Source: Rhodoglobus sp.
GTDB taxonomy: Bacteria > Actinomycetota > Actinomycetes > Actinomycetales > Microbacteriaceae
Reading direction: 5' to 3'
DNA length: 50,807 nucleotides
NCBI GenBank assembly: GCA_025463515.1
Contig: JAODAQ010000012.1
Location: 1-50,807 of the forward strand
Shown: piece after piece, positions 1 to 50,807 of the stretch
Layout: each line of letters starts with the position of its first letter
Position numbering within the stretch: the first letter of the stretch is position 1
Position numbers and translations under genes: made by a program
Notes under the pieces: generated by a model
The model's input: the letters and a program-made list of their open reading frames with translations, nothing else
Told to the model about the DNA's origin: nothing
Database searches by the model: none

Positions 1-558
1 GAGCCCGTCGAGCCTATCGACGAGACCGAGTCGGCAGCGTCCGAGGCGGGGGCGTCTGATGACGACGCCCCTGCTTCGGATGACCCCGCCGACGATCTGA
101 GCGAGGCCGACCAGGCCCTGCTCGACCAGGCCGCCACCGACCTCGTCGCGGAGATGCGCACCGACATGCTGCGCGCGCAGGCGGAGCTCGTGAACTTCCG
201 CCAGCGCGTCGAGCGCGACCGGCAGCTCAATCGCGACGCGGTCATCTCGGAGGTCATCCGGTCTCTGCTGCCCGCGCTCGACGACCTCGCCCGCGCGGAG
301 GCGCACGGCGACCTCGTCGAGGGCGCGCCGTTGACGATCGTCGCCCAGAAACTGCGCGGCGCCTTCGAGAAGTACGGCCTCAAGCAGGTCGGCGAGACGG
401 GCGAGCCCTTCGACCCGGCGTTCCACGAGGCTGTCGTGCAACTGCCCAATCCGGATGTCACGGTCAACACGATCGCGGACGTGATCGAGCCCGGCTACAT
501 TCTCGGGGAGCGCCTCGTGCGCCCCGCGAAGGTCGCCGTCTTCGTTCCGGCCGAGTAA
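1..558 (+). CDS. grpE: GrpE nucleotide exchange factor (5' end outside window)
   Basis: GrpE exchanges ADP for ATP on DnaK. The reading frame is open from base 1, so the start codon lies upstream; 185 codons remain. The visible N-terminal part is very acidic (Asp/Glu/Ser/Ala-rich), typical of actinobacterial GrpE. It is followed by the long helix (LRAQAELVNFRQRVERDR) and the C-terminal beta domain with FEKYGLKQVGETGEPFDP and the YILGERLVRPAKVAV end that are hallmarks of the family. It is followed after 8 bases by dnaJ and belongs to the dnaK operon, whose promoter lies upstream of the window. Confidence 0.95.
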   Translation, partial: EPVEPIDETESAASEAGASDDDAPASDDPADDLSEADQALLDQAATDLVAEMRTDMLRAQAELVNFRQRVERDRQLNRDAVISEVIRSLLPALDDLARAEAHGDLVEGAPLTIVAQKLRGAFEKYGLKQVGETGEPFDPAFHEAVVQLPNPDVTVNTIADVIEPGYILGERLVRPAKVAVFVPAE

Positions 559-566
559 GGGTCAGC

Positions 567-1541
567 ATGGCCAGCCAGGACTGGTTCGACAAGGACTTCT
601 ACGCGGTGCTCGGCGTCGCGAAGAACGTGTCCGAGGCCGACCTCAAGAAGACGTACCGCAAGCTCGCGCGGCAGTACCACCCGGACTCCAACCCTGGTGA
701 TGCCAAGGCCGAGGCGAAGTTCAAGGAGATCAGCGAGGCGCACTCCGTCCTCTCCGACCCCGAGCTTCGCAAGGAGTACGACCAGATCCGCGCCATGGGC
801 TCGGGCGCCCGCTTCCAGGCGGGCGGCCCCCAGGGCGGCGGGTTCGAGGACGTCTTCGGCGGTCTCTTCAACCAGGGCGGGCGCACGCAGACGAGTGCGA
901 GCTTCGAGGACCTGCTGGGCGGCATGTTCGGCGGTGGCGGCTTCGGCCAGACCTCTGGCGGCTACCGCGGCGCCGGCGGCCCGACGAAAGGCCGGGATGT
1001 CTCGGCCAACACCACGCTCGACTTCGTGACGGCGATCCGCGGCGAGACGATCAAGCTGCAGCCCCAGGGCGGCAAGGCGATCAACGTCAAGATCCCGGAG
1101 GGTGTCACGGACGGCCAGAAGATCCGCCTCAAGGGCAAGGGCGAGCCCAGCCCGGACGGCGGCGTCGCGGGCGACCTCGTGCTCACCGTCTCCGTGCGCA
1201 AGCACCCGGTGTTCGAGCGCGACGGGCAGAACCTGCGCGTGGTCGTTCCGGTCACGTTCACGGAGGCGACGCTCGGCGCGACGATAGAGGTGCCCACTCT
1301 CGGCGGTGAGCCCGTGAAACTGCGGGTCGCTGCGGGAACGCCCAGTGGGCGCATCCTTCGGGTCAAGGGCCGCGGCGTCACGTCCGCGAAGGGCGAGGGC
1401 GACCTGCTCGCGGAGGTTCAGGTGGCGGTTCCCGCGCACCTGACCGCCGACGCGCTCAAGCACCTCGAGGCGTTCGCGAAGGCGATGCCGAACGAGAACC
1501 CGCGTGACGACCTGCTCGAGAGGGCCAAGGCGGACCACTGA
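567..1541 (+). CDS. dnaJ: DnaJ-type co-chaperone without zinc fingers
   Basis: J-domain protein that delivers substrates to DnaK and stimulates its ATPase. The 324-residue product has a J domain at about 8-75 with the HPD motif at residues 38-40. A Gly/Phe-rich linker (about 76-140) and a two-part C-terminal substrate-binding domain (about 145-315) follow. The four CxxCxGxG zinc-finger repeats of classical DnaJ are missing, so it resembles the CbpA/type II architecture, although its place between grpE and hspR shows it is the operonic DnaJ. The start is supported by an AAGGG ribosome site six bases upstream. The stop codon overlaps the hspR start by one base (TGATG). Confidence 0.95.
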   Translation: MASQDWFDKDFYAVLGVAKNVSEADLKKTYRKLARQYHPDSNPGDAKAEAKFKEISEAHSVLSDPELRKEYDQIRAMGSGARFQAGGPQGGGFEDVFGGLFNQGGRTQTSASFEDLLGGMFGGGGFGQTSGGYRGAGGPTKGRDVSANTTLDFVTAIRGETIKLQPQGGKAINVKIPEGVTDGQKIRLKGKGEPSPDGGVAGDLVLTVSVRKHPVFERDGQNLRVVVPVTFTEATLGATIEVPTLGGEPVKLRVAAGTPSGRILRVKGRGVTSAKGEGDLLAEVQVAVPAHLTADALKHLEAFAKAMPNENPRDDLLERAKADH

Positions 1542-1954
1542 TGGACCTCGATTCCCCGGTTTTCGCGATCGCGGCCGCCGCGGAACTCGCGGGCATGCAC
1601 CCGCAGACGCTCCGGCAGTACGACCGGCTCGGGCTCGTGAGCCCCGGTCGTACCGCCGGGCAGTCCCGCCGGTACTCCCTGCGCGACGTCGCCCAGCTCC
1701 GAGAGATCGCCGCGCTGAGCGCCGAGGGGCTCAACCTCGAGGGGATCAAGCGCATCCTCTCGCTCGAGAACCAGGTGGCGGCGCTCTCGGAGCGCGTGCG
1801 CGAACTCGAGCACGCGCTCGCGGACGAGCTGCTCGCGCGTCCCGGCCGCCGCGTGTTCGCCGCGGGCACGGAGGGCGACGTCGTCTCCCTGCGCGCCGGC
1901 GAGCGCGCCAAGCGCAGCAACGCGGTCGTCGTCTGGCGACAGCTGGGGCGATGA
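1541..1954 (+). CDS. hspR: HspR, MerR-family heat-shock repressor
   Basis: Autoregulatory repressor of the dnaK operon in actinobacteria; it binds inverted HAIR sites with DnaK as co-repressor. The 137-residue product has a MerR helix-turn-helix at about 8-75 (AAELAGMHPQTLRQYDRLGL, then RRYSLRDVAQLREI), followed by a coiled helix (LENQVAALSERVRELEHAL) and a basic C-terminus. MerR fold plus dnaJ neighbour makes the call firm. It overlaps dnaJ by one base and the next gene by four (ATGA), so translation is probably coupled. The expected HAIR operator would be upstream of dnaK, outside the window. Confidence 0.93.
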   Translation: MDLDSPVFAIAAAAELAGMHPQTLRQYDRLGLVSPGRTAGQSRRYSLRDVAQLREIAALSAEGLNLEGIKRILSLENQVAALSERVRELEHALADELLARPGRRVFAAGTEGDVVSLRAGERAKRSNAVVVWRQLGR

Positions 1955-3041
1955 ACTCCGCCGCGCTGGACTTCGACAGCCTGCGGCGCTGGCCCGACGT
2001 CGAGGCGCCCGACCTGCGCGCCTGGGATGCCGCGGACACCCTCATCCTCGATGAGGCCGCCGCGCTGCTCCCCGGCTCCGAGCCGGCCATCATCGGCGAC
2101 GAGTACGGCGCGCTCACGCTCGGGGCGCTGGACCGGGGCGCGTCCCGCGCCCGCGTGCACCAGGACTCGCTCGCCGGTGAGCTCGCGCTCGCGGCGAACG
2201 GCGCCGGCCCGTACCAGTCCTTGCCGCTCGCGGCGGAGCTCGTGGACGGCGCGAAGCTCGTGCTGCTGCGGCTGCCGCGCTCACTCGACGCGCTCGAGGA
2301 GATTGCGGCGCTGGTCGCTGCCCACGCGCATCCGGACGTCGTGGTCGTCGCCGGCGGGCGGCTCAAGCACATGACGGTGTCGATGAACGAGGTGCTCCTG
2401 CGGCACTTCGGGCAGCTCGACGTCACGCACGCACGGCAGAAGTCGCGCGTGCTGATCGCGCGGCAGCCGCTCCCCGGTGCGGAGGCGCAGCCCCGCCGGC
2501 AGCTGCACGACGGCCTGTGGGTCGCGGCCACGGGGGGCGTGTTCGCGGGCACGTCGATCGACATCGGCACTCGCGCACTGCTCTCGGTGCTCGACCAGGC
2601 TCCGGCGTACGAGTCGGCGGTGGACCTCGGCTGCGGCACAGGCATACTTGCGGCATACCTCGCCCGGCGGGCACCGGAGGCGCAGGTGCTCGCGTCCGAC
2701 AGGTCGGCCGCCGCCGCGGCATCCGCCCGCCTGACGTTCGAGGCGAACGGCCTCGACGTGCGGGTCACGCAGGACGAGGCGCTCTCGCGGGAGCCTGACG
2801 GCGGCACCGACCTCGTGGTGCTCAACCCGCCGTTCCACAGCGGGGCGGCCGTGCATCCGGGCGTCTCCACCGCCCTGTTCGAGGGCGCGGCCCGCGTGCT
2901 GCGCCCGGGCGGCGAGCTGTGGAGCGTGTGGAACTCGCACCTCGCCTACCGGCCCACCCTCGAGCGGATCGTCGGACCCACCCGGCAGATCCTCCGCACC
3001 CCCAAATTCACCGTGACCGCGTCACAGAAGAAAGGTTCCTG

Positions 3042-3042
<1 letters not shown>
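1951..3042 (+). CDS. class I SAM methyltransferase, RsmC/RlmG-type
   Basis: Probable guanine-N2 rRNA methyltransferase. The 363-residue product has two halves: an N-terminal degenerate methyltransferase-like part (residues 1-190) and a catalytic C-terminal part with the SAM motif VDLGCGTG at 224-231 and the catalytic NPPFHSG at 292-298. This double architecture and the NPPFH motif are those of RsmC/RlmG. I chose the ATG at 1951 because it overlaps the hspR stop (ATGA) and longer frames run inside dnaJ/hspR. The stop overlaps the clpB start by one base. Being sandwiched between hspR and clpB, it is expected to be heat-shock co-transcribed. The exact rRNA target cannot be read from sequence. 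Confidence 0.85.
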
Positions 3043-5192
<2,150 letters not shown>

Positions 5193-5241
5193 ACCCCCAG
5201 CGGCACTCGGCGACGGGCCAGGCCGGAGATCTCCAGAACGC

Positions 5242-5332
5242 TCACCGTATTCAGGACAGCTGGAGCGCGTGCAACGGGGTGAATACCCTTCTCAGGACAG
5301 CTGGAGCGCGTGCAACGTCCTGAATACGGTGA
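5242..5332 (+). repeat. nested inverted/direct repeat behind clpB
   Basis: TCACCGTATTCAGGAC (5242-5257) and its perfect reverse complement (5317-5332) form 16-bp arms. Between them a 25-bp segment beginning TCAGGACAGCTGG occurs at 5251-5275 and again at 5292-5316. A small GGGT-GAAT-ACCC hairpin sits in the middle. It occupies the 190-bp gap between clpB and the lipoprotein gene and may end clpB transcription, but there is no U tract. Confidence 0.75.
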
Positions 5333-5369
5333 ACGCTTGTAGGGGTGGCAGCCGTCCCGGGTCGACGCC

Positions 5370-5375
5370 TAGGGT
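5370..5375 (+). promoter_or_regulatory. -10 box TAGGGT, leaderless start of lipoprotein gene
   Basis: TAGGGT followed by exactly six bases and then ATG at 5382. This spacing places the transcription start on the start codon and favours ATG 5382 over the in-frame GTG at 5379. Confidence 0.6.
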
Positions 5376-5381
5376 GAGGTG

Positions 5382-5807
5382 ATGATCTCTCGGCACCTGG
5401 TCGTTGTCGCCGCGGTCGTACTGCTGGCCGGATGCACCGCGCCGCCCGCGCCCGCGCCGACGCCCGAACCGATCCCGGCCGCCATCACGTGCGACACCAT
5501 GACCGACGTGCTGACCATCCTCTACAACGCCGATATCTCACTGCGGGAGGGCCGGACCAGCCAGCAGGAGCACAACGGCGCGATGATCCTGGCATCCAGC
5601 GTGCTCTCGCGCACGCAGGTCGAGCCGGGCGGCGACCTCGCCGAAACGGTCGCCCGGCTTCAGGCCGCTGTGCCCGTCAGGCAGACCCAGGCGACCGGCA
5701 CCTTTGACCGCGACTCGGCCGAGTGGGTGGGCGGACTCAAGGATGTCACGGAGGCCTGCGCGGCCGCGGGCGTCGAGGTCGGAGTCCACGCCTGGACGGG
5801 CGGTTGA
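5382..5807 (+). CDS. small secreted lipoprotein, function unknown
   Basis: 141 residues. A signal peptide (MISRHLVVVAAVVLL) ends in a lipobox LAGC, with Cys18 as the predicted lipid-modified residue, followed by a Pro/Ala-rich tether (TAPPAPAPTPEPIPA). The mature part has two further cysteines (ITCDTMTDV near the start, VTEACAAAGV near the end) that could form a disulfide. I do not recognise a family. It stands alone between clpB and the dehydrogenase gene with its own predicted leaderless promoter. Confidence 0.8.
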   Translation: MISRHLVVVAAVVLLAGCTAPPAPAPTPEPIPAAITCDTMTDVLTILYNADISLREGRTSQQEHNGAMILASSVLSRTQVEPGGDLAETVARLQAAVPVRQTQATGTFDRDSAEWVGGLKDVTEACAAAGVEVGVHAWTGG

Positions 5808-5818
5808 GAGCGCGAGCG

Positions 5819-5824
5819 TAGGCT
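5819..5824 (+). promoter_or_regulatory. -10 box TAGGCT, leaderless start of dehydrogenase gene
   Basis: TAGGCT, seven bases, then ATG at 5832. No Shine-Dalgarno sequence is possible on such a transcript. Confidence 0.6.
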
Positions 5825-5831
5825 CGGAACC

Positions 5832-6881
5832 ATGCGCGCAACTCTGATCTACGGCGACCACGACATCCGGCTCGAGGACGTGCCTGACCCGGTGCTCTCC
5901 ACGGGCGGCGACGCCATAGTGCGGGTCGTCGCGGCGTGCGTGTGCGGCTCCGACCTGTGGCCGTACCGCGGCGTCGTGCCGACCAAGGCGCCAAAGCGCA
6001 TCGGCCACGAGTTCGTGGGGATCGTGGAATCCGTGGGCCCCGACGTCGCCAAGATCAAGGTAGGCGACTTCGTGATCGCGCCGTTCTACGACTGCGACAT
6101 GACGTGCGTCAACTGCCTCAACGGCGTGAGCACGTCGTGCCTGCACGGCGGCTGGTGGGGTGCGGATGATCGCAGCGGAGCGTTCGCGGACGGCGGCCAG
6201 GGCGAATTCGTGCGCGTGCCGCATGCCGACGGCTCGCTCGTCGCTACTCCGGGGCTCCCCGCCGATGAGCTCATCCCCGGCCTGCTGTCCCTCGCGGACG
6301 TGATGGGCACGGGCCACCACGCGGCGGTCTCCGCCGGCGTCACGACGGGCAGCACCGTCGTCGTGGTGGGCGACGGGGCCGTCGGGCTCTGCGGGGTACT
6401 CGCCGCGAAGCGGCTCGGGGCATCCCGCATCGTCGCGATGTCGCGCCACGCAGATCGCCAGGCCGTCGCGCGGGAGTTCGGCGCGACCGACATCGTGGAG
6501 GAGCGCGGGCCCGAGGGCATCGCTCGCATCAAGGAGCTGTTCGACGGCATCGGCCCGGACTGCGTGCTCGAGTGCGTCGGGACCACCGAGTCAATGGACC
6601 AGGCGCTGCGCAGCGTGCGGCCCGGCGGCACGGTCGGCTACGTGGGGGTGCCGAACGGTGGTTCGGAGCTGCCCATCCGGCTCATGTTCAGCAGCAACGT
6701 CGGTGCGAACGGCGGTGTCGCGCCCGTGCGCAACTACATCGACGAGCTGCTGCCGGAGGTGCTGTCGGGCGCGATCAACCCGGGCCGCGTGTTCGACCTC
6801 GAGCTGCCGCTCGCGGAGGTCGCCGAGGCCTACGCCGCGATGGACGAGCGCCGCGCGATCAAGGTGCTGCTGCGCCCCTAG
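5832..6881 (+). CDS. zinc-dependent alcohol dehydrogenase family protein
   Basis: Medium-chain dehydrogenase/reductase of 349 residues, probably NAD(P)-dependent oxidation of an alcohol or aldehyde adduct. The GroES-like domain has Cys38 in CVCGSD and His59-Glu60 in GHEF as catalytic zinc ligands. Cys88, Cys92, Cys95 and Cys103 form the structural zinc lobe, with C-x3-C in place of the usual first C-x2-C. The Rossmann domain carries VVGDGAVGLCG. The sequence resembles the formaldehyde-dehydrogenase-like branch of the family, but the substrate is not determined. Single-gene unit. Confidence 0.9.
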   Translation: MRATLIYGDHDIRLEDVPDPVLSTGGDAIVRVVAACVCGSDLWPYRGVVPTKAPKRIGHEFVGIVESVGPDVAKIKVGDFVIAPFYDCDMTCVNCLNGVSTSCLHGGWWGADDRSGAFADGGQGEFVRVPHADGSLVATPGLPADELIPGLLSLADVMGTGHHAAVSAGVTTGSTVVVVGDGAVGLCGVLAAKRLGASRIVAMSRHADRQAVAREFGATDIVEERGPEGIARIKELFDGIGPDCVLECVGTTESMDQALRSVRPGGTVGYVGVPNGGSELPIRLMFSSNVGANGGVAPVRNYIDELLPEVLSGAINPGRVFDLELPLAEVAEAYAAMDERRAIKVLLRP

Positions 6882-6890
6882 GACAGCGCC

Positions 6891-7259
6891 CTAGGGGATG
6901 GCCAGGCGCACGAGCCACGACCCGAGCGTGAAGAACCCGACCACGGCGAGGCACGCGACCAGGGGCACGACGAACGACACCCGACGGCGCGCGATGAAGA
7001 CGATCGAGGTGACGATGCCGGCGAGGGCGACGAGTGCCGGGCCCACGGTCGCGAGGACCGTCCCCGCGCTGATGACAACCCCGTTGCAGGACTCCGAGGA
7101 GTCGGCGCAGCCGAGGGTCGCGACGCTCAGGCCGAATCCGAGCACCAGGAAGATCACGGTCAGGACGAGCAGAAGGAAGAGCAGGAAAACCGTCAGGAAG
7201 AAGTCCCAGCTGCGGGGCGGCTTCGCCTCGTCGTTCTCGACGATGATCTCCTGTGCCAT
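6891..7259 (-). CDS. small membrane protein, three TM segments
   Basis: 122 residues: a short acidic cytoplasmic N-terminus (MAQEIIVENDEAKPPRSWD), then three predicted membrane helices (about 19-48, 62-88 and 93-120). Two cysteines (CADSSESC) lie in the first external loop. No family recognised with confidence. The predicted leaderless promoter directly upstream supports this strand and start over the opposite-strand frame. Confidence 0.75.
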   Translation of the reverse strand: MAQEIIVENDEAKPPRSWDFFLTVFLLFLLLVLTVIFLVLGFGLSVATLGCADSSESCNGVVISAGTVLATVGPALVALAGIVTSIVFIARRRVSFVVPLVACLAVVGFFTLGSWLVRLAIP

Positions 7260-7265
7260 TCCGCG

Positions 7266-7271
7266 AGCATA
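7266..7271 (-). promoter_or_regulatory. -10 box TATGCT, leaderless start of membrane protein gene
   Basis: On the minus strand TATGCT is followed by six bases and the ATG at 7259. Confidence 0.6.
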
Positions 7272-7281
7272 GCGGCGGCAG

Positions 7282-7926
7282 CTACTCCTGCGGCACCTGG
7301 ATCTGGGCCAGCAGCTTCATCGCATCCCGCGCGAACTGCACGTCGCGCAGCCGCACGCCCTCGAGGAGGAGGCCCTGCGCGCGGCCAAGGGCCTCGAGGT
7401 CGATGTACTCGGGCAGGTGCAGGCTGCCCAGGCGCACGATGTGCACGACGGAGACGATCGCGCGCTGCAGCGCCAGGTTGGCGGACTCGGCGGGCAGGCG
7501 GCTGAAGAAGAGGAAGTTCGCGGTGGCGATCTGCTGCACCTCGAGCCTGGTGAGGGCGATGAGGTACTGCGCGTGGTCCTCCTCGAGCACCTCCAGAGTG
7601 CCCTCCGCGACATGCGGGACGACCTCCTCGATGAGGGCCCGGTAGAGGGCGAGCCACACGACGTAGGCCTGCGCGGTCTGCTCGGGCGTCACCACCGCCA
7701 CGCGGGTGAAGCGGCTCGGGGATGCCTCGATGATCCCGATCTCGCGCAGTCGCTGCAGCGCTTCCCGCACGGGCGTGCGCGAGACGCCGAACTGCGTGGC
7801 CAGAGCCGCGTCGCTGATGCGCTCGCCGGGAAGGAGGGTGCCCTCGTGCACTGCCGCGAGAATCTGCTCGAACACTGTCGTGACGACCTTGCTCGTCGCC
7901 AGCTTGTCGTCTTCCCCGTCAACCAC
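7282..7926 (-). CDS. GntR-family transcriptional regulator (FCD type)
   Basis: 214 residues. The N-terminal winged helix (about 12-80) shows the GntR pattern LPGERISDAALATQFGVSR followed by TPVREALQRLREIGIIE. The all-helical C-terminal part (about 90-210) fits an FCD/FadR-type ligand-binding domain. GTG start at 7926 is supported by a TAGGAT box six bases upstream. It is divergent from the AEC transporter gene with only 35 bp between start codons, so the transporter is the most likely target. Confidence 0.9.
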   Translation of the reverse strand: MVDGEDDKLATSKVVTTVFEQILAAVHEGTLLPGERISDAALATQFGVSRTPVREALQRLREIGIIEASPSRFTRVAVVTPEQTAQAYVVWLALYRALIEEVVPHVAEGTLEVLEEDHAQYLIALTRLEVQQIATANFLFFSRLPAESANLALQRAIVSVVHIVRLGSLHLPEYIDLEALGRAQGLLLEGVRLRDVQFARDAMKLLAQIQVPQE

Positions 7927-7932
7927 GCCTCG

Positions 7933-7938
7933 ATCCTA
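7933..7938 (-). promoter_or_regulatory. -10 box TAGGAT, leaderless start of GntR gene
   Basis: Minus strand TAGGAT, six bases, GTG at 7926. It lies within the 35-bp divergent region shared with the AEC gene. Confidence 0.6.
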
Positions 7939-7949
7939 GAGGGATGCGC

Positions 7950-7955
7950 CAGACT
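7950..7955 (+). promoter_or_regulatory. -10-like box CAGACT before AEC gene
   Basis: CAGACT, six bases, ATG at 7962. It matches TANNNT except for the first base; the same C variant occurs before the MFS gene at 43665. It favours ATG 7962 over the upstream ATG 7944. Confidence 0.4.
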
Positions 7956-7961
7956 GGTGTG

Positions 7962-8885
7962 ATGATCGGCGTACTCACCGGGTTCGGGATCATCGGCGCG
8001 ATCATCCTCGCCGGCTACTTCGTGGGCCGCTCCGGAGTGCTCGGCGAGCACGGCCGCTTCGTCCTCGGGCGCGTTGCCTTCTACGTCCTGGCGCCCGCAC
8101 TGCTGTTCACCGTGCTGGCGGACGCCGACGTGCACGTGCTGTTCTCGTCGCTGCTTCCGGTGTCGCTCATCGCCGCGGCAGCGGCAGGGCTGGTGTTCGC
8201 CGTCGTCGCGCGGCTGGTCTGGAAGCGGTCGGTGTCGGAGTCCGTGATCGGCACGCTGGCATCCGGGTACACGAACGCGAACAACATCGGGATCCCGGTC
8301 GCGCTGTACGTGCTGGGCGATCCGGCGTACTCGGCCCCGGTCATCCTGCTGCAGCTTCTCGTGTTCGCGCCCGTCGCGCTGACGATCCTCGACATCCAGG
8401 ACCGCGGCAGGGTCTCGGTGCGGCGCATCCTCGTGCAGCCCTTCACCAACCCGATCATCATCGCGTCTGCGCTGGGCGTGCTCTTCGCCGTGCTCGGGGT
8501 GCGCCTGCCCGACCCGGTCATGGAGCCCTTCCGCCTCGTCGGTGCGGCGATGGTCCCCGTCGTGCTGATCGGCTTCGGGATGTCGCTGCACGGGCAGCGC
8601 CCGCTGGCCCCCGGCTCGTCCCGGCGGGATGTGCTGCTCGCGTCGGCCCTCAAACTCGCGGTGATGCCGCTCGTGGCGTGGAGTGTCGGCCACTTCGTGT
8701 TCGGGCTTACGGGCACCGCGCTCTTCGTCGTCACCGTGCTCGCGGCGCTGCCGACGGGGCAGAACGTGTTCAACTACGCGCAGCGGTACGAGCGCGGGGA
8801 GATCCTCGCGCGTGACGTCGTCTTGATCACGACGCTGCTGTCGGTGCCCGTACTCCTCGTCGTGGCGGCACTGCTCGCGGGTTGA
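7962..8885 (+). CDS. AEC-family permease
   Basis: Auxin-efflux-carrier-type transporter with 307 residues and about ten hydrophobic segments, beginning MIGVLTGFGIIGAIILAGYF as family members do. The conserved GYTNANNIGIPVALYVLGDP and the late LPTGQNVFNYAQRY loop mark the family, whose bacterial members move small organic acids. The substrate here is unknown. The stop codon TGA lies inside the GGTTGAGTAG end of a repeat element, so the last residues abut the repeat. Divergent from the GntR regulator gene. Confidence 0.88.
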   Translation: MIGVLTGFGIIGAIILAGYFVGRSGVLGEHGRFVLGRVAFYVLAPALLFTVLADADVHVLFSSLLPVSLIAAAAAGLVFAVVARLVWKRSVSESVIGTLASGYTNANNIGIPVALYVLGDPAYSAPVILLQLLVFAPVALTILDIQDRGRVSVRRILVQPFTNPIIIASALGVLFAVLGVRLPDPVMEPFRLVGAAMVPVVLIGFGMSLHGQRPLAPGSSRRDVLLASALKLAVMPLVAWSVGHFVFGLTGTALFVVTVLAALPTGQNVFNYAQRYERGEILARDVVLITTLLSVPVLLVVAALLAG

Positions 8886-8962
8886 GTAGCGCGCTCTGGC
8901 GCGCGTATCGAAACCGGTGGTCGACCTGGGTTTCGATACGGCCCTAGGGGGCCTACTCAACC
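8880..8962 (+). repeat. GGTTGAGTAG palindromic repeat, copy 1
   Basis: Outer arms GGTTGAGTAG (8880-8889) and CCTACTCAACC (8952-8962); inner arms GTATCGAAACC (8905-8915) and GGTTTCGATAC (8929-8939). It sits between convergent genes (AEC permease and xth), as expected for a bidirectional terminator, and contributes the permease stop codon. Related copies are at 15822-15969 and 20326-20411. Confidence 0.85.
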
Positions 8963-8968
8963 GACCGG

Positions 8969-9805
8969 TCAGAGGAACATCGGGCGGTCGTCGTCATCCT
9001 GGTCGTCGACGGCGAGGTCGACAGTCACCGGGACGTGGTCGCTCGGGGCGTCGCCCTTGCGCTCCTCGCGGTGGATCTTCGCCGCCGTCACGAGATCGTC
9101 GAACGACTTCGAGCCGAGGATGAAGTCGATGCGCATCCCCTCGTTCCGCGGGAACCGCAGCTGCTGGTAGTCCCAGTAGGTGTAGCCCTCGATGCCGCGC
9201 GTGCGCAGCGCGTCGACCAGCCCGGCGGCCTCGAACGCCGCGAACGCGTCGCGCTCGGGCTGGCTCACGTGGGTCTTGCCGGCGAACAGGGAGATGTCCC
9301 ACACGTCGATGTCGAGCGGCGCGATGTTGAAGTCGCCCATGAGCGCGATCGGCTGGTCGGGGTGCGCGGCGATCCACGCCTTCGTCTCGGTGGCCAGGTT
9401 GGCGAGCCACTCGAGCTTGTAGGGGTAGTGGGCGTTCTCGAGCTCGCGGCCGTTGGGCACGTAGAGGCTCCAGAGCCGGGTGCCGGAGACGGTGACCCCG
9501 AGGGCGCGCGCCTCCTTCGGCAGCGTGCCATCCTCAAGCGGCTTCCCGAAGCCGGGCGCCGTCTCGAAGCCGACGGAGACGTCCTCGATGGGGAGGCGGC
9601 TCGCGAAGGCGACGCCGTTCCACTGGTTGAGGCCGTGGAGCACCACGTCGTAGCCCGCCTCGGAGAAGGCGTCGTAGGGGAACTGCTCCTCCGTGCACTT
9701 GATCTCCTGCATGGCGAGCACATCCATGTCCTCACGCACGAGCCAGTCGACGACGCGGCCCACACGTGTTCGGATCGAGTTCACATTCCAAGTTCCGACG
9801 CGCAT
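8969..9805 (-). CDS. xth: exodeoxyribonuclease III / AP endonuclease
   Basis: 278-residue member of the exonuclease III family that incises DNA at abasic sites. It shows MRVGTWNVNSIRTR at the start, the metal ligand Glu34 in MQEIKCTEEQFP, the YVPNGRE segment, GDFNIAP, and the terminal catalytic SDHVPV. The family-typical N-terminus and a TAGCCT box six bases upstream agree on ATG 9805. An acidic tail (DDQDDDDRPMFL) extends the C-terminus. Single-gene unit. Confidence 0.95.
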   Translation of the reverse strand: MRVGTWNVNSIRTRVGRVVDWLVREDMDVLAMQEIKCTEEQFPYDAFSEAGYDVVLHGLNQWNGVAFASRLPIEDVSVGFETAPGFGKPLEDGTLPKEARALGVTVSGTRLWSLYVPNGRELENAHYPYKLEWLANLATETKAWIAAHPDQPIALMGDFNIAPLDIDVWDISLFAGKTHVSQPERDAFAAFEAAGLVDALRTRGIEGYTYWDYQQLRFPRNEGMRIDFILGSKSFDDLVTAAKIHREERKGDAPSDHVPVTVDLAVDDQDDDDRPMFL

Positions 9806-9811
9806 GCTTTA

Positions 9812-9817
9812 AGGCTA
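9812..9817 (-). promoter_or_regulatory. -10 box TAGCCT, leaderless start of xth
   Basis: Minus strand TAGCCT, six bases, ATG at 9805. Confidence 0.6.
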
Positions 9818-9907
9818 ACGGTTCCCCCCGACGCCCCCGTACCGAGGGCGGAACCACGCCCGTCCCATCCCCCTAATGGGGCGGGGACAACCCGGCCCGC
9901 ACAGCCC

Positions 9908-9913
9908 TAGGGT
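9908..9913 (+). promoter_or_regulatory. -10 box TAGGGT, leaderless start of small membrane ORF
   Basis: TAGGGT, six bases, GTG at 9920. It is the main support for the 47-residue gene that follows. Confidence 0.55.
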
Positions 9914-9919
9914 GCAGGT

Positions 9920-10063
9920 GTGGCCGAATCCGACGACTTCCTCGACGAGGACACGACGGCCAATCGCAACGACACCCGCAGCGCCGTGATCATCACCGTC
10001 GTCGCCCTTGCCGCCGTGCTGGTGGCCAGCACCCTCGTCGTCTTCGGCGGAATCACCCCCTGA
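9920..10063 (+). CDS. 47-residue single-span membrane protein
   Basis: Short ORF reading MAESDDFLDEDTTANRNDTR, then a hydrophobic helix of about 24 residues (residues 22-45, AVIITVVALAAVLVASTLVV) ending GGITP. An acidic cytoplasmic N-terminus followed by one membrane span is a common plan for small membrane proteins. The GTG start is backed by a -10 box at the leaderless distance, and the frame ends 32 bp before pyrE. Function unknown. Confidence 0.6.
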   Translation: MAESDDFLDEDTTANRNDTRSAVIITVVALAAVLVASTLVVFGGITP

Positions 10064-10083
10064 ATCGGCGCGGCCCGAATCAG

Positions 10084-10089
10084 TAGTCT
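10084..10089 (+). promoter_or_regulatory. -10 box TAGTCT, leaderless start of pyrE
   Basis: TAGTCT, six bases, GTG at 10096. Confidence 0.6.
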
Positions 10090-10095
10090 TTACTG

Positions 10096-10644
10096 GTGAC
10101 CGACGCCAAGCAGCAGCTGATCGACTTCATCTCCGCCGACGCCGTGTTCCACGGCGACTTCACTCTCACGAGCGGCAAGAAGGCGACGTACTACGTCGAC
10201 CTGCGCAAGGTATCGCTCGACCACCGGGTCGCGCCGCTCATCGGCCAGGTCATGCTCGACGTCATCGCCGACGTCGTGGACGTGAGCGCGGTCGGCGGCA
10301 TGACCATGGGGGCCGATCCCATCGCGACCGCGATCCTGCACCAGGGTGCCGCGCGCGGCCTCTCCTACGACGCCTTCGTCGTGCGCAAGGAGCCGAAGGA
10401 CCACGGCCGGGGCCGCCAGGTCGAGGGCCCGGAGCTGCAGGGCAAGCGCGTGATCGTCCTCGAGGACACGTCGACCACGGGCGGCTCCCCGCTCGCCGCG
10501 ATCGAAGCCCTCCTCAAGGTCGGCGCCGAGATCGCCGCCGTCGCGGTCGTCGTCGACCGCAACACCGGCGCGCGCGAGCGCATCGAGGCGGCCGGATACC
10601 CCTACCTCGCCGCCATCGGACTCGACGACCTGGGCCTCTCCTGA
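10096..10644 (+). CDS. pyrE: orotate phosphoribosyltransferase
   Basis: Converts orotate and PRPP to orotidine 5'-phosphate in pyrimidine synthesis. 182 residues with the PRPP-binding loop VIVLEDTSTTGGSPL at 119-133 (Glu123-Asp124 binding ribose) and TLTSGKKATYYVDLR near the N-terminus, both diagnostic of PyrE. GTG start supported by the -10 spacing and by the family N-terminus. The stop overlaps the start of the next gene by one base (TGATG), so the septum-formation-type gene downstream is probably co-translated. Confidence 0.95.
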   Translation: MTDAKQQLIDFISADAVFHGDFTLTSGKKATYYVDLRKVSLDHRVAPLIGQVMLDVIADVVDVSAVGGMTMGADPIATAILHQGAARGLSYDAFVVRKEPKDHGRGRQVEGPELQGKRVIVLEDTSTTGGSPLAAIEALLKVGAEIAAVAVVVDRNTGARERIEAAGYPYLAAIGLDDLGLS

Positions 10645-12143
10645 TGGCGGACGACGATCTCGATCCCGCGGACTGGCTGGCCAGCCAGTTCGGGGAGGAC
10701 GAGGCGGAGAAGTCGCCGCGGCGCCGAGGGATGCCCGCGGCCCAGCAGCCCGCAGCGCCCGAGCCCGCCGCACCGCAGCAGCAGCCTCCGGCCACCACTC
10801 CCTTCTTCGCAGCCCAGCCGTACAGCCCGCCCACCGCGCCACCCGCAGCAACTCCTGCGGGTGCCCCGCCCGCCGCCCCCGGCGGCGGGTTCAACTGGGG
10901 CCTGACGCCTGGCGGAACGACGTCTGGCGGAACGCCGCCTGGCGGGACGACTCCTGAGCCCGCCGCTCCCGTGCAGCCCACCGCGCCCCTTCAGCCGCCG
11001 CCCGCGGAGCCCGTCGCGCCTCTCGACCGCGAGTCGCCCGTTGCTCCCACCGAGCCGCCGCCTCTCGTCGCGCCGGCTGCGCCGCCGCCCGAGGTCGACC
11101 ACTTCGCCGCGCTCTTCGGCCAGCAGCCGCCCGCCCCGGTCGAACCCGCGCCCTCGACTCCCGACTGGAACGTGCCCACGCAGTTGACGCCCACGGCTCC
11201 GGCCGCGCCGGACTGGGACGTGCCCACGCAGGCGACGCCGGTCTTCCGCAACCAGGATGCCTACCCGCCCGCCGAGACCGTTGCGTTCAGCGGCGCGGAG
11301 GTCGTGCGGCAGGAGTTCCCGGGGTTCGGTGCGCCGGTGGATCCGGCCATCGAGGGCGTCACCGAGGTGTTCGGAGCGCAGCCGATCGGGCTCGGCGCTC
11401 CCGAGGACGAGGGCATCGAGGTGAACGCGCTCGACTCGCTGTTCGGCGAGAGCAAGTTCGTCGAGTACGAGGACGCCCTCATTCCCGCACTGCCGGCACG
11501 GGCATCCGGCGGGGAGCTCGTCGTTGTCGACCGGCCGATCGCTCCCGGTACGCGCGCGCCGATCGCGCGCACGCAGAAGATCCTGATGGCCGTCGCGGGC
11601 GGCCTCGTCGCCGTGCTCGCGCTCATCGCGCTCTTCCTCGCCGGGTCGCGGATCGCTGCGAACACTCCGTCGCCGGCCGTGGTCGCGGAACCCACGCCCA
11701 CCGCGTCGGCGGGGCCTGTCGTGGGTCCGGTCGCGCCGGGCGAGTACTACTGGGACAAGCTGCTCGGCGGCGAGTGCATTGCGCCGTTCACGTCACCGTG
11801 GGAGGACACGTTCACCGTCGTGGACTGCACCCAGCCGCATCCGGCTCAGCTCGTGCTGAAGGGCACGTTCCCGGCGACGGATGACCCGGCCTACCCCGGC
11901 GTCGACGCGCTGCAGGCGCTCGCCGCATCCCTGTGCGCCGTGCCCACCGTGATCGACTACGCGGCGGCCGCGTCAGCCAACGACATCCAGGTGCTGAGCA
12001 GTTTCGCCGCGGATGAGGCGGACTGGACGGCGGGCAACCGCACGTTCTACTGCTTCGTGAACCGCACGGGCGGCGCCGAGTTCACGACTTCGGTCGCGAA
12101 GCCGCAGGTGCTGCCGACAGCGCCCGCGACGCCCGCGCCGTAG
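10644..12143 (+). CDS. Pro-rich single-span protein with septum-formation domain
   Basis: 499 residues in three parts: a cytoplasmic segment (about 1-310) starting MADDDLDPADWLASQFGEDE, with long Pro/Ala tracts and repeated W(D/N)VPTQ(L/A)TP units near 170-195; one transmembrane helix (about 313-340); and an external domain (about 360-485). The external domain has paired cysteines in LLGGECIAP, VVDCTQPHPAQ, SLCAV and FYCFVNR. The GEC...VVDCTQPH pattern matches the actinobacterial septum-formation family (Septum_form). The role in division is known only by family. It overlaps the pyrE stop by one base. Confidence 0.75.
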   Translation: MADDDLDPADWLASQFGEDEAEKSPRRRGMPAAQQPAAPEPAAPQQQPPATTPFFAAQPYSPPTAPPAATPAGAPPAAPGGGFNWGLTPGGTTSGGTPPGGTTPEPAAPVQPTAPLQPPPAEPVAPLDRESPVAPTEPPPLVAPAAPPPEVDHFAALFGQQPPAPVEPAPSTPDWNVPTQLTPTAPAAPDWDVPTQATPVFRNQDAYPPAETVAFSGAEVVRQEFPGFGAPVDPAIEGVTEVFGAQPIGLGAPEDEGIEVNALDSLFGESKFVEYEDALIPALPARASGGELVVVDRPIAPGTRAPIARTQKILMAVAGGLVAVLALIALFLAGSRIAANTPSPAVVAEPTPTASAGPVVGPVAPGEYYWDKLLGGECIAPFTSPWEDTFTVVDCTQPHPAQLVLKGTFPATDDPAYPGVDALQALAASLCAVPTVIDYAAAASANDIQVLSSFAADEADWTAGNRTFYCFVNRTGGAEFTTSVAKPQVLPTAPATPAP

Positions 12144-12166
12144 TTCCTGCCTCTAGTTCTCGGCCT

Positions 12167-12964
12167 CTAGTTCTCCGACTCGACCGGCTCGGTCGAGAGC
12201 AGGTCGGCGACGCTGTTCAGGATCTCGTCGGGGCGGAACGGGTAGCGCTCGATCTCGGCCTGGTCGCTGATGCCGGTGAGCACGAGGATCGTGTGCAGGC
12301 CGGCCTCGATGCCCGCGACGATGTCGGTGTCCATGCGGTCGCCGATCATGCCGGTGTTCTCGCTGTGGGCGCCGATCTTGTTCATCGCCGAGCGGAACAT
12401 CATCGGGTTGGGCTTGCCGACGACGTAGGGCTCCTTGCCCGTGGCCTTGGTGATGAGGGCTGCGACCGCGCCCGTGGCCGGCATCGGCCCGTCGGCGCTC
12501 GGCCCCGTGGCATCCGGATTCGTCGCAATGAAGCGCGAGCCGGAGCCGATCAGGCGGATGGCCTTCGTGATGGCCTCGAACGAGTAGTTGCGGGTCTCGC
12601 CGATGACCACGTAGTCGGGGTCGCTCTCGGTCATGATGAAGCCGACCTCGTGCAGCGCGGTGGTGATGCCCGCCTCGCCGATGACGAAGGCGCTGCCGCC
12701 CGGCATCTGGGAGTGCAGGAAGTCGGCGGTGGCGAGCGCGCTCGTCCAGATCGACTCCTCGGGCACGATCAGGCCGGATGCCCGCAGCCGGGCGCTCAGG
12801 TCGCGCGGCGTGAAGATCGAGTTGTTCGTGAGCACGAGGTAGGGCTTGCCCTCGTCGCGCCACTGCTGCAGCAGCTCGGATGCCCCGGGCACGGGGTGGT
12901 TCTCATGGACGAGCACACCGTCCATGTCGGTGAGCCAGCACTCGATCTCGCGTCGGTCGCTCAT
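12167..12964 (-). CDS. HAD-IIA family sugar-phosphatase-like hydrolase
   Basis: 265 residues, NagD/PGPase-like. Motif I is LTDMDGVLV with Asp13 and Asp15; VLTNNS is motif II; GKPNPMMF carries the motif III lysine; GDRMDTDI is motif IV. A C2-type cap lies between motifs II and III, with GEAGITTALHEVGF typical of HAD-IIA. Substrate unknown. The start ATG overlaps the stop of the DNA methyltransferase gene upstream (ATGA), so both are one operon. Longer in-frame extensions run through the methyltransferase gene and were rejected. Near the stop, GCCTCTAGTTCTC occurs twice 14 bp apart (12149-12175). Confidence 0.9.
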   Translation of the reverse strand: MSDRREIECWLTDMDGVLVHENHPVPGASELLQQWRDEGKPYLVLTNNSIFTPRDLSARLRASGLIVPEESIWTSALATADFLHSQMPGGSAFVIGEAGITTALHEVGFIMTESDPDYVVIGETRNYSFEAITKAIRLIGSGSRFIATNPDATGPSADGPMPATGAVAALITKATGKEPYVVGKPNPMMFRSAMNKIGAHSENTGMIGDRMDTDIVAGIEAGLHTILVLTGISDQAEIERYPFRPDEILNSVADLLSTEPVESEN

Positions 12965-13815
12965 GCGTCGATGGTACCGAAGGCGGTGGCCTCCGGGAGC
13001 CGCGAGCGCATGACCTCGATCGCGTCGGGGTTCTGGTCGACGAGCACGAAGCGGCGGCCGAGGGCTGCGGCGACCGCGCCCGTCGTGCCACTGCCCGCGA
13101 AGAAGTCGAGAACCCAGTCGCCCTCGGCGCTCGACGCCTGGATGATGCGGCGCAGCACGCCCTCCGGCTTCTGCGTCGCGTACCCGGTCTTCTCCCGGCC
13201 GGTCGGCGACACGATCGTGTGCCACCACACGTCGGTGGGCAGCTTGCCCCGCTCGGCCTTCTCGGGCGTGACGAGGCCCGGAGCCATGTACGGCTCGCGG
13301 TCTACGGCCTCGTTGTCGAAGTAGTACGCCTTCGGGTTCTTCACGTACACGAGGATCGTGTCGTGCTTGCTCGGCCACTTGCGGGTGGCCCGGGCGCCGT
13401 AGTCGTAGGCCCAGATGATCTCGTTGAGGAAGTTGTCGCGGCCGAAGAGCGCGTCGAGCACGACCTTCGCGTAGTGGGACTCGCGGTAGTCGAGGTGCAG
13501 GTAGAGGGTCCCGCGGTCGTCGAGCAGCCGCCAGGCCTCGATCAGCCGGGGCTCGAGGAACTCCCAGTAGTCGGCGAAGGTGTCGTCGTACTTGGTGAGA
13601 GTGCCCTTGATGGTCTCGTAGCTGCGGCCCTGGAAGCCGGTGCGGCTGCCCTCGGCGCTGCGCTTGGTGGTGATCGCCTGCCGCTGCTGGGTGCGGCCGG
13701 TGTTGAACGGCGGGTCGAGGTAGATGAGGCGGAACACGGCATCCGGCAGCGTGGCGAGCACGGGGAGGTTGTCACCGGCGAATACCGTGCTGGGGGCATC
13801 CGGGGTCCAGGGCAT
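12961..13815 (-). CDS. orphan DNA N6/N4 methyltransferase (beta class)
   Basis: 284 residues. The catalytic motif DPPFN (34-38) precedes the SAM-binding motif WVLDFFAGSGTTGAV (near 240), the order of beta-class amino-methyltransferases. NEIIWAYDYGA, PSKHDTILVYVKN and ATQKPEGVLRRII are further family motifs. No restriction endonuclease gene lies beside it, so it is an orphan methylase with a possible regulatory or replication role. The start is supported by TAACCT six bases upstream. Co-transcribed with the HAD hydrolase by four-base overlap. Confidence 0.9.
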   Translation of the reverse strand: MPWTPDAPSTVFAGDNLPVLATLPDAVFRLIYLDPPFNTGRTQQRQAITTKRSAEGSRTGFQGRSYETIKGTLTKYDDTFADYWEFLEPRLIEAWRLLDDRGTLYLHLDYRESHYAKVVLDALFGRDNFLNEIIWAYDYGARATRKWPSKHDTILVYVKNPKAYYFDNEAVDREPYMAPGLVTPEKAERGKLPTDVWWHTIVSPTGREKTGYATQKPEGVLRRIIQASSAEGDWVLDFFAGSGTTGAVAAALGRRFVLVDQNPDAIEVMRSRLPEATAFGTIDA

Positions 13816-13821
13816 GTGCCG

Positions 13822-13827
13822 AGGTTA
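13822..13827 (-). promoter_or_regulatory. -10 box TAACCT, leaderless start of methyltransferase
   Basis: Minus strand TAACCT, six bases, ATG at 13815. Confidence 0.55.
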
Positions 13828-13834
13828 ACAGGGT

Positions 13835-15043
13835 TCACTTCTTCGGCAGGTCATCCAGGACTTCGCGTTGCCGTTCGACGAACGACGACATCCCTGGCAC
13901 GGTGAATGCCACGGTGCCTCGCTCGCGGGCGTAGATGAGACCCTTCCGGATGAGACCCTGACGAATCGTGCTCAAGCGCTGCTGCGTGCTGTCCAATGCG
14001 AGCGCGAGCTCTGATGTGGTGCACTCGCCGCCCGGATGCTGGGCCATGACGACGAGATAGCGTCTCTCTGCTGGCGTGGCCCTGTCCCACCGTGCCGGAT
14101 AGAAGCCCATGTCGAGGTCGAGCCGCCCGTCAGCTATGCCCGAGACTGCGTCGGTCAGCTCGATCGTCTTGCCGATCGCAGAATCCCAGGCCTTCATCGC
14201 GAAAGTCTGGAGGAAGTACGGGTAGCCCTCGGCCGCCTCGACGATCTCGTCGGCGGCGGCTGAGGAGAAGCGGACGCTCAGGCGTTCAGCCGGGAGAGTC
14301 ACCGCGTCGCGCGCTCGATCGGCGTCCAAAGCGCCCAATGTCCGATAGTCGAACAGCCTCTCCGCGTAGGATTTCGAGCTGCTCAGGATCGCAGGGAGCG
14401 AGGGCAGCCCGGCGCCGACGACGAAGAACGGCCAGTCGTTCTGCCCCGCTTTGTGCTGAACAGTCAGCAGGGCGCTGAGAAGTTCACTATCGAGGTCTTG
14501 CATCTCGTCGACGAAGATGCCGAGCGCCGTCGAGTTGGCGCGGAGCGCCGGGGCGAGGTCGGCAATGAGTTCCTCCAAGTCGACCTCGATCCGCCCGGAG
14601 TTGGCCCGCGTGGGGTTGGGCTCGACGCCCAAGCCCACCGACACGCCAGCGACCGAGAGGCTGAAGGAACTGATGGAGGAGAGGGCGTCGGTCAGCGAGG
14701 CCTTGGCGCTCGCCACCCTGTTGAACTTCGCGCCCGCGGAGGTGAGGGCCCGCGCCAAGCGGTGTCGGACGGCGAGGGCACCATCGTCGGCAGTCGTCCC
14801 CTCGATCTCGACGATCAACCACTCCGCGCGCTCTGCCATCTGCTGGAAGCGTTTGAGGAGCACCGTCTTGCCGACGCCGCGGAGCCCCAACAAGACCATT
14901 CCGCGGCTGGAGTTCCGCTTGCGTGTTCGGGCGATGGTCAGGTCGAACGCGTTGATCTCCGCGTCGCGACCTGACAGCTCCGGCGGCTTTCGCCCGGAGC
15001 CCGGAGCGTAGGGATTCAGGTCGGAGTGCATGGTGTCTGTCAT
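13835..15043 (-). CDS. AAA-type ATPase with C-terminal winged helix
   Basis: 402 residues. Walker A GLRGVGKT at 53-60, Walker B LGIFVDEMQDL near 175, and a sensor-like FFVVGAGLPSLP follow the AAA_16/archaeal-type ATPase plan. A C-terminal winged-helix part has ERRYLVVMAQHP and ECTTSELALALDSTQQRLS. No partner gene is adjacent. It is flanked by an unusually AT-rich stretch (15044-15080) and, unlike most neighbours, lacks the -10-plus-6 start pattern; a leadered start with GAGAG upstream is likely. These traits suggest an accessory gene. Function unknown; DNA-binding regulator or defence-type ATPase are both possible. Confidence 0.8.
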   Translation of the reverse strand: MTDTMHSDLNPYAPGSGRKPPELSGRDAEINAFDLTIARTRKRNSSRGMVLLGLRGVGKTVLLKRFQQMAERAEWLIVEIEGTTADDGALAVRHRLARALTSAGAKFNRVASAKASLTDALSSISSFSLSVAGVSVGLGVEPNPTRANSGRIEVDLEELIADLAPALRANSTALGIFVDEMQDLDSELLSALLTVQHKAGQNDWPFFVVGAGLPSLPAILSSSKSYAERLFDYRTLGALDADRARDAVTLPAERLSVRFSSAAADEIVEAAEGYPYFLQTFAMKAWDSAIGKTIELTDAVSGIADGRLDLDMGFYPARWDRATPAERRYLVVMAQHPGGECTTSELALALDSTQQRLSTIRQGLIRKGLIYARERGTVAFTVPGMSSFVERQREVLDDLPKK

Positions 15044-15186
15044 CGTATATGTCTCTCTAGTAAGAATTGCTATACAGCACTAGACAGTTCGAGATTGACA
15101 GGCGCCGGATGGCCTGCCGCGGCCCAGCGGGCGATCGGGGCGAACGGCGCGATGCCCGGCATGGGGAGGAGCCGTACGCTCTACCC
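15044..15186 (+). other. AT-rich gap between ATPase and SpoU genes
   Basis: The stretch 15044-15080 is far richer in A/T than its surroundings. On the minus strand it holds TATAGC and TACTAG, possible -10 boxes for the ATPase gene, plus a short CTAGT...ACTAG dyad. The rest (15081-15186) is GC-rich with no convincing gene until the TACGCT box. Confidence 0.4.
15175..15180 (+). promoter_or_regulatory. -10 box TACGCT, leaderless start of SpoU gene
   Basis: TACGCT, six bases, GTG at 15187. It decides the start against an open frame reaching back to 15067. Confidence 0.6.
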
Positions 15187-15819
15187 GTGGATGACGAGAC
15201 GAACCCGAGCGTCGAGCTCTCGACGAACGGGGTGGGCCCGTGGCGCGGGGAGCTGCCGGACGATCCGCGGTACGACCCCGAGCTGCTGGCGCGCGGCGAC
15301 TCGCGCAACGTGATCGACCGGTTCCGGTACTGGAGCATCGACGCGATCAAGGCGGAGCTGGATGCCTCGCGGCATCCGTTCCACGTCGCCATCGAGAACT
15401 GGCAGCACGACATGAACATCGGGTCGATCGTGCGCAGCGCCAATGCCTTCGGCGCGAAGACCGTTCACATCATCGGGCGCCGGCGCTGGAACAAGCGCGG
15501 CGCCATGGTCACCGATCGGTACCAGCACGTGCTGCACCACCCGGATGTCGCCGATTTCGTCGAGTGGTGCCGCGCGCAGGGGCTCACGATCGTCGCGGTC
15601 GACAACCTGCCCGGCAGCGTGGCGATCGAGACGCACCCGCTCCCGGAGGAGTGCGTGCTGCTGTTCGGGCAGGAGGGGCCCGGGCTCTCGGCCGAGGCGC
15701 TCGCCGCCGCCGACCTCGCGGTCGAGATCACGCAGTTCGGCTCGACGCGCAGCCTCAACGCGTCAGCCGCGGCGGCTGTCGTCATGCACGCGTGGGTGAC
15801 GCAGCACGTGACGTTCTAG
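15187..15819 (+). CDS. TrmH/SpoU-family RNA 2'-O-methyltransferase
   Basis: 210-residue SPOUT enzyme methylating a ribose 2'-OH in tRNA or rRNA. Motif 1 is NIGSIVRSANAFG, motif 2 LLFGQEGPGLS and motif 3 STRSLNASAAAAVVMHAW, together forming the trefoil-knot SAM site. The GTG at 15187 is preferred because of the TACGCT box and because the upstream in-frame sequence (MLYSTRQFEIDRRR...) is not family-like. It is convergent with the YhgE/Pip gene, with a long palindromic repeat between them. Confidence 0.92.
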   Translation: MDDETNPSVELSTNGVGPWRGELPDDPRYDPELLARGDSRNVIDRFRYWSIDAIKAELDASRHPFHVAIENWQHDMNIGSIVRSANAFGAKTVHIIGRRRWNKRGAMVTDRYQHVLHHPDVADFVEWCRAQGLTIVAVDNLPGSVAIETHPLPEECVLLFGQEGPGLSAEALAAADLAVEITQFGSTRSLNASAAAAVVMHAWVTQHVTF

Positions 15820-15821
15820 CT

Positions 15822-15969
15822 GGTTGAGTAGCGCACTCTGGCGCGCGTATCGAAACCTGTCGCTACACCTTTCCCGTCGCGCTACTGAAATTCGTGCAGC
15901 GCCGCGCGGAACCTGTAGCGCCAGCTGCTGCCCGGGGTTTCGATACGGCCGCGGGCGGCCTACTCAACC
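15822..15969 (+). repeat. GGTTGAGTAG palindromic repeat, copy 2
   Basis: Outer arms GGTTGAGTAG (15822-15831) and CCTACTCAACC (15959-15969), with GTATCGAAACC and GGTTTCGATAC inside and a longer centre than in the other copies. It fills the gap between convergent genes and reaches into the minus-strand YhgE/Pip gene, whose TGA stop (15966-15964) comes from the repeat. Confidence 0.85.
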
Positions 15970-17751
15970 AGCCAGGGGGGACGGGCGCAGCTCGCGGAGG
16001 GTGCGGAAGCGGCCCTGCTTGCGCGCGCCGAGCACGGTGATCGCCAGCGCGACCGCGAGCCACACCAGCAGCGGCAGGATCGCCGGCCAGAGGTCGCCGC
16101 CGCCGTACATGAGCTGCCGGACTCCCTCGACCGCGTGGCTCATCGGCAGGGCCTGGTGGAGGAACGCCAGTGGCGCGGGCAGGGTCTGCCAGGGGAAGGT
16201 ACCGCCGGCGGTGACGAGCTGCACGATCATGAGGAGCAGCCCGAGGAACTGTCCGATGCTGCCGAGCCAGACGTTGAGCGCGAGCACGATCGCCGCGAAC
16301 GTTGCCGAGACGAGGATCATGAAGGCGAGCATCCCGCCCGCGTTCGCCGGCTGCAGGCCGAGCACGCCCGTGACGATCGCGAACAGCGCGACCATTTGCA
16401 CGGCCCCGAGGGCGGCGGGGGTGATCCAGCCCGCGAGCGCCGTGCTGAACGGCCGGCGCACCGCGGTGAGCGCGCGCCGTGAGAGCGGGCGCACCAGCAG
16501 GAAGAGCGCGTAGATGCCGATCCAGGCCGCGAGGCTGATGAAGAACGGGGCGAGGCCCGCGCCGTAGTTCTGCGCCTCGGTGATCGCGTGCTGGTCGACG
16601 GCCACGGGGGTCGCGATGGCGGCGGCAGTCGTGCCACGTGAAACATCGGTGGTCGCGGGCACCTTGTCGACGCCGTCGGCGAGGGAGTCGTCGAGCTCGG
16701 TGGCGCCGGACGAGAGCCGGGTGAGTCCAGCGCTTAGATCGGTGGCCCCGGTGGAGGCCGTGGCCGCGCCGTCGGCGAGGGTCGACGCCCCGGACGCTGC
16801 AGAGTGGATCGCACCGGCAAGGGTCGGGGCGGTGGCGCTGAGGGCCGAGGCCCCTGCCGATACCTGGGCTGCTCCGCCCGAGACAGACGCGAGCCCGCCG
16901 GACAGCGCGTCGAGCTCGCCGAGGATCGTGGCCTGGTCGGTCGGCGGCACAGTCGATCCCGCGAAGGCGGCGGCAAGCTGCGACCGGATGCTCGGGCTGA
17001 GGGCCGCGGCCTGAGCCGCCCCCTGGGCGACCGAGGCGGCCCCGCCCGCGAGGGTGGTCGCGGAGCCGGGGAGGGCGGCGGCCTTCGTGTCCAGCTCCGA
17101 GAGGCCGTCGCTGAGCGACTGGGCGCCGGAGGCGAGGGTGCTGCTGCCTGAGGCGAGCGACTGCGCGCCGGCCGCGGCGGTGGCGGTGGCATCCGCGAGC
17201 TTCGATGCTCCGCTGCTGGCGTCGACGAGGCCCGTCCTGATCGAGTCGACCGCGTCGAGGAGTGTGCGGGCGGCGTGCTCGCCGACCTGCTGGGTGATGA
17301 CGACCTGCACGGCCGCGGCCGCCTGCTTGGCGAGGGTCGTGCTGAGGTAGCTGTTCGTGTCGTTCGTGGTGAGCACGAGGGAGGCCTGGGTCGGGTGCGC
17401 GTCGCCCGAGGAGTCGAGGTCCTGGGAGAAGTCGGCGGGGAACGTGAGGCTGAAGTCGTACGTGCCGTCGGTGACGCCCTGCTCCGCCGCGGCGTCGGAG
17501 GAGACGATCACCCAGCCGAACCGCTGGTCCTCGACGAGCTGGTCGGCCGCGTCGCGCCCGTAGTCGCCGGTGTCATCGACGACGATCGCGGCCGGCACCT
17601 TGTCGAGCTGGTTGTAGGGGTCGGCATTGCCGTACAGGTAGAGGCCGCCGTAGACGACGGGCACGATCATGAGCGCGACGAGGGCGAGCAGGCCCATCCG
17701 GCTCGAGACCAGCCGCGCGAACTCCGAGCGGACGAGGGTGAGGATTCTCAT
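15964..17751 (-). CDS. YhgE/Pip-family membrane protein (ABC-2 permease like)
   Basis: 595 residues. One N-terminal membrane helix (about 20-40), then a long external region (about 45-400), then five or six C-terminal membrane helices (about 405-580) of the ABC-2 type. The external part holds many Ala/Ser/Gly repeats such as GASTLADGAATASTGATDLS, characteristic of YhgE/Pip phage-infection-type proteins. The start ATG overlaps the stop of the ATPase-like gene (ATGA), so the three genes TetR, ATPase-like and this form one operon. The function of the family in actinobacteria is unclear; efflux or envelope export is inferred. The stop codon is supplied by a repeat element. Confidence 0.87.
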   Translation of the reverse strand: MRILTLVRSEFARLVSSRMGLLALVALMIVPVVYGGLYLYGNADPYNQLDKVPAAIVVDDTGDYGRDAADQLVEDQRFGWVIVSSDAAAEQGVTDGTYDFSLTFPADFSQDLDSSGDAHPTQASLVLTTNDTNSYLSTTLAKQAAAAVQVVITQQVGEHAARTLLDAVDSIRTGLVDASSGASKLADATATAAAGAQSLASGSSTLASGAQSLSDGLSELDTKAAALPGSATTLAGGAASVAQGAAQAAALSPSIRSQLAAAFAGSTVPPTDQATILGELDALSGGLASVSGGAAQVSAGASALSATAPTLAGAIHSAASGASTLADGAATASTGATDLSAGLTRLSSGATELDDSLADGVDKVPATTDVSRGTTAAAIATPVAVDQHAITEAQNYGAGLAPFFISLAAWIGIYALFLLVRPLSRRALTAVRRPFSTALAGWITPAALGAVQMVALFAIVTGVLGLQPANAGGMLAFMILVSATFAAIVLALNVWLGSIGQFLGLLLMIVQLVTAGGTFPWQTLPAPLAFLHQALPMSHAVEGVRQLMYGGGDLWPAILPLLVWLAVALAITVLGARKQGRFRTLRELRPSPLAG

Positions 17752-18308
17752 GAGAGCAGCTCCGCGGTGGGGAGGTCGGTGACGACGATCACGGTGATGC
17801 CGCGCTCGCCGATGGCGGTGAGGGTCGGGAGCCACGCGGCGGGGTCGCCGCCGTGCCTCTCGGGGGAGGTGACGACGAGCGCCTCGACGCCGTCGCGCAG
17901 GAGGGCCAGCTCGCTGAACAGCCGAACGCGGTCAGCCGGCGGCAGGGCTCGAACCGGCACCTTCGCGTAGCCGAGCAGCTCGTGCTCCTCGAGGAAGGCG
18001 CGCACGGCGCCGCGCGAGGCGGGCCGCCCGGCGAAGCTGAACTCCTCGGTGACTACCGACATGAGCGAGACACCCGGAACGGGCTCGGCGACGACGGGGG
18101 TGTCGACAAGTGCGACGCGGCTGCTGTCGGTCACGACCGTGCCGGAATCGGCCCGCAGGCGGCCGCCGAGCAGCATCGACACGAGCAGCGGCCGCTCGGC
18201 GGTCTCGACCGCGAGGAGCGAGACGCCCGGCCCGGCGTCGAGGGTGAGCGGCGGCACGGGGGCGCCGAGTCCCGAGCCGATAGCGGCGTCGGTGAGGGTG
18301 ATGCGCAT
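17748..18308 (-). CDS. degenerate ABC-ATPase-like protein
   Basis: 186 residues resembling a shrunken ABC ATPase. GVSLLAVETAERPLL then VSMLLGGRLRADSGTV lies where a normal ATPase has the Walker A loop and LLGLLRPDSGTV, but the GxxGxGKT is missing. ALPPADRVRLFSELALLRD stands where the LSGGQ signature is expected, and ALVVTSPE replaces the Walker B LLLDEP. It therefore probably cannot hydrolyse ATP, yet keeps the fold and its place beside an ABC-2-type permease. It overlaps both neighbours (TGATG with tetR, ATGA with the membrane gene). The alternative is an unrelated fold with chance resemblance. Confidence 0.65.
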   Translation of the reverse strand: MRITLTDAAIGSGLGAPVPPLTLDAGPGVSLLAVETAERPLLVSMLLGGRLRADSGTVVTDSSRVALVDTPVVAEPVPGVSLMSVVTEEFSFAGRPASRGAVRAFLEEHELLGYAKVPVRALPPADRVRLFSELALLRDGVEALVVTSPERHGGDPAAWLPTLTAIGERGITVIVVTDLPTAELLS

Positions 18309-18907
18309 CAGGAGTCCAGTTCGGGGTGGGTGTCGATGAGTGCTGCGGCCTGCTCGGCCGAGAGGCCTGCGGTCGAGAGCACGAGCAGGATGACGAGGCG
18401 GTGGGCGGCGGAGCCCGGCATGGCGTCTGACGAGGCTTCGGCGAGGGCGGAGAGCGCGGCATCCTCGACCAGGCGGGCAAGGCGGGCGACGGGGATGTCC
18501 CGGCGCACGCTCCCGGCTGCAACCCCCTCGGCGATCGAGTCCACGACGCGCAGCCGCAGTGGCGCGAGGGCCTCGGCGGTGTGGCCCTTGAGCGGCCCAC
18601 GGACCGCGAATACCGCCATGACCCGGATGTCTTCGACCTCGTGCCAGAGGCGGGAGGCGATGAGGGCGAGGCGAACGAGCGGGTCGTCGTGGTCGACGGT
18701 GGCGACGGAGGCCGCGACTCGGGTGGCGCCGAGGGTGATGAGCTCGCGCAGCAGCTCGTCGCGGGTGGCGAAGTGCCCGTAGACGGAACGGCGGGAGAGG
18801 CCTGCACGGGCCGCGATGGCTTCGAGCGAGGCATCCGGATCGAGGTTGAGCTCGACCCGCGCGGCGGCCAGCAGGGCCTCGCGGTTCGCCACTGCGTCGC
18901 TTCTCAT
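18308..18907 (-). CDS. TetR-family transcriptional regulator
   Basis: 199 residues with an N-terminal TetR helix-turn-helix at about 8-55 (LEAIAARAGLSRRSVYGHFATRDELLRELI) and an all-helical ligand domain. It heads the operon with the degenerate ATPase and YhgE/Pip genes. ATG 18907 lies six bases behind TATACT. A perfect 7-bp dyad right behind that promoter is a likely self-operator. The longer open frame upstream crosses the purA promoter and was rejected. Confidence 0.9.
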   Translation of the reverse strand: MRSDAVANREALLAAARVELNLDPDASLEAIAARAGLSRRSVYGHFATRDELLRELITLGATRVAASVATVDHDDPLVRLALIASRLWHEVEDIRVMAVFAVRGPLKGHTAEALAPLRLRVVDSIAEGVAAGSVRRDIPVARLARLVEDAALSALAEASSDAMPGSAAHRLVILLVLSTAGLSAEQAAALIDTHPELDS

Positions 18908-18913
18908 GCTTCC

Positions 18914-18919
18914 AGTATA
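18914..18919 (-). promoter_or_regulatory. -10 box TATACT, leaderless start of tetR
   Basis: Minus strand TATACT, six bases, ATG at 18907. Confidence 0.65.
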
Positions 18920-18937
18920 TTGCACACAACTGTGCAA
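18920..18937. promoter_or_regulatory. TetR operator candidate TTGCACA-CAAC-TGTGCAA
   Basis: Perfect 7-bp inverted repeat with a 4-bp spacer. It directly abuts the tetR -10 box and lies 15 bp upstream of the purA -10 box, so a bound regulator would block tetR and could touch purA. Confidence 0.65.
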
Positions 18938-18951
18938 GTTACAACCTCCTC

Positions 18952-18957
18952 TATAAT
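18952..18957 (+). promoter_or_regulatory. -10 box TATAAT of purA
   Basis: Consensus TATAAT 38 bp before the purA start. Unlike most genes here, purA has a leader with a Shine-Dalgarno sequence (GAAGGGA) seven bases before the ATG. Confidence 0.65.
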
Positions 18958-18995
18958 GAATTGCAAGACCCCCACCACTTCGAAGGGATCCCACC

Positions 18996-20285
18996 ATGCC
19001 CGCAATCGTGATCATCGGCGCCCAGTGGGGCGATGAGGGCAAAGGCAAGGCCACCGACCTGCTGAGCGGTCGCATCGACTACGTGGTCAAGTTCAACGGC
19101 GGCAACAACGCCGGCCACACCGTCGTCGTCGGCGACCAGAAGTACGCGCTGCACCTGCTGCCCTCGGGCATCCTCACGCCAGGGGTCATCCCCGTGATCG
19201 GCAACGGCGTCGTCGTCGACATCGAGGTGCTCTTCGACGAGCTCACGGCGCTCGCGAGCCGCGGCGTGGACGTCTCGCGACTGCTCGTCAGCGCGAACGC
19301 GCACGTCATCACCCAGTACCACCGCACCCTCGACAAGGTGACCGAGCGGTTCCTCGGCAAGCGCCAGATCGGCACGACCGGGCGGGGGATCGGCCCGGCC
19401 TACGCGGACAAGATCAACCGCGTCGGCATCCGGGTGCAGGACCTGTTCGACGAGAACATCCTCCGCCAGAAGGTCGAGGGCGCGCTTCATCAGAAGAACC
19501 ACCTGCTGGTGAAGATCTACAACCGCCGGGCGATCGCCGTGGACGAGGTCGTGGAGGACCTGCTGTCGTACGCGGAGCGCCTTCGGCCCATGGTCGCCGA
19601 CACCGGGCTGCTGCTCAACCAGGCGCTCGACGCCGGCAAGACGATCGTGTTCGAGGGCGGCCAGGCGACCATGCTCGACGTCGACCACGGCACCTACCCG
19701 TTCGTCACCTCGTCGAACTCGACGAGCGGCGGGGCGGCGACCGGCTCCGGCGTGGCGCCCGCGCGGCTCACCCGCGTCATCGGCATCGTCAAGGCGTACA
19801 CGACCCGCGTGGGCTCCGGCCCGTTCCCGACCGAGCTCGAGGACGAGTCGGGCGAGTGGCTGCGCGCCAAGGGCTTCGAGTTCGGCACGACGACCGGCCG
19901 CCCCCGCCGCACCGGCTGGTACGACGCCCCGATCGCGCGCTACTCGGCCCGCATCAACGGCGTCACCGACTACGTCATGACCAAGCTCGACGTGCTCACC
20001 GGGCTGTCGACGATCCCGGTGTGCGTGGCGTACGAGGTCGACGGCGTGCGCGTCGACGAGGTGCCCGTCTCGCAGTCCGACTTCCACCACGCGGTGCCGA
20101 TCTACGAGGAGTTCCCGGGCTGGTCGGAGGACATCACGGGCGCCCGCACATTCGAAGACCTTCCCAAGAACGCCCAGGACTACGTGCTCGCGATCGAGGC
20201 CATGAGCGGCTCGCGCATCTCCGCGATCGGCGTCGGGCCCGACCGCGAGGCGATCATCGTGAGGCACGACCTGATCGACGGCTAG
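18996..20285 (+). CDS. purA: adenylosuccinate synthetase
   Basis: Joins IMP and aspartate with GTP to make adenylosuccinate, the first step from IMP to AMP. 429 residues, the usual length. The GTP/IMP loop [16 protein letters not shown] is at residues 6-21, followed by [48 protein letters not shown] and TGRPRRTGW. Start supported by GAAGGGA upstream and by the conserved [18 protein letters not shown]. Transcribed divergently from tetR. Confidence 0.97.
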
Positions 20286-20294
20286 CTCCCGGTG

Positions 20295-20411
20295 GGTTGA
20301 GCAGGCCGCCCGCGGCCGTATCGTGGGTTGAGTAGGCCGCCCGCGGCCGTATCGAAACCCGGAAGCCGCACTACCGGTTTCGATACGCGCGCCAGAGCGC
20401 ACTACTCAACC
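20295..20411 (+). repeat. GGTTGAGTAG palindromic repeat, copy 3 with duplicated arm
   Basis: The full element is 20326-20411: GGTTGAGTAG, GTATCGAAACC (20349-20359), GGTTTCGATAC (20376-20386) and CTACTCAACC. It is inverted relative to copies 1 and 2, as its GGCCGCCCGCGGCC arm is on the left. A partial extra left arm lies at 20295-20323. It directly follows purA and ends three bases before the first EPS control motif. Confidence 0.85.
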
Positions 20412-20413
20412 CG

Positions 20414-20433
20414 CTTAACCCTTCGCTTAACCC
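20414..20433 (+). promoter_or_regulatory. tandem CTTAACCC boxes, EPS unit 1
   Basis: CTTAACCC at 20414-20421 and 20426-20433, start to start 12 bp. The same pair with the same 12-bp step occurs before EPS units 2 (28621) and 3 (34552). Likely binding sites of a shared regulator. Confidence 0.7.
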
Positions 20434-20502
20434 CTGCCGGACGGCAGCGTTTACTCCCCATTCGCGCCCCCCCGAGCGGGGGTCCCCCCTTGTGGGGACC
20501 TC

Positions 20503-20541
20503 TAGCGTGATCACTGCCGAACCCGCCGGCAGCGCTTACCC
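20503..20541 (+). promoter_or_regulatory. EPS unit 1 promoter and 5'-terminal hairpin
   Basis: -10 box TAGCGT (20503-20508) followed by GATCAC. A hairpin CTGCCG-AACCCGC-CGGCAG (20514-20532) begins at the predicted transcript start, then GCTTACCC (20534-20541). Units 2 and 3 repeat this order. Confidence 0.6.
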
Positions 20542-20553
20542 CCTTTTGAGCTA

Positions 20554-20615
20554 CCGGTCGGCATACCCGAAAATCCCGACGACCCGACCGGCAGTCTTCC
20601 CGAGTGCCGGTCGGG
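20554..20615 (+). promoter_or_regulatory. three-arm mutually exclusive stems in EPS unit 1 leader
   Basis: Arm A CCGGTCGG (20554-20561), arm B CCCGACCGGCA (20583-20593), arm C TGCCGGTCGGG (20605-20615). B can pair with A or, over 11 perfect base pairs, with C. The B-C hairpin ends just before the GAGGA ribosome site, so this could be an attenuator or translation switch. Confidence 0.5.
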
Positions 20616-20634
20616 ACGAGGAATGTGACCCGAC

Positions 20635-22131
20635 ATGACTCACACAGTCGACCGCGAATATCCGTGGCAACTGGCAGGTTCCCCCGGCCTGCAGCTCCAC
20701 CGCGCGCGCTCCCGCCCGACGGAGTGGGCCACAACCTTCCTGCGACTCGTCACGGTCACCGACATTGTCGTGATCATCGTCGCGACCGCGAGCACCCACC
20801 TGCTGTGGTTCGGCTTCCAGCACGTCCTCGTGGCCGCGCCCGTCGAACTCGGCATCGACTACCTGTTCTTCTCGGGCGGCCTGGTCATCGTGTGGATGAT
20901 CGCGCTCAGCGCCTCCGGATCCAGAGACACGCGCATCCTCGGCACCGACTCGACCGAGTACCGCCGCGTCATCAACTCGACCGCGCTCCTGTTCGGCGCG
21001 ATCGGAGTGTTCGCGGCCATGACCCAGACCGACCTGGCCCGCGGCTACCTCGTCACGGCCTTCCCGCTCGGGCTGCTCCTGCTGCTCGGCTCGCGCTGGT
21101 CGTGGCGGCGCTGGCTGCACGTGCGCCGTCGTCGGGGCGAGTTCTCGTTCCGGGTCGTCATCATCGGCAACATCGAGCGGGTGCGCGAGCTCGCGGCGTC
21201 CCTCGCGATCCGGCCGGATGCTGGCTACCGCGTGGTCGGCGCGCTGCTGACCGACGGCGGCTCGGGGTCGATCGAGGGGGTGCCCGCGACCCACGTCACC
21301 CGAGAGAGCCTGTTCGCGCGGCTCGCCGAGTCCAGCCAGGACACCGTGATCGTGGTGGGGTCGGACGAGCTCGACGCCGACGCGATCAACGAGCTCAGCT
21401 GGCGGCTCGACGCCGGCCAGCAGCTGGTCGTCGCGCCGCAGCTCGTGGGGGTCGCGGGAAGCCGCATCCATACCCGCCCGGTCGCCGGCCTGCCGCTCAT
21501 CCACGTGGAGACCCCGTCGTACGACGGACCGAAGCGCTTCGCGAAGCGCGCGTTCGACATCGTGGGGTCGGCCCTGCTGCTGCTCGCGCTCGCGCCGCTG
21601 TTCCTCGTGACCGCGCTGCTGATCAAGGCCACCGCTCCCGGCCCGGTGTTCTACCGCCAGGAGCGCATCGGCCTGAGCGGGGAGCCGTTCCACATCCTCA
21701 AGTTCCGCAGCATGGTCATCAACGCCGATGCCCATCTCGCCGCCCTCCTGCAGGCCCAGGGCAACGGCGGGACGCCGCTGTTCAAGGTCAAGGAGGACCC
21801 GCGCATCACCCGCGTGGGCCGCGTGATCCGCCGGTACTCGATCGACGAGCTGCCCCAGCTCTTCAACGTGCTGCTCGGCGACATGAGCCTCGTCGGCCCC
21901 CGCCCCCAGGTCGACGGCGAGGTGCGGCTGTACGACTCCAAGGCGAGCCGCCGCCTCGCGGTGAAGCCCGGCATGAGCGGGCTCTGGCAGGTGAGCGGGA
22001 GGTCGAACCTCTCGTGGGAGGACAGCATCCGGCTCGACCTGTACTACGTCGAGAACTGGTCGGTCACGAGCGATCTCATCATCCTCATGCGCACCGCCAA
22101 GGCGGTATTCGCCCACGACGGGGCCTATTGA
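20635..22131 (+). CDS. priming polyprenyl glycosylphosphotransferase
   Basis: Transfers the first sugar-1-phosphate to undecaprenyl phosphate to begin repeat-unit assembly at the inner membrane. 498 residues: N-terminal membrane helices (within about 35-145), a nucleotide-binding-like middle part (VVIIGNIERVRELA), and the C-terminal bacterial sugar transferase domain (about 300-498). That domain has KRAFDIVGSALLLLALAP, VFYRQERIG, FHILKFRSM, DELPQLFNVLLGDMSLVGPRP and KPGMSGLWQVSGRS. This is the WbaP/WcaJ/CpsE plan. First gene of EPS unit 1, behind a structured leader; ATG supported by GAGGA and by the ACCCGACATG context shared with unit 2. Confidence 0.92.
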   Translation: MTHTVDREYPWQLAGSPGLQLHRARSRPTEWATTFLRLVTVTDIVVIIVATASTHLLWFGFQHVLVAAPVELGIDYLFFSGGLVIVWMIALSASGSRDTRILGTDSTEYRRVINSTALLFGAIGVFAAMTQTDLARGYLVTAFPLGLLLLLGSRWSWRRWLHVRRRRGEFSFRVVIIGNIERVRELAASLAIRPDAGYRVVGALLTDGGSGSIEGVPATHVTRESLFARLAESSQDTVIVVGSDELDADAINELSWRLDAGQQLVVAPQLVGVAGSRIHTRPVAGLPLIHVETPSYDGPKRFAKRAFDIVGSALLLLALAPLFLVTALLIKATAPGPVFYRQERIGLSGEPFHILKFRSMVINADAHLAALLQAQGNGGTPLFKVKEDPRITRVGRVIRRYSIDELPQLFNVLLGDMSLVGPRPQVDGEVRLYDSKASRRLAVKPGMSGLWQVSGRSNLSWEDSIRLDLYYVENWSVTSDLIILMRTAKAVFAHDGAY

Positions 22132-22132
22132 C

Positions 22133-24286
22133 GTGACTGCCGTCGACTCGCTCGTGACCCTCGCCCCGACCACGTCGGGGCGAGTCGTCGTGCTGCACGT
22201 CGTCGAGAGCTGGGGCGCCGGGGTGCGCGCCGCGGTCATCCGCTACGCGACCGCAACGCCCGAGTACGAGCACCATGTGCTTCGCGGCACCGGCCGTAGC
22301 GAGTTCGCCTCCGATGGCGAGCACGTCTTCGCGAGCGTGCTCGACCTGCCCTCCGGCGCGGCGGCCGCCCGCGCCATCGCGAGGGCCGCGCGCGAACTGC
22401 GCCCGAGCATCGTGCACGCACACTCCTCGTACGCGGGGCTGTTCGTCCGCATGACTCTGCGCAGCACCCCCGCCCAGCGCATCGTCTACAGCCCGCACTG
22501 CTTCGCCTTCGAGCGCCGCGATCTCGCGCGGGCCGTGCGGGCGGCGGTCCGCGGCATCGAGCTCGTTCTTGCCGGCAACACCGACACGATCGCGGCAGTG
22601 TCCCGCGCGGAGCTCGCGGCAGCGTCGCGGCTCGGTGCGCGCGCCGTGTACGTGCCGAATGTGCCGAGCGTCGGAAGTCCGGCGGCGGTGACCTCTACCG
22701 AGGGGGTCGTCGCCGTCGGACGCATCGGTGCGCAGAAGGGCCCCGGATTCTTCCGCGACGTGGTCGAGCTTCTGCGTGCACGGCAGCCCGCGGCGACTGC
22801 GACGTGGGTCGGCGACGGCGACGACACGGATGCCCGCGCAGAACTCGAGCGCAGTGGCATCCGTGTCACGGGCTGGCTGTCCTCCGGCGCCGCCCAGTTC
22901 ACGGTCGCGGGTGCAGCGGCCTACGTTCACACGGCGGAGTGGGAGGGCTTCCCGATCGCCATCCTCGAAGCCGTCGAGCTCGGGGTGCCCGTGGTCGCGC
23001 GCGAGGTGCCGACCCTGGCGGGCGCGATCGCGACACCCGGACTCAAGACTGCCGCGCAGGTCGCTGCCGCGGTCGAAGAGCTGCTCGCGGGCGGACCCGT
23101 GGCCCGCGAGCGGAACCTCTCAGCGTGGCGCGAGCTGCTGGCCGAGAACTCCGCGGACGGCCAGGCCTCCGCGCTGCGCTCGCTGTACGGCCGGCGACTG
23201 ACGGTCAACGGCAAGTGGCTCGGCTCGAGGCAGAGCGGCATGCAGCGCTACGCGGGCGAGGTGGCCCGGCGCATCCTGACGCTCTCGCCCGAGGCGCGGG
23301 TCATCGCACCGGCCAACGCGGTGCTGCCGGACTGGCTGCCGGAGTCGCGCGTGACCCGCTCGCGCCTGAGCGGCGTGCCCTTCGAGCAGCTCGAGCTGCC
23401 GTGGCGCGCCCGCGGAACCACGCTGCTGAACCTCGCGGGCGCCGCGCCGCTCGTGAAGCGCGAGCAGCTCGTGGTGATGCACGACGCAACCCCGGCGCGG
23501 TTCCCGAAGACCTTCTCCCGCCGCTTCGTCGCGTGGTACTCGGTGATGAACCGGGTGCTCGCGCGCCGCGCCCGGCACCTCGCGACCGTGTCGGAGTTCA
23601 GCCGCCGCGAACTGGCCGAAGTGCTCGGCGTCGACCGGTTCACGGTCGCGCCGAACGGGCACGAGCACCTGCTGGCCGCGGCGCCGGCGGTCGCCGTCCC
23701 CGCCGCGGCCGCCGCCATCCAGTCGGGAGTTTCGGCCGCCTCGGCCGGCGCGAGCGGCCGCAACTCCCGACTCGATGAGGCGGGCCGCGGCGGGTACGTG
23801 CTCTGCGTGGGCAACCTCACGCCCAACAAGAACCTCGTGCCGGTCGTGACTGCGCTCGCGGCAGCGGGCATCCGTGTCGTCGTGGTCGGCGCCGGCGGTG
23901 CGTCGAACGTGTACGCGCAGCAGGCCGGGCTCGACATCGCGGGCGTGGAGCTCGCCGGCCGAGTGACCGACGACGAGCTCGCGGAACTGCTGCGAGGTGC
24001 GACGGCGCTCGTGTTCCCCTCGCTGTACGAGGGCTTCGGGCTCCCGATAGTGGAGGCGCAGGCGCTCGGCTGTCCGGTGATCGCGTCGGATCGCGCATCC
24101 ATCCCCGAGGTGGCGGGCGATGGCGCGCTGTACTTCGACGCACTCGACCCGTCGCAGGCGGTCGCACTCGTGCAGTCGCTCGACGCCGGCACCCGCGAGG
24201 CCCTGAAGCAGCGCGGGTACGCCAACGTCGCGCGGTTCACGTGGGACGCTACTGCCATGGCTCTGCTGGCGGTGGTCTCACGATGA
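22133..24286 (+). CDS. fused double GT4 glycosyltransferase
   Basis: 717 residues made of two GT-B glycosyltransferases. Module 1 (about 15-355) shows VVVLHVVESWGAG, IVHAHSSYAGLF, VVAVGRIGAQKGPGFF and the C-terminal YVHTAEWEGFPIAILEAVELG. Module 2 (about 360-715) starts TVNGKWLGSRQSGMQRYAGE and ends with GYVLCVGNLTPNKNL and VFPSLYEGFGLPIVEAQALG. Each carries the EGFxxPxxEA nucleotide-sugar signature, so both may be active and add successive sugars. A palindromic element is embedded in the coding sequence at 23721-23772, encoding a Ser/Ala/Gly linker between the two lobes of module 2. GTG start one base after the previous stop. Confidence 0.9.
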   Translation: MTAVDSLVTLAPTTSGRVVVLHVVESWGAGVRAAVIRYATATPEYEHHVLRGTGRSEFASDGEHVFASVLDLPSGAAAARAIARAARELRPSIVHAHSSYAGLFVRMTLRSTPAQRIVYSPHCFAFERRDLARAVRAAVRGIELVLAGNTDTIAAVSRAELAAASRLGARAVYVPNVPSVGSPAAVTSTEGVVAVGRIGAQKGPGFFRDVVELLRARQPAATATWVGDGDDTDARAELERSGIRVTGWLSSGAAQFTVAGAAAYVHTAEWEGFPIAILEAVELGVPVVAREVPTLAGAIATPGLKTAAQVAAAVEELLAGGPVARERNLSAWRELLAENSADGQASALRSLYGRRLTVNGKWLGSRQSGMQRYAGEVARRILTLSPEARVIAPANAVLPDWLPESRVTRSRLSGVPFEQLELPWRARGTTLLNLAGAAPLVKREQLVVMHDATPARFPKTFSRRFVAWYSVMNRVLARRARHLATVSEFSRRELAEVLGVDRFTVAPNGHEHLLAAAPAVAVPAAAAAIQSGVSAASAGASGRNSRLDEAGRGGYVLCVGNLTPNKNLVPVVTALAAAGIRVVVVGAGGASNVYAQQAGLDIAGVELAGRVTDDELAELLRGATALVFPSLYEGFGLPIVEAQALGCPVIASDRASIPEVAGDGALYFDALDPSQAVALVQSLDAGTREALKQRGYANVARFTWDATAMALLAVVSR
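23721..23772 (+). repeat. palindromic element inside a glycosyltransferase gene
   Basis: Arms 23721-23739 and 23754-23772 pair over 19 bp with one mismatch (AGTCGGGAGTT...AACTCCCGACT plus CGGCCGC/GCGGCCG), loop 14 nt. The frame stays open through it (about residues 530-547). Confidence 0.85.
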
Positions 24287-25524
24287 GGATCGCCCAGTTC
24301 GTCGGCTCCCTGCTCGAGCCGCTCGGCGGTGCCGAGCAGTACTGCCTCGAGCTCGCGCGCTGGCAGCGCGACCAGGGGCACGACGTCACGATCGTCACCG
24401 GGTGGGTCTCCCCCGGAATTGAGAAGTCCCTTGCGGCCGAGGGCCTGACGGTGCGCCTCGTGCGCAGCCGGCGGCCGTACCCGCCCGACCGCAAGGGATC
24501 CACACCCGCCGCCGTGCTCTTCCACGGCCTCGACCTGCTCGGAGCCGTCCGGCTCGCCGCCCCCGTGCGCCGCCTGCTCGCCGAGCCGTGGGACGTCGTG
24601 CACGTCCACCGCTTCGCGGGGTTCGGCGCCGCCGTGCTGCGGTCCGGCAGCCCCACGGTCATGACCGTGCACGACTACGGCCTCGTCGACACCACCACGA
24701 CGCTGCTGCGCCACGGCCGCGAGGTCGAGACGCCGCCGCTCGTGCAGCGGCTGCGTACTCGCATCACGAATCGTGCGGTGCGGTCCGCCCGCCTGATCTT
24801 CCCCACCGCTCGCCTTCGGGACAAGCACGTGCAGTGGGGGCTCGTGCTGCCGCCGGTCACGGACGTCATCCCGCACGGCTGGCGCGGCGCGTCAGCGGCG
24901 GTCGAGCATGTCGAGGCCCCGCCCGTGTTCCTGTTCCTCGGCAAGCTGATCGCGACGAAGGGCGTCGAGCTGCTCCTCGAAGCCTGGGGAGCGGGCCCCG
25001 ACGGGCTCGACCAGCGGGGTGGGGCCGAGCTCTGGGTCGCCGGCGCCGGGCCGCTCGAGCAGCTGGTGCAGTCCGCGCCGAACGTGCGCGCGCTCGGGTG
25101 GCTCGACGACGCCGGACGCCGCGCGGCGCTCGCCGCGGCATCCGTGCTCGTGCTGCCCTCGACCTGGCCGGAGAACTTCCCGCTCGCCGCCGCCGAGGGG
25201 GTGCTCGCGGGGCTGCCCCTGATCTCGACCACGATCGCCGCCCCGCCCGTGCTCCACGAGAACGTCAACGGACTGCTGGCGGCGCCGGATGCCCCGGCCC
25301 TCCGCCGCGCGATGGAGCAGCTGCTCGACCCCGCCGAGCGCGCCCGACTGGCCGCGGGCTCGCGCGAGATCGCCCTCGAGCTCGACTTCGACACCCACGG
25401 TCGGCGGATCGAGGAGCTGTACGCGGAGGTCTCGGGGATTTCGACAAGCTCAATCGGCGGAGGGCGCTCAATCGGCGGGGGTCGCTCAATCGGCGGAGTT
25501 CAGTCAATCGGCGGGGCCGCATGA
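24283..25524 (+). CDS. GT4-type glycosyltransferase with repeat tail
   Basis: 413 residues. The N-terminal lobe has VGSLLEPLGGAEQYCLELAR (acceptor side) and DVVHVHRFAGFGA. The C-terminal lobe has FLFLGKLIATKGVELLLEAW, LWVAGAGPLEQL and the nucleotide-sugar site VLPSTWPENFPLAAAEG. It is a retaining GT-B enzyme, probably adding a later sugar of the EPS unit. ATG overlaps the previous stop (ATGA); longer frames were rejected. The last about 25 residues are a repeat, SIGGGR-SIGGGR-SIGGVQ-SIGG, encoded by four 18-bp units at 25449-25514, unlikely to belong to the folded enzyme. Confidence 0.9.
   Translation: MRIAQFVGSLLEPLGGAEQYCLELARWQRDQGHDVTIVTGWVSPGIEKSLAAEGLTVRLVRSRRPYPPDRKGSTPAAVLFHGLDLLGAVRLAAPVRRLLAEPWDVVHVHRFAGFGAAVLRSGSPTVMTVHDYGLVDTTTTLLRHGREVETPPLVQRLRTRITNRAVRSARLIFPTARLRDKHVQWGLVLPPVTDVIPHGWRGASAAVEHVEAPPVFLFLGKLIATKGVELLLEAWGAGPDGLDQRGGAELWVAGAGPLEQLVQSAPNVRALGWLDDAGRRAALAAASVLVLPSTWPENFPLAAAEGVLAGLPLISTTIAAPPVLHENVNGLLAAPDAPALRRAMEQLLDPAERARLAAGSREIALELDFDTHGRRIEELYAEVSGISTSSIGGGRSIGGGRSIGGVQSIGGAA
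25449..25514 (+). repeat. 18-bp tandem repeat (4 copies) at gene end
   Basis: (C/G)TCAATCGGCGG at 25449, 25467, 25485 and 25503; period 18 bp, that is six codons. Preceded by TTTCGACAAGCT, resembling a dispersed Microbacteriaceae repeat word. Confidence 0.85.
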
Positions 25525-25964
25525 GCATTCAGGACCGGCTGGTCCGGGCATCCCGCAACCGGGTCTTCGGGCGCCTCGCGTACCTCGCGCTCAAGTCGCT
25601 GGGCGTGGAGTTCCCGCGCTCCGTGCAGTGGGCGGCGCCGCTCGAGCTCGCGCACGGCGCGGTCGGGCTCGTGGTCCACTCCCGCACGGTGATCGGCTCG
25701 GGGGTCACGCTCATGCCGGGCGTCGTGCTCGGGCGCTCGGACTCGTGGATTCCCGAGACGGCGAGTACGGCATCCGGCCGCATCGTCGTGGGGGACCGCG
25801 TGACCGTCGGTGCGGGCGCGAAGGTGCTGTTCAAGTCCGGGCAGGAGCTCGTCATCGCGGCGGGCACCATCGTCGGCGCGAACGCCGTGCTGCTCGAGTC
25901 GACGGGGGCCGACGAGATCTGGGCGGGCAACCCCGCCCGCCGGGTCGGCTCGAGGTCCGCGTGA
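25521..25964 (+). CDS. hexapeptide-repeat acyltransferase
   Basis: 147 residues. The core (about 35-145) is a left-handed beta-helix of hexapeptide units: TVIGSGVTLMPGVVLG, IVVGDRVTVGAGAKVLF, IAAGTIVGANAVLLES, ending DEIWAGNPARRVGS. That last sequence is the classic WAGNPA closing motif of serine O-acetyltransferase and WcaF-like enzymes. In this setting it most likely acetylates a sugar of the EPS precursor. ATGA overlap with the previous gene and GTGA overlap with the next show tight coupling. Confidence 0.85.
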   Translation: MSIQDRLVRASRNRVFGRLAYLALKSLGVEFPRSVQWAAPLELAHGAVGLVVHSRTVIGSGVTLMPGVVLGRSDSWIPETASTASGRIVVGDRVTVGAGAKVLFKSGQELVIAAGTIVGANAVLLESTGADEIWAGNPARRVGSRSA

Positions 25965-27358
25965 GCGTCACCGTCCTCGGCATCGTGACCCTGGTCGCGA
26001 TCGTCGGGATCTGGTTCGTGCGCCGCGAGTGGACCCAGTACGTGGTCGGTGCGACAGTCGCCTTCCCGCAGACCGCCGGCGTCATCGTCGCGGGCAACGG
26101 CTTCCCGCTGTTCTACCTCGCGGTCGTGCTTCTCGTGGTGCTCGCGTTCCCGCACGCGCTCCTGGGCCTGTCGCGGCTCGGCCGGGCCCCGCGCGGCAGG
26201 CGCGAGCGCATGCTCGCCGACCTGATCGGCGCGGCGCTCGTGGTGTGGGCCGCCGTGATCTCGATCGCCGGCCCGCGCATCTTCACGGGCATGCGGGTGT
26301 TCGCGCCCGAGCTCGGCGTCGACTCACAGGTGGTCAACATGGCCACTCTCGCGCCCTCGCTCGGCAACATCGCGCAGCTCGGCTACGTCGCGATGGGCGT
26401 GGTCTTCCTGCTGGTCGCGGGCAGGCTCTTCCCCGTGGATGCCCGGCTGCTGGGTTCAGCGCTGTGGGTGGCCATCGTGCTCGCCGCCGTCCGGATCGTG
26501 GCCGAGCCCGTGTGGCCGCACGCGCTCCTGCAGAACATGCCGTCGTTCAACTACGCGACGCCCGAGCGGCTCTCGGGGACCTTCTACGAGCCCTCGGTGC
26601 TGGGCCTCTACCTCACCGCCGCGGCGGGGTACTTCGGCGCGCGGCTGCTGTGGTCCGGTGCGGCCGGTCGCGCTGCGGCGCTCGTGGCCCTCGCGCTCGT
26701 GGCCGTGGACTTCGTGCGAAACGGCTCCGGCACGGCACTGCTCGGGCTCGCGATCCTGCTCGGGCTCGCCGGGGTGGTCGCGCTGGTGCGGCAGCTGCGG
26801 TCCGGGCGCTTCGGGGTGCGGCCCCTCGCCGTCGTCGGCGCGATCGTCGTGGTGGGCGCGGCGCTCACGCAGATCCCGGTCATCCTGCAGTTCACCGTCG
26901 GCTCGGCGGCGAGCAAGGCGGACTCCGACAGCTTCATCGCGCGAACCGCCTCCAACCTGCGGTCGTGGCAGATCTTCCTCGAGAGCGGCGGCCTCGGGAT
27001 CGGCCTCGGCAGCAACCGGCCCTCGAGCCTGTTCATGCTCGTCATCAGCTGCCTCGGCGTGATCGGGCTCGTGCTCGTGGCGGCGCTTGTCATCCTCGCG
27101 CTGCGAAGGGCGCTCGTGCACCGGCCGATCGAGCCCGCGGGCTGGGGGCTCGCGGGCGTGCTCGTCGCGGCAATCGTCGCGGTGCCCGACCTCTCGACCC
27201 CCGCGATCTGGGTCGGCCTCGCGGCCTGCCTGTACGCGGTCGTTCAGCCCGCGCCCTCCGCACCGGCCGTGCTCGCGCCCTCCGCGCCGGTGCGAAATGC
27301 AGGAGAGCCGGCGCTTGCCGCCCCGGAATCCGCCAATCTGGCCCCGATTCGCCCCTGA
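25961..27358 (+). CDS. Wzy-like polysaccharide polymerase / O-antigen ligase family
   Basis: 465 residues, about 10-12 hydrophobic segments, with a long polar loop holding PERLSGTFYEPSVLGLYLTAAAGYFGA and RTASNLRSWQIFLESGGLGIGLGSNRPSS. The latter matches the Wzy_C/O-antigen-ligase loop with its conserved Arg and G-x-G-x-G-S-N-R. It probably polymerises repeat units at the outer face of the membrane. GTG start overlaps the previous stop (GTGA). The C-terminal tail (about 440-465, SAPAVLAPSAPVRNAG...) and the stop codon lie in a palindromic repeat element, so the native end was probably altered by its insertion. Confidence 0.85.
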   Translation: MSVTVLGIVTLVAIVGIWFVRREWTQYVVGATVAFPQTAGVIVAGNGFPLFYLAVVLLVVLAFPHALLGLSRLGRAPRGRRERMLADLIGAALVVWAAVISIAGPRIFTGMRVFAPELGVDSQVVNMATLAPSLGNIAQLGYVAMGVVFLLVAGRLFPVDARLLGSALWVAIVLAAVRIVAEPVWPHALLQNMPSFNYATPERLSGTFYEPSVLGLYLTAAAGYFGARLLWSGAAGRAAALVALALVAVDFVRNGSGTALLGLAILLGLAGVVALVRQLRSGRFGVRPLAVVGAIVVVGAALTQIPVILQFTVGSAASKADSDSFIARTASNLRSWQIFLESGGLGIGLGSNRPSSLFMLVISCLGVIGLVLVAALVILALRRALVHRPIEPAGWGLAGVLVAAIVAVPDLSTPAIWVGLAACLYAVVQPAPSAPAVLAPSAPVRNAGEPALAAPESANLAPIRP

Positions 27359-27378
27359 GCTCCTGCATTTCGCACCGG
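27287..27378 (+). repeat. long inverted repeat overlapping the wzy-like stop
   Basis: CCGGTGCGAAATGCAGGAG (27287-27305) and its perfect reverse complement (27360-27378), 54 bp apart. The left arm is coding and the stop codon is inside. Confidence 0.85.
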
Positions 27379-27398
27379 GTCGGGCTCGACGTCCAGGA

Positions 27399-27455
27399 CA
27401 CTAGCGGAACTAAGGACAAGTTCGGTCGGCCGAGATGTCCTTAGCTCCGCTAGTG
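27399..27455 (+). repeat. 20-bp-arm hairpin
   Basis: CACTAGCGGAACTAAGGACA (27399-27418) and TGTCCTTAGCTCCGCTAGTG (27436-27455) pair with one A/G difference, loop 17 nt. Only 20 bp behind the previous palindrome; may serve as terminator of EPS unit 1. Confidence 0.85.
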
Positions 27456-27700
27456 GTACGGGTGGGGGTCGGCTGTCGCGGGCGCGACGTGTGACCGGGC
27501 TGTGGCTGTGACCGTGCCGTGCCGGGCCTGCGACGGTGGCCGTGCGTGCGGTGGTGGCCGGGGCGCGGTGGTGGCCGGGAGCGACGGTGGCCGGCCTGTG
27601 ACGGTGGCCGGGAGCGATGGCGGCCGGGGCGCGATGCGACAGGCCGCGAGGGTGCGGCGGGGTCAGTGCGGGCTGTTCCTCGAATGCAAGGGCGGGCGGC
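27456..27700 (+). other. GC-rich low-complexity gap
   Basis: No gene seen. Between about 27532 and 27631 the word GGTGGCCG (or GGCGGCCG) recurs at irregular steps, for example GACGGTGGCCG three times. It looks like decayed short tandem repeats. It separates EPS unit 1 from the convergent GT2 gene. Confidence 0.5.
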
Positions 27701-28585
27701 TCAGAGCGAGCGCCAGCCGAGCTCTTGGCGGGCGCGGCGGCGGAGGTAGAGCCGCTGCACGGGCGGGAGGCCAGCGATCGAGTCGAGGAAGCGCTCGATG
27801 AAGGGCTTCAGGGCGGCGCGGCCGGTGGGGGAGAGGGGGCCGTCGCGGGTGAAGGCGAGCTCGCGGAACCACGGGGTCTCGCGGGTGCCCCAGACCGCGT
27901 CGGTGAGCCCCTGGTACGAGCGCTCCAGCACGGGATCGTAGGCGAGGCTCTCGCGCCAGCCGAGGGCGGCAGTCACCTGAGTGGCGCTCTTGCGGATGAG
28001 CACTGTCGGGCGGGCGAGGCGCACCATCGTCGCGCCGTTCGCGGCGGCGCGCAGCCAGAGGTCGAAGTCCTCGGCGATGGCGCCGGCTCGATAGCCGCCC
28101 GCGGCACGCAGCGCGCTCGCGCGGCCGAGAGAGGTGGAGTGCGGGTACGGACAGTCGATGAGCAGTGCGAGCCGGGCCGCCTCGCGGCCGAAGCCGATCG
28201 GCGGGACGGGCCGGCGCGGCCCTGCGCCGATGACCTGGAAGGTGGAGAACACGAGGTCGGTGCCGCGCTCGACCGCGGCCAGCTCGGCGCGGAACCTGCC
28301 GCGGAGGCACACGTCGTCCGAGTCCATGCGCGCGATGTACTCGCCGCTCGCGGTCTCGAGCAGGCGCTCGGCCGCCAGCGCGACCCCGAGCTGGGTCGGC
28401 GAGCTCTCCACCCGCACGCGCGAGTCGCCGGTCGAGGAGGCGAGCTCGAGGGTCCGGTCGGAGCTCGCGTCGTCGAGGACGATGAGCTCGGCGTCGCTGG
28501 GCATAGCGCGCAGGGTGGTCCGCAAGGCCTCCTCGATGGTGCGCTCGGCGTTGCGCGCAGGCATCAAGACACTCAGGCGGGGCAC
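27701..28585 (-). CDS. GT2 family glycosyltransferase
   Basis: 294 residues. GT-A fold start MPRLSVLMPARNAERTIEEA, then ELIVLDDASSDRTLE (nucleotide binding), YIARMDSDDVCLRGR (the DxD metal site) and AGAIAEDFDLWLRAA with the catalytic Asp in the ED motif. It is probably a further EPS glycosyltransferase, on the opposite strand to the rest of the locus. I chose GTG 28585 (family-like MPRLSV start, CAGAGT seven bases upstream); GTG 28594 is the alternative. Its upstream region is shared with EPS unit 2, including the TTAACCC pair. Confidence 0.88.
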   Translation of the reverse strand: MPRLSVLMPARNAERTIEEALRTTLRAMPSDAELIVLDDASSDRTLELASSTGDSRVRVESSPTQLGVALAAERLLETASGEYIARMDSDDVCLRGRFRAELAAVERGTDLVFSTFQVIGAGPRRPVPPIGFGREAARLALLIDCPYPHSTSLGRASALRAAGGYRAGAIAEDFDLWLRAAANGATMVRLARPTVLIRKSATQVTAALGWRESLAYDPVLERSYQGLTDAVWGTRETPWFRELAFTRDGPLSPTGRAALKPFIERFLDSIAGLPPVQRLYLRRRARQELGWRSL

Positions 28586-28620
28586 GGCACCCACTCTGGC
28601 ACAAGGCGCGGACCAACCAC

Positions 28621-28640
28621 CTTAACCCGCGCCTTAACCC
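28621..28640. promoter_or_regulatory. tandem CTTAACCC boxes, EPS unit 2
   Basis: CTTAACCC at 28621-28628 and 28633-28640, step 12 bp. The pair lies between divergent GT2 and EPS unit 2 genes and could control both. Confidence 0.7.
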
Positions 28641-28696
28641 TAAGACCTATGCCCCCTTTCGGGTGCCCCACCATGGAGGGACACGGATGGCCCCCC

Positions 28697-28733
28697 TAGC
28701 CTGATCACGTGAGCTACCCCCTCACGCTTACCC
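28697..28733 (+). promoter_or_regulatory. EPS unit 2 promoter and 5'-terminal hairpin
   Basis: -10 box TAGCCT (28697-28702), GATCAC, then the hairpin GTGAG-CTACCCC-CTCAC (28709-28725) at the predicted +1, followed by GCTTACCC (28726-28733). The leader continues to the AAGGA site and ACCCGACATG start context at 28821. Confidence 0.6.
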
Positions 28734-28820
28734 GAATCTCGCCAGCCCCGTTCCCCCGGACGGAGCAGCACGCGGTCACCCGCCCGCGCGCCGAACGGCG
28801 AACCCCTGAAGGAACCCGAC

Positions 28821-29252
28821 ATGTTCAGCACCCGAGCTGGCACGACGATCGAGCGCCCTGGCGTGCTCGTCGGCTGCGACATCCACCCCGTCTTCAATGT
28901 CGTCGAGAGCATCGACGTCTTCGGCGAGCGCTACCTCGCGAGGGTGTTCACCCCCGCCGAGCGCGCGGCAAGCGGCGAGGCGCCCGAACGCCTCGCTGCG
29001 CGCTACGCCGCCAAGGAGTCTGTTCTCAAGCTCCTGAAGATCCCGGCGGATGTCGCAGTGCCGTGGACCGACATCGAGGTGGGCGCCGACCCGAACGGCG
29101 CCCCCACGGTGGCCCTCCACGGCCGCGCGGCGGAGATCGCCGCCGACCTGGGCGTCACGACCATCGAGCTGACCCTCAGCCACGATGGCGGCATGGCCAT
29201 GGCCGTCGTGGCCGCGATGGTCGAGGCGCGCGAGTCGGCGATCGCCGCGTGA
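28821..29252 (+). CDS. AcpS-like 4'-phosphopantetheinyl transferase
   Basis: 143 residues. It would attach the phosphopantetheine arm of CoA to the carrier protein encoded next. AcpS signatures: GVLVGCDIHPV with metal ligand Asp20, RVFTPAER, and RLAARYAAKESVLKLL with the second ligand Glu66, plus LSHDGGMAMAVV near the end. It is unlikely to be the housekeeping AcpS, as it opens an EPS operon and its stop overlaps the carrier gene start (GTGA). The start has AAGGA seven bases upstream. Confidence 0.85.
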   Translation: MFSTRAGTTIERPGVLVGCDIHPVFNVVESIDVFGERYLARVFTPAERAASGEAPERLAARYAAKESVLKLLKIPADVAVPWTDIEVGADPNGAPTVALHGRAAEIAADLGVTTIELTLSHDGGMAMAVVAAMVEARESAIAA

Positions 29253-29500
29253 GCGCCGTCGACACCGTGCGCCGCGTGCTCGACACCCACGGCAAGCTCA
29301 AGACCCCGGCAGGCGCGCTCACGGAGGACGACGACCTCTACGCGGCGGGCATGACCTCGCACGCGAGCGTCAACGTCATGCTCGCCGTCGAGGACGCGTT
29401 CGACATCGAGTTCCCCGACGAGCTGCTCACCAAGACCACGTTCTGCTCAATCCGCTCCATCAGCAGTGCGGTCGAAGGTCTTCTGGAGGCCGCAGCATGA
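29249..29500 (+). CDS. acyl/aminoacyl carrier protein
   Basis: 83 residues forming the four-helix carrier fold: VDTVRRVLDTHGKL, DDDLYAAGMTSHASVNVMLAVED, then FDIEFPDELLTKTTFCSIRSISSAVEGLL. The phosphopantetheine site is Ser37 in GMTSHAS, which differs from the usual DSL (Asp to Thr, Leu to His). This points to a specialised carrier and not fatty acid synthesis. GTG start overlaps the AcpS-like stop; the stop overlaps the next ATG. Expected partner of the ligase encoded at 30677. Confidence 0.88.
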   Translation: MSAVDTVRRVLDTHGKLKTPAGALTEDDDLYAAGMTSHASVNVMLAVEDAFDIEFPDELLTKTTFCSIRSISSAVEGLLEAAA

Positions 29501-30672
29501 GAATGCCCACCACGATCACCGCGACGAAGGATGCCCGCCCGCTCGCCGAGCGCGTGGCCCACGTCGCCGACATCGCGGCCCGCTACGCGGGAGAGGTGGA
29601 CGCCGCCGCGCGCTTCCCCGCCGAGGCCGTCGACGCGATGCGCACCACCGGACTTCTCGGCGCGAGCCTGCCGACCGCCCTCGGCGGTGAAGGGCTGACC
29701 CTCGCGCAGCTCGGCTCCATTGCCGCGAAGCTCGGCGCCGCGTGCTCGTCGACGGGCATGGTCTTCGCCATGCACCACAGCCAGGTACTGAGCCTCTCCC
29801 GCCACCTCGGCGGCTCGGCATCCCTCGCGATCCTCGCCGGCCGCATCGCGAGCGAGCAGCTCCTGCTCGCCTCCGCGACCACCGAGCTCGGCATCGGCGG
29901 CGACGTGCGATCGAGCTCGTGCTTCGTCGACCTCGAGGGCGACAAGGTGCGGCTCATCAAGAACGCGCCCGTGATCTCCTACGGCTCCGAGGCCGACCTC
30001 GTGCTCGTGACCGCCCGCCGCAACGCGGACAGCGCCCCGAGCGACCAGGTGCTCGTGGTGTGCGACGCCGCGAACCTCACCCTCGAGGCGACCGGCGGCT
30101 GGGACACGCTCGGCCTGCGGGGCACCGCGAGCATGGGCTACAAGCTCAACGCGCTGGTCGCCGCCGACCGCGTGATCCCGGAGGCCTACGAGGCGATCTC
30201 GGCCGAGACGATGCTGCCCGTGTGCCACGTGCTGTGGGCGTCCGTCTGGCTCGGGATGTCGCGCGCACTGGTCGAGACGAGCAGGCAGTACGTGCGCAGC
30301 GCGGCCCGCCGCAGCATCGGCAGCGTTCCGCCGGGAGCGACGAAGCTCGTGGGCCTGATCGCCGAGCTGGAGCGCTTCGAGGCGCTCGTCGAGGGGCTCA
30401 CCGCCCGCACCGAGTCGCTCTTCGACGACCGCGACGCGATGGGCGGCATCGGCTACCAGGTGAGCATCAACAACCTCAAGGTGACCGCCTCTGAGCTCGT
30501 GGCGCAGGTCGCGACCGCGGCTCTCGCCATCACCGGCATCTCCGGCTACCGCAACGACGGCCAGTACAGCGTCGCCCGCATCTTCCGGGATGCCCAGGGT
30601 GCGGCTCTCATGGTCCACAACGACCGCATCATCGCCAACACGGCCAGGCTCATCCTGGTGCAGAAGGGATAG
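29497..30672 (+). CDS. acyl-CoA dehydrogenase-like flavoprotein
   Basis: 391 residues with the three-part ACAD fold: helical N-terminus (VDAAARFPAEAVDAMRTTGL), middle beta domain (GRIASEQLLLASATTELGIGGD) and C-terminal helical bundle ending GYRNDGQYSVARIFRDAQGAAL. The segment where many ACADs have the catalytic Glu (YEGT) reads MVHNDR, so the base must lie elsewhere, as in isovaleryl-CoA- or prolyl-carrier-type members. Between a carrier protein and an amino acid:carrier ligase, it probably oxidises a carrier-bound aminoacyl thioester. ATG 29497 (ATGA overlap) or 29503 are possible starts. Confidence 0.87.
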   Translation: MRMPTTITATKDARPLAERVAHVADIAARYAGEVDAAARFPAEAVDAMRTTGLLGASLPTALGGEGLTLAQLGSIAAKLGAACSSTGMVFAMHHSQVLSLSRHLGGSASLAILAGRIASEQLLLASATTELGIGGDVRSSSCFVDLEGDKVRLIKNAPVISYGSEADLVLVTARRNADSAPSDQVLVVCDAANLTLEATGGWDTLGLRGTASMGYKLNALVAADRVIPEAYEAISAETMLPVCHVLWASVWLGMSRALVETSRQYVRSAARRSIGSVPPGATKLVGLIAELERFEALVEGLTARTESLFDDRDAMGGIGYQVSINNLKVTASELVAQVATAALAITGISGYRNDGQYSVARIFRDAQGAALMVHNDRIIANTARLILVQKG

Positions 30673-30676
30673 TGAC

Positions 30677-31612
30677 ATGACCGACGTACTCGTCAGCACG
30701 CCTCTCGACGAGGCCCGCCTCGCATTCCGCGACGAACTGCTCGAATCCGGGATGCTCGTGGCAACGTCCGTGCCCGGGATCTACGGCCGCTCCGGTGACT
30801 TCGAGCGCATCGTCACGGGCCTCGACACCCTGCTCGGCGAGTCCTTCGCCTCCCTCGGCGCCACCGTGCTGCGCTTCCCCCCGGTGTACCCGCGCGCCGA
30901 CTTCGAACGCACCGACTACATCGCCTCGTTCCCCGACCTGAGCGGCATCGTCTCGAGCTTCGAGGACGGCGACCGCGAGCACCGCGAGCTGCTCGCCGCC
31001 CGCGAGGACGGCCACGCCTGGGACGGCTGGCTCAAGCCCGCCGACGTGGTGCTGACCAACGCGATCTGCCACCCGCTGTACGCGACCCTCGAGGGCACAC
31101 TGCCCGAGGGCGGCAGCGTGCACGACCTCTCCGGCTACGGGTTTCGCCACGAGCCGTCGAACGACCCGATGCGCCTGCAGTCGTTCCGGATGCGCGAGTT
31201 CGTGTTCGCCGGGACCCCGGATGCCGCACAGCTCTACCGCGACACCTGGCTCGACACCTCGGTCGCCGTCCTCGCCTCCCTCGGCCTGGCCGTGGACGCG
31301 GTGCCCGCCAATGACCCGTTCTTCGGCCGCGCGGGCAAGATGCTCGTGAGCGCCCAGCTGCGCGAGAACCTGAAGGTCGAGATCATCGTCCCGCTCTACG
31401 GCGACCTGCACGAGGGCACGGCGATCGCGTCGGCGAACTGCCAGCGCGACCACCTCACCGCCGCCTTCGACATCCGGACCACCGACGGCGAGATCGCCCA
31501 CGGTGCCTGCATCGCGTTCGGCATGGAGCGCACCGCCCTCGCGCTCCTGCGCACGCACGGCATGCGCCTCGACGCCTGGCCCGTGGACGTGCGCGCCCTC
31601 CTCGGCCTGTGA
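30677..31612 (+). CDS. amino acid:[carrier protein] ligase (aaRS-like)
   Basis: 311 residues, a class II aminoacyl-tRNA synthetase catalytic core without tRNA-binding domain. Motif 2 is QSFRMREFVF and motif 3 is CIAFGMERTALALL. Predicted zinc ligands as in the atypical SerRS-like family are Cys131 (NAICHPLY), Glu174 (RMREF) and Cys255 (ASANCQRDH). Proteins of this type are known to adenylate a small amino acid (glycine or alanine in characterised rhizobial and Methylibium members) and load it on a carrier protein. The adjacent AcpS-like, carrier and ACAD genes fit that chemistry. The amino acid used here cannot be read from sequence. Confidence 0.88.
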   Translation: MTDVLVSTPLDEARLAFRDELLESGMLVATSVPGIYGRSGDFERIVTGLDTLLGESFASLGATVLRFPPVYPRADFERTDYIASFPDLSGIVSSFEDGDREHRELLAAREDGHAWDGWLKPADVVLTNAICHPLYATLEGTLPEGGSVHDLSGYGFRHEPSNDPMRLQSFRMREFVFAGTPDAAQLYRDTWLDTSVAVLASLGLAVDAVPANDPFFGRAGKMLVSAQLRENLKVEIIVPLYGDLHEGTAIASANCQRDHLTAAFDIRTTDGEIAHGACIAFGMERTALALLRTHGMRLDAWPVDVRALLGL

Positions 31613-33297
31613 CCGCCGTGATGCTCGACACCTGGTTCGGCGACCCCGAGTCGCCGACCCTGGGATTCCTCCACCTCCCGGCCGACGGCCGGGTGCGCGG
31701 CGGCGTCGTGCTGTGCCCGCCGCTCGGCTACGACCAGGTGCTCGGCTACCGCGCCCTGCGCTTCGTCGGGCAGGAGCTCGCGGCCCGCGGCTTCGCTGCC
31801 CTGCGCTTCGACTACGTGGGCGAGGGCGACGCGAGCGGCGAGTCCGGCGCGCGCAACGCCCCCGAGCTGTGGATGTCGAGCATCGCCCGCGCTGCCGCCT
31901 ACCTCCGCGAATCCGGCGTCGAGAACGTCGCCCTCCTGGGCCTCGGAGCGGGCTCGCTGCTCGCCAACGAGGCTGCGGGCACAGTGGATGCCACGGCTCT
32001 GGTCCTCTGGGACCCGGAGCTCTCCGGCCGCCGCTTCCTCCGCAAGCAGCGCTCCCTGTTCGAGCTGACCGTCGGCTCCCACGGCGGGCCGAGCGACCCG
32101 GACGCCCTCCTCTCCCTCAAGCTGCACGCGGAGGCCAACGCCTGGCTGAGCGCGCGCGAGATCACCCCCGCGAGCCTGCCCGTCGGCGTCGACACCCTCA
32201 TCGTCGGCCGCCGCGCGAACGACGAGAACCCCGGGACCGTGCGTCTCACGTCCGGGCTGCCGGCGCGCGCCGAGTACCGGTCCGTCATCGGGCAGGAGGA
32301 GCTGCTCGAGGCTCCGAGCGCGCTCGCCGTGCTTCCGGAGGAGACGATCGCGGGCATGGGGGACTGGCTCGTGGAGCGGTTCCCCGCGGCATCCGTGCGC
32401 ATCGACCCGGTTGTCGTCGACCGCGCCGTCGTGGCGACGGCGCCCGACGGCACGCCCATCGTCGAGCGGCTGCGCCGCGTCGGCCCCGATGAGCTGTTCG
32501 TGATCGAGACCGGCCGCGAGGGCGACCTCGACTCCGGTGTCGTCGTGCTACAGCCGGGCGCCGCCGAGCACCGAGTGGGCCCCGGCCGGTTCCAGGTGCT
32601 CGCTGCCCGCGAGCTCGCGCAGCGCGGGTACCGGACCATCCGCTTCGACCGCCGCGTCACGGGCGACACCACCGAGGTGCGCCCGGGCGAGCCGAGCCTG
32701 ATCTTCGCGGAGGAGTGGGTGGACGACACCGACCGCCTCATCGCCGAGATCGCGAGCGAGGACGTGGTCGCCCACGCCGGCCTGTGCGCCGGCGGCTGGG
32801 TCGCGGCGCGGATGGCCGAGCGCCGTTCCGCGCGGCTCGCCGTGCTGTTCAGCCCGAACTACTTCAAGACCGCGGCACTGCGCGCGGGCGAGTACTCCGA
32901 CCTCACCAAGTCGGAGAAAGAGGGCACGCGCCGGTTCGTCGGCGTCAAGCGCCTCCTGCGCGGCGCGCTGCCCGGATGGGCCTGGCCGATCTTGAGCCGC
33001 CTGCAGCTGTTCCACGACCCCGCGGTGCTGCTCGAGGCCTCGAGCCGGCACGCGGAGAGCACGGTAGCGCTGCTGCTCACCCCGGAGGACCAGGAGAACT
33101 TCGGCGCTCACCGCGGCTACGCGGCGGTGTCTCGCCTCCAGGGCAGGGGCGCGGACATCCGGGTCACCAACTACCCGTACGGCGACCACTCGCTGTTCGG
33201 CGAGGAGGTACGGTCGGCGATGCTGGCCGACCTGCTGGCGCTGGTCGAGGAGACCCTGCCCCGCTCGGCGACGCTGGCTGCGGGGTCACGGGCGTGA
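31609..33297 (+). CDS. fused double alpha/beta hydrolase, Cys nucleophile in half 2
   Basis: 562 residues, two alpha/beta-hydrolase modules in tandem. Module 1 (about 1-270): GVVLCPPLGYDQVLGYRALR, ALRFDYVGEGDASG, and a nucleophile elbow GLGAG with Gly113 where Ser should be, so probably inactive. Module 2 (about 290-555): RTIRFDRRVTGDT, elbow GLCAG with Cys393, plausible acid Asp494 (TPEDQENFG) and His527 (GDHSLFG). Cys-nucleophile hydrolases include aminoacyl transferases acting on carrier proteins (SyrC/CmaE type), fitting the aminoacyl-carrier operon. Thioesterase or dead scaffold remain possible. GTG start overlaps the ligase stop. Confidence 0.85.
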   Translation: MTAVMLDTWFGDPESPTLGFLHLPADGRVRGGVVLCPPLGYDQVLGYRALRFVGQELAARGFAALRFDYVGEGDASGESGARNAPELWMSSIARAAAYLRESGVENVALLGLGAGSLLANEAAGTVDATALVLWDPELSGRRFLRKQRSLFELTVGSHGGPSDPDALLSLKLHAEANAWLSAREITPASLPVGVDTLIVGRRANDENPGTVRLTSGLPARAEYRSVIGQEELLEAPSALAVLPEETIAGMGDWLVERFPAASVRIDPVVVDRAVVATAPDGTPIVERLRRVGPDELFVIETGREGDLDSGVVVLQPGAAEHRVGPGRFQVLAARELAQRGYRTIRFDRRVTGDTTEVRPGEPSLIFAEEWVDDTDRLIAEIASEDVVAHAGLCAGGWVAARMAERRSARLAVLFSPNYFKTAALRAGEYSDLTKSEKEGTRRFVGVKRLLRGALPGWAWPILSRLQLFHDPAVLLEASSRHAESTVALLLTPEDQENFGAHRGYAAVSRLQGRGADIRVTNYPYGDHSLFGEEVRSAMLADLLALVEETLPRSATLAAGSRA

Positions 33298-34556
33298 AGG
33301 TCGTGGGAGCAACGCGTCGACTCGGCCTGTTCGGGGCCTCCGTGCTGCTCAACGGCGTCATCAGCCTGATCACCATCCCGATCGTGATCGCCGTCGCGGG
33401 TGCGGACCCGTGGGCCTCGATGGCGACCGGCCAGTCGATCGGCAACTCGATCGGCGTGCTCGTCGCTTTCGGCTGGGCGCTGACCGGCCCCGCCTCGATC
33501 GCGATGGCCCTGCCCGAGAGGCGGCCAGGGCTGTTCCTCGACTCGCTGTTCTCGCGCGGCGCGATCCTGCTCCCGCTCATCCTGGTACAGGCCCTCGTGA
33601 CCATGGCGATCGTGCCGCACGCCAAGTTCGTGGCCTTCGTCGCGGGCCTCGGGATGACGCTCGCCGGCGTCTCCGCCAACTGGTACTTCACCGGCGAGAG
33701 CCGTCCGGGCCGCTTCCTCTTCCTCGACACCGTCCCCCGCGTGCTCGGCACCGTCGCGGGACTGCTGCTCGTCGTGCTCACCGACAAGCTGCTGTTCTTC
33801 GCCCTCGCGCAGCTCGCGGGCTCGCTGCTCGCGCTCGGGGTGTCGTCGTACGTGATCCTCCGGGGCCAGCACCTCGACTTCCGCGAGGCCGCCCGGTGGC
33901 GCAACATCGTCGCGCGGCTCGCGGAGCAGCGCCACGGCGTCGTCGCGACCGGCCTGTACGCGGGGCTCACCCCGGCGATCCTCGGCATCGTGGCGCTCAC
34001 GGCACCGGCATCCCTGCCGCTGTTCGTCCTCGCCGATCGGCTCTCCAAGTTCGTGGGGATGGCCACCGCCCCCCTCATCCAGGTCTTCCAGGGCTGGGTC
34101 CCCGCGGCGAGCGGCGCGGAGCTGCTGCGGCGCATCTCGCTCTCGGCCCGCATCACCGTCGCGCTCGGGCTGCTGGCCGGAGCGGTCTACGCGGCCCTGC
34201 TCCCGCTGTTCAGCGAGCTGCTCACCCACGACCAGGTCGCGGTCGACGTCTCGTCGGCGATCGCGTTCGGCTGCGTGGCATCCTCGTGGGTGATCTCCCC
34301 GTACCTGACCAACGTCGCCCTCATGGCCGTGGGCCGGGTGCGCGTGATCGCGCTCAGCGCGTCGGTCGGCGTGCCGCTCACCCTCGCGCTCCTCGCCTCC
34401 GCCGAGCTCTTCGGCCTCGCGGAGTTCGCGCCGTGGGCGATCGTCATCGGCAACACGGTCGGGATGATCTGGCTGACGGTCGCGCTGCGCCAGGCGATGA
34501 GCCGCCCGCTCGAGCCCGCACTGGCCTACGCGAAGGCTCTTGAACCTGCTCGTTAA
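33294..34556 (+). CDS. Wzx-like polysaccharide flippase (MOP superfamily)
   Basis: 420 residues with about 12 membrane helices and few charged loops, typical of MATE/Wzx exporters. It would flip the undecaprenyl-linked repeat unit (perhaps aminoacylated) across the membrane. It starts with a short basic N-terminus (MKVVGATRRLG) and TM1 ASVLLNGVISLITIPIVIAV. GTG start overlaps the hydrolase stop by GTGA, so translation is coupled to the aminoacyl module. The gene end runs into the TTAACCC box of EPS unit 3: the stop TAA is part of the first box. Confidence 0.87.
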   Translation: MKVVGATRRLGLFGASVLLNGVISLITIPIVIAVAGADPWASMATGQSIGNSIGVLVAFGWALTGPASIAMALPERRPGLFLDSLFSRGAILLPLILVQALVTMAIVPHAKFVAFVAGLGMTLAGVSANWYFTGESRPGRFLFLDTVPRVLGTVAGLLLVVLTDKLLFFALAQLAGSLLALGVSSYVILRGQHLDFREAARWRNIVARLAEQRHGVVATGLYAGLTPAILGIVALTAPASLPLFVLADRLSKFVGMATAPLIQVFQGWVPAASGAELLRRISLSARITVALGLLAGAVYAALLPLFSELLTHDQVAVDVSSAIAFGCVASSWVISPYLTNVALMAVGRVRVIALSASVGVPLTLALLASAELFGLAEFAPWAIVIGNTVGMIWLTVALRQAMSRPLEPALAYAKALEPAR

Positions 34557-34571
34557 CCCTTGCGTTAACCC
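34552..34571 (+). promoter_or_regulatory. tandem GTTAACCC boxes, EPS unit 3
   Basis: GTTAACCC at 34552-34559 and 34564-34571, step 12 bp. The first box contains the stop codon of the flippase gene. Confidence 0.7.
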
Positions 34572-34615
34572 CGTATCGGGTCCCCCGTTTGGTGGACTCG
34601 AATCGCCGGGGTCCC

Positions 34616-34668
34616 TAGGCTTCAACTGAGGCCTCCTGTACCCGCATCAGGCCCTCCCAGGCTTACCC
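34616..34668 (+). promoter_or_regulatory. EPS unit 3 promoter and leader hairpin
   Basis: -10 box TAGGCT (34616-34621). A hairpin at 34628-34656 (GAG...CCTG-TACCCGCAT-CAGG...CTC, with an internal loop) starts at the predicted +1, followed by GCTTACCC (34661-34668). The rest of the leader has a GGG-AAAAAA-CCC stem (34675-34687). Confidence 0.55.
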
Positions 34669-34708
34669 GCTTCTGGGAAAAAACCCGATACCCGGAGCCA
34701 TCCCCCCA

Positions 34709-37700
34709 ATGGACATCCACGAATACTTCGGCGTGCTGCGCCGCGGCTGGGCACTAGTCGTGCTCGGGCTGCTCCTCGGCATCGCCGGCGGTGTGGCCGC
34801 GAACGCGATCCAGCCGCGCACGTATGCCGCGACGTCCCGGGAGATCCTCACCAACAGCGAGGCCACGGGCGACCTCACCCAGTCGCTGCAGGCATCGAAC
34901 CTCGCGGAGGGGCGCATCGCCTCCTACGTCCTCGTGGCCACGAGCGGGCTCGTGCTCCAGCCCGTGATCGACGAGCTCAAGCTCGACATGACGGTCCAAG
35001 AGCTCGCGGGGCACTTGGCTGTCGTCGCGCCCCCGAGCACCCTGATCGTCGAGATCACCGCGACGGCCGCGACGCCCGAGCTGGCGAAGTCCATCGCGAA
35101 CACGGTCTCGGCCGTGTTCAGCGACGTGGTCGAGAACCAGATCGAGAACGCGACGAGCCCCACGGTGGGCGCGACGGACCCCGATACGGATGCCGCGCCC
35201 GAGGTCCCCGCGACGACCCCCGTGCGCATCGTGAACATCGAGCACGCCTCCCTCCCGACCGCGCCGACGTTCTCCAACGCGCCCCTGCTGCTCGCGGTCG
35301 GAGCGATCCTCGGCCTGGCCCTCGGCCTCGTGGCCGCCTCCCTGCGCGAGACCCTGGACCGCCGCGTCCGCGGCCGCAAGGACGTCGCCGCCGTGACCGA
35401 GCGGCCCGTGCTCGGCCAGATCCGCCCGGACCGCGGCGTGAAGGCGAGCCCGATCGTCATGCACACGAGCTCGCAGAGCGCGATCGCGGAGTCGTTCCGC
35501 GGGCTGCGCGCGAGCGTCGAGCACGTCCGCTCCCGCGACGAGATCAGCACCTTCGTCATCACCGCGATGGCTCCCCGGCAGGGGGCATCCCTCGTCGCCG
35601 CCAACCTGGCGCTGGCCATCGCCGACACCGCGACCACCGTCGTCGTGGTCGACGCCAACCTGCAGTCGCCCAACCAGGCCGAGATCTTCGACGTCGATGC
35701 GGGCCCGGGGCTCACCGACCTGCTGACCACCAAGATCAGCCTCGACGAGGTCATCGCGGCCGGCCCGAGCGAGAACATCTGGGTGGTGCCGATCGGCTCG
35801 CGCCGCGCCAAGTCCGCCGACCTGCTCGCGACGCCGCGCATGCGCGCACTCATCACCGAGCTGCAGTCGCGCTTCGACGTGGTCGTCATCGACACCCCGG
35901 CCATCAGCACGGCGACGGATGCCACGGTCCTCGGCTCCTTCGGCGCCGCCACGCTCCTCGTGGTCGCCGAGGGCACCGCCACCCGCCCCGGCCTCGCGGA
36001 GGCGCTGAACGCCCTCGCCGCCGGCGGCAGCATCCCGGCCGGGATCGTGCTGAACCAGATCCCGCGCAGCACGCGCTCGCTGCGACCGGAGGCTCCCGCG
36101 CCCGCGCGCACCTCCCGCCGCGTGACCGGTGCGGGCGTGAAGGCGCCGCGCGCGGCCGAGCCCGCCCCGCTGGTCGAGCCCGCCCCGCTGGTCGAGCCTG
36201 TCGAGACCCCATCGGTGGTCGAGCAGCCCCTGGTGGTCGAGCCCGTCGAGACCCCCGCCAAGCCCGCCAAACCCGTCCGTCCCGCCAAACCCAGCACCTC
36301 GGCTCCTGCCGTAGCCGCCGTCCCGGCCACCGTGCCGTTGGCACCGCCAGTCCCCGTGGAGGAGAAAGTGCTCGAGATCGCCCCGCCCGCCGTCGAGTCG
36401 ACGTCGAGCCGCGCAGCCGCCCGGGCCGCGCGGGTTGCTGCGAAGGCCGCGGCTCGCGCCGCGGCATCCCGGCCCCCCCAGCCCGTCTCGCGGTTCGCGC
36501 CCAAGCCCGCCGACGCCGTGGAGGCCGCCGAGGCTGCCGCCGCGGCCGAGCGCCGCAGCTGGCCCGCACCGATCATCGACTCGGTGCCGGTGATCGAGCC
36601 GGTCGACGAGAGCTCCAACCCCGTGATCGACGTGCCGCGCGGCGACACGGGCGAGCGCGTGACCCTGCTTGCCCCGCAGCCGGGCGATCCCACGCCCGAG
36701 GAGCTCGCCCAGATCGTGGCCAACCAGTTCAAGGATGATGTCGTGTACGAGATCCCCGCCGAGACCTTCGGAAGCTTCCACCTCGTCGACGCCGACGCGT
36801 TCGCCGCCATCGACAACGAGCCGACGATCCTCCCGCCGTTCCGCAACACCGAGCCGGAGATCGCGCCCGGCACGCTCGTCATCGACCCGGTCGACCCGCT
36901 CTCCACCTTCAGTGTTCCTGCGCCGCTCACCGAGGAGAACGCGGCCTTCGTGATCGACCTCCTCGCCGATGAGCCCGTGTACGACGTGCCGCGCTTCGAG
37001 GATTGGGCGGTCGCCGCTCCGGCTGCCTCCGCTCCCGCTGCCTCCGCTCCTTCGGTGGAGCACGAGGAGACCGAGCCCGAGTTCGACGCCTCCGTGTACG
37101 ACCTCTCGGATCAGGGCGCGGCCGAGAATGCCGCAGTGGACGCGGCGGAGTATGACCTGCCCGTGTTCGAGGCGCCCGTCATGGAGGTGCCCGTCGTGGA
37201 GGCTCCCGCGTACGAGACTCCCGTGTACGAGAGTCCCGTGTACGAGATGCCCCTCTACGAGGCACCGGTGTACGCGATGCCGATCGTGGAGGCCGAGCCG
37301 GTTGCTGTCGAGCCCGCTGCCGTCGTCGAGCCCGAAGCCGTCGAGCCCGAAGCTGTCGAGCCCGTCGCAGTCGTCGAGCCCGCTGCTATTGCCGAGCCCG
37401 CGGCTGTCGAGCCCACGGCCGAGGCGCCCGCTCCTGCGGAGGCCTCTCCTGCGGGGGCCGCTCCGACCGAGTACGCCCCCGTGGAGCCGATCTCCGAGTC
37501 GACCGACCCGCGCCAGTTCATCGCCCCCGCGTCCTGGCCGGTCCCGCGCCTGGTCGCGGACTGGCCCGCCGCCCCGGAGCAGCGCATCGCCGCGGAGGCT
37601 GCAGCGCTCGCCGCCGAGCCGCAGGCGCCCGCAGCGGAGCCCGAGCCGCAGGCGCCCGCAGCGGAGCCGACCGCGCCGGAGCCGGCCGTGCCGGAGCCCA

Positions 37701-37963
37701 TCGACGAGGACACCCAGATCGCCCCAATCCTCGCCCGGGTCACCGCACTGCCGACCCGCGAGCGACTGGCCCGCGAGAGCTACCTGCTCAAGTCGCGCGA
37801 GCTCGAGCGCGCGGCACAGGAGCGCCTCCGCTACGAGCAGGAGCGGCTGGAGGCGCGCATCCGCGAGCAGCTCGAGGCCGACCGCCGCCAGCTCGCCGGC
37901 AAGCTCGACGAGCTCCTGGAGGACACCGTGATGATGCCCCGCAAGGTCGGCGACGGCTCCTAG
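34709..37963 (+). CDS. Wzz/BY-kinase-like protein with dead P-loop and Tyr-repeat tail
   Basis: 1084 residues. The N-terminal Wzz part (MDIHEYFGVLRRGWALVVLG, second TM near 190-210) is joined to a BY-kinase-like ATPase domain (about 250-460). There the Walker A reads APRQGAS with Ala293 in place of Lys; Walker A' VVVVDANLQ (Asp315) and Walker B VVVIDTPA (Asp395) are kept. The C-terminal 600 residues are Pro/Ala/Glu/Val-rich. They include VEPVETP units (about 490-520) and ten pentapeptides xExPV at 815-864, with Tyr835, 840, 845, 850 and 855 in strict 5-residue step. The end is a charged coiled coil (about 1020-1075). Probably controls EPS chain length; kinase activity is doubtful. Confidence 0.88.
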   Translation: MDIHEYFGVLRRGWALVVLGLLLGIAGGVAANAIQPRTYAATSREILTNSEATGDLTQSLQASNLAEGRIASYVLVATSGLVLQPVIDELKLDMTVQELAGHLAVVAPPSTLIVEITATAATPELAKSIANTVSAVFSDVVENQIENATSPTVGATDPDTDAAPEVPATTPVRIVNIEHASLPTAPTFSNAPLLLAVGAILGLALGLVAASLRETLDRRVRGRKDVAAVTERPVLGQIRPDRGVKASPIVMHTSSQSAIAESFRGLRASVEHVRSRDEISTFVITAMAPRQGASLVAANLALAIADTATTVVVVDANLQSPNQAEIFDVDAGPGLTDLLTTKISLDEVIAAGPSENIWVVPIGSRRAKSADLLATPRMRALITELQSRFDVVVIDTPAISTATDATVLGSFGAATLLVVAEGTATRPGLAEALNALAAGGSIPAGIVLNQIPRSTRSLRPEAPAPARTSRRVTGAGVKAPRAAEPAPLVEPAPLVEPVETPSVVEQPLVVEPVETPAKPAKPVRPAKPSTSAPAVAAVPATVPLAPPVPVEEKVLEIAPPAVESTSSRAAARAARVAAKAAARAAASRPPQPVSRFAPKPADAVEAAEAAAAAERRSWPAPIIDSVPVIEPVDESSNPVIDVPRGDTGERVTLLAPQPGDPTPEELAQIVANQFKDDVVYEIPAETFGSFHLVDADAFAAIDNEPTILPPFRNTEPEIAPGTLVIDPVDPLSTFSVPAPLTEENAAFVIDLLADEPVYDVPRFEDWAVAAPAASAPAASAPSVEHEETEPEFDASVYDLSDQGAAENAAVDAAEYDLPVFEAPVMEVPVVEAPAYETPVYESPVYEMPLYEAPVYAMPIVEAEPVAVEPAAVVEPEAVEPEAVEPVAVVEPAAIAEPAAVEPTAEAPAPAEASPAGAAPTEYAPVEPISESTDPRQFIAPASWPVPRLVADWPAAPEQRIAAEAAALAAEPQAPAAEPEPQAPAAEPTAPEPAVPEPIDEDTQIAPILARVTALPTRERLARESYLLKSRELERAAQERLRYEQERLEARIREQLEADRRQLAGKLDELLEDTVMMPRKVGDGS

Positions 37964-37972
37964 CCCTTCCGT

Positions 37973-38068
37973 TACTCAGGAGGTCGTGGGGCGGGAGTGG
38001 GACCTGCGCACCGCTGAGGCCTCGGAGGCCTCGTTGGTGACTCTGGTCACGTGACGTCCTGAGTTGAG
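37973..38068 (+). repeat. 96-bp element, copy A
   Basis: Begins TACTCAGGAGGTCG and ends TCCTGAGTTGAGGA; ACTCAGGA and TCCTGAGT are 8-bp inverted ends. The inside has GAGGCCTCGGAGGCCTC and a GGTGACT...GGTCAC dyad. Copy B follows 160 bp on. Confidence 0.85.
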
Positions 38069-38132
38069 GACGAACCGCCGCGGTCGGCGGGCCGTTGTTC
38101 GACCCGCACGCGGTGACCCGACAGCTTCCCAA

Positions 38133-38228
38133 TACTCAGGAGGTCGTGGGGCGGGAGTGGGACCTGCGTACCGCTGAGGCCTCGGAGGCCTCGTTGGTGA
38201 CTCCGGCCACATGAGGTCCTGAATTGGA
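38133..38228 (+). repeat. 96-bp element, copy B
   Basis: Differs from copy A at only a handful of positions (for example GCGCACC/GCGTACC and GACTCTGGTCACG/GACTCCGGCCACA), pointing to recent duplication. The 280-bp gap 37964-38242 holds no gene; both elements lie between convergent genes and may act as terminators. Confidence 0.85.
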
Positions 38229-38242
38229 GGGCCGACGTGCGA

Positions 38243-40762
38243 CTAGGCCGAGCGCGAGTCCTGGTCGAGCAACCCCAGCTCCGCTGCCACGAGCAGCGCC
38301 TCCGTGCGCGTGGACACGTTGAGCTTGCGGTAGATGCTGCGCAGCTGAGCCTTCACGGTGTTGCTCGCGACGAACAGCTTCTTCGCGACCTGCTCCACGG
38401 TGGCACCGGGGTCGAGCGCGCGGAGCACGACGAGCTCCCGCTCGCTCAGCGCCCCCGCGACGGCCTGGTACGGCGCGAGGTAGCTCGTGCCGGTGAGGTC
38501 GTGGCGCGCCACGAAGGCCGCGGCATCAGGGTGCAGTGCAGCGAGGGCCTCGAGGGTCTCCTGCGGCAGCAGGCGGAAGGGCACGATGACCCCCGACTTC
38601 TCGGACTGCTTGATGGCGCGGAGTAGGGATGCCGTGGCATCCGTGTCGCGTCCGAGCGCGAGCTCGGTTGCCGCACGCAGGACGGCGAGGTCCAGTTGCC
38701 CGTAGCGCTCGGTGCGACCGCGGGCCTGGCCTTCGAGGATGAAGAGGAGCGCGTGCTTCGGGTTGGCGGCGAGGAGGGCGAGGCGGGCGCGGGAGACGGC
38801 GATCCACGTGATGCGCGCGGGGACCTTCTCGAGCGCGGTCTCGGCGCGCGAGAGCTGCCCGAGGATGATGGCGAGGTCGGCGGCGTCGCTCGTGAGCAGT
38901 AGCTGCGCGGTGGAGCCCTCGACGAGCCGGTCGCCGTGCTCGGCCCAGGTGCGGTCGAGGTCGGCGTCGGTCTCGACGGGGTCGCCCCAGTACAGGCCGT
39001 AACGGTTCTCGGCGTGGGCGGCGAACGCCCAGAACTCGTCGTCGTCGCGCGCGGCGCTGAGCAGCGAGAGCCAGTGCCGGGCATCCCGGGCGTCGAGCCG
39101 GCCGATGGAGACGAGGGCGCGTGCGACGAGGCCGGCGGTACCGGAGGTGCGGCCGTCGAGGATGGTGAGCCAGTTGGTGGCGTGCTCCGCCTCGCCCTCG
39201 ATGGCGCGGACGAGCGCGATGGCCTCCGCCGCGCGGTCGGCGGCGGCGAGGCTGCCCTGCGCGAGGCCGTAGCTGGTGGTGAAGCTCTCGCGGGCGCCGA
39301 CGAGGTCGAGGCCGAGCAGGCGCGTCATGCCGGACTGGTAGTGCGCCTCGGTCAGCGTCGTCGCGGGACGCGCGGCGAGGTCGTCGTCGGTCGCGAGGAG
39401 GGCATCCAGCGATTCTGCTGCTTCGAGCGCCGCGGGCAGGTCGCCCTTCAACCGGAACACGATGGTCTTGATGATGTAGACGTGCAGCTGGTCCCACGCG
39501 GACATGGTCTTGGGCAGGCGCGCGAACGTGCCGGCGGCGCGGCGGGCCATCGAGACCCAGGCCTGCGCGAGCCCTTCGCGCGGCTGCCAGCCGAGCTCGA
39601 GGGAGAGCGTGAAGCGCGGGTTGTCGTCGCGCACCTTGCGGGGCATGGCGAGGATCGCGTTGTGGAGCTGCAGCGGCTGCTCCGAGATCATCCGGAACAT
39701 GATGCCGTCGAGCACGTCGACGACCGAGTCCCAGTCCTCCGCGGCGGCGAAGTGCTCGACGGCCTCGAACGGCTCGTCGGCGTCGGCGAAGTAGCGCCCC
39801 ACGGTCGAGCTAAGTTCGCGGGCGAGGGCCGGATGCCGCAGCCGCAGCTCGGCGAGCAGCAGGCGGCGCAGCACGGGGTCCATGCGGTAGCGGGTGGTGG
39901 ATGCCCCCTGCTCCCGCCGCACGAGGCGCGCCTGTGCGACGCGGTCGAGCTGGAGCGCGGAGTCCGGTGCGACGAGGGCGAGGGTGCGAGACGTGAGTGC
40001 GGAGGGGACTGCCAGGCGCAGAGCGCCGTCGATCGCGGCATCCCGGCTGCCCCGCAGTCGCACTTCGAGCTGGTGCTGGCTCTCCTCGAGCAGGTAGGCG
40101 ACCGGGTCGTCCTGGTCCTCGATGTCCTCGACGCTGAGCGACGCGATCACGGAGGGCAGCAGGTCGGGCAGGCTCAGCGGCGAGTGCGAGAGCGTGGTCG
40201 CCTGCTCTGCGGAGAGGGCCAGGCCGAAGATGGCGGCGCAGCGGCGCACCCCGCCGGCGTCGAGCACGAGCTCGGAGGGCGCGACGACGAGGGCGTCGTG
40301 GTCCGCGCGGCCGAGGCCCTCGAACATCCGGCGGCCCGAGCAGAGCGCGGCGAGCGAGAGCTTGGGCGCGTCGGCGAGCAAGCCGAGCAGCTGCGTGTCG
40401 AACATCGAGCTGACGCCCGCGGCGAGCGGGACCACGAGCAGCAGCGGGTAGGCGAGTCCCTTGGTGTGCTTCGCGATCGCGGGCAGCGGCTCACCCGAAA
40501 GGGCCTTGCCGGATGCCGCGGCGAGGGCAGCGCGGATGGCCTCCCAGGCGGCGTCGTCCCCCGAATCCTCCGCGAGGTCGACCCACACGGTGTCGCGCGG
40601 AGCGGGGTCGGAGGCGAGCACCGACGCGAGCAGCGCGCGTGCCGGAACGAGCGGCAGGTCGGGCACGACGGTCACGCGCCGGTCGGCCGGCGGCGCCTCG
40701 AGGGTGGTCGGCGCGAGCAGCGCAGACGTCGCGGGGACGCCAAAACGTTGTGGGTGCTGCAT
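38243..40762 (-). CDS. large LuxR-family transcriptional regulator
   Basis: 839 residues. The C-terminal LuxR helix-turn-helix (about 768-835) reads ALSERELVVLRALDPGATVEQ, VAKKLFVASNTVKAQLRSI and YRKLNVSTRTEALL. The long N-terminal part has the general plan of MalT-like regulators (winged-helix RYRMDPVLRRLLLAELRLRHP at about 290, then helical repeats), but no Walker A motif is visible, so nucleotide-dependent switching is unlikely. It ends the EPS locus, convergent with the Wzz/kinase-like gene, and is the best local candidate for control of the EPS units. ATG supported by GAGGAG five bases upstream. Confidence 0.88.
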   Translation of the reverse strand: MQHPQRFGVPATSALLAPTTLEAPPADRRVTVVPDLPLVPARALLASVLASDPAPRDTVWVDLAEDSGDDAAWEAIRAALAAASGKALSGEPLPAIAKHTKGLAYPLLLVVPLAAGVSSMFDTQLLGLLADAPKLSLAALCSGRRMFEGLGRADHDALVVAPSELVLDAGGVRRCAAIFGLALSAEQATTLSHSPLSLPDLLPSVIASLSVEDIEDQDDPVAYLLEESQHQLEVRLRGSRDAAIDGALRLAVPSALTSRTLALVAPDSALQLDRVAQARLVRREQGASTTRYRMDPVLRRLLLAELRLRHPALARELSSTVGRYFADADEPFEAVEHFAAAEDWDSVVDVLDGIMFRMISEQPLQLHNAILAMPRKVRDDNPRFTLSLELGWQPREGLAQAWVSMARRAAGTFARLPKTMSAWDQLHVYIIKTIVFRLKGDLPAALEAAESLDALLATDDDLAARPATTLTEAHYQSGMTRLLGLDLVGARESFTTSYGLAQGSLAAADRAAEAIALVRAIEGEAEHATNWLTILDGRTSGTAGLVARALVSIGRLDARDARHWLSLLSAARDDDEFWAFAAHAENRYGLYWGDPVETDADLDRTWAEHGDRLVEGSTAQLLLTSDAADLAIILGQLSRAETALEKVPARITWIAVSRARLALLAANPKHALLFILEGQARGRTERYGQLDLAVLRAATELALGRDTDATASLLRAIKQSEKSGVIVPFRLLPQETLEALAALHPDAAAFVARHDLTGTSYLAPYQAVAGALSERELVVLRALDPGATVEQVAKKLFVASNTVKAQLRSIYRKLNVSTRTEALLVAAELGLLDQDSRSA

Positions 40763-40825
40763 CCGGACTCCTCAGGGGCGCGGCATCACCTCGGCCACTG
40801 AAGGCACCGCGGTACTCGGGTTTGC

Positions 40826-40868
40826 GGGTTAACGAAAGTCGCTTCGGAACGACTTAGTCCATTAACCC
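40826..40868. promoter_or_regulatory. inverted GGGTTAA...TTAACCC dyad upstream of luxR-type gene
   Basis: GGGTTAA (40826-40832) and TTAACCC (40862-40868) flank an inner dyad AAGTCG (40836-40841) / CGACTT (40850-40855). It lies 64 bp before the luxR-type start and carries the same TTAACCC word as the EPS promoters. Confidence 0.6.
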
Positions 40869-40943
40869 GTTCTTTCACCCGAGGCCGGAACCCCCTATTG
40901 GGGTGGCTTGTGCATCCCAGTACGGGGGCCGGATGTACCCCGG

Positions 40944-41615
40944 TCAGCTCCCCGAGCTGGCGACCGACGCGAACCAGACGCCCGCGACCCAGTAGCCGAG
41001 CAGCGAGCACACCGCGGTGATGCCCAGCGCGAGCAGCCAGTGCCCGGCGTTGGGCCGCACGGCCCCCTCGGGGTTGGGCGTGCGCGGGGACATCAGCGAC
41101 CGGCGCGCGCGCTCGCCCTCGTAGAACTGGGCGCCGTTCGCGGCGCGCTGGCCGAGGAAGACGCGCTGCGGGCTCCCGCGGAACTCGAGGATGAGCGGGA
41201 CGAGTCCCATGATCTCGAACATGAGGCCGATGATGAGGCCGACCACCTCACCGGCGGCGAAGAACGCGGCGAGGAACAGGCCGCCGAGACCGCAGAACAG
41301 GATCGGCCAGGCCCACGTCGTGAGCGGGGTGCCGAAGCCGCGCGCGAAGAACATCCCGATGCCGACCGCAGCGAGCCCCATGAAGATGCTGCCGGGCGCG
41401 AAGGCGGCGACCGCGTCGGGGCACTCCACTGCGATCTCGTAGGGGCCGCCGCTCGCGCACGAGCCGCCGAGGGCCATCACGGAGAACGACACCTGGAACA
41501 GGAGGGTGAACGCGAGGGCGAAGAGGAACCACGACACCGCGGATCCGGCCACGCGCAGGACCGCGGAGTCGCGCCACGAGAGGGCGGGTATTGCCGAGTA
41601 GTAGGAGGAGGTCAT
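40944..41615 (-). CDS. membrane protein, about five TM helices
   Basis: 223 residues with hydrophobic segments at about 24-48, 68-92, 98-120, 122-145 and 195-218. Two cysteines lie in the first external loop (GGSCASGGPYEIAVECPD). No recognised family. The start is supported by TAGAGT six bases upstream. It sits in the same direction as the luxR-type gene, whose promoter region begins just behind its stop; link to EPS uncertain. Confidence 0.78.
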   Translation of the reverse strand: MTSSYYSAIPALSWRDSAVLRVAGSAVSWFLFALAFTLLFQVSFSVMALGGSCASGGPYEIAVECPDAVAAFAPGSIFMGLAAVGIGMFFARGFGTPLTTWAWPILFCGLGGLFLAAFFAAGEVVGLIIGLMFEIMGLVPLILEFRGSPQRVFLGQRAANGAQFYEGERARRSLMSPRTPNPEGAVRPNAGHWLLALGITAVCSLLGYWVAGVWFASVASSGS

Positions 41616-41621
41616 GCAGGA

Positions 41622-41627
41622 ACTCTA
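41622..41627 (-). promoter_or_regulatory. -10 box TAGAGT, leaderless start of membrane protein gene
   Basis: Minus strand TAGAGT, six bases, ATG at 41615. Confidence 0.6.
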
Positions 41628-41681
41628 GGGATGCGGCATCCGGCGCACGAGGCTTTTGACCGCTTATGAGTACCGCCCCGC

Positions 41682-41687
41682 GATAAT
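41682..41687 (+). promoter_or_regulatory. -10 box GATAAT, leaderless start of GNAT gene
   Basis: GATAAT, six bases, ATG at 41694; a TTGACC (41656-41661) lies upstream at a rather long 20-bp distance. Confidence 0.55.
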
Positions 41688-41693
41688 TGAGCA

Positions 41694-42296
41694 ATGCCAG
41701 CAACCCGCCCGCCCCGCCGTGTGCTCGAGGGGACGTTCGTCCGCCTCGCTCCGCTCGAGCAGGAGCACCTGCCCGCACTGTTCCGCGCGATCGGCAAGCC
41801 GGAGGTGTTCGCGGGCGGCTACGGCGGCGGCCCCGCGGGCTACCGCGGCACCGAGGCCGAGTTCATCGAGTTCGCGCAGGGCTACTACGGATGGCTCGCG
41901 AACAACGTCTACGGGGTCTGGCTCCTGGACGGGACCCTCGTCGGCACCAGCACGCTGGGCGACTTCGACGAGCCCAACGAGCACACCCACATCGGCTGGA
42001 CCGCCTACTCGCCCGAGGTCTGGGCCAGCCCGGTGAACCCCGAGGCCAAGCTCCTGCTGCTCACCGAGGCCTTCGACCACGGCTTCAACCGCGTGAAACT
42101 GCAGGCGGATGCCCTCAACGACCGATCCCGGGCGGCCATCCTCAAGCTGGGTGCGCAGTTCGAGGGGGTGCTGCGCAACACCAACCGCCGCGCGGACGGC
42201 ACCTGGCGCGACACCGCCGTGTACTCGATCCTCGCCGCCGAGTGGCCGGGCGTGCGCGAGGGCCTCGAGGAGAGGCTGCGCCGCTTCGGGGGCTAG
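41694..42296 (+). CDS. GNAT-family N-acetyltransferase (RimJ/RimL-like)
   Basis: 200 residues. RimJ/RimL plan: VLEGTFVRLAPLEQEHLPALF at the start, then HIGWTAYSPEVWASPVNPEAKLLLL (acetyl-CoA site), FDHGFNRVKLQADALNDRSRAAILKLGAQFEGVLR and a C-terminal DTAVYSILAAEWPGV. Acetylates an amino group of an unknown protein or small molecule. Single-gene unit; a CCGGCC-TTTCC-GGCCGG hairpin follows three bases after the stop. Confidence 0.9.
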   Translation: MPATRPPRRVLEGTFVRLAPLEQEHLPALFRAIGKPEVFAGGYGGGPAGYRGTEAEFIEFAQGYYGWLANNVYGVWLLDGTLVGTSTLGDFDEPNEHTHIGWTAYSPEVWASPVNPEAKLLLLTEAFDHGFNRVKLQADALNDRSRAAILKLGAQFEGVLRNTNRRADGTWRDTAVYSILAAEWPGVREGLEERLRRFGG

Positions 42297-42298
42297 CG

Positions 42299-42315
42299 CC
42301 GGCCTTTCCGGCCGG
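42299..42315 (+). terminator. GC hairpin after GNAT gene
   Basis: CCGGCC-TTTCC-GGCCGG, six perfect base pairs, no U tract. It is convergent with the MFS gene and could serve both. Confidence 0.45.
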
Positions 42316-42330
42316 CCCCGCCGGTGTGCA

Positions 42331-42422
42331 AGTCAGGAGGGCTTGGGGCTGAGGGGGTTGGAGGGGCTGAAGGAGCCTCACCGGCAGCAGGAGTCACTTC
42401 GGCCCCGCCGAGTCCTGAGTTG
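42331..42422 (+). repeat. diverged relative of the 96-bp element
   Basis: Starts AGTCAGGAGGGC and ends GAGTCCTGAGTTG, the same ends as the 37973/38133 elements, but with a different GC-rich interior. Confidence 0.55.
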
Positions 42423-42474
42423 GGTCGTGTGGGTGCGGCGGCGGTGCGTCGCCCCCCGCGGACGGCCCGGGGCG

Positions 42475-43665
42475 CTACGAGTCCGGCGCCTCGAGCCGTC
42501 GCAGCGCGGGCGTCGCGAGCGCGTACGCCACGCACAGCCCCCACGCGATCGCGCTCGCCGCAGCCCCCCACTGCACGTCGACGTGCTGCACGAGGAATCC
42601 GACCAGGAGCGCCCCGAGCGGGAACGCCGCGAGGTACCCCGCGTTCTGGAGCCCCAGCACCCGGCCGCGCGCCGACTCCGGCACGCGCTCCGCGATCAGC
42701 ACCGGGATCATGGGGTTCACCAGCCCGAAGCCGACTCCGACGAGCACCGCGGATGCCACGATCACCCCGGCCACGGGCGCCACCGCGAACCCGCACAGCC
42801 CGGCCAGCGACAGCAGCAGCGCGACGACGAGGATGCCCCGCCGCGGCACCCGCAGCACCCCGTACGACAGCGACCCCCCGATGAGGCCGACCGCGAACAC
42901 GCTCAGCGTGAGCCCGAGCAGCACCGGCTGACCGAGCCGCTGGAACACCACCGGCAGCACGACCGCCTGCAGCGGACTGATCGCGAACACCGATCCGACG
43001 GCCAGCAGCGTGGTCGCGAGCGCCACCGGGCTGGTGCGGAGGATGCGGAAGCCCGCCAGGATCCCCGATCTGGCCTCGTGCTCGGCCGGCGCCCGCCCGA
43101 GCGCGCGCGGCAGGGCGATCGTCAGCGCGGCGGCGAGCACGGAGCATCCGGCCGTCAGCAGCAGCACGGTCGCGGGCGGGAGGAGCGCGAGGGCGAGGCC
43201 GGCGAGCGCGGGACCGGCGAGGAAGGACGCCCCGAACAGTGCCTGCCGGATGCCGGACGCCCTGTCGATCGTGATTCCCGCGAGTTCGGCGATCTCCGGC
43301 AGCATCGCCTGCCGCGCCGTGAGCCCCGGGACGTCGAACAGTGCCCCGACCACCCCGAGCGCGATGAACCACCCGAGCGAGAGGCCGAGCGTGCTGTCGA
43401 CGACGAAGAGGAGGGTGACGGAGACGGCGCTGCCCACGTCCGCGATGATCGTCACGGTGCGGCGGCCGATGCTGTCGACCAGGGAGCCGCCCCAGACGGC
43501 GGCGAGGAACGCGGGAGCCGCGGTGGCCGCGGCGACGATGCCGGCGGCGGAGGCATCCCCGGTCCGCAGGAGCACCAGCCACGGCAGGGTGAGGCCGATC
43601 GCGGCGTTGCCGAGCAGGGAGGTGACGTCGGCGGCGAAGTAGAGGAGCACCGCCGGGCGTTTCAT
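42475..43665 (-). CDS. MFS transporter
   Basis: 396 residues, 12 predicted membrane helices. The loop 2-3 signature is GGSLVDSIGRRTVTIIADVG, and RVPESARGRVLGLQNAGYL is the late repeat. The overall look is of MFS multidrug or macrolide-type exporters, but the substrate is not known. Longer frames upstream overlap the chorismate mutase and SDR genes and were rejected; ATG 43665 has CAGGCT six bases upstream. Divergent from the chorismate mutase gene with only 28 bp between starts. Confidence 0.88.
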   Translation of the reverse strand: MKRPAVLLYFAADVTSLLGNAAIGLTLPWLVLLRTGDASAAGIVAAATAAPAFLAAVWGGSLVDSIGRRTVTIIADVGSAVSVTLLFVVDSTLGLSLGWFIALGVVGALFDVPGLTARQAMLPEIAELAGITIDRASGIRQALFGASFLAGPALAGLALALLPPATVLLLTAGCSVLAAALTIALPRALGRAPAEHEARSGILAGFRILRTSPVALATTLLAVGSVFAISPLQAVVLPVVFQRLGQPVLLGLTLSVFAVGLIGGSLSYGVLRVPRRGILVVALLLSLAGLCGFAVAPVAGVIVASAVLVGVGFGLVNPMIPVLIAERVPESARGRVLGLQNAGYLAAFPLGALLVGFLVQHVDVQWGAAASAIAWGLCVAYALATPALRRLEAPDS

Positions 43666-43671
43666 CCTGTC

Positions 43672-43677
43672 AGCCTG
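43672..43677 (-). promoter_or_regulatory. -10-like box CAGGCT before MFS gene
   Basis: Minus strand CAGGCT, six bases, ATG at 43665. First base deviates from TANNNT. Confidence 0.4.
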
Positions 43678-43680
43678 CCG

Positions 43681-43686
43681 TAGATT
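43681..43686 (+). promoter_or_regulatory. -10 box TAGATT, leaderless start of chorismate mutase gene
   Basis: TAGATT, seven bases, ATG at 43694. Only three bases separate it from the minus-strand -10 box of the MFS gene. Confidence 0.6.
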
Positions 43687-43693
43687 TGGCTGC

Positions 43694-43987
43694 ATGGATG
43701 AACTCACGGGCCTGCGGCAGAGCATCGACAACATCGACGCGGCGCTCATCCACATGCTCGCGGAACGGTTCAAGTTCACGCAGCAGGTCGGGCGCCTCAA
43801 GGCGGCGACGGGGCTGCCGCCGAGCGATCCCGACCGCGAGAAGGTGCAGATCGCACGACTTCGCGCGCTCGCCGAGGAGGCGCACCTCGATCCCGCGTTC
43901 GCGGAGAAGTTCCTCAATTTCATCGTCGCGGAGGTCATCCACCACCACGAGCAGATCGCCTCCACGGGCTCGATCGACACAGTGTGA
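43694..43987 (+). CDS. chorismate mutase, AroQ type
   Basis: 97 residues, all-helical AroQ fold that turns chorismate into prephenate. MDELTGLRQSIDNIDAALIHMLAERFKFTQQVGRLKA gives the conserved Arg, Asp and Lys of the active site. The PSDPDREKVQIARLRALAEE and FIVAEVIHHHEQI helices complete it. Short, without regulatory domain. The stop lies in the first unit of a 15-bp tandem repeat and overlaps the GTG start of the next gene. Confidence 0.9.
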   Translation: MDELTGLRQSIDNIDAALIHMLAERFKFTQQVGRLKAATGLPPSDPDREKVQIARLRALAEEAHLDPAFAEKFLNFIVAEVIHHHEQIASTGSIDTV

Positions 43988-44037
43988 ATGGGCGCAGTGT
44001 GAATGGGCGCAGTGTGAATGGGGGCAGTGTGAACTGG
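43981..44037 (+). repeat. 15-bp tandem repeat across a stop/start junction
   Basis: AGTGTGAATGGGCGC at 43981 and 43996, AGTGTGAATGGGGGC at 44011, partial AGTGTGAACTGGG at 44026. Every unit holds GTGTGA, that is a possible stop and an in-frame GTG start. Confidence 0.85.
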
Positions 44038-44934
44038 GACCCCCGCAGCCTTCCCTCCCAGACCGGCAAGACCTTCGTGGTGACGGGCGCCGGCCGCGGC
44101 GTCGGGTACTTCGTCGCCGAGCAGCTCGCCACCGCCGGCGCGCGGGTCATCCTCACCACCCGCGGCGAGACGACCGCGCTCGACCTGATCCGCTCGCGCG
44201 TGCCGGGTGCCGCGATCGAGCACGTGACCCTCGAGCTCGGCTCGCTCGCCTCGATCAAGCAGGCCGCCGCCGACCTGGCCGCCCTCGGCCCGATCGACGT
44301 GCTCATCAACAACGCGGGCAAGACCGGCGGCTCCCGCAAGCGCGAGACCACCGCCGACGGCCTCGAGATCATGGTCGGCACCAACGCCTACGGGCCGTTC
44401 GCGCTCACCGCGCTCCTGTTCCCCTCGATCACCGGCCGGATCATCAACCTCGGCAGCCTCTCGACCCGGCTCGCGAAAGCCGACCTCTCCGACTTCGAGC
44501 AGTCGCGCGGCAAGTACTCCGTCTCCCGCGCGTACGCGTACTCGAAGCACGGGGTGCACGCGTTCGCGCTCGAACTCGACCGCCGCCTCCGGGCCTCGGG
44601 CAGTGGCATCCGGTCGATCCTCGCCCACCCCGGCTTCGCGCTCGACGGCAACGCGTCGGCGCGGCCGGGCATCACCGACCGCAACTCGGCGGGCCAGCGC
44701 TTCGTCGAGCGCCTGCTGCGTCCCGTGGCCCACGGCAAGGACCGCGGCGCCTGGCCGGTAGTGCGGGCAGCAATCGACCCGGATGCCGCGGGCGGCCAGT
44801 TCTACGGACCATCCCGCTCGGTCACCGGCCCTCCCGTGCTCACGAAGCCCGTTCCGCAGAGCGCCGACCCCGCGTTCGGCGCCGAGTTCTGGCGGCTCGC
44901 GGAGCAGGCCACGGGCGTCAGCTTCGAGGTCTGA
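43984..44934 (+). CDS. SDR-family oxidoreductase
   Basis: 316 residues from the first GTG. NAD(P) motif TGAGRGVG, catalytic YSVSRAYAYSKHG region with Tyr and Lys, and INNAGKTGG. It resembles retinol-dehydrogenase-like SDRs; substrate unknown. The N-terminus NGRSVNGRSVNGGSVN is encoded by the 15-bp tandem repeat, giving four equivalent GTG starts (43984, 43999, 44014, 44029). GTG 44029 (MNWDPRSLPSQTGKTFVVTG) is the likely ancestral one, giving 301 residues. It is coupled to chorismate mutase by GTGA overlap. Confidence 0.88.
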   Translation: MNGRSVNGRSVNGGSVNWDPRSLPSQTGKTFVVTGAGRGVGYFVAEQLATAGARVILTTRGETTALDLIRSRVPGAAIEHVTLELGSLASIKQAAADLAALGPIDVLINNAGKTGGSRKRETTADGLEIMVGTNAYGPFALTALLFPSITGRIINLGSLSTRLAKADLSDFEQSRGKYSVSRAYAYSKHGVHAFALELDRRLRASGSGIRSILAHPGFALDGNASARPGITDRNSAGQRFVERLLRPVAHGKDRGAWPVVRAAIDPDAAGGQFYGPSRSVTGPPVLTKPVPQSADPAFGAEFWRLAEQATGVSFEV

Positions 44935-44935
44935 C

Positions 44936-45676
44936 CTACTGCGGCGCCATCCGTAGGGCGCCGTCCATCCGGATCGTCTCGCCGTTGAGGTAGTCGTGGT
45001 CCGCGAGCATGAGCACCAGCTGCGCGTACTCATAGGGCCGCGCCAGCCGGGCCGGGAACGGGACGCTCGCGGCGAGACTGTCGACCACCTGCTCGCCGAG
45101 CGCGGTGAGCAGCGGGGTGAGGACGATGCCGGGGGCGATCGTGTTGACCCGGATGCCGTACCGGGCCAGATCGCGGGCGGCGGGCAGGGTCATCCCGACG
45201 ATCGCGCCCTTCGAGGCGGCGTAGGCGACCTGCCCTATCTGCCCCTCGTAGGCCGCGACGGACGCCGTGTTGACGATGAGCCCGCGGGCACCGTCGGCCA
45301 GGGGGTCGTTCGCGGCCATCACCTCCGCGGCGAGGCGGAGGACGTTGAAGGTGCCGACCAGGTTGACGTCGATGGTCCGGCGGAAGGTGGCGAGGTCGTG
45401 CACCCCCTTCGAGGAGAGCAGGCGCACGGCCGGGGCGATGCCCGCGCAGTTGACCACGAGCCGCAGGGGCGACGCGAGCTGCGCGAGTGACGCTGCGACC
45501 TGCTCCTCGTCGGTCACGTCGGCCGTGACGTAGTGGATGCGCGGGTCGCGTTCAGAGGGAGCGGCCAGGTCGAGCGCGAGCACGTCGACTCCGCGGTCGG
45601 CGAGTGCGCGGGCTGTCGCGGCGCCGAGGCCGGATGCCGCGCCCGTGACGAGTGCGCTTGAGCCGGAGAGATCCAT
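44936..45676 (-). CDS. SDR oxidoreductase, 3-hydroxyacyl-CoA dehydrogenase type 2-like
   Basis: 246 residues. MDLSGSSALVTGAASGLGAATA (NAD motif), VVNCAGIAPAVRL, NTASVAAYEGQIGQVAYAASKGAIVGMTLPAARDLA (Tyr-x3-Lys site) and IRVNTIAPGI match the HSD10-like branch of SDRs, which oxidise 3-hydroxyacyl-CoA or similar alcohols. ATG 45676 is chosen over an upstream frame because of the family start and the GATAGT box six bases before it; a GGAGGA also directly precedes it. Tail to tail with the previous SDR gene, one base between stops. Confidence 0.9.
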   Translation of the reverse strand: MDLSGSSALVTGAASGLGAATARALADRGVDVLALDLAAPSERDPRIHYVTADVTDEEQVAASLAQLASPLRLVVNCAGIAPAVRLLSSKGVHDLATFRRTIDVNLVGTFNVLRLAAEVMAANDPLADGARGLIVNTASVAAYEGQIGQVAYAASKGAIVGMTLPAARDLARYGIRVNTIAPGIVLTPLLTALGEQVVDSLAASVPFPARLARPYEYAQLVLMLADHDYLNGETIRMDGALRMAPQ

Positions 45677-45888
45677 TCCTCCACTATCGCAGTAGCGGGG
45701 GACGGCCTTGGGGTACAAAACCAGTCCTCCAAAGTGCCGTCATAATCGCACCCCGACCGAGTCTCTTCTCCTGAGGAGCGACGCACCCCGAGCGCCGAAT
45801 GCACATGGACTCAGTGATTGCCATCGTGGGGCTCGCCATGGGCGTGCCCGCCGTCGTCGTACTGCTCGTGCTCATGGCACGGGCGTGC
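45677..45888 (+). other. gap between SDR and purL with possible small membrane ORF
   Basis: Less GC-rich than the surroundings. On the plus strand CATAAT (45744-45749) and GAGGAG (45774-45779) precede ATG 45799 and ATG 45805, which open MDSVIAIVGLAMGVPAVVVLLVLMARA, a membrane-helix-like sequence. The frame continues to 45987 antisense to the purL end, where it loses protein character. Either a short membrane protein or chance. Confidence 0.35.
45683..45688 (-). promoter_or_regulatory. -10 box GATAGT before SDR gene
   Basis: Minus strand GATAGT, six bases (GGAGGA), ATG at 45676. The start could be leaderless or use the adjacent Shine-Dalgarno sequence. Confidence 0.45.
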
Positions 45889-48186
45889 TCAGTGCCCGAT
45901 CACGTCCCCGAAGTGCGCGGCCATCGTGCCTCGGTGCACGCGGCTGAGCTCCTCGACCGGGATCGTGAAGCGGTCCTGCACCTCTAGCACGCCGCTGTTC
46001 TCGGTCACGCCGATGCGGAGGAACTCGTAACCACGGCCCTCGCACAGCCCCTGGAAGCGCACGTCGTCTTCGCGCGGCACGCTGACGAGCATCCGGCCGG
46101 TCGACTCGCTGAACAGTGCGGCCGTCGCGTCGACGCCGTCGCGCTGCATGAGCTCCGTGATCCAGACCCGCGCGCCGACACCGAACCGCAGTACGGCCTC
46201 GGCGAGTGCCTGGGCGAGACCGCCGTCGGCGAGGTCGTGGGCGGATGCCGCGAGGCTCTGCTCCCCGGCGGCGGCGAGCAGCCCCGCCAGGCGCAGCTCC
46301 GCGTCGAGGTCCACGGTCGGGGGGACTCCGCCGAGGTGGTCGTGGATGGTGCCGGCCCAGGCCGAGCCGTCGAGCTCGTCCTTCGTGGTGCCGAGCAGGT
46401 AGATGTTGTTGCCCTCGTCCAGCCAGCCCGACGGGAAGCGCTTCGCAACGTCGTCGATGACACCCAGCACCGCGACCACGGGGGTCGGGTGGATGGGCAC
46501 GTCGCCGGTCTGGTTGTAGAAGGACACGTTGCCGCCGGTCACCGGGATCTCGAGCGCGAGACATCCGTCGGCAAGTCCTTCGACCGCCTTCGAGAACTGC
46601 CACATGACCTCGGGGTTCTCGGGGGAGCCGAAGTTGAGGCAGTCGGAGACCGCGACCGGGGTGGCACCCGTGGCGGCCACGTTGCGGAACGCCTCCGCGA
46701 GCGCGAGCTGCGCGCCGCGGTACGGGTCGAGCTGGCAGTATCGGCCGTTGGCATCGGTCGCGACCGCGAAGCCGAGACCGCTCTCCTCGTCGACGCGGAC
46801 CATGCCGCCGTCGTCGGGGAAGCTCAGCGCGGTGTTGCCGAGCACGTACTTGTCGTACTGGTTTGTGATCCAGCTCTTGTCGGAGAGGTTGGGGGAGCCG
46901 AGCAGCGTCAGCATCTCGCCGCGCAGGTCCTCCGAGCGGGGCAGGCGTGCGCTCGTGTCGGCCTGCAGCGCGTCGATCCAGGTCGGATAGGCGACCGGGC
47001 GGTCGTACACCGGTCCGTCGACGGCGACCGTGCGGGGCTCGACGTTGACGATCTCCTCGCCGCGCCAGTTGATCACGAGGCGGCCGGTGTCGGTGACCTC
47101 GCCGAGCACGGAGGTCTCGACATCCCACTTCTTCACCACCGCGAGGAAGCCCTCGAGCTTCTCGGGGGTGACGATCGCCATCATGCGCTCCTGGCTCTCC
47201 GACATGAGGATCTCCTCGGCGGTGAGTGTGGGGTCGCGCAGCAGGACCTTCTCGAGGTCGATGAACATGCCGCCGTCGCCGTTGGACGCGAGCTCGGAGG
47301 TCGCGCACGAGATGCCGGCAGCGCCCAGGTCCTGGATGCCCTCGACCAGGCCCAGCTGGAACAGCTCCAGGCAGCACTCGATGAGCACCTTCTCCGCGAA
47401 CGGGTCGCCGACCTGCACCGCGGGGCGCTTGGTCGGGCCGCCGGCTGAGAACGAGTCGGAGGCGAGGATGCTCGCGCCGCCGATGCCGTCGCCACCGGTG
47501 CGGGCACCGAACAGGACGACCTTGTTGCCCACGCCGCGCGCGTTCGCGAGATGCAGGTCCTCGTGGCGGAGCACGCCCACCGCGAGCGCGTTCACGAGCG
47601 GGTTGGCCTGGTACACGGAGTCGAAGTAGGTCTCGCCGCCGATGTTCGGCAGCCCGAGGCAGTTGCCGTAGAACGAGATGCCGGAGACCACGCCGTGCAC
47701 GACCCGAGCGGTGTCAGGGTCGTCGATGTCGCCGAAGCGCAGGGCATCCATGACCGCCACCGGCCGCGCGCCCATACTGATGATGTCTCTGACGATGCCG
47801 CCGACGCCGGTTGCGGCGCCCTGGAACGGCTCGATGAAGCTCGGGTGGTTGTGGCTCTCGATCTTGAAGGTGACGGCCCAGCCCTCACCCACGTCGACGA
47901 CACCGGCGTTCTCGCCCATGCCGACCATGAGGTTCTTGCGCATCTTCTCTGTCGTCTTCGACCCGAACTGGCGCAGGTACGTCTTCGAGCTCTTGTAGGA
48001 GCAGTGCTCGCTCCACATGACCGAGTACATCGCGAGCTCGCCGCTCGTGGGGCGGCGGCCGAGGATCGTCTTGATCCGCTCGTACTCGTCGGGCTTGAGC
48101 CCGAGTGCCGCGTACGGCTGCACCTTCTCGGGAGTGGCTGCAGCGTTGGCGACGGTGTCGGGAACGGCGGGGGCGGTGATGGTCAC
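45889..48186 (-). CDS. purL: phosphoribosylformylglycinamidine synthase, large subunit
   Basis: 765 residues, the small-PurL type that works with PurQ and PurS. It converts FGAR, glutamine and ATP to FGAM. Two AIRS-like halves with typical motifs: [89 protein letters not shown] and [15 protein letters not shown]-type (here [11 protein letters not shown]). GTG start at 48186 with GGAG four bases upstream; TAGAAT at 48218-48223 (minus) is a plausible -10 box. It is separated from purQ by the HxlR and MFS genes. Confidence 0.97.
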
Positions 48187-48220
48187 GAGACTCCAAGAAG
48201 GTGGCCGGATGCCCCCAATT

Positions 48221-48694
48221 CTAGCCGCGCGCGATGGCCCCGATCGGCGCCCACTGCGTCGACGCCGCGGGCCCGGGCGCGATCAGCACCTCGCCGCGGT
48301 CGAGCACCGCGCCGGACGAGCCCACGTACGCGAGCTCGACTGTCGCGCCATCCGTGTCGACGAGCAGTGACGCCGCGCCCTGGGGGGCCGGGTTGTACTC
48401 GTTGCCCCACTGCATCATCGCCGCGATGACGACGCGCAGTGCCTGCCCGCGCTCGGTGAGGTGGTAGCTGGCGCGCTCGCGGTCGCCGGGCTCGCGGTAC
48501 GCGCGCTTCTCGAGGACGCCGCTCTCGACGAGCTTGGCGAGGCGGCTGGTGAGGATGTCGGTCGGGGCGCCCAGGCTCTCCCGGAACTCGGAGTACTTGG
48601 TCTGGCCGCGCAGGGCGTTGCGGATGATCAGCAGCGACCACTTCTCGCCGATGACGTCGAGGGTGCGCACGACCTGGCAGGAGGAATCCGTCAT
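48221..48694 (-). CDS. HxlR-family transcriptional regulator
   Basis: 157 residues. HxlR signature at the start ([36 protein letters not shown]), then the winged helix [37 protein letters not shown]. Cys6 is placed as the redox/effector cysteine of some HxlR members. A C-terminal extension of about 50 residues follows the HTH. Divergent from the MFS gene with 46 bp between starts, so it probably controls that transporter. Confidence 0.92.
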
Positions 48695-48700
48695 GACTCA

Positions 48701-48706
48701 AGTGTA
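48701..48706 (-). promoter_or_regulatory. -10 box TACACT, leaderless start of HxlR gene
   Basis: Minus strand TACACT, six bases, ATG at 48694. Confidence 0.6.
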
Positions 48707-48712
48707 GCTGAA

Positions 48713-48725
48713 TTGGAAAAACCAA
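48713..48725. promoter_or_regulatory. dyad TTGG-AAAAA-CCAA between HxlR and MFS genes
   Basis: Short perfect dyad in the 46-bp divergent region, just upstream of the MFS -10 box; candidate HxlR operator. Confidence 0.4.
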
Positions 48726-48727
48726 GC

Positions 48728-48733
48728 TAGGGT
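48728..48733 (+). promoter_or_regulatory. -10 box TAGGGT, leaderless start of MFS gene
   Basis: TAGGGT, seven bases, ATG at 48741. Confidence 0.6.
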
Positions 48734-48740
48734 TTCTGGA

Positions 48741-49937
48741 ATGAAGACTTTCGGAAAGCGCGGAACATTCTGGTCCGCCTCCCTCGTGCTCGCGCTGTGC
48801 CTGTGGGCGAGTGGCGCGCCCAGCGTGCTCTACCCCGTCTACGCGGCCGAGTGGAACCTCCCGCCCGTCGTGACCACGTCCGTGTTCGGCGTCTACCCGC
48901 TCGCACTGCTGGTCGTCCTGCTGTTCTTCGGCAGCCTCTCCGACACGATCGGGCGCCGCCGGGCGATCCTCATCGGGATCGTGCTGATCGCGGCGTCCGC
49001 CGCCGTCTTCGCCCTCGCGCCGAACGTCGGCTTCCTGTACCTGGGCCGCGTGCTGCAGGGCGTCGGCACCGGCTTCGCGATCGGCGCCGCCTCTGCCGCC
49101 CTCGTCGAGAACAACTACACGGGCAACCCGCGGATCGCGAGCTCGCTCACCACCGTCTCGACGTCGACCGGCCTGACGCTCGCGCTTGTCGTCTCCGGAG
49201 CGCTCGCCCAACTCGCCCCGCTGCCCCTCGTGCTGAGTTTCGGGGTGCTGTTCCTCCTCGCGATCGTCGCCTTCGTGCTCAACTTCCTGACCCCGCACGA
49301 CGAGACGGTCGGCGCGCGCTGGTCGTTCACCCCGCCGCGGGTGGCCCCGGGGATGCTGCGGACCTTCGTCCTCGCCACGATCAGCGTCTCCGTGGCGTTC
49401 GCCGTCGGCGCGATCTTCCTCTCCCTCGGCGCGAACATGGCGCGGGAGTTCACCGGGACCACCAACCTGCTCGTCATCGGGGTGCTTCTGGGCACGTCAT
49501 CCCTGTCGATCGGGATCACCGCGCTGTTCCTCTCGAAGGTGCACGCGCACGTCGCCGTGCTCGTCGGTGCCGGGCTCTCGATCGTGGGGCTCGCGCTGAT
49601 GGCGACCGCGAGCGCGACCGGCTCGATCGGAGTGCTGCTCGCGTGGTGCCTCGTCGGCGGCATCGGCTACTCCTTCGCGTTCACCGGCGGGCTGTCGCTC
49701 ATCAACCGGAACGCCCCCGCCCACCACCGCGGCGCGACCCTCTCGCTGCTGTACCTGTTCTCGTACCTGATCCAGGCGGCCACCGCGATCGGCGCCGGTG
49801 CCCTCGCCACCAGCGTCGGGCTGCAGGAGGCCGTGGAGGTCGCGGCCCCCGTGCTCGGAGCCCTCTGCGCCGCGGCCATCGTCATCGCGCTCGTGGAGCT
49901 CGCGGCATCCCGTCGGCTCGCGGCGCAGCCCGCGTAG
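48741..49937 (+). CDS. MFS transporter
   Basis: 398 residues, 12 predicted membrane helices. FFGSLSDTIGRRRAILIGIVLI is the MFS loop 2-3 signature and LGRVLQGVGTGFAIGAASAALVE the motif typical of drug-type exporters in helix 4-5. Probably an efflux pump under control of the divergent HxlR regulator. The substrate is unknown. The pair lies between purL and purQ. Confidence 0.9.
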   Translation: MKTFGKRGTFWSASLVLALCLWASGAPSVLYPVYAAEWNLPPVVTTSVFGVYPLALLVVLLFFGSLSDTIGRRRAILIGIVLIAASAAVFALAPNVGFLYLGRVLQGVGTGFAIGAASAALVENNYTGNPRIASSLTTVSTSTGLTLALVVSGALAQLAPLPLVLSFGVLFLLAIVAFVLNFLTPHDETVGARWSFTPPRVAPGMLRTFVLATISVSVAFAVGAIFLSLGANMAREFTGTTNLLVIGVLLGTSSLSIGITALFLSKVHAHVAVLVGAGLSIVGLALMATASATGSIGVLLAWCLVGGIGYSFAFTGGLSLINRNAPAHHRGATLSLLYLFSYLIQAATAIGAGALATSVGLQEAVEVAAPVLGALCAAAIVIALVELAASRRLAAQPA

Positions 49938-49961
49938 CGCCCCTCCTCGCGGAACCGGATG

Positions 49962-50010
49962 CCCATGCGGAGGTTTCGACACCATGCGGTCGCCGAAGCC
50001 TCCGCATGGG
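49962..50010 (+). repeat. hairpin element between MFS and purQ
   Basis: CCCATGCGGAGG (49962-49973) and CCTCCGCATGGG (49999-50010) are perfect arms. Four more pairs (TTCG/CGAA) follow after one G-T wobble; loop 15 nt. It lies between convergent genes; likely bidirectional terminator. Confidence 0.8.
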
Positions 50011-50077
50011 GTCGAAAGGTCCGCGCGGCCGCGCACGTAAAAGCCAGGATGACCCGGCCGCCCAAACCGAGAGCAGG

Positions 50078-50779
50078 CTAGACCGCGAGCAGGGCCCTCA
50101 GCGCGCTCGTGAAGAAGCGCAGCCCGTCGGTGCCGTTGCTCATGGCGAGCGCCGTGTCCGGCCCGAAGCCCTCTTCGGTCGCGTGCTCCGGATGCGGCAT
50201 CAGCCCGACGACGTTGCCGCGCTCATTCGAGACGCCGGCGATGTCGTTGAGCGAACCGTTCGGGTTCACGTCGACATAGCGGAAGACCACCTGCCCGTTG
50301 CCCTCGATGCGGGCGATGGTCTCGTCGTCGGCGACGAAGCGGCCGTCGGCGTTCTTGAGCGGGATGACGATTTCGTCGCCCGTTTCGAACTCGCTTGTCC
50401 ATGCGGTTGTGGCGTTCTCCACGCGCAGCTTCTGGTCGCGGCGGATGAACTGCTGGTGCGCGTTGCGGGTGTGCGCACCCGGCACGAGTCGGGCTTCGGC
50501 GAGCATCTGGAAGCCGTTGCAGATGCCGAGCACCGGTACACCACGCGCGGCCGCACCGATGACCTCGGCCATGATCGGCGCATGGCTCGCGATGGCGCCG
50601 GCGCGGAGGTAGTCCCCGTAGCTGAAGCCACCCGGCAGCACGATTGCGTCGACCCCCTGCAGGTCGTGATCGCCGTGCCAGAGCGCCACGGCATCCGCGC
50701 CGACGAGTCGTACCGCGCGCTGCGCGTCCCGGTCGTCGAGCGAGCCCGGGAAGGTGATGACGCCGATTCGGGTGCTCAT
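50078..50779 (-). CDS. purQ: phosphoribosylformylglycinamidine synthase, glutaminase subunit
   Basis: 233 residues, class I glutamine amidotransferase that feeds ammonia to Pur[18 protein letters not shown] at the start, [17 protein letters not shown], the nucleophile Cys in [12 protein letters not shown], and the His-Glu pair in [15 protein letters not shown] overlaps the purS stop (ATGA). The FPGSLDD and GICNGFQ motifs separate it from other amidotransferases. Confidence 0.97.
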
Positions 50780-50807
50780 TCGACCACCGTGATGGAGACG
50801 ACGTCTT
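50776..50807 (-). CDS. purS: PurS C-terminus (partial)
   Basis: The last codons on the minus strand read DVVSITVVE then TGA, overlapping the purQ start. Position directly before purQ makes this the end of purS, the bridging subunit of the FGAM synthase complex. The rest is outside the window. Confidence 0.75.

Follow-up and report, generated by a model that had tools for sequence, protein, structure and literature searches.

A putative aminoacyl carrier protein module inside a Wzx/Wzy-type exopolysaccharide operon of Rhodoglobus sp.

Why should a set of genes for activating an amino acid on a carrier protein lie inside an operon for exopolysaccharide (EPS) assembly? Such a set is present at positions 28821–33297 of the 50,807-nucleotide stretch of Rhodoglobus sp. 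DNA analysed here (the window). A sequence-only reading had proposed that an amino acid is activated on the carrier, possibly oxidised there and transferred to an EPS sugar before export. Our analysis confirms the underlying observation in part and lends partial support to the interpretation. We favour, with slightly less than even confidence, a mechanism in which the module loads a small amino acid on the carrier, a flavin enzyme modifies it, and a Cys hydrolase transfers it to the lipid-linked repeat unit before the Wzx protein flips it.

Layout of the locus and the loading enzymes

The five genes are consecutive on the forward strand, as had been read, and encode an AcpS-type 4'-phosphopantetheinyl transferase (PPT, 143 aa, 28821..29252), an aminoacyl carrier protein (CP, 83 aa, 29249..29500), an ACAD-fold flavoprotein (391 aa, 29497..30672), a class II aaRS-like amino acid:[carrier protein] ligase (LIG, 311 aa, 30677..31612) and a double alpha/beta hydrolase (HYD, 562 aa, 31609..33297). 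A polytopic protein, the Wzx-like flippase candidate (WZX, 33294..34556, same strand), follows. Four-base overlaps are found at 29249–29252 (GTGA), 29497–29500 (ATGA), 31609–31612 (GTGA) and 33294–33297 (GTGA), whereas a 4-base gap separates the ACAD and LIG genes (30672/30677); hence the overlap chain said to run through to the flippase holds for four of the five junctions. Five other loci (L026–L030) carry these genes in identical order, with 53–89% protein identity, which excludes a chance arrangement. A promoter and terminator scan was negative for promoters; its single terminator-like site lies on the opposite strand, and shuffled sequence yields as many.

Genes of a Wzx/Wzy-type operon surround the module. 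Upstream on the forward strand are the initiating polyprenyl glycosylphosphotransferase (PGT, 20635..22131, PF02397 at 229 bits), a double GT4 glycosyltransferase (22133..24286, with two Glyco_trans_1_4 stretches in Pfam), a further GT4 glycosyltransferase identified with Pfam (24241..25524) and a Wzy-like polytopic protein (25289..27358). The last of these has 10 hydrophobic segments and no Pfam match, and is named from place and topology only; its listed start is mechanical and its hydrophobic part begins near 25960. A GT2 glycosyltransferase (27701..28594, reverse strand, PF00535 at 5.5e-22) diverges from the module. Downstream of WZX lies a Wzz/tyrosine-autokinase-like protein with a long low-complexity tail (34709..37963, forward strand), which matches TIGR03018 (3e-34) and TIGR01007 (8.5e-31), both under their cut-offs. 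The identification of WZX as a flippase stands in part: it has 9 hydrophobic segments in a crude scan and orthologs in L026–L030 and L165, but no Pfam match of its own. One ortholog scores 27.0 against Polysacc_synt, just below the cut-off of 28.2, while a more distant homolog passes it with 31.1; comparison of the WZX profile with two other flippases gave a probability of 2.8.

The families of the loading enzymes are as had been read from the sequence. PPT passes PF01648 (49.2 bits) and TIGR00556 (71.7 bits, cut-off 45.35) and falls under the cut-off of the acpS model TIGR00516 (51.1 against 59.8 bits). Presumably it converts the neighbouring CP to its holo form; besides PPT, the genome has one more protein that passes PF01648 and one match that falls short of the cut-off. 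CP passes NF005480 (102 bits, cut-off 72), and its phosphopantetheine site Ser37 is Ser in 84 of 84 aligned sequences (the window's included, rows shorter than 70 aa dropped). Its relatives with solved structures are 4h2w_C and 2jq4 (Atu2571). LIG passes NF005479 (384.5 bits, cut-off 357) and matches the Bll0957 structures at 1e-65. Two of the three zinc ligands proposed earlier, Cys131 and Glu174, are invariant (86/86 sequences, window's included, rows under 280 aa dropped). The third, Cys255, had to be rejected, being Cys in only 12 of the 86 and Tyr in 69; the remaining ligand is Cys278, equally invariant (86/86) and aligned with a conserved Cys of Bll0957. Judged by sequence, LIG and CP are members of the known amino acid:[carrier protein] ligase and aminoacyl carrier protein families, and activation of an amino acid onto the carrier is thus supported at the family level.

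The flavoprotein and the double hydrolase

The ACAD-like assignment of the flavoprotein is correct as far as the fold goes, with both N- and C-terminal Pfam ACAD domains over cut-off. However, the catalytic Glu of the dehydrogenases is absent. Column 243 of 83 aligned sequences (rows under 340 aa dropped) contains Ser in 62, Ala in 13, Cys in 4 and Thr in 4, and column 373 Ile in 63 and Val in 20; neither the MCAD/SCAD nor the IVD site is Glu in any of the 83. Both columns were set by hand from the aligned relatives and from the IVD and MCAD sequences. A plain acyl-CoA dehydrogenase is rejected on this basis. Foldseek places TdsC/DszC, of the group D flavin monooxygenases (to which DnmZ also belongs), at ranks 1–10 with dehydrogenases scoring almost equally, whereas in sequence searches the dehydrogenases rank first and are nearest. 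The enzyme is probably an oxidase or monooxygenase acting on aminoacyl-CP. A redox step on the carrier is plausible, but as both known catalytic bases are lacking it is more likely to be an oxygenation or other flavin oxidation than an acyl-CoA-type dehydrogenation. Such a step is not general, since no ACAD gene was seen in the EPS-linked loci L031, L036, L163 and L106.

HYD had been described as a double alpha/beta hydrolase with a Cys nucleophile, and this is borne out for the second domain, which carries Cys393-Asp494-His527. Cys and His are present in 54 of 54 sequences and Asp in 51 (window's included, proteins under 480 aa dropped), while the first domain has no nucleophile. The AlphaFold model (mean pLDDT 87.2) retrieves alpha/beta hydrolases in Foldseek, and HYD matches TIGR03101 (2.2e-24, 86.4 bits, cut-off 202.75) and TIGR03100 (4e-13, 49.3 bits, cut-off 168.45) below cut-off. 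The dead half resembles hydrolase 2 and the Cys-His-Asp half hydrolase 1 of exosortase-A (XrtA) exopolysaccharide loci, where the two are separate proteins. In four of four XrtA-type regions the nucleophile position of hydrolase 2 is occupied by Arg, and an ORF of 83–102 aa flanks this hydrolase; such a small ORF in L153 matches the window CP at 1e-5. Of 10 TIGR03100 matches, nine were readable (L139 was left out) and all nine have G-[LI]-C, one of them being the HYD of a ligase locus (L144/L171). HYD is a candidate aminoacyl transferase and the best candidate here for the hand-over to sugar.

Gene content, conservation and co-inheritance are what the analysis shows; the steps of the favoured mechanism are inferred. 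PPT would place phosphopantetheine on Ser37 of CP, as its family suggests, and LIG would adenylate an amino acid, probably glycine or alanine to judge from the solved and assayed members of its family, and form the CP thioester. The ACAD-fold enzyme might then oxidise or oxygenate the bound aminoacyl group, a weaker step than the others. Cys393 of HYD may take over the acyl group, forming a second thioester, and hand it to a sugar hydroxyl or amine, with the catalytically dead first domain possibly aiding binding. The decorated unit would finally be flipped by WZX and polymerised by the Wzy-like and Wzz proteins.

Distribution and alternative explanations

Among 27 genomes of the genus, LIG is present in six. 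WZX matches at 60–100% identity in these six and at no more than 31% in the other genomes, and PGT at 70–100% against at most 52%, so that LIG, this WZX and this PGT are confined to the same six genomes. This co-inheritance could reflect physical linkage only. We also surveyed flanks of up to 10 kb around the best 80 of 306 ligase loci, many of them close kin. In all five Microbacteriaceae-type loci of this sample (L026–L030) the order PPT-CP-ACAD-LIG-HYD-WZX occurs with PGT and GT genes, with Wzz in four of the five (the L030 contig ends before it), and the same order with PGT and GT is found in L165. The genus and locus counts are not independent, since L026–L029 and L165 are five of the six LIG genomes.

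The sequence-only reading would fail if the sets lay mostly apart from polysaccharide genes. This is not the case among the actinobacterial loci, 14 of 16 of which have a PGT, Wzx, Wzy or GT match within about 10 kb, and the evidence points neither way among the non-actinobacterial loci, where 31 of 64 have one (best 80 of 306). Of the ten further actinobacterial stretches L156–L165, however, only three (L162, L163, L165) have such a match. Marker queries came partly from loci later counted (L031, L032, L033, L040, L069); sugar genes of L031, L032, L040 and L069 were independently seen by Pfam. Among the distant ligases L166–L170 neither HYD nor a PGT/GT/Wzx/Wzy match was found. In the Mycobacteriales (Mycolicibacterium, Gordonia, Williamsia, Tsukamurella) related modules are accompanied by other polysaccharide genes; in some Alphaproteobacteria (Kaistia, Bosea, Mesorhizobium) their neighbours are Wzx, GT4, GT26-like and GH5 genes. 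The Tsukamurella cluster includes a hypothetical protein (L106 7192–8610) with an HHxxxDG motif, which we presume to bear on NRPS condensation.

The EPS context thus extends over several lineages, but it is not obligatory. In two other Microbacteriaceae and one distant actinobacterium the set lies among housekeeping genes: near PDH/acyltransferase genes in L157, between the ribosomal L35 gene and SpoU-methylase/pheST genes in L158, and, as CP-ACAD-LIG-HYD with no PPT seen, by helicase and DNA-glycosylase genes in L161. Gene starts in relatives were called with a simple GC3-based script; ORFs were re-listed where its calls were wrong (L157, L158), and 10, 11 and 8 ORFs of L157, L158 and L161, respectively, were scanned with Pfam. 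The L158 genome (G058) has no PF02397 match, while G057 and G386, the genomes of the other two sets, have such matches on other contigs. In the ligase tree L157 and L158 are sister to the EPS-embedded clade (support 94/79), which makes the EPS placement of that clade one event.

A somewhat less likely alternative to the favoured mechanism is that an amino acid is turned into a small molecule, diffusible or cell-bound, by carrier-bound oxidation and HYD-mediated release or transfer, and that the place of the module in the EPS operon of this clade is co-localisation. Besides the three housekeeping contexts, the seven of ten L156–L165 stretches with no polysaccharide match and the lack of PF02397 in G058, a Priestia plasmid set speaks for it, lying with genes for an alanine permease, an alanine racemase, an ATP-grasp protein and a DMT transporter; the features listed there, from an incomplete table, include no sugar gene. 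So does L172, counted also for the favoured mechanism, where an NRPS stands immediately before a hydrolase 2/1 pair. However, glycan-assembly and glycosidase genes recur as neighbours in unrelated lineages, LIG is strictly co-inherited with WZX and PGT in the genus, and a four-base overlap couples HYD to wzx.

A further reading, which we consider improbable, accepts EPS decoration but makes HYD a type II-like editing thioesterase, the bond to sugar being formed by a glycosyltransferase or another protein. Thioesterases share the alpha/beta hydrolase fold with HYD, and HYD occurs together with DUF1839, the transferase already proposed in print, in 41 of 64 non-actinobacterial loci (best 80 of 306). 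However, the nucleophile is Cys in all 54 HYD sequences, whereas hydrolytic enzymes of this fold usually have Ser. Moreover, DUF1839 gave no match in the window genome (G000) in a search that was positive in four of 16 genomes (G491, G012, G508, G509), and a Pfam scan of 17 window ORFs found no AMP-binding, MBOAT or other acyltransferase match. The original proposal of Mocibob et al. 2010, as cited in PMC2922099, is very improbable here, with no NRPS condensation or adenylation domain matched in the 17 ORFs and none annotated in six other records, though the Tsukamurella HHxxxDG protein is present.

Comparison with known systems

The idea that an amino acid is put on an EPS sugar is not new. 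No description of such decoration had been known to the sequence-only reading, but the general idea was printed by Iyer et al. 2010, who, in a note in proof, predicted that the ligase system places an amino acid on a sugar of the cell surface, with a redox partner modifying the aminoacyl group (PMC2922099). Among the open-licence papers listed on aminoacylated EPS, on XrtA hydrolases and ACP, and on amino acids in the EPS of Microbacteriaceae, no experimental test or description of such a system was found. The Bll0957 and Atu2571–2574 system (PRK07080/PRK07081) shares with the module a ligase, a carrier, a flavin redox enzyme and predicted sugar attachment; like the 2010 StRS-ACP system, the window has an ACP, a redox enzyme and saccharide genes beside the ligase. 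The transferase proposed there is an amide ligase, the Atu2574 protein (PMC2922099); we equate its family with DUF1839 because of the position of DUF1839 behind the ligase. In contrast to that system, the window genome yielded no DUF1839 and the locus no GH2, while the module has a PPTase of its own and a Cys hydrolase in fused form and lies inside a Wzx/Wzy-type operon. The module is a variant of the 2010-predicted system in which the likely hand-over enzyme differs. Here the ligase is linked with a single defined Wzx/Wzy-type operon and one candidate transferase, which makes the 2010 proposal testable by one deletion and one EPS analysis.

The XrtA loci (ACP, AMP-forming ligase TIGR03098, decarboxylase TIGR03099, TIGR03100/TIGR03101) resemble the module in having a small ACP-like ORF beside a degenerate and a Cys hydrolase, and in their EPS setting, their families being named after EPS/exosortase systems. 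However, their loader is AMP-forming and not aaRS-like, and their hydrolases are separate, whereas here they are fused and below cut-off. A broader idea, which we regard as unlikely on present evidence, is that the dead/Cys pair, separate in XrtA loci and fused as HYD, represents a general unrecognised route of glycan acylation, moving acyl or aminoacyl groups from a carrier to lipid-linked EPS units whatever the loader. With such a link, two families entered in NCBIfam as hypothetical equivalogs would gain a first role open to testing. SyrC/CmaE-type aminoacyltransferases, which shuttle an aminoacyl group between carriers via a Cys nucleophile, are like HYD in nucleophile and alpha/beta hydrolase fold.

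In butirosin side-chain transfer an acyl group likewise leaves a carrier (BtrI), there for an aminoglycoside, but the acyltransferase BtrH is papain-like. The DUF1839 proteins of sister systems are also papain-like (PMC10318531), and DUF1839 was not found in the window genome. DltABCD, which D-alanylates teichoic acid, and AlmEFG, which puts glycine on lipid A, follow the same course as the proposed mechanism, from amino acid to small carrier to envelope polymer (PMC12930378). They do so with the AMP-forming ligases DltA and AlmE and with MBOAT or AlmG acyltransferases, whereas the module has an aaRS-like ligase and a Cys hydrolase. If the broader idea of glycan acylation by a dead/Cys pair is true, the module would be, in this clade, the third system, after Dlt and Alm, for carrier-dependent aminoacylation of a polymer of the cell envelope.

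Gene order and active sites of the module

The window is contig 29 of a 3.3-Mb genome assembled into 78 contigs. It carries genes for an AcpS-type PPTase (PPT, 28821-29252), a carrier protein (CP, 29249-29500), an ACAD-fold flavoprotein (29497-30672), an aaRS-like ligase (LIG, 30677-31612), a double alpha/beta hydrolase (HYD, 31609-33297) and a polytopic, Wzx-like flippase candidate (WZX, from 33294). The sequence-only reading had described these as a five-gene set running into a flippase-like gene in one chain of overlaps; the gene set is confirmed and four of the five junctions are 4-base overlaps, but the fifth is a 4-base gap. A polyprenyl glycosylphosphotransferase (PGT) gene, two GT4 genes, a Wzy-like gene named on topology alone and a divergent GT2 gene lie 5' of the module. 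The Wzz/tyrosine-kinase-like protein encoded at 34709-37963 carries a partly repetitive tail of some 600 residues in which Pro, Glu, Ala and Val abound.

LIG and CP score above the curated cut-offs for the amino acid--[acyl-carrier-protein] ligase and its acyl carrier protein, respectively. LIG aligns over residues 27-311 with Bll0957; an aminoacyl carrier protein chain is also present in entries 4h2s to 4h2y of that protein. The zinc ligands Cys131, Glu174 and Cys278 are invariant in 86 sequences, that of the window included; Cys255, proposed earlier as a ligand, is Cys in only 12 of them and gives way to Cys278. In the alignment the three residues correspond to Bll0957 chain positions 151, 196 and 299, which, minus a presumed 20-residue tag, we take to be the published Cys131, Glu176 and Cys279. 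For this family, glycine, alanine and serine are the amino acids given in a review table (PMC9437257).

The earlier proposal of a Cys nucleophile in HYD is borne out: all 54 sequences, that of the window among them, have Cys393 and His527 in the second domain, and 51 have Asp at position 494. The nucleophile position of the first domain is Gly or Arg in 52 of the 54 and Ser in one. Cys instead of Ser as nucleophile would suit a transferase, and SyrC and CmaE provide a precedent for alpha/beta-hydrolase transferases with Cys.

The AlphaFold model of the flavoprotein has the ACAD fold (mean pLDDT 87.4). Among 83 sequences, position 373 (Glu in MCAD/SCAD) is always I or V, and position 243, equivalent to the isovaleryl-CoA dehydrogenase site, always one of S, A, C and T; both positions were set by hand against aligned relatives and IVD/MCAD sequences. 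Invariant residues are Cys83, His93, Cys142, His244, Trp247 and Trp251. Foldseek places TdsC/DszC monooxygenases at ranks 1-10, with DnmZ at rank 14 and KijD3 at rank 20 amid dehydrogenases; in sequence searches dehydrogenases rank first. We read the flavoprotein as a putative oxidase or monooxygenase acting on the carrier; monooxygenation was suggested earlier by Iyer et al. 2010 (PMC2922099).

Inheritance and gene neighbourhoods

Of the 27 genomes of the genus, six have LIG. WZX matches occur in 15, at 60-100% identity in the six with LIG and at most 31% in the others, and PGT matches in 22 (70-100% in the six, at most 52% in the rest). Since LIG and the high-identity WZX and PGT are confined to the same six genomes, the locus is gained or lost as one. 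The module is real and co-inherited; the pattern shows linkage of LIG, WZX and PGT, not dependence. In two other genera of Microbacteriaceae PPT-CP-ACAD-LIG-HYD stands without a sugar cluster in view (L157 and L158).

The scan with LIG gave 306 relatives, the nearest named ones being Microbacteriaceae records (Leifsonia, Salinibacterium, Rhodoglobus, Schumannella), and the locus counts rest on the best 80 of the 306. CP and ACAD each occur in 78 of these 80 loci. The 16 actinobacterial loci contain PPT in 13, HYD in 12, PGT in 11 and DUF1839, the family taken as the transferase proposed in 2010, in seven; at least one of PGT, Wzx, Wzy or a glycosyltransferase (GT) is found in 14. The 64 non-actinobacterial loci of this set contain DUF1839 in all, GH2 in 61, HYD in 41, GT in 31, Wzx in five and PGT or PPT in none.

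The arrangement varies: Wzx-Wzy-GT4-GT4-GT4-HYD-PPT-CP-LIG, without ACAD, in Mycolicibacterium (L031), with matching GT, Wzy, PPT, CP, LIG and HYD genes plus PGT in G486 (L163); PGT, PPT, GT, CP, LIG, GTs, flippase and HYD, likewise lacking ACAD, on a Tsukamurella plasmid; PPT-CP-ACAD-LIG-DUF1839-GH2 in Rhodococcus, with L035 adjoining genes with Mfd-type and MazG domains; and a GT26-like gene, Wzx, HYD, GH5 and GT4 ahead of CP-ACAD-LIG-DUF1839-GH2 in Kaistia, Bosea and Mesorhizobium. Beside the PGT of the Tsukamurella EPS/ligase cluster (L106, NZ_LR134455.1), 7192-8610 encodes a 472-aa hypothetical protein with HHAVLDG, presumably the motif of condensation/PapA-type acyltransferases; no similar gene was matched in the other loci compared. 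On a Rhizobium acidisoli plasmid (L108, 10243-13868), CP-ACAD-LIG-DUF1839 lies directly 3' of nif genes and of a gene annotated as an exopolysaccharide production repressor. One genome of the genus also holds a second ligase locus, of the other type, CP-LIG-DUF1839-GH2 (G012 contig 8, L156, 8903-13500), with no match for ACAD or HYD.

Aminoacylation of the EPS repeat unit by the module is the most likely reading, though we hold it tentatively. Its main rival, a small-molecule product, is possible if rather doubtful, and several loci speak against EPS specificity. In L158 the set is flanked on one side by a ribosomal L35 gene and on the other by SpoU methylase and pheST genes, and a PF02397 search of its genome (G058) gave no match; L157 has PDH and acyltransferase genes nearby. 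In L161 (G386), CP-ACAD-LIG-HYD is flanked by Lhr-helicase, DNA-glycosylase and further unrelated genes. PF02397 matches of G057 and G386 lie on other contigs than the ligase set. With the queries used, three of the ten stretches L156-L165 (L162, L163, L165) match PGT, GT, Wzx or Wzy; L159, L160 and L164 and the distant ligases L166-L170 match none of these, nor HYD. The ligase tree groups L157/L158 as sister of the seven EPS-embedded rows (94/79) and places the EPS-embedded Mycobacteriales rows elsewhere, and the EPS label as we assigned it needs three changes, two of them forced by well-supported branches. On a Priestia megaterium plasmid (L110, NZ_CP085444.1, 884-14707), AcpS-ACP-ACAD-ligase adjoins genes for a DMT transporter, an ATP-grasp protein, an alanine permease and an alanine racemase, and a D-alanine--D-alanine ligase is annotated too; the permease and racemase hint at alanine as substrate and a non-glycan product in that branch.

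Paired hydrolases and the predicted system

The first half of HYD resembles hydrolase 2 (TIGR03101) and the second half hydrolase 1 (TIGR03100) of exosortase A (XrtA) exopolysaccharide loci, both scores being below the curated cut-offs. Of the 94 genomes in the class of G503, six have TIGR03100 members above cut-off. In four regions with such matches an ORF of 83-102 aa adjoins hydrolase 2, whose nucleophile place holds Arg in all four; the small ORF matches the window CP in L153 (1.2e-5) and nothing in Pfam or NCBIfam in L155. L152 has an AMP-forming ligase (TIGR03098) and a decarboxylase (TIGR03099), each above cut-off. G-[LI]-C is present in all nine readable TIGR03100 matches, five of them above cut-off and one (L144) a HYD from a ligase locus. 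In L172 (G556 contig 3, 1873-9990) separate genes for a hydrolase 2-like and a Cys hydrolase 1-like protein come immediately after a gene for a two-module NRPS with carrier domains. L171 (G582 contig 16) has two copies of fused HYD, one after LIG-DUF1839-GH2 (the latter two named from place and size) and the other with G-L-C-S-G; two adjacent carrier/hydrolase systems seem to be present. Its full order (172-13453) is ACAD-LIG-DUF1839-GH2-HYD, an Acyl_transf_3 gene, a 78-aa ORF, a 555-aa ORF with no Pfam match and the second HYD. Because the carrier protein is the factor common to the hydrolase contexts, they support action of HYD, as candidate enzyme, on carrier-bound acyl groups. That paired dead/Cys hydrolases form a general class of carrier-to-glycan acyltransferases, common to XrtA systems, is a bold reading that seems to us possible but rather doubtful.

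The system had been thought undescribed; its core idea was already in print as a prediction of Iyer et al. 2010 (PMC2922099). We take Atu2574 of that prediction to be DUF1839, from its place 3' of the ligase. DUF1839 is described as papain-like and as a family that might act on cell-wall glycans with dependence on acyl-CoA (PMC10318531). Our search for it was positive in 4 of 16 genomes; in contrast to the predicted system, it was not found in the window genome, nor in G007, G014, G019, G023, G057, G058, G386, G486, G507, G510 and G511. HYD is in the ligase locus of 11 of these 12 genomes, the exception being G511, and in this DUF1839-less variant it is the enzyme left as a candidate for the transfer. 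The module is a variant of the predicted sugar-aminoacylation system.
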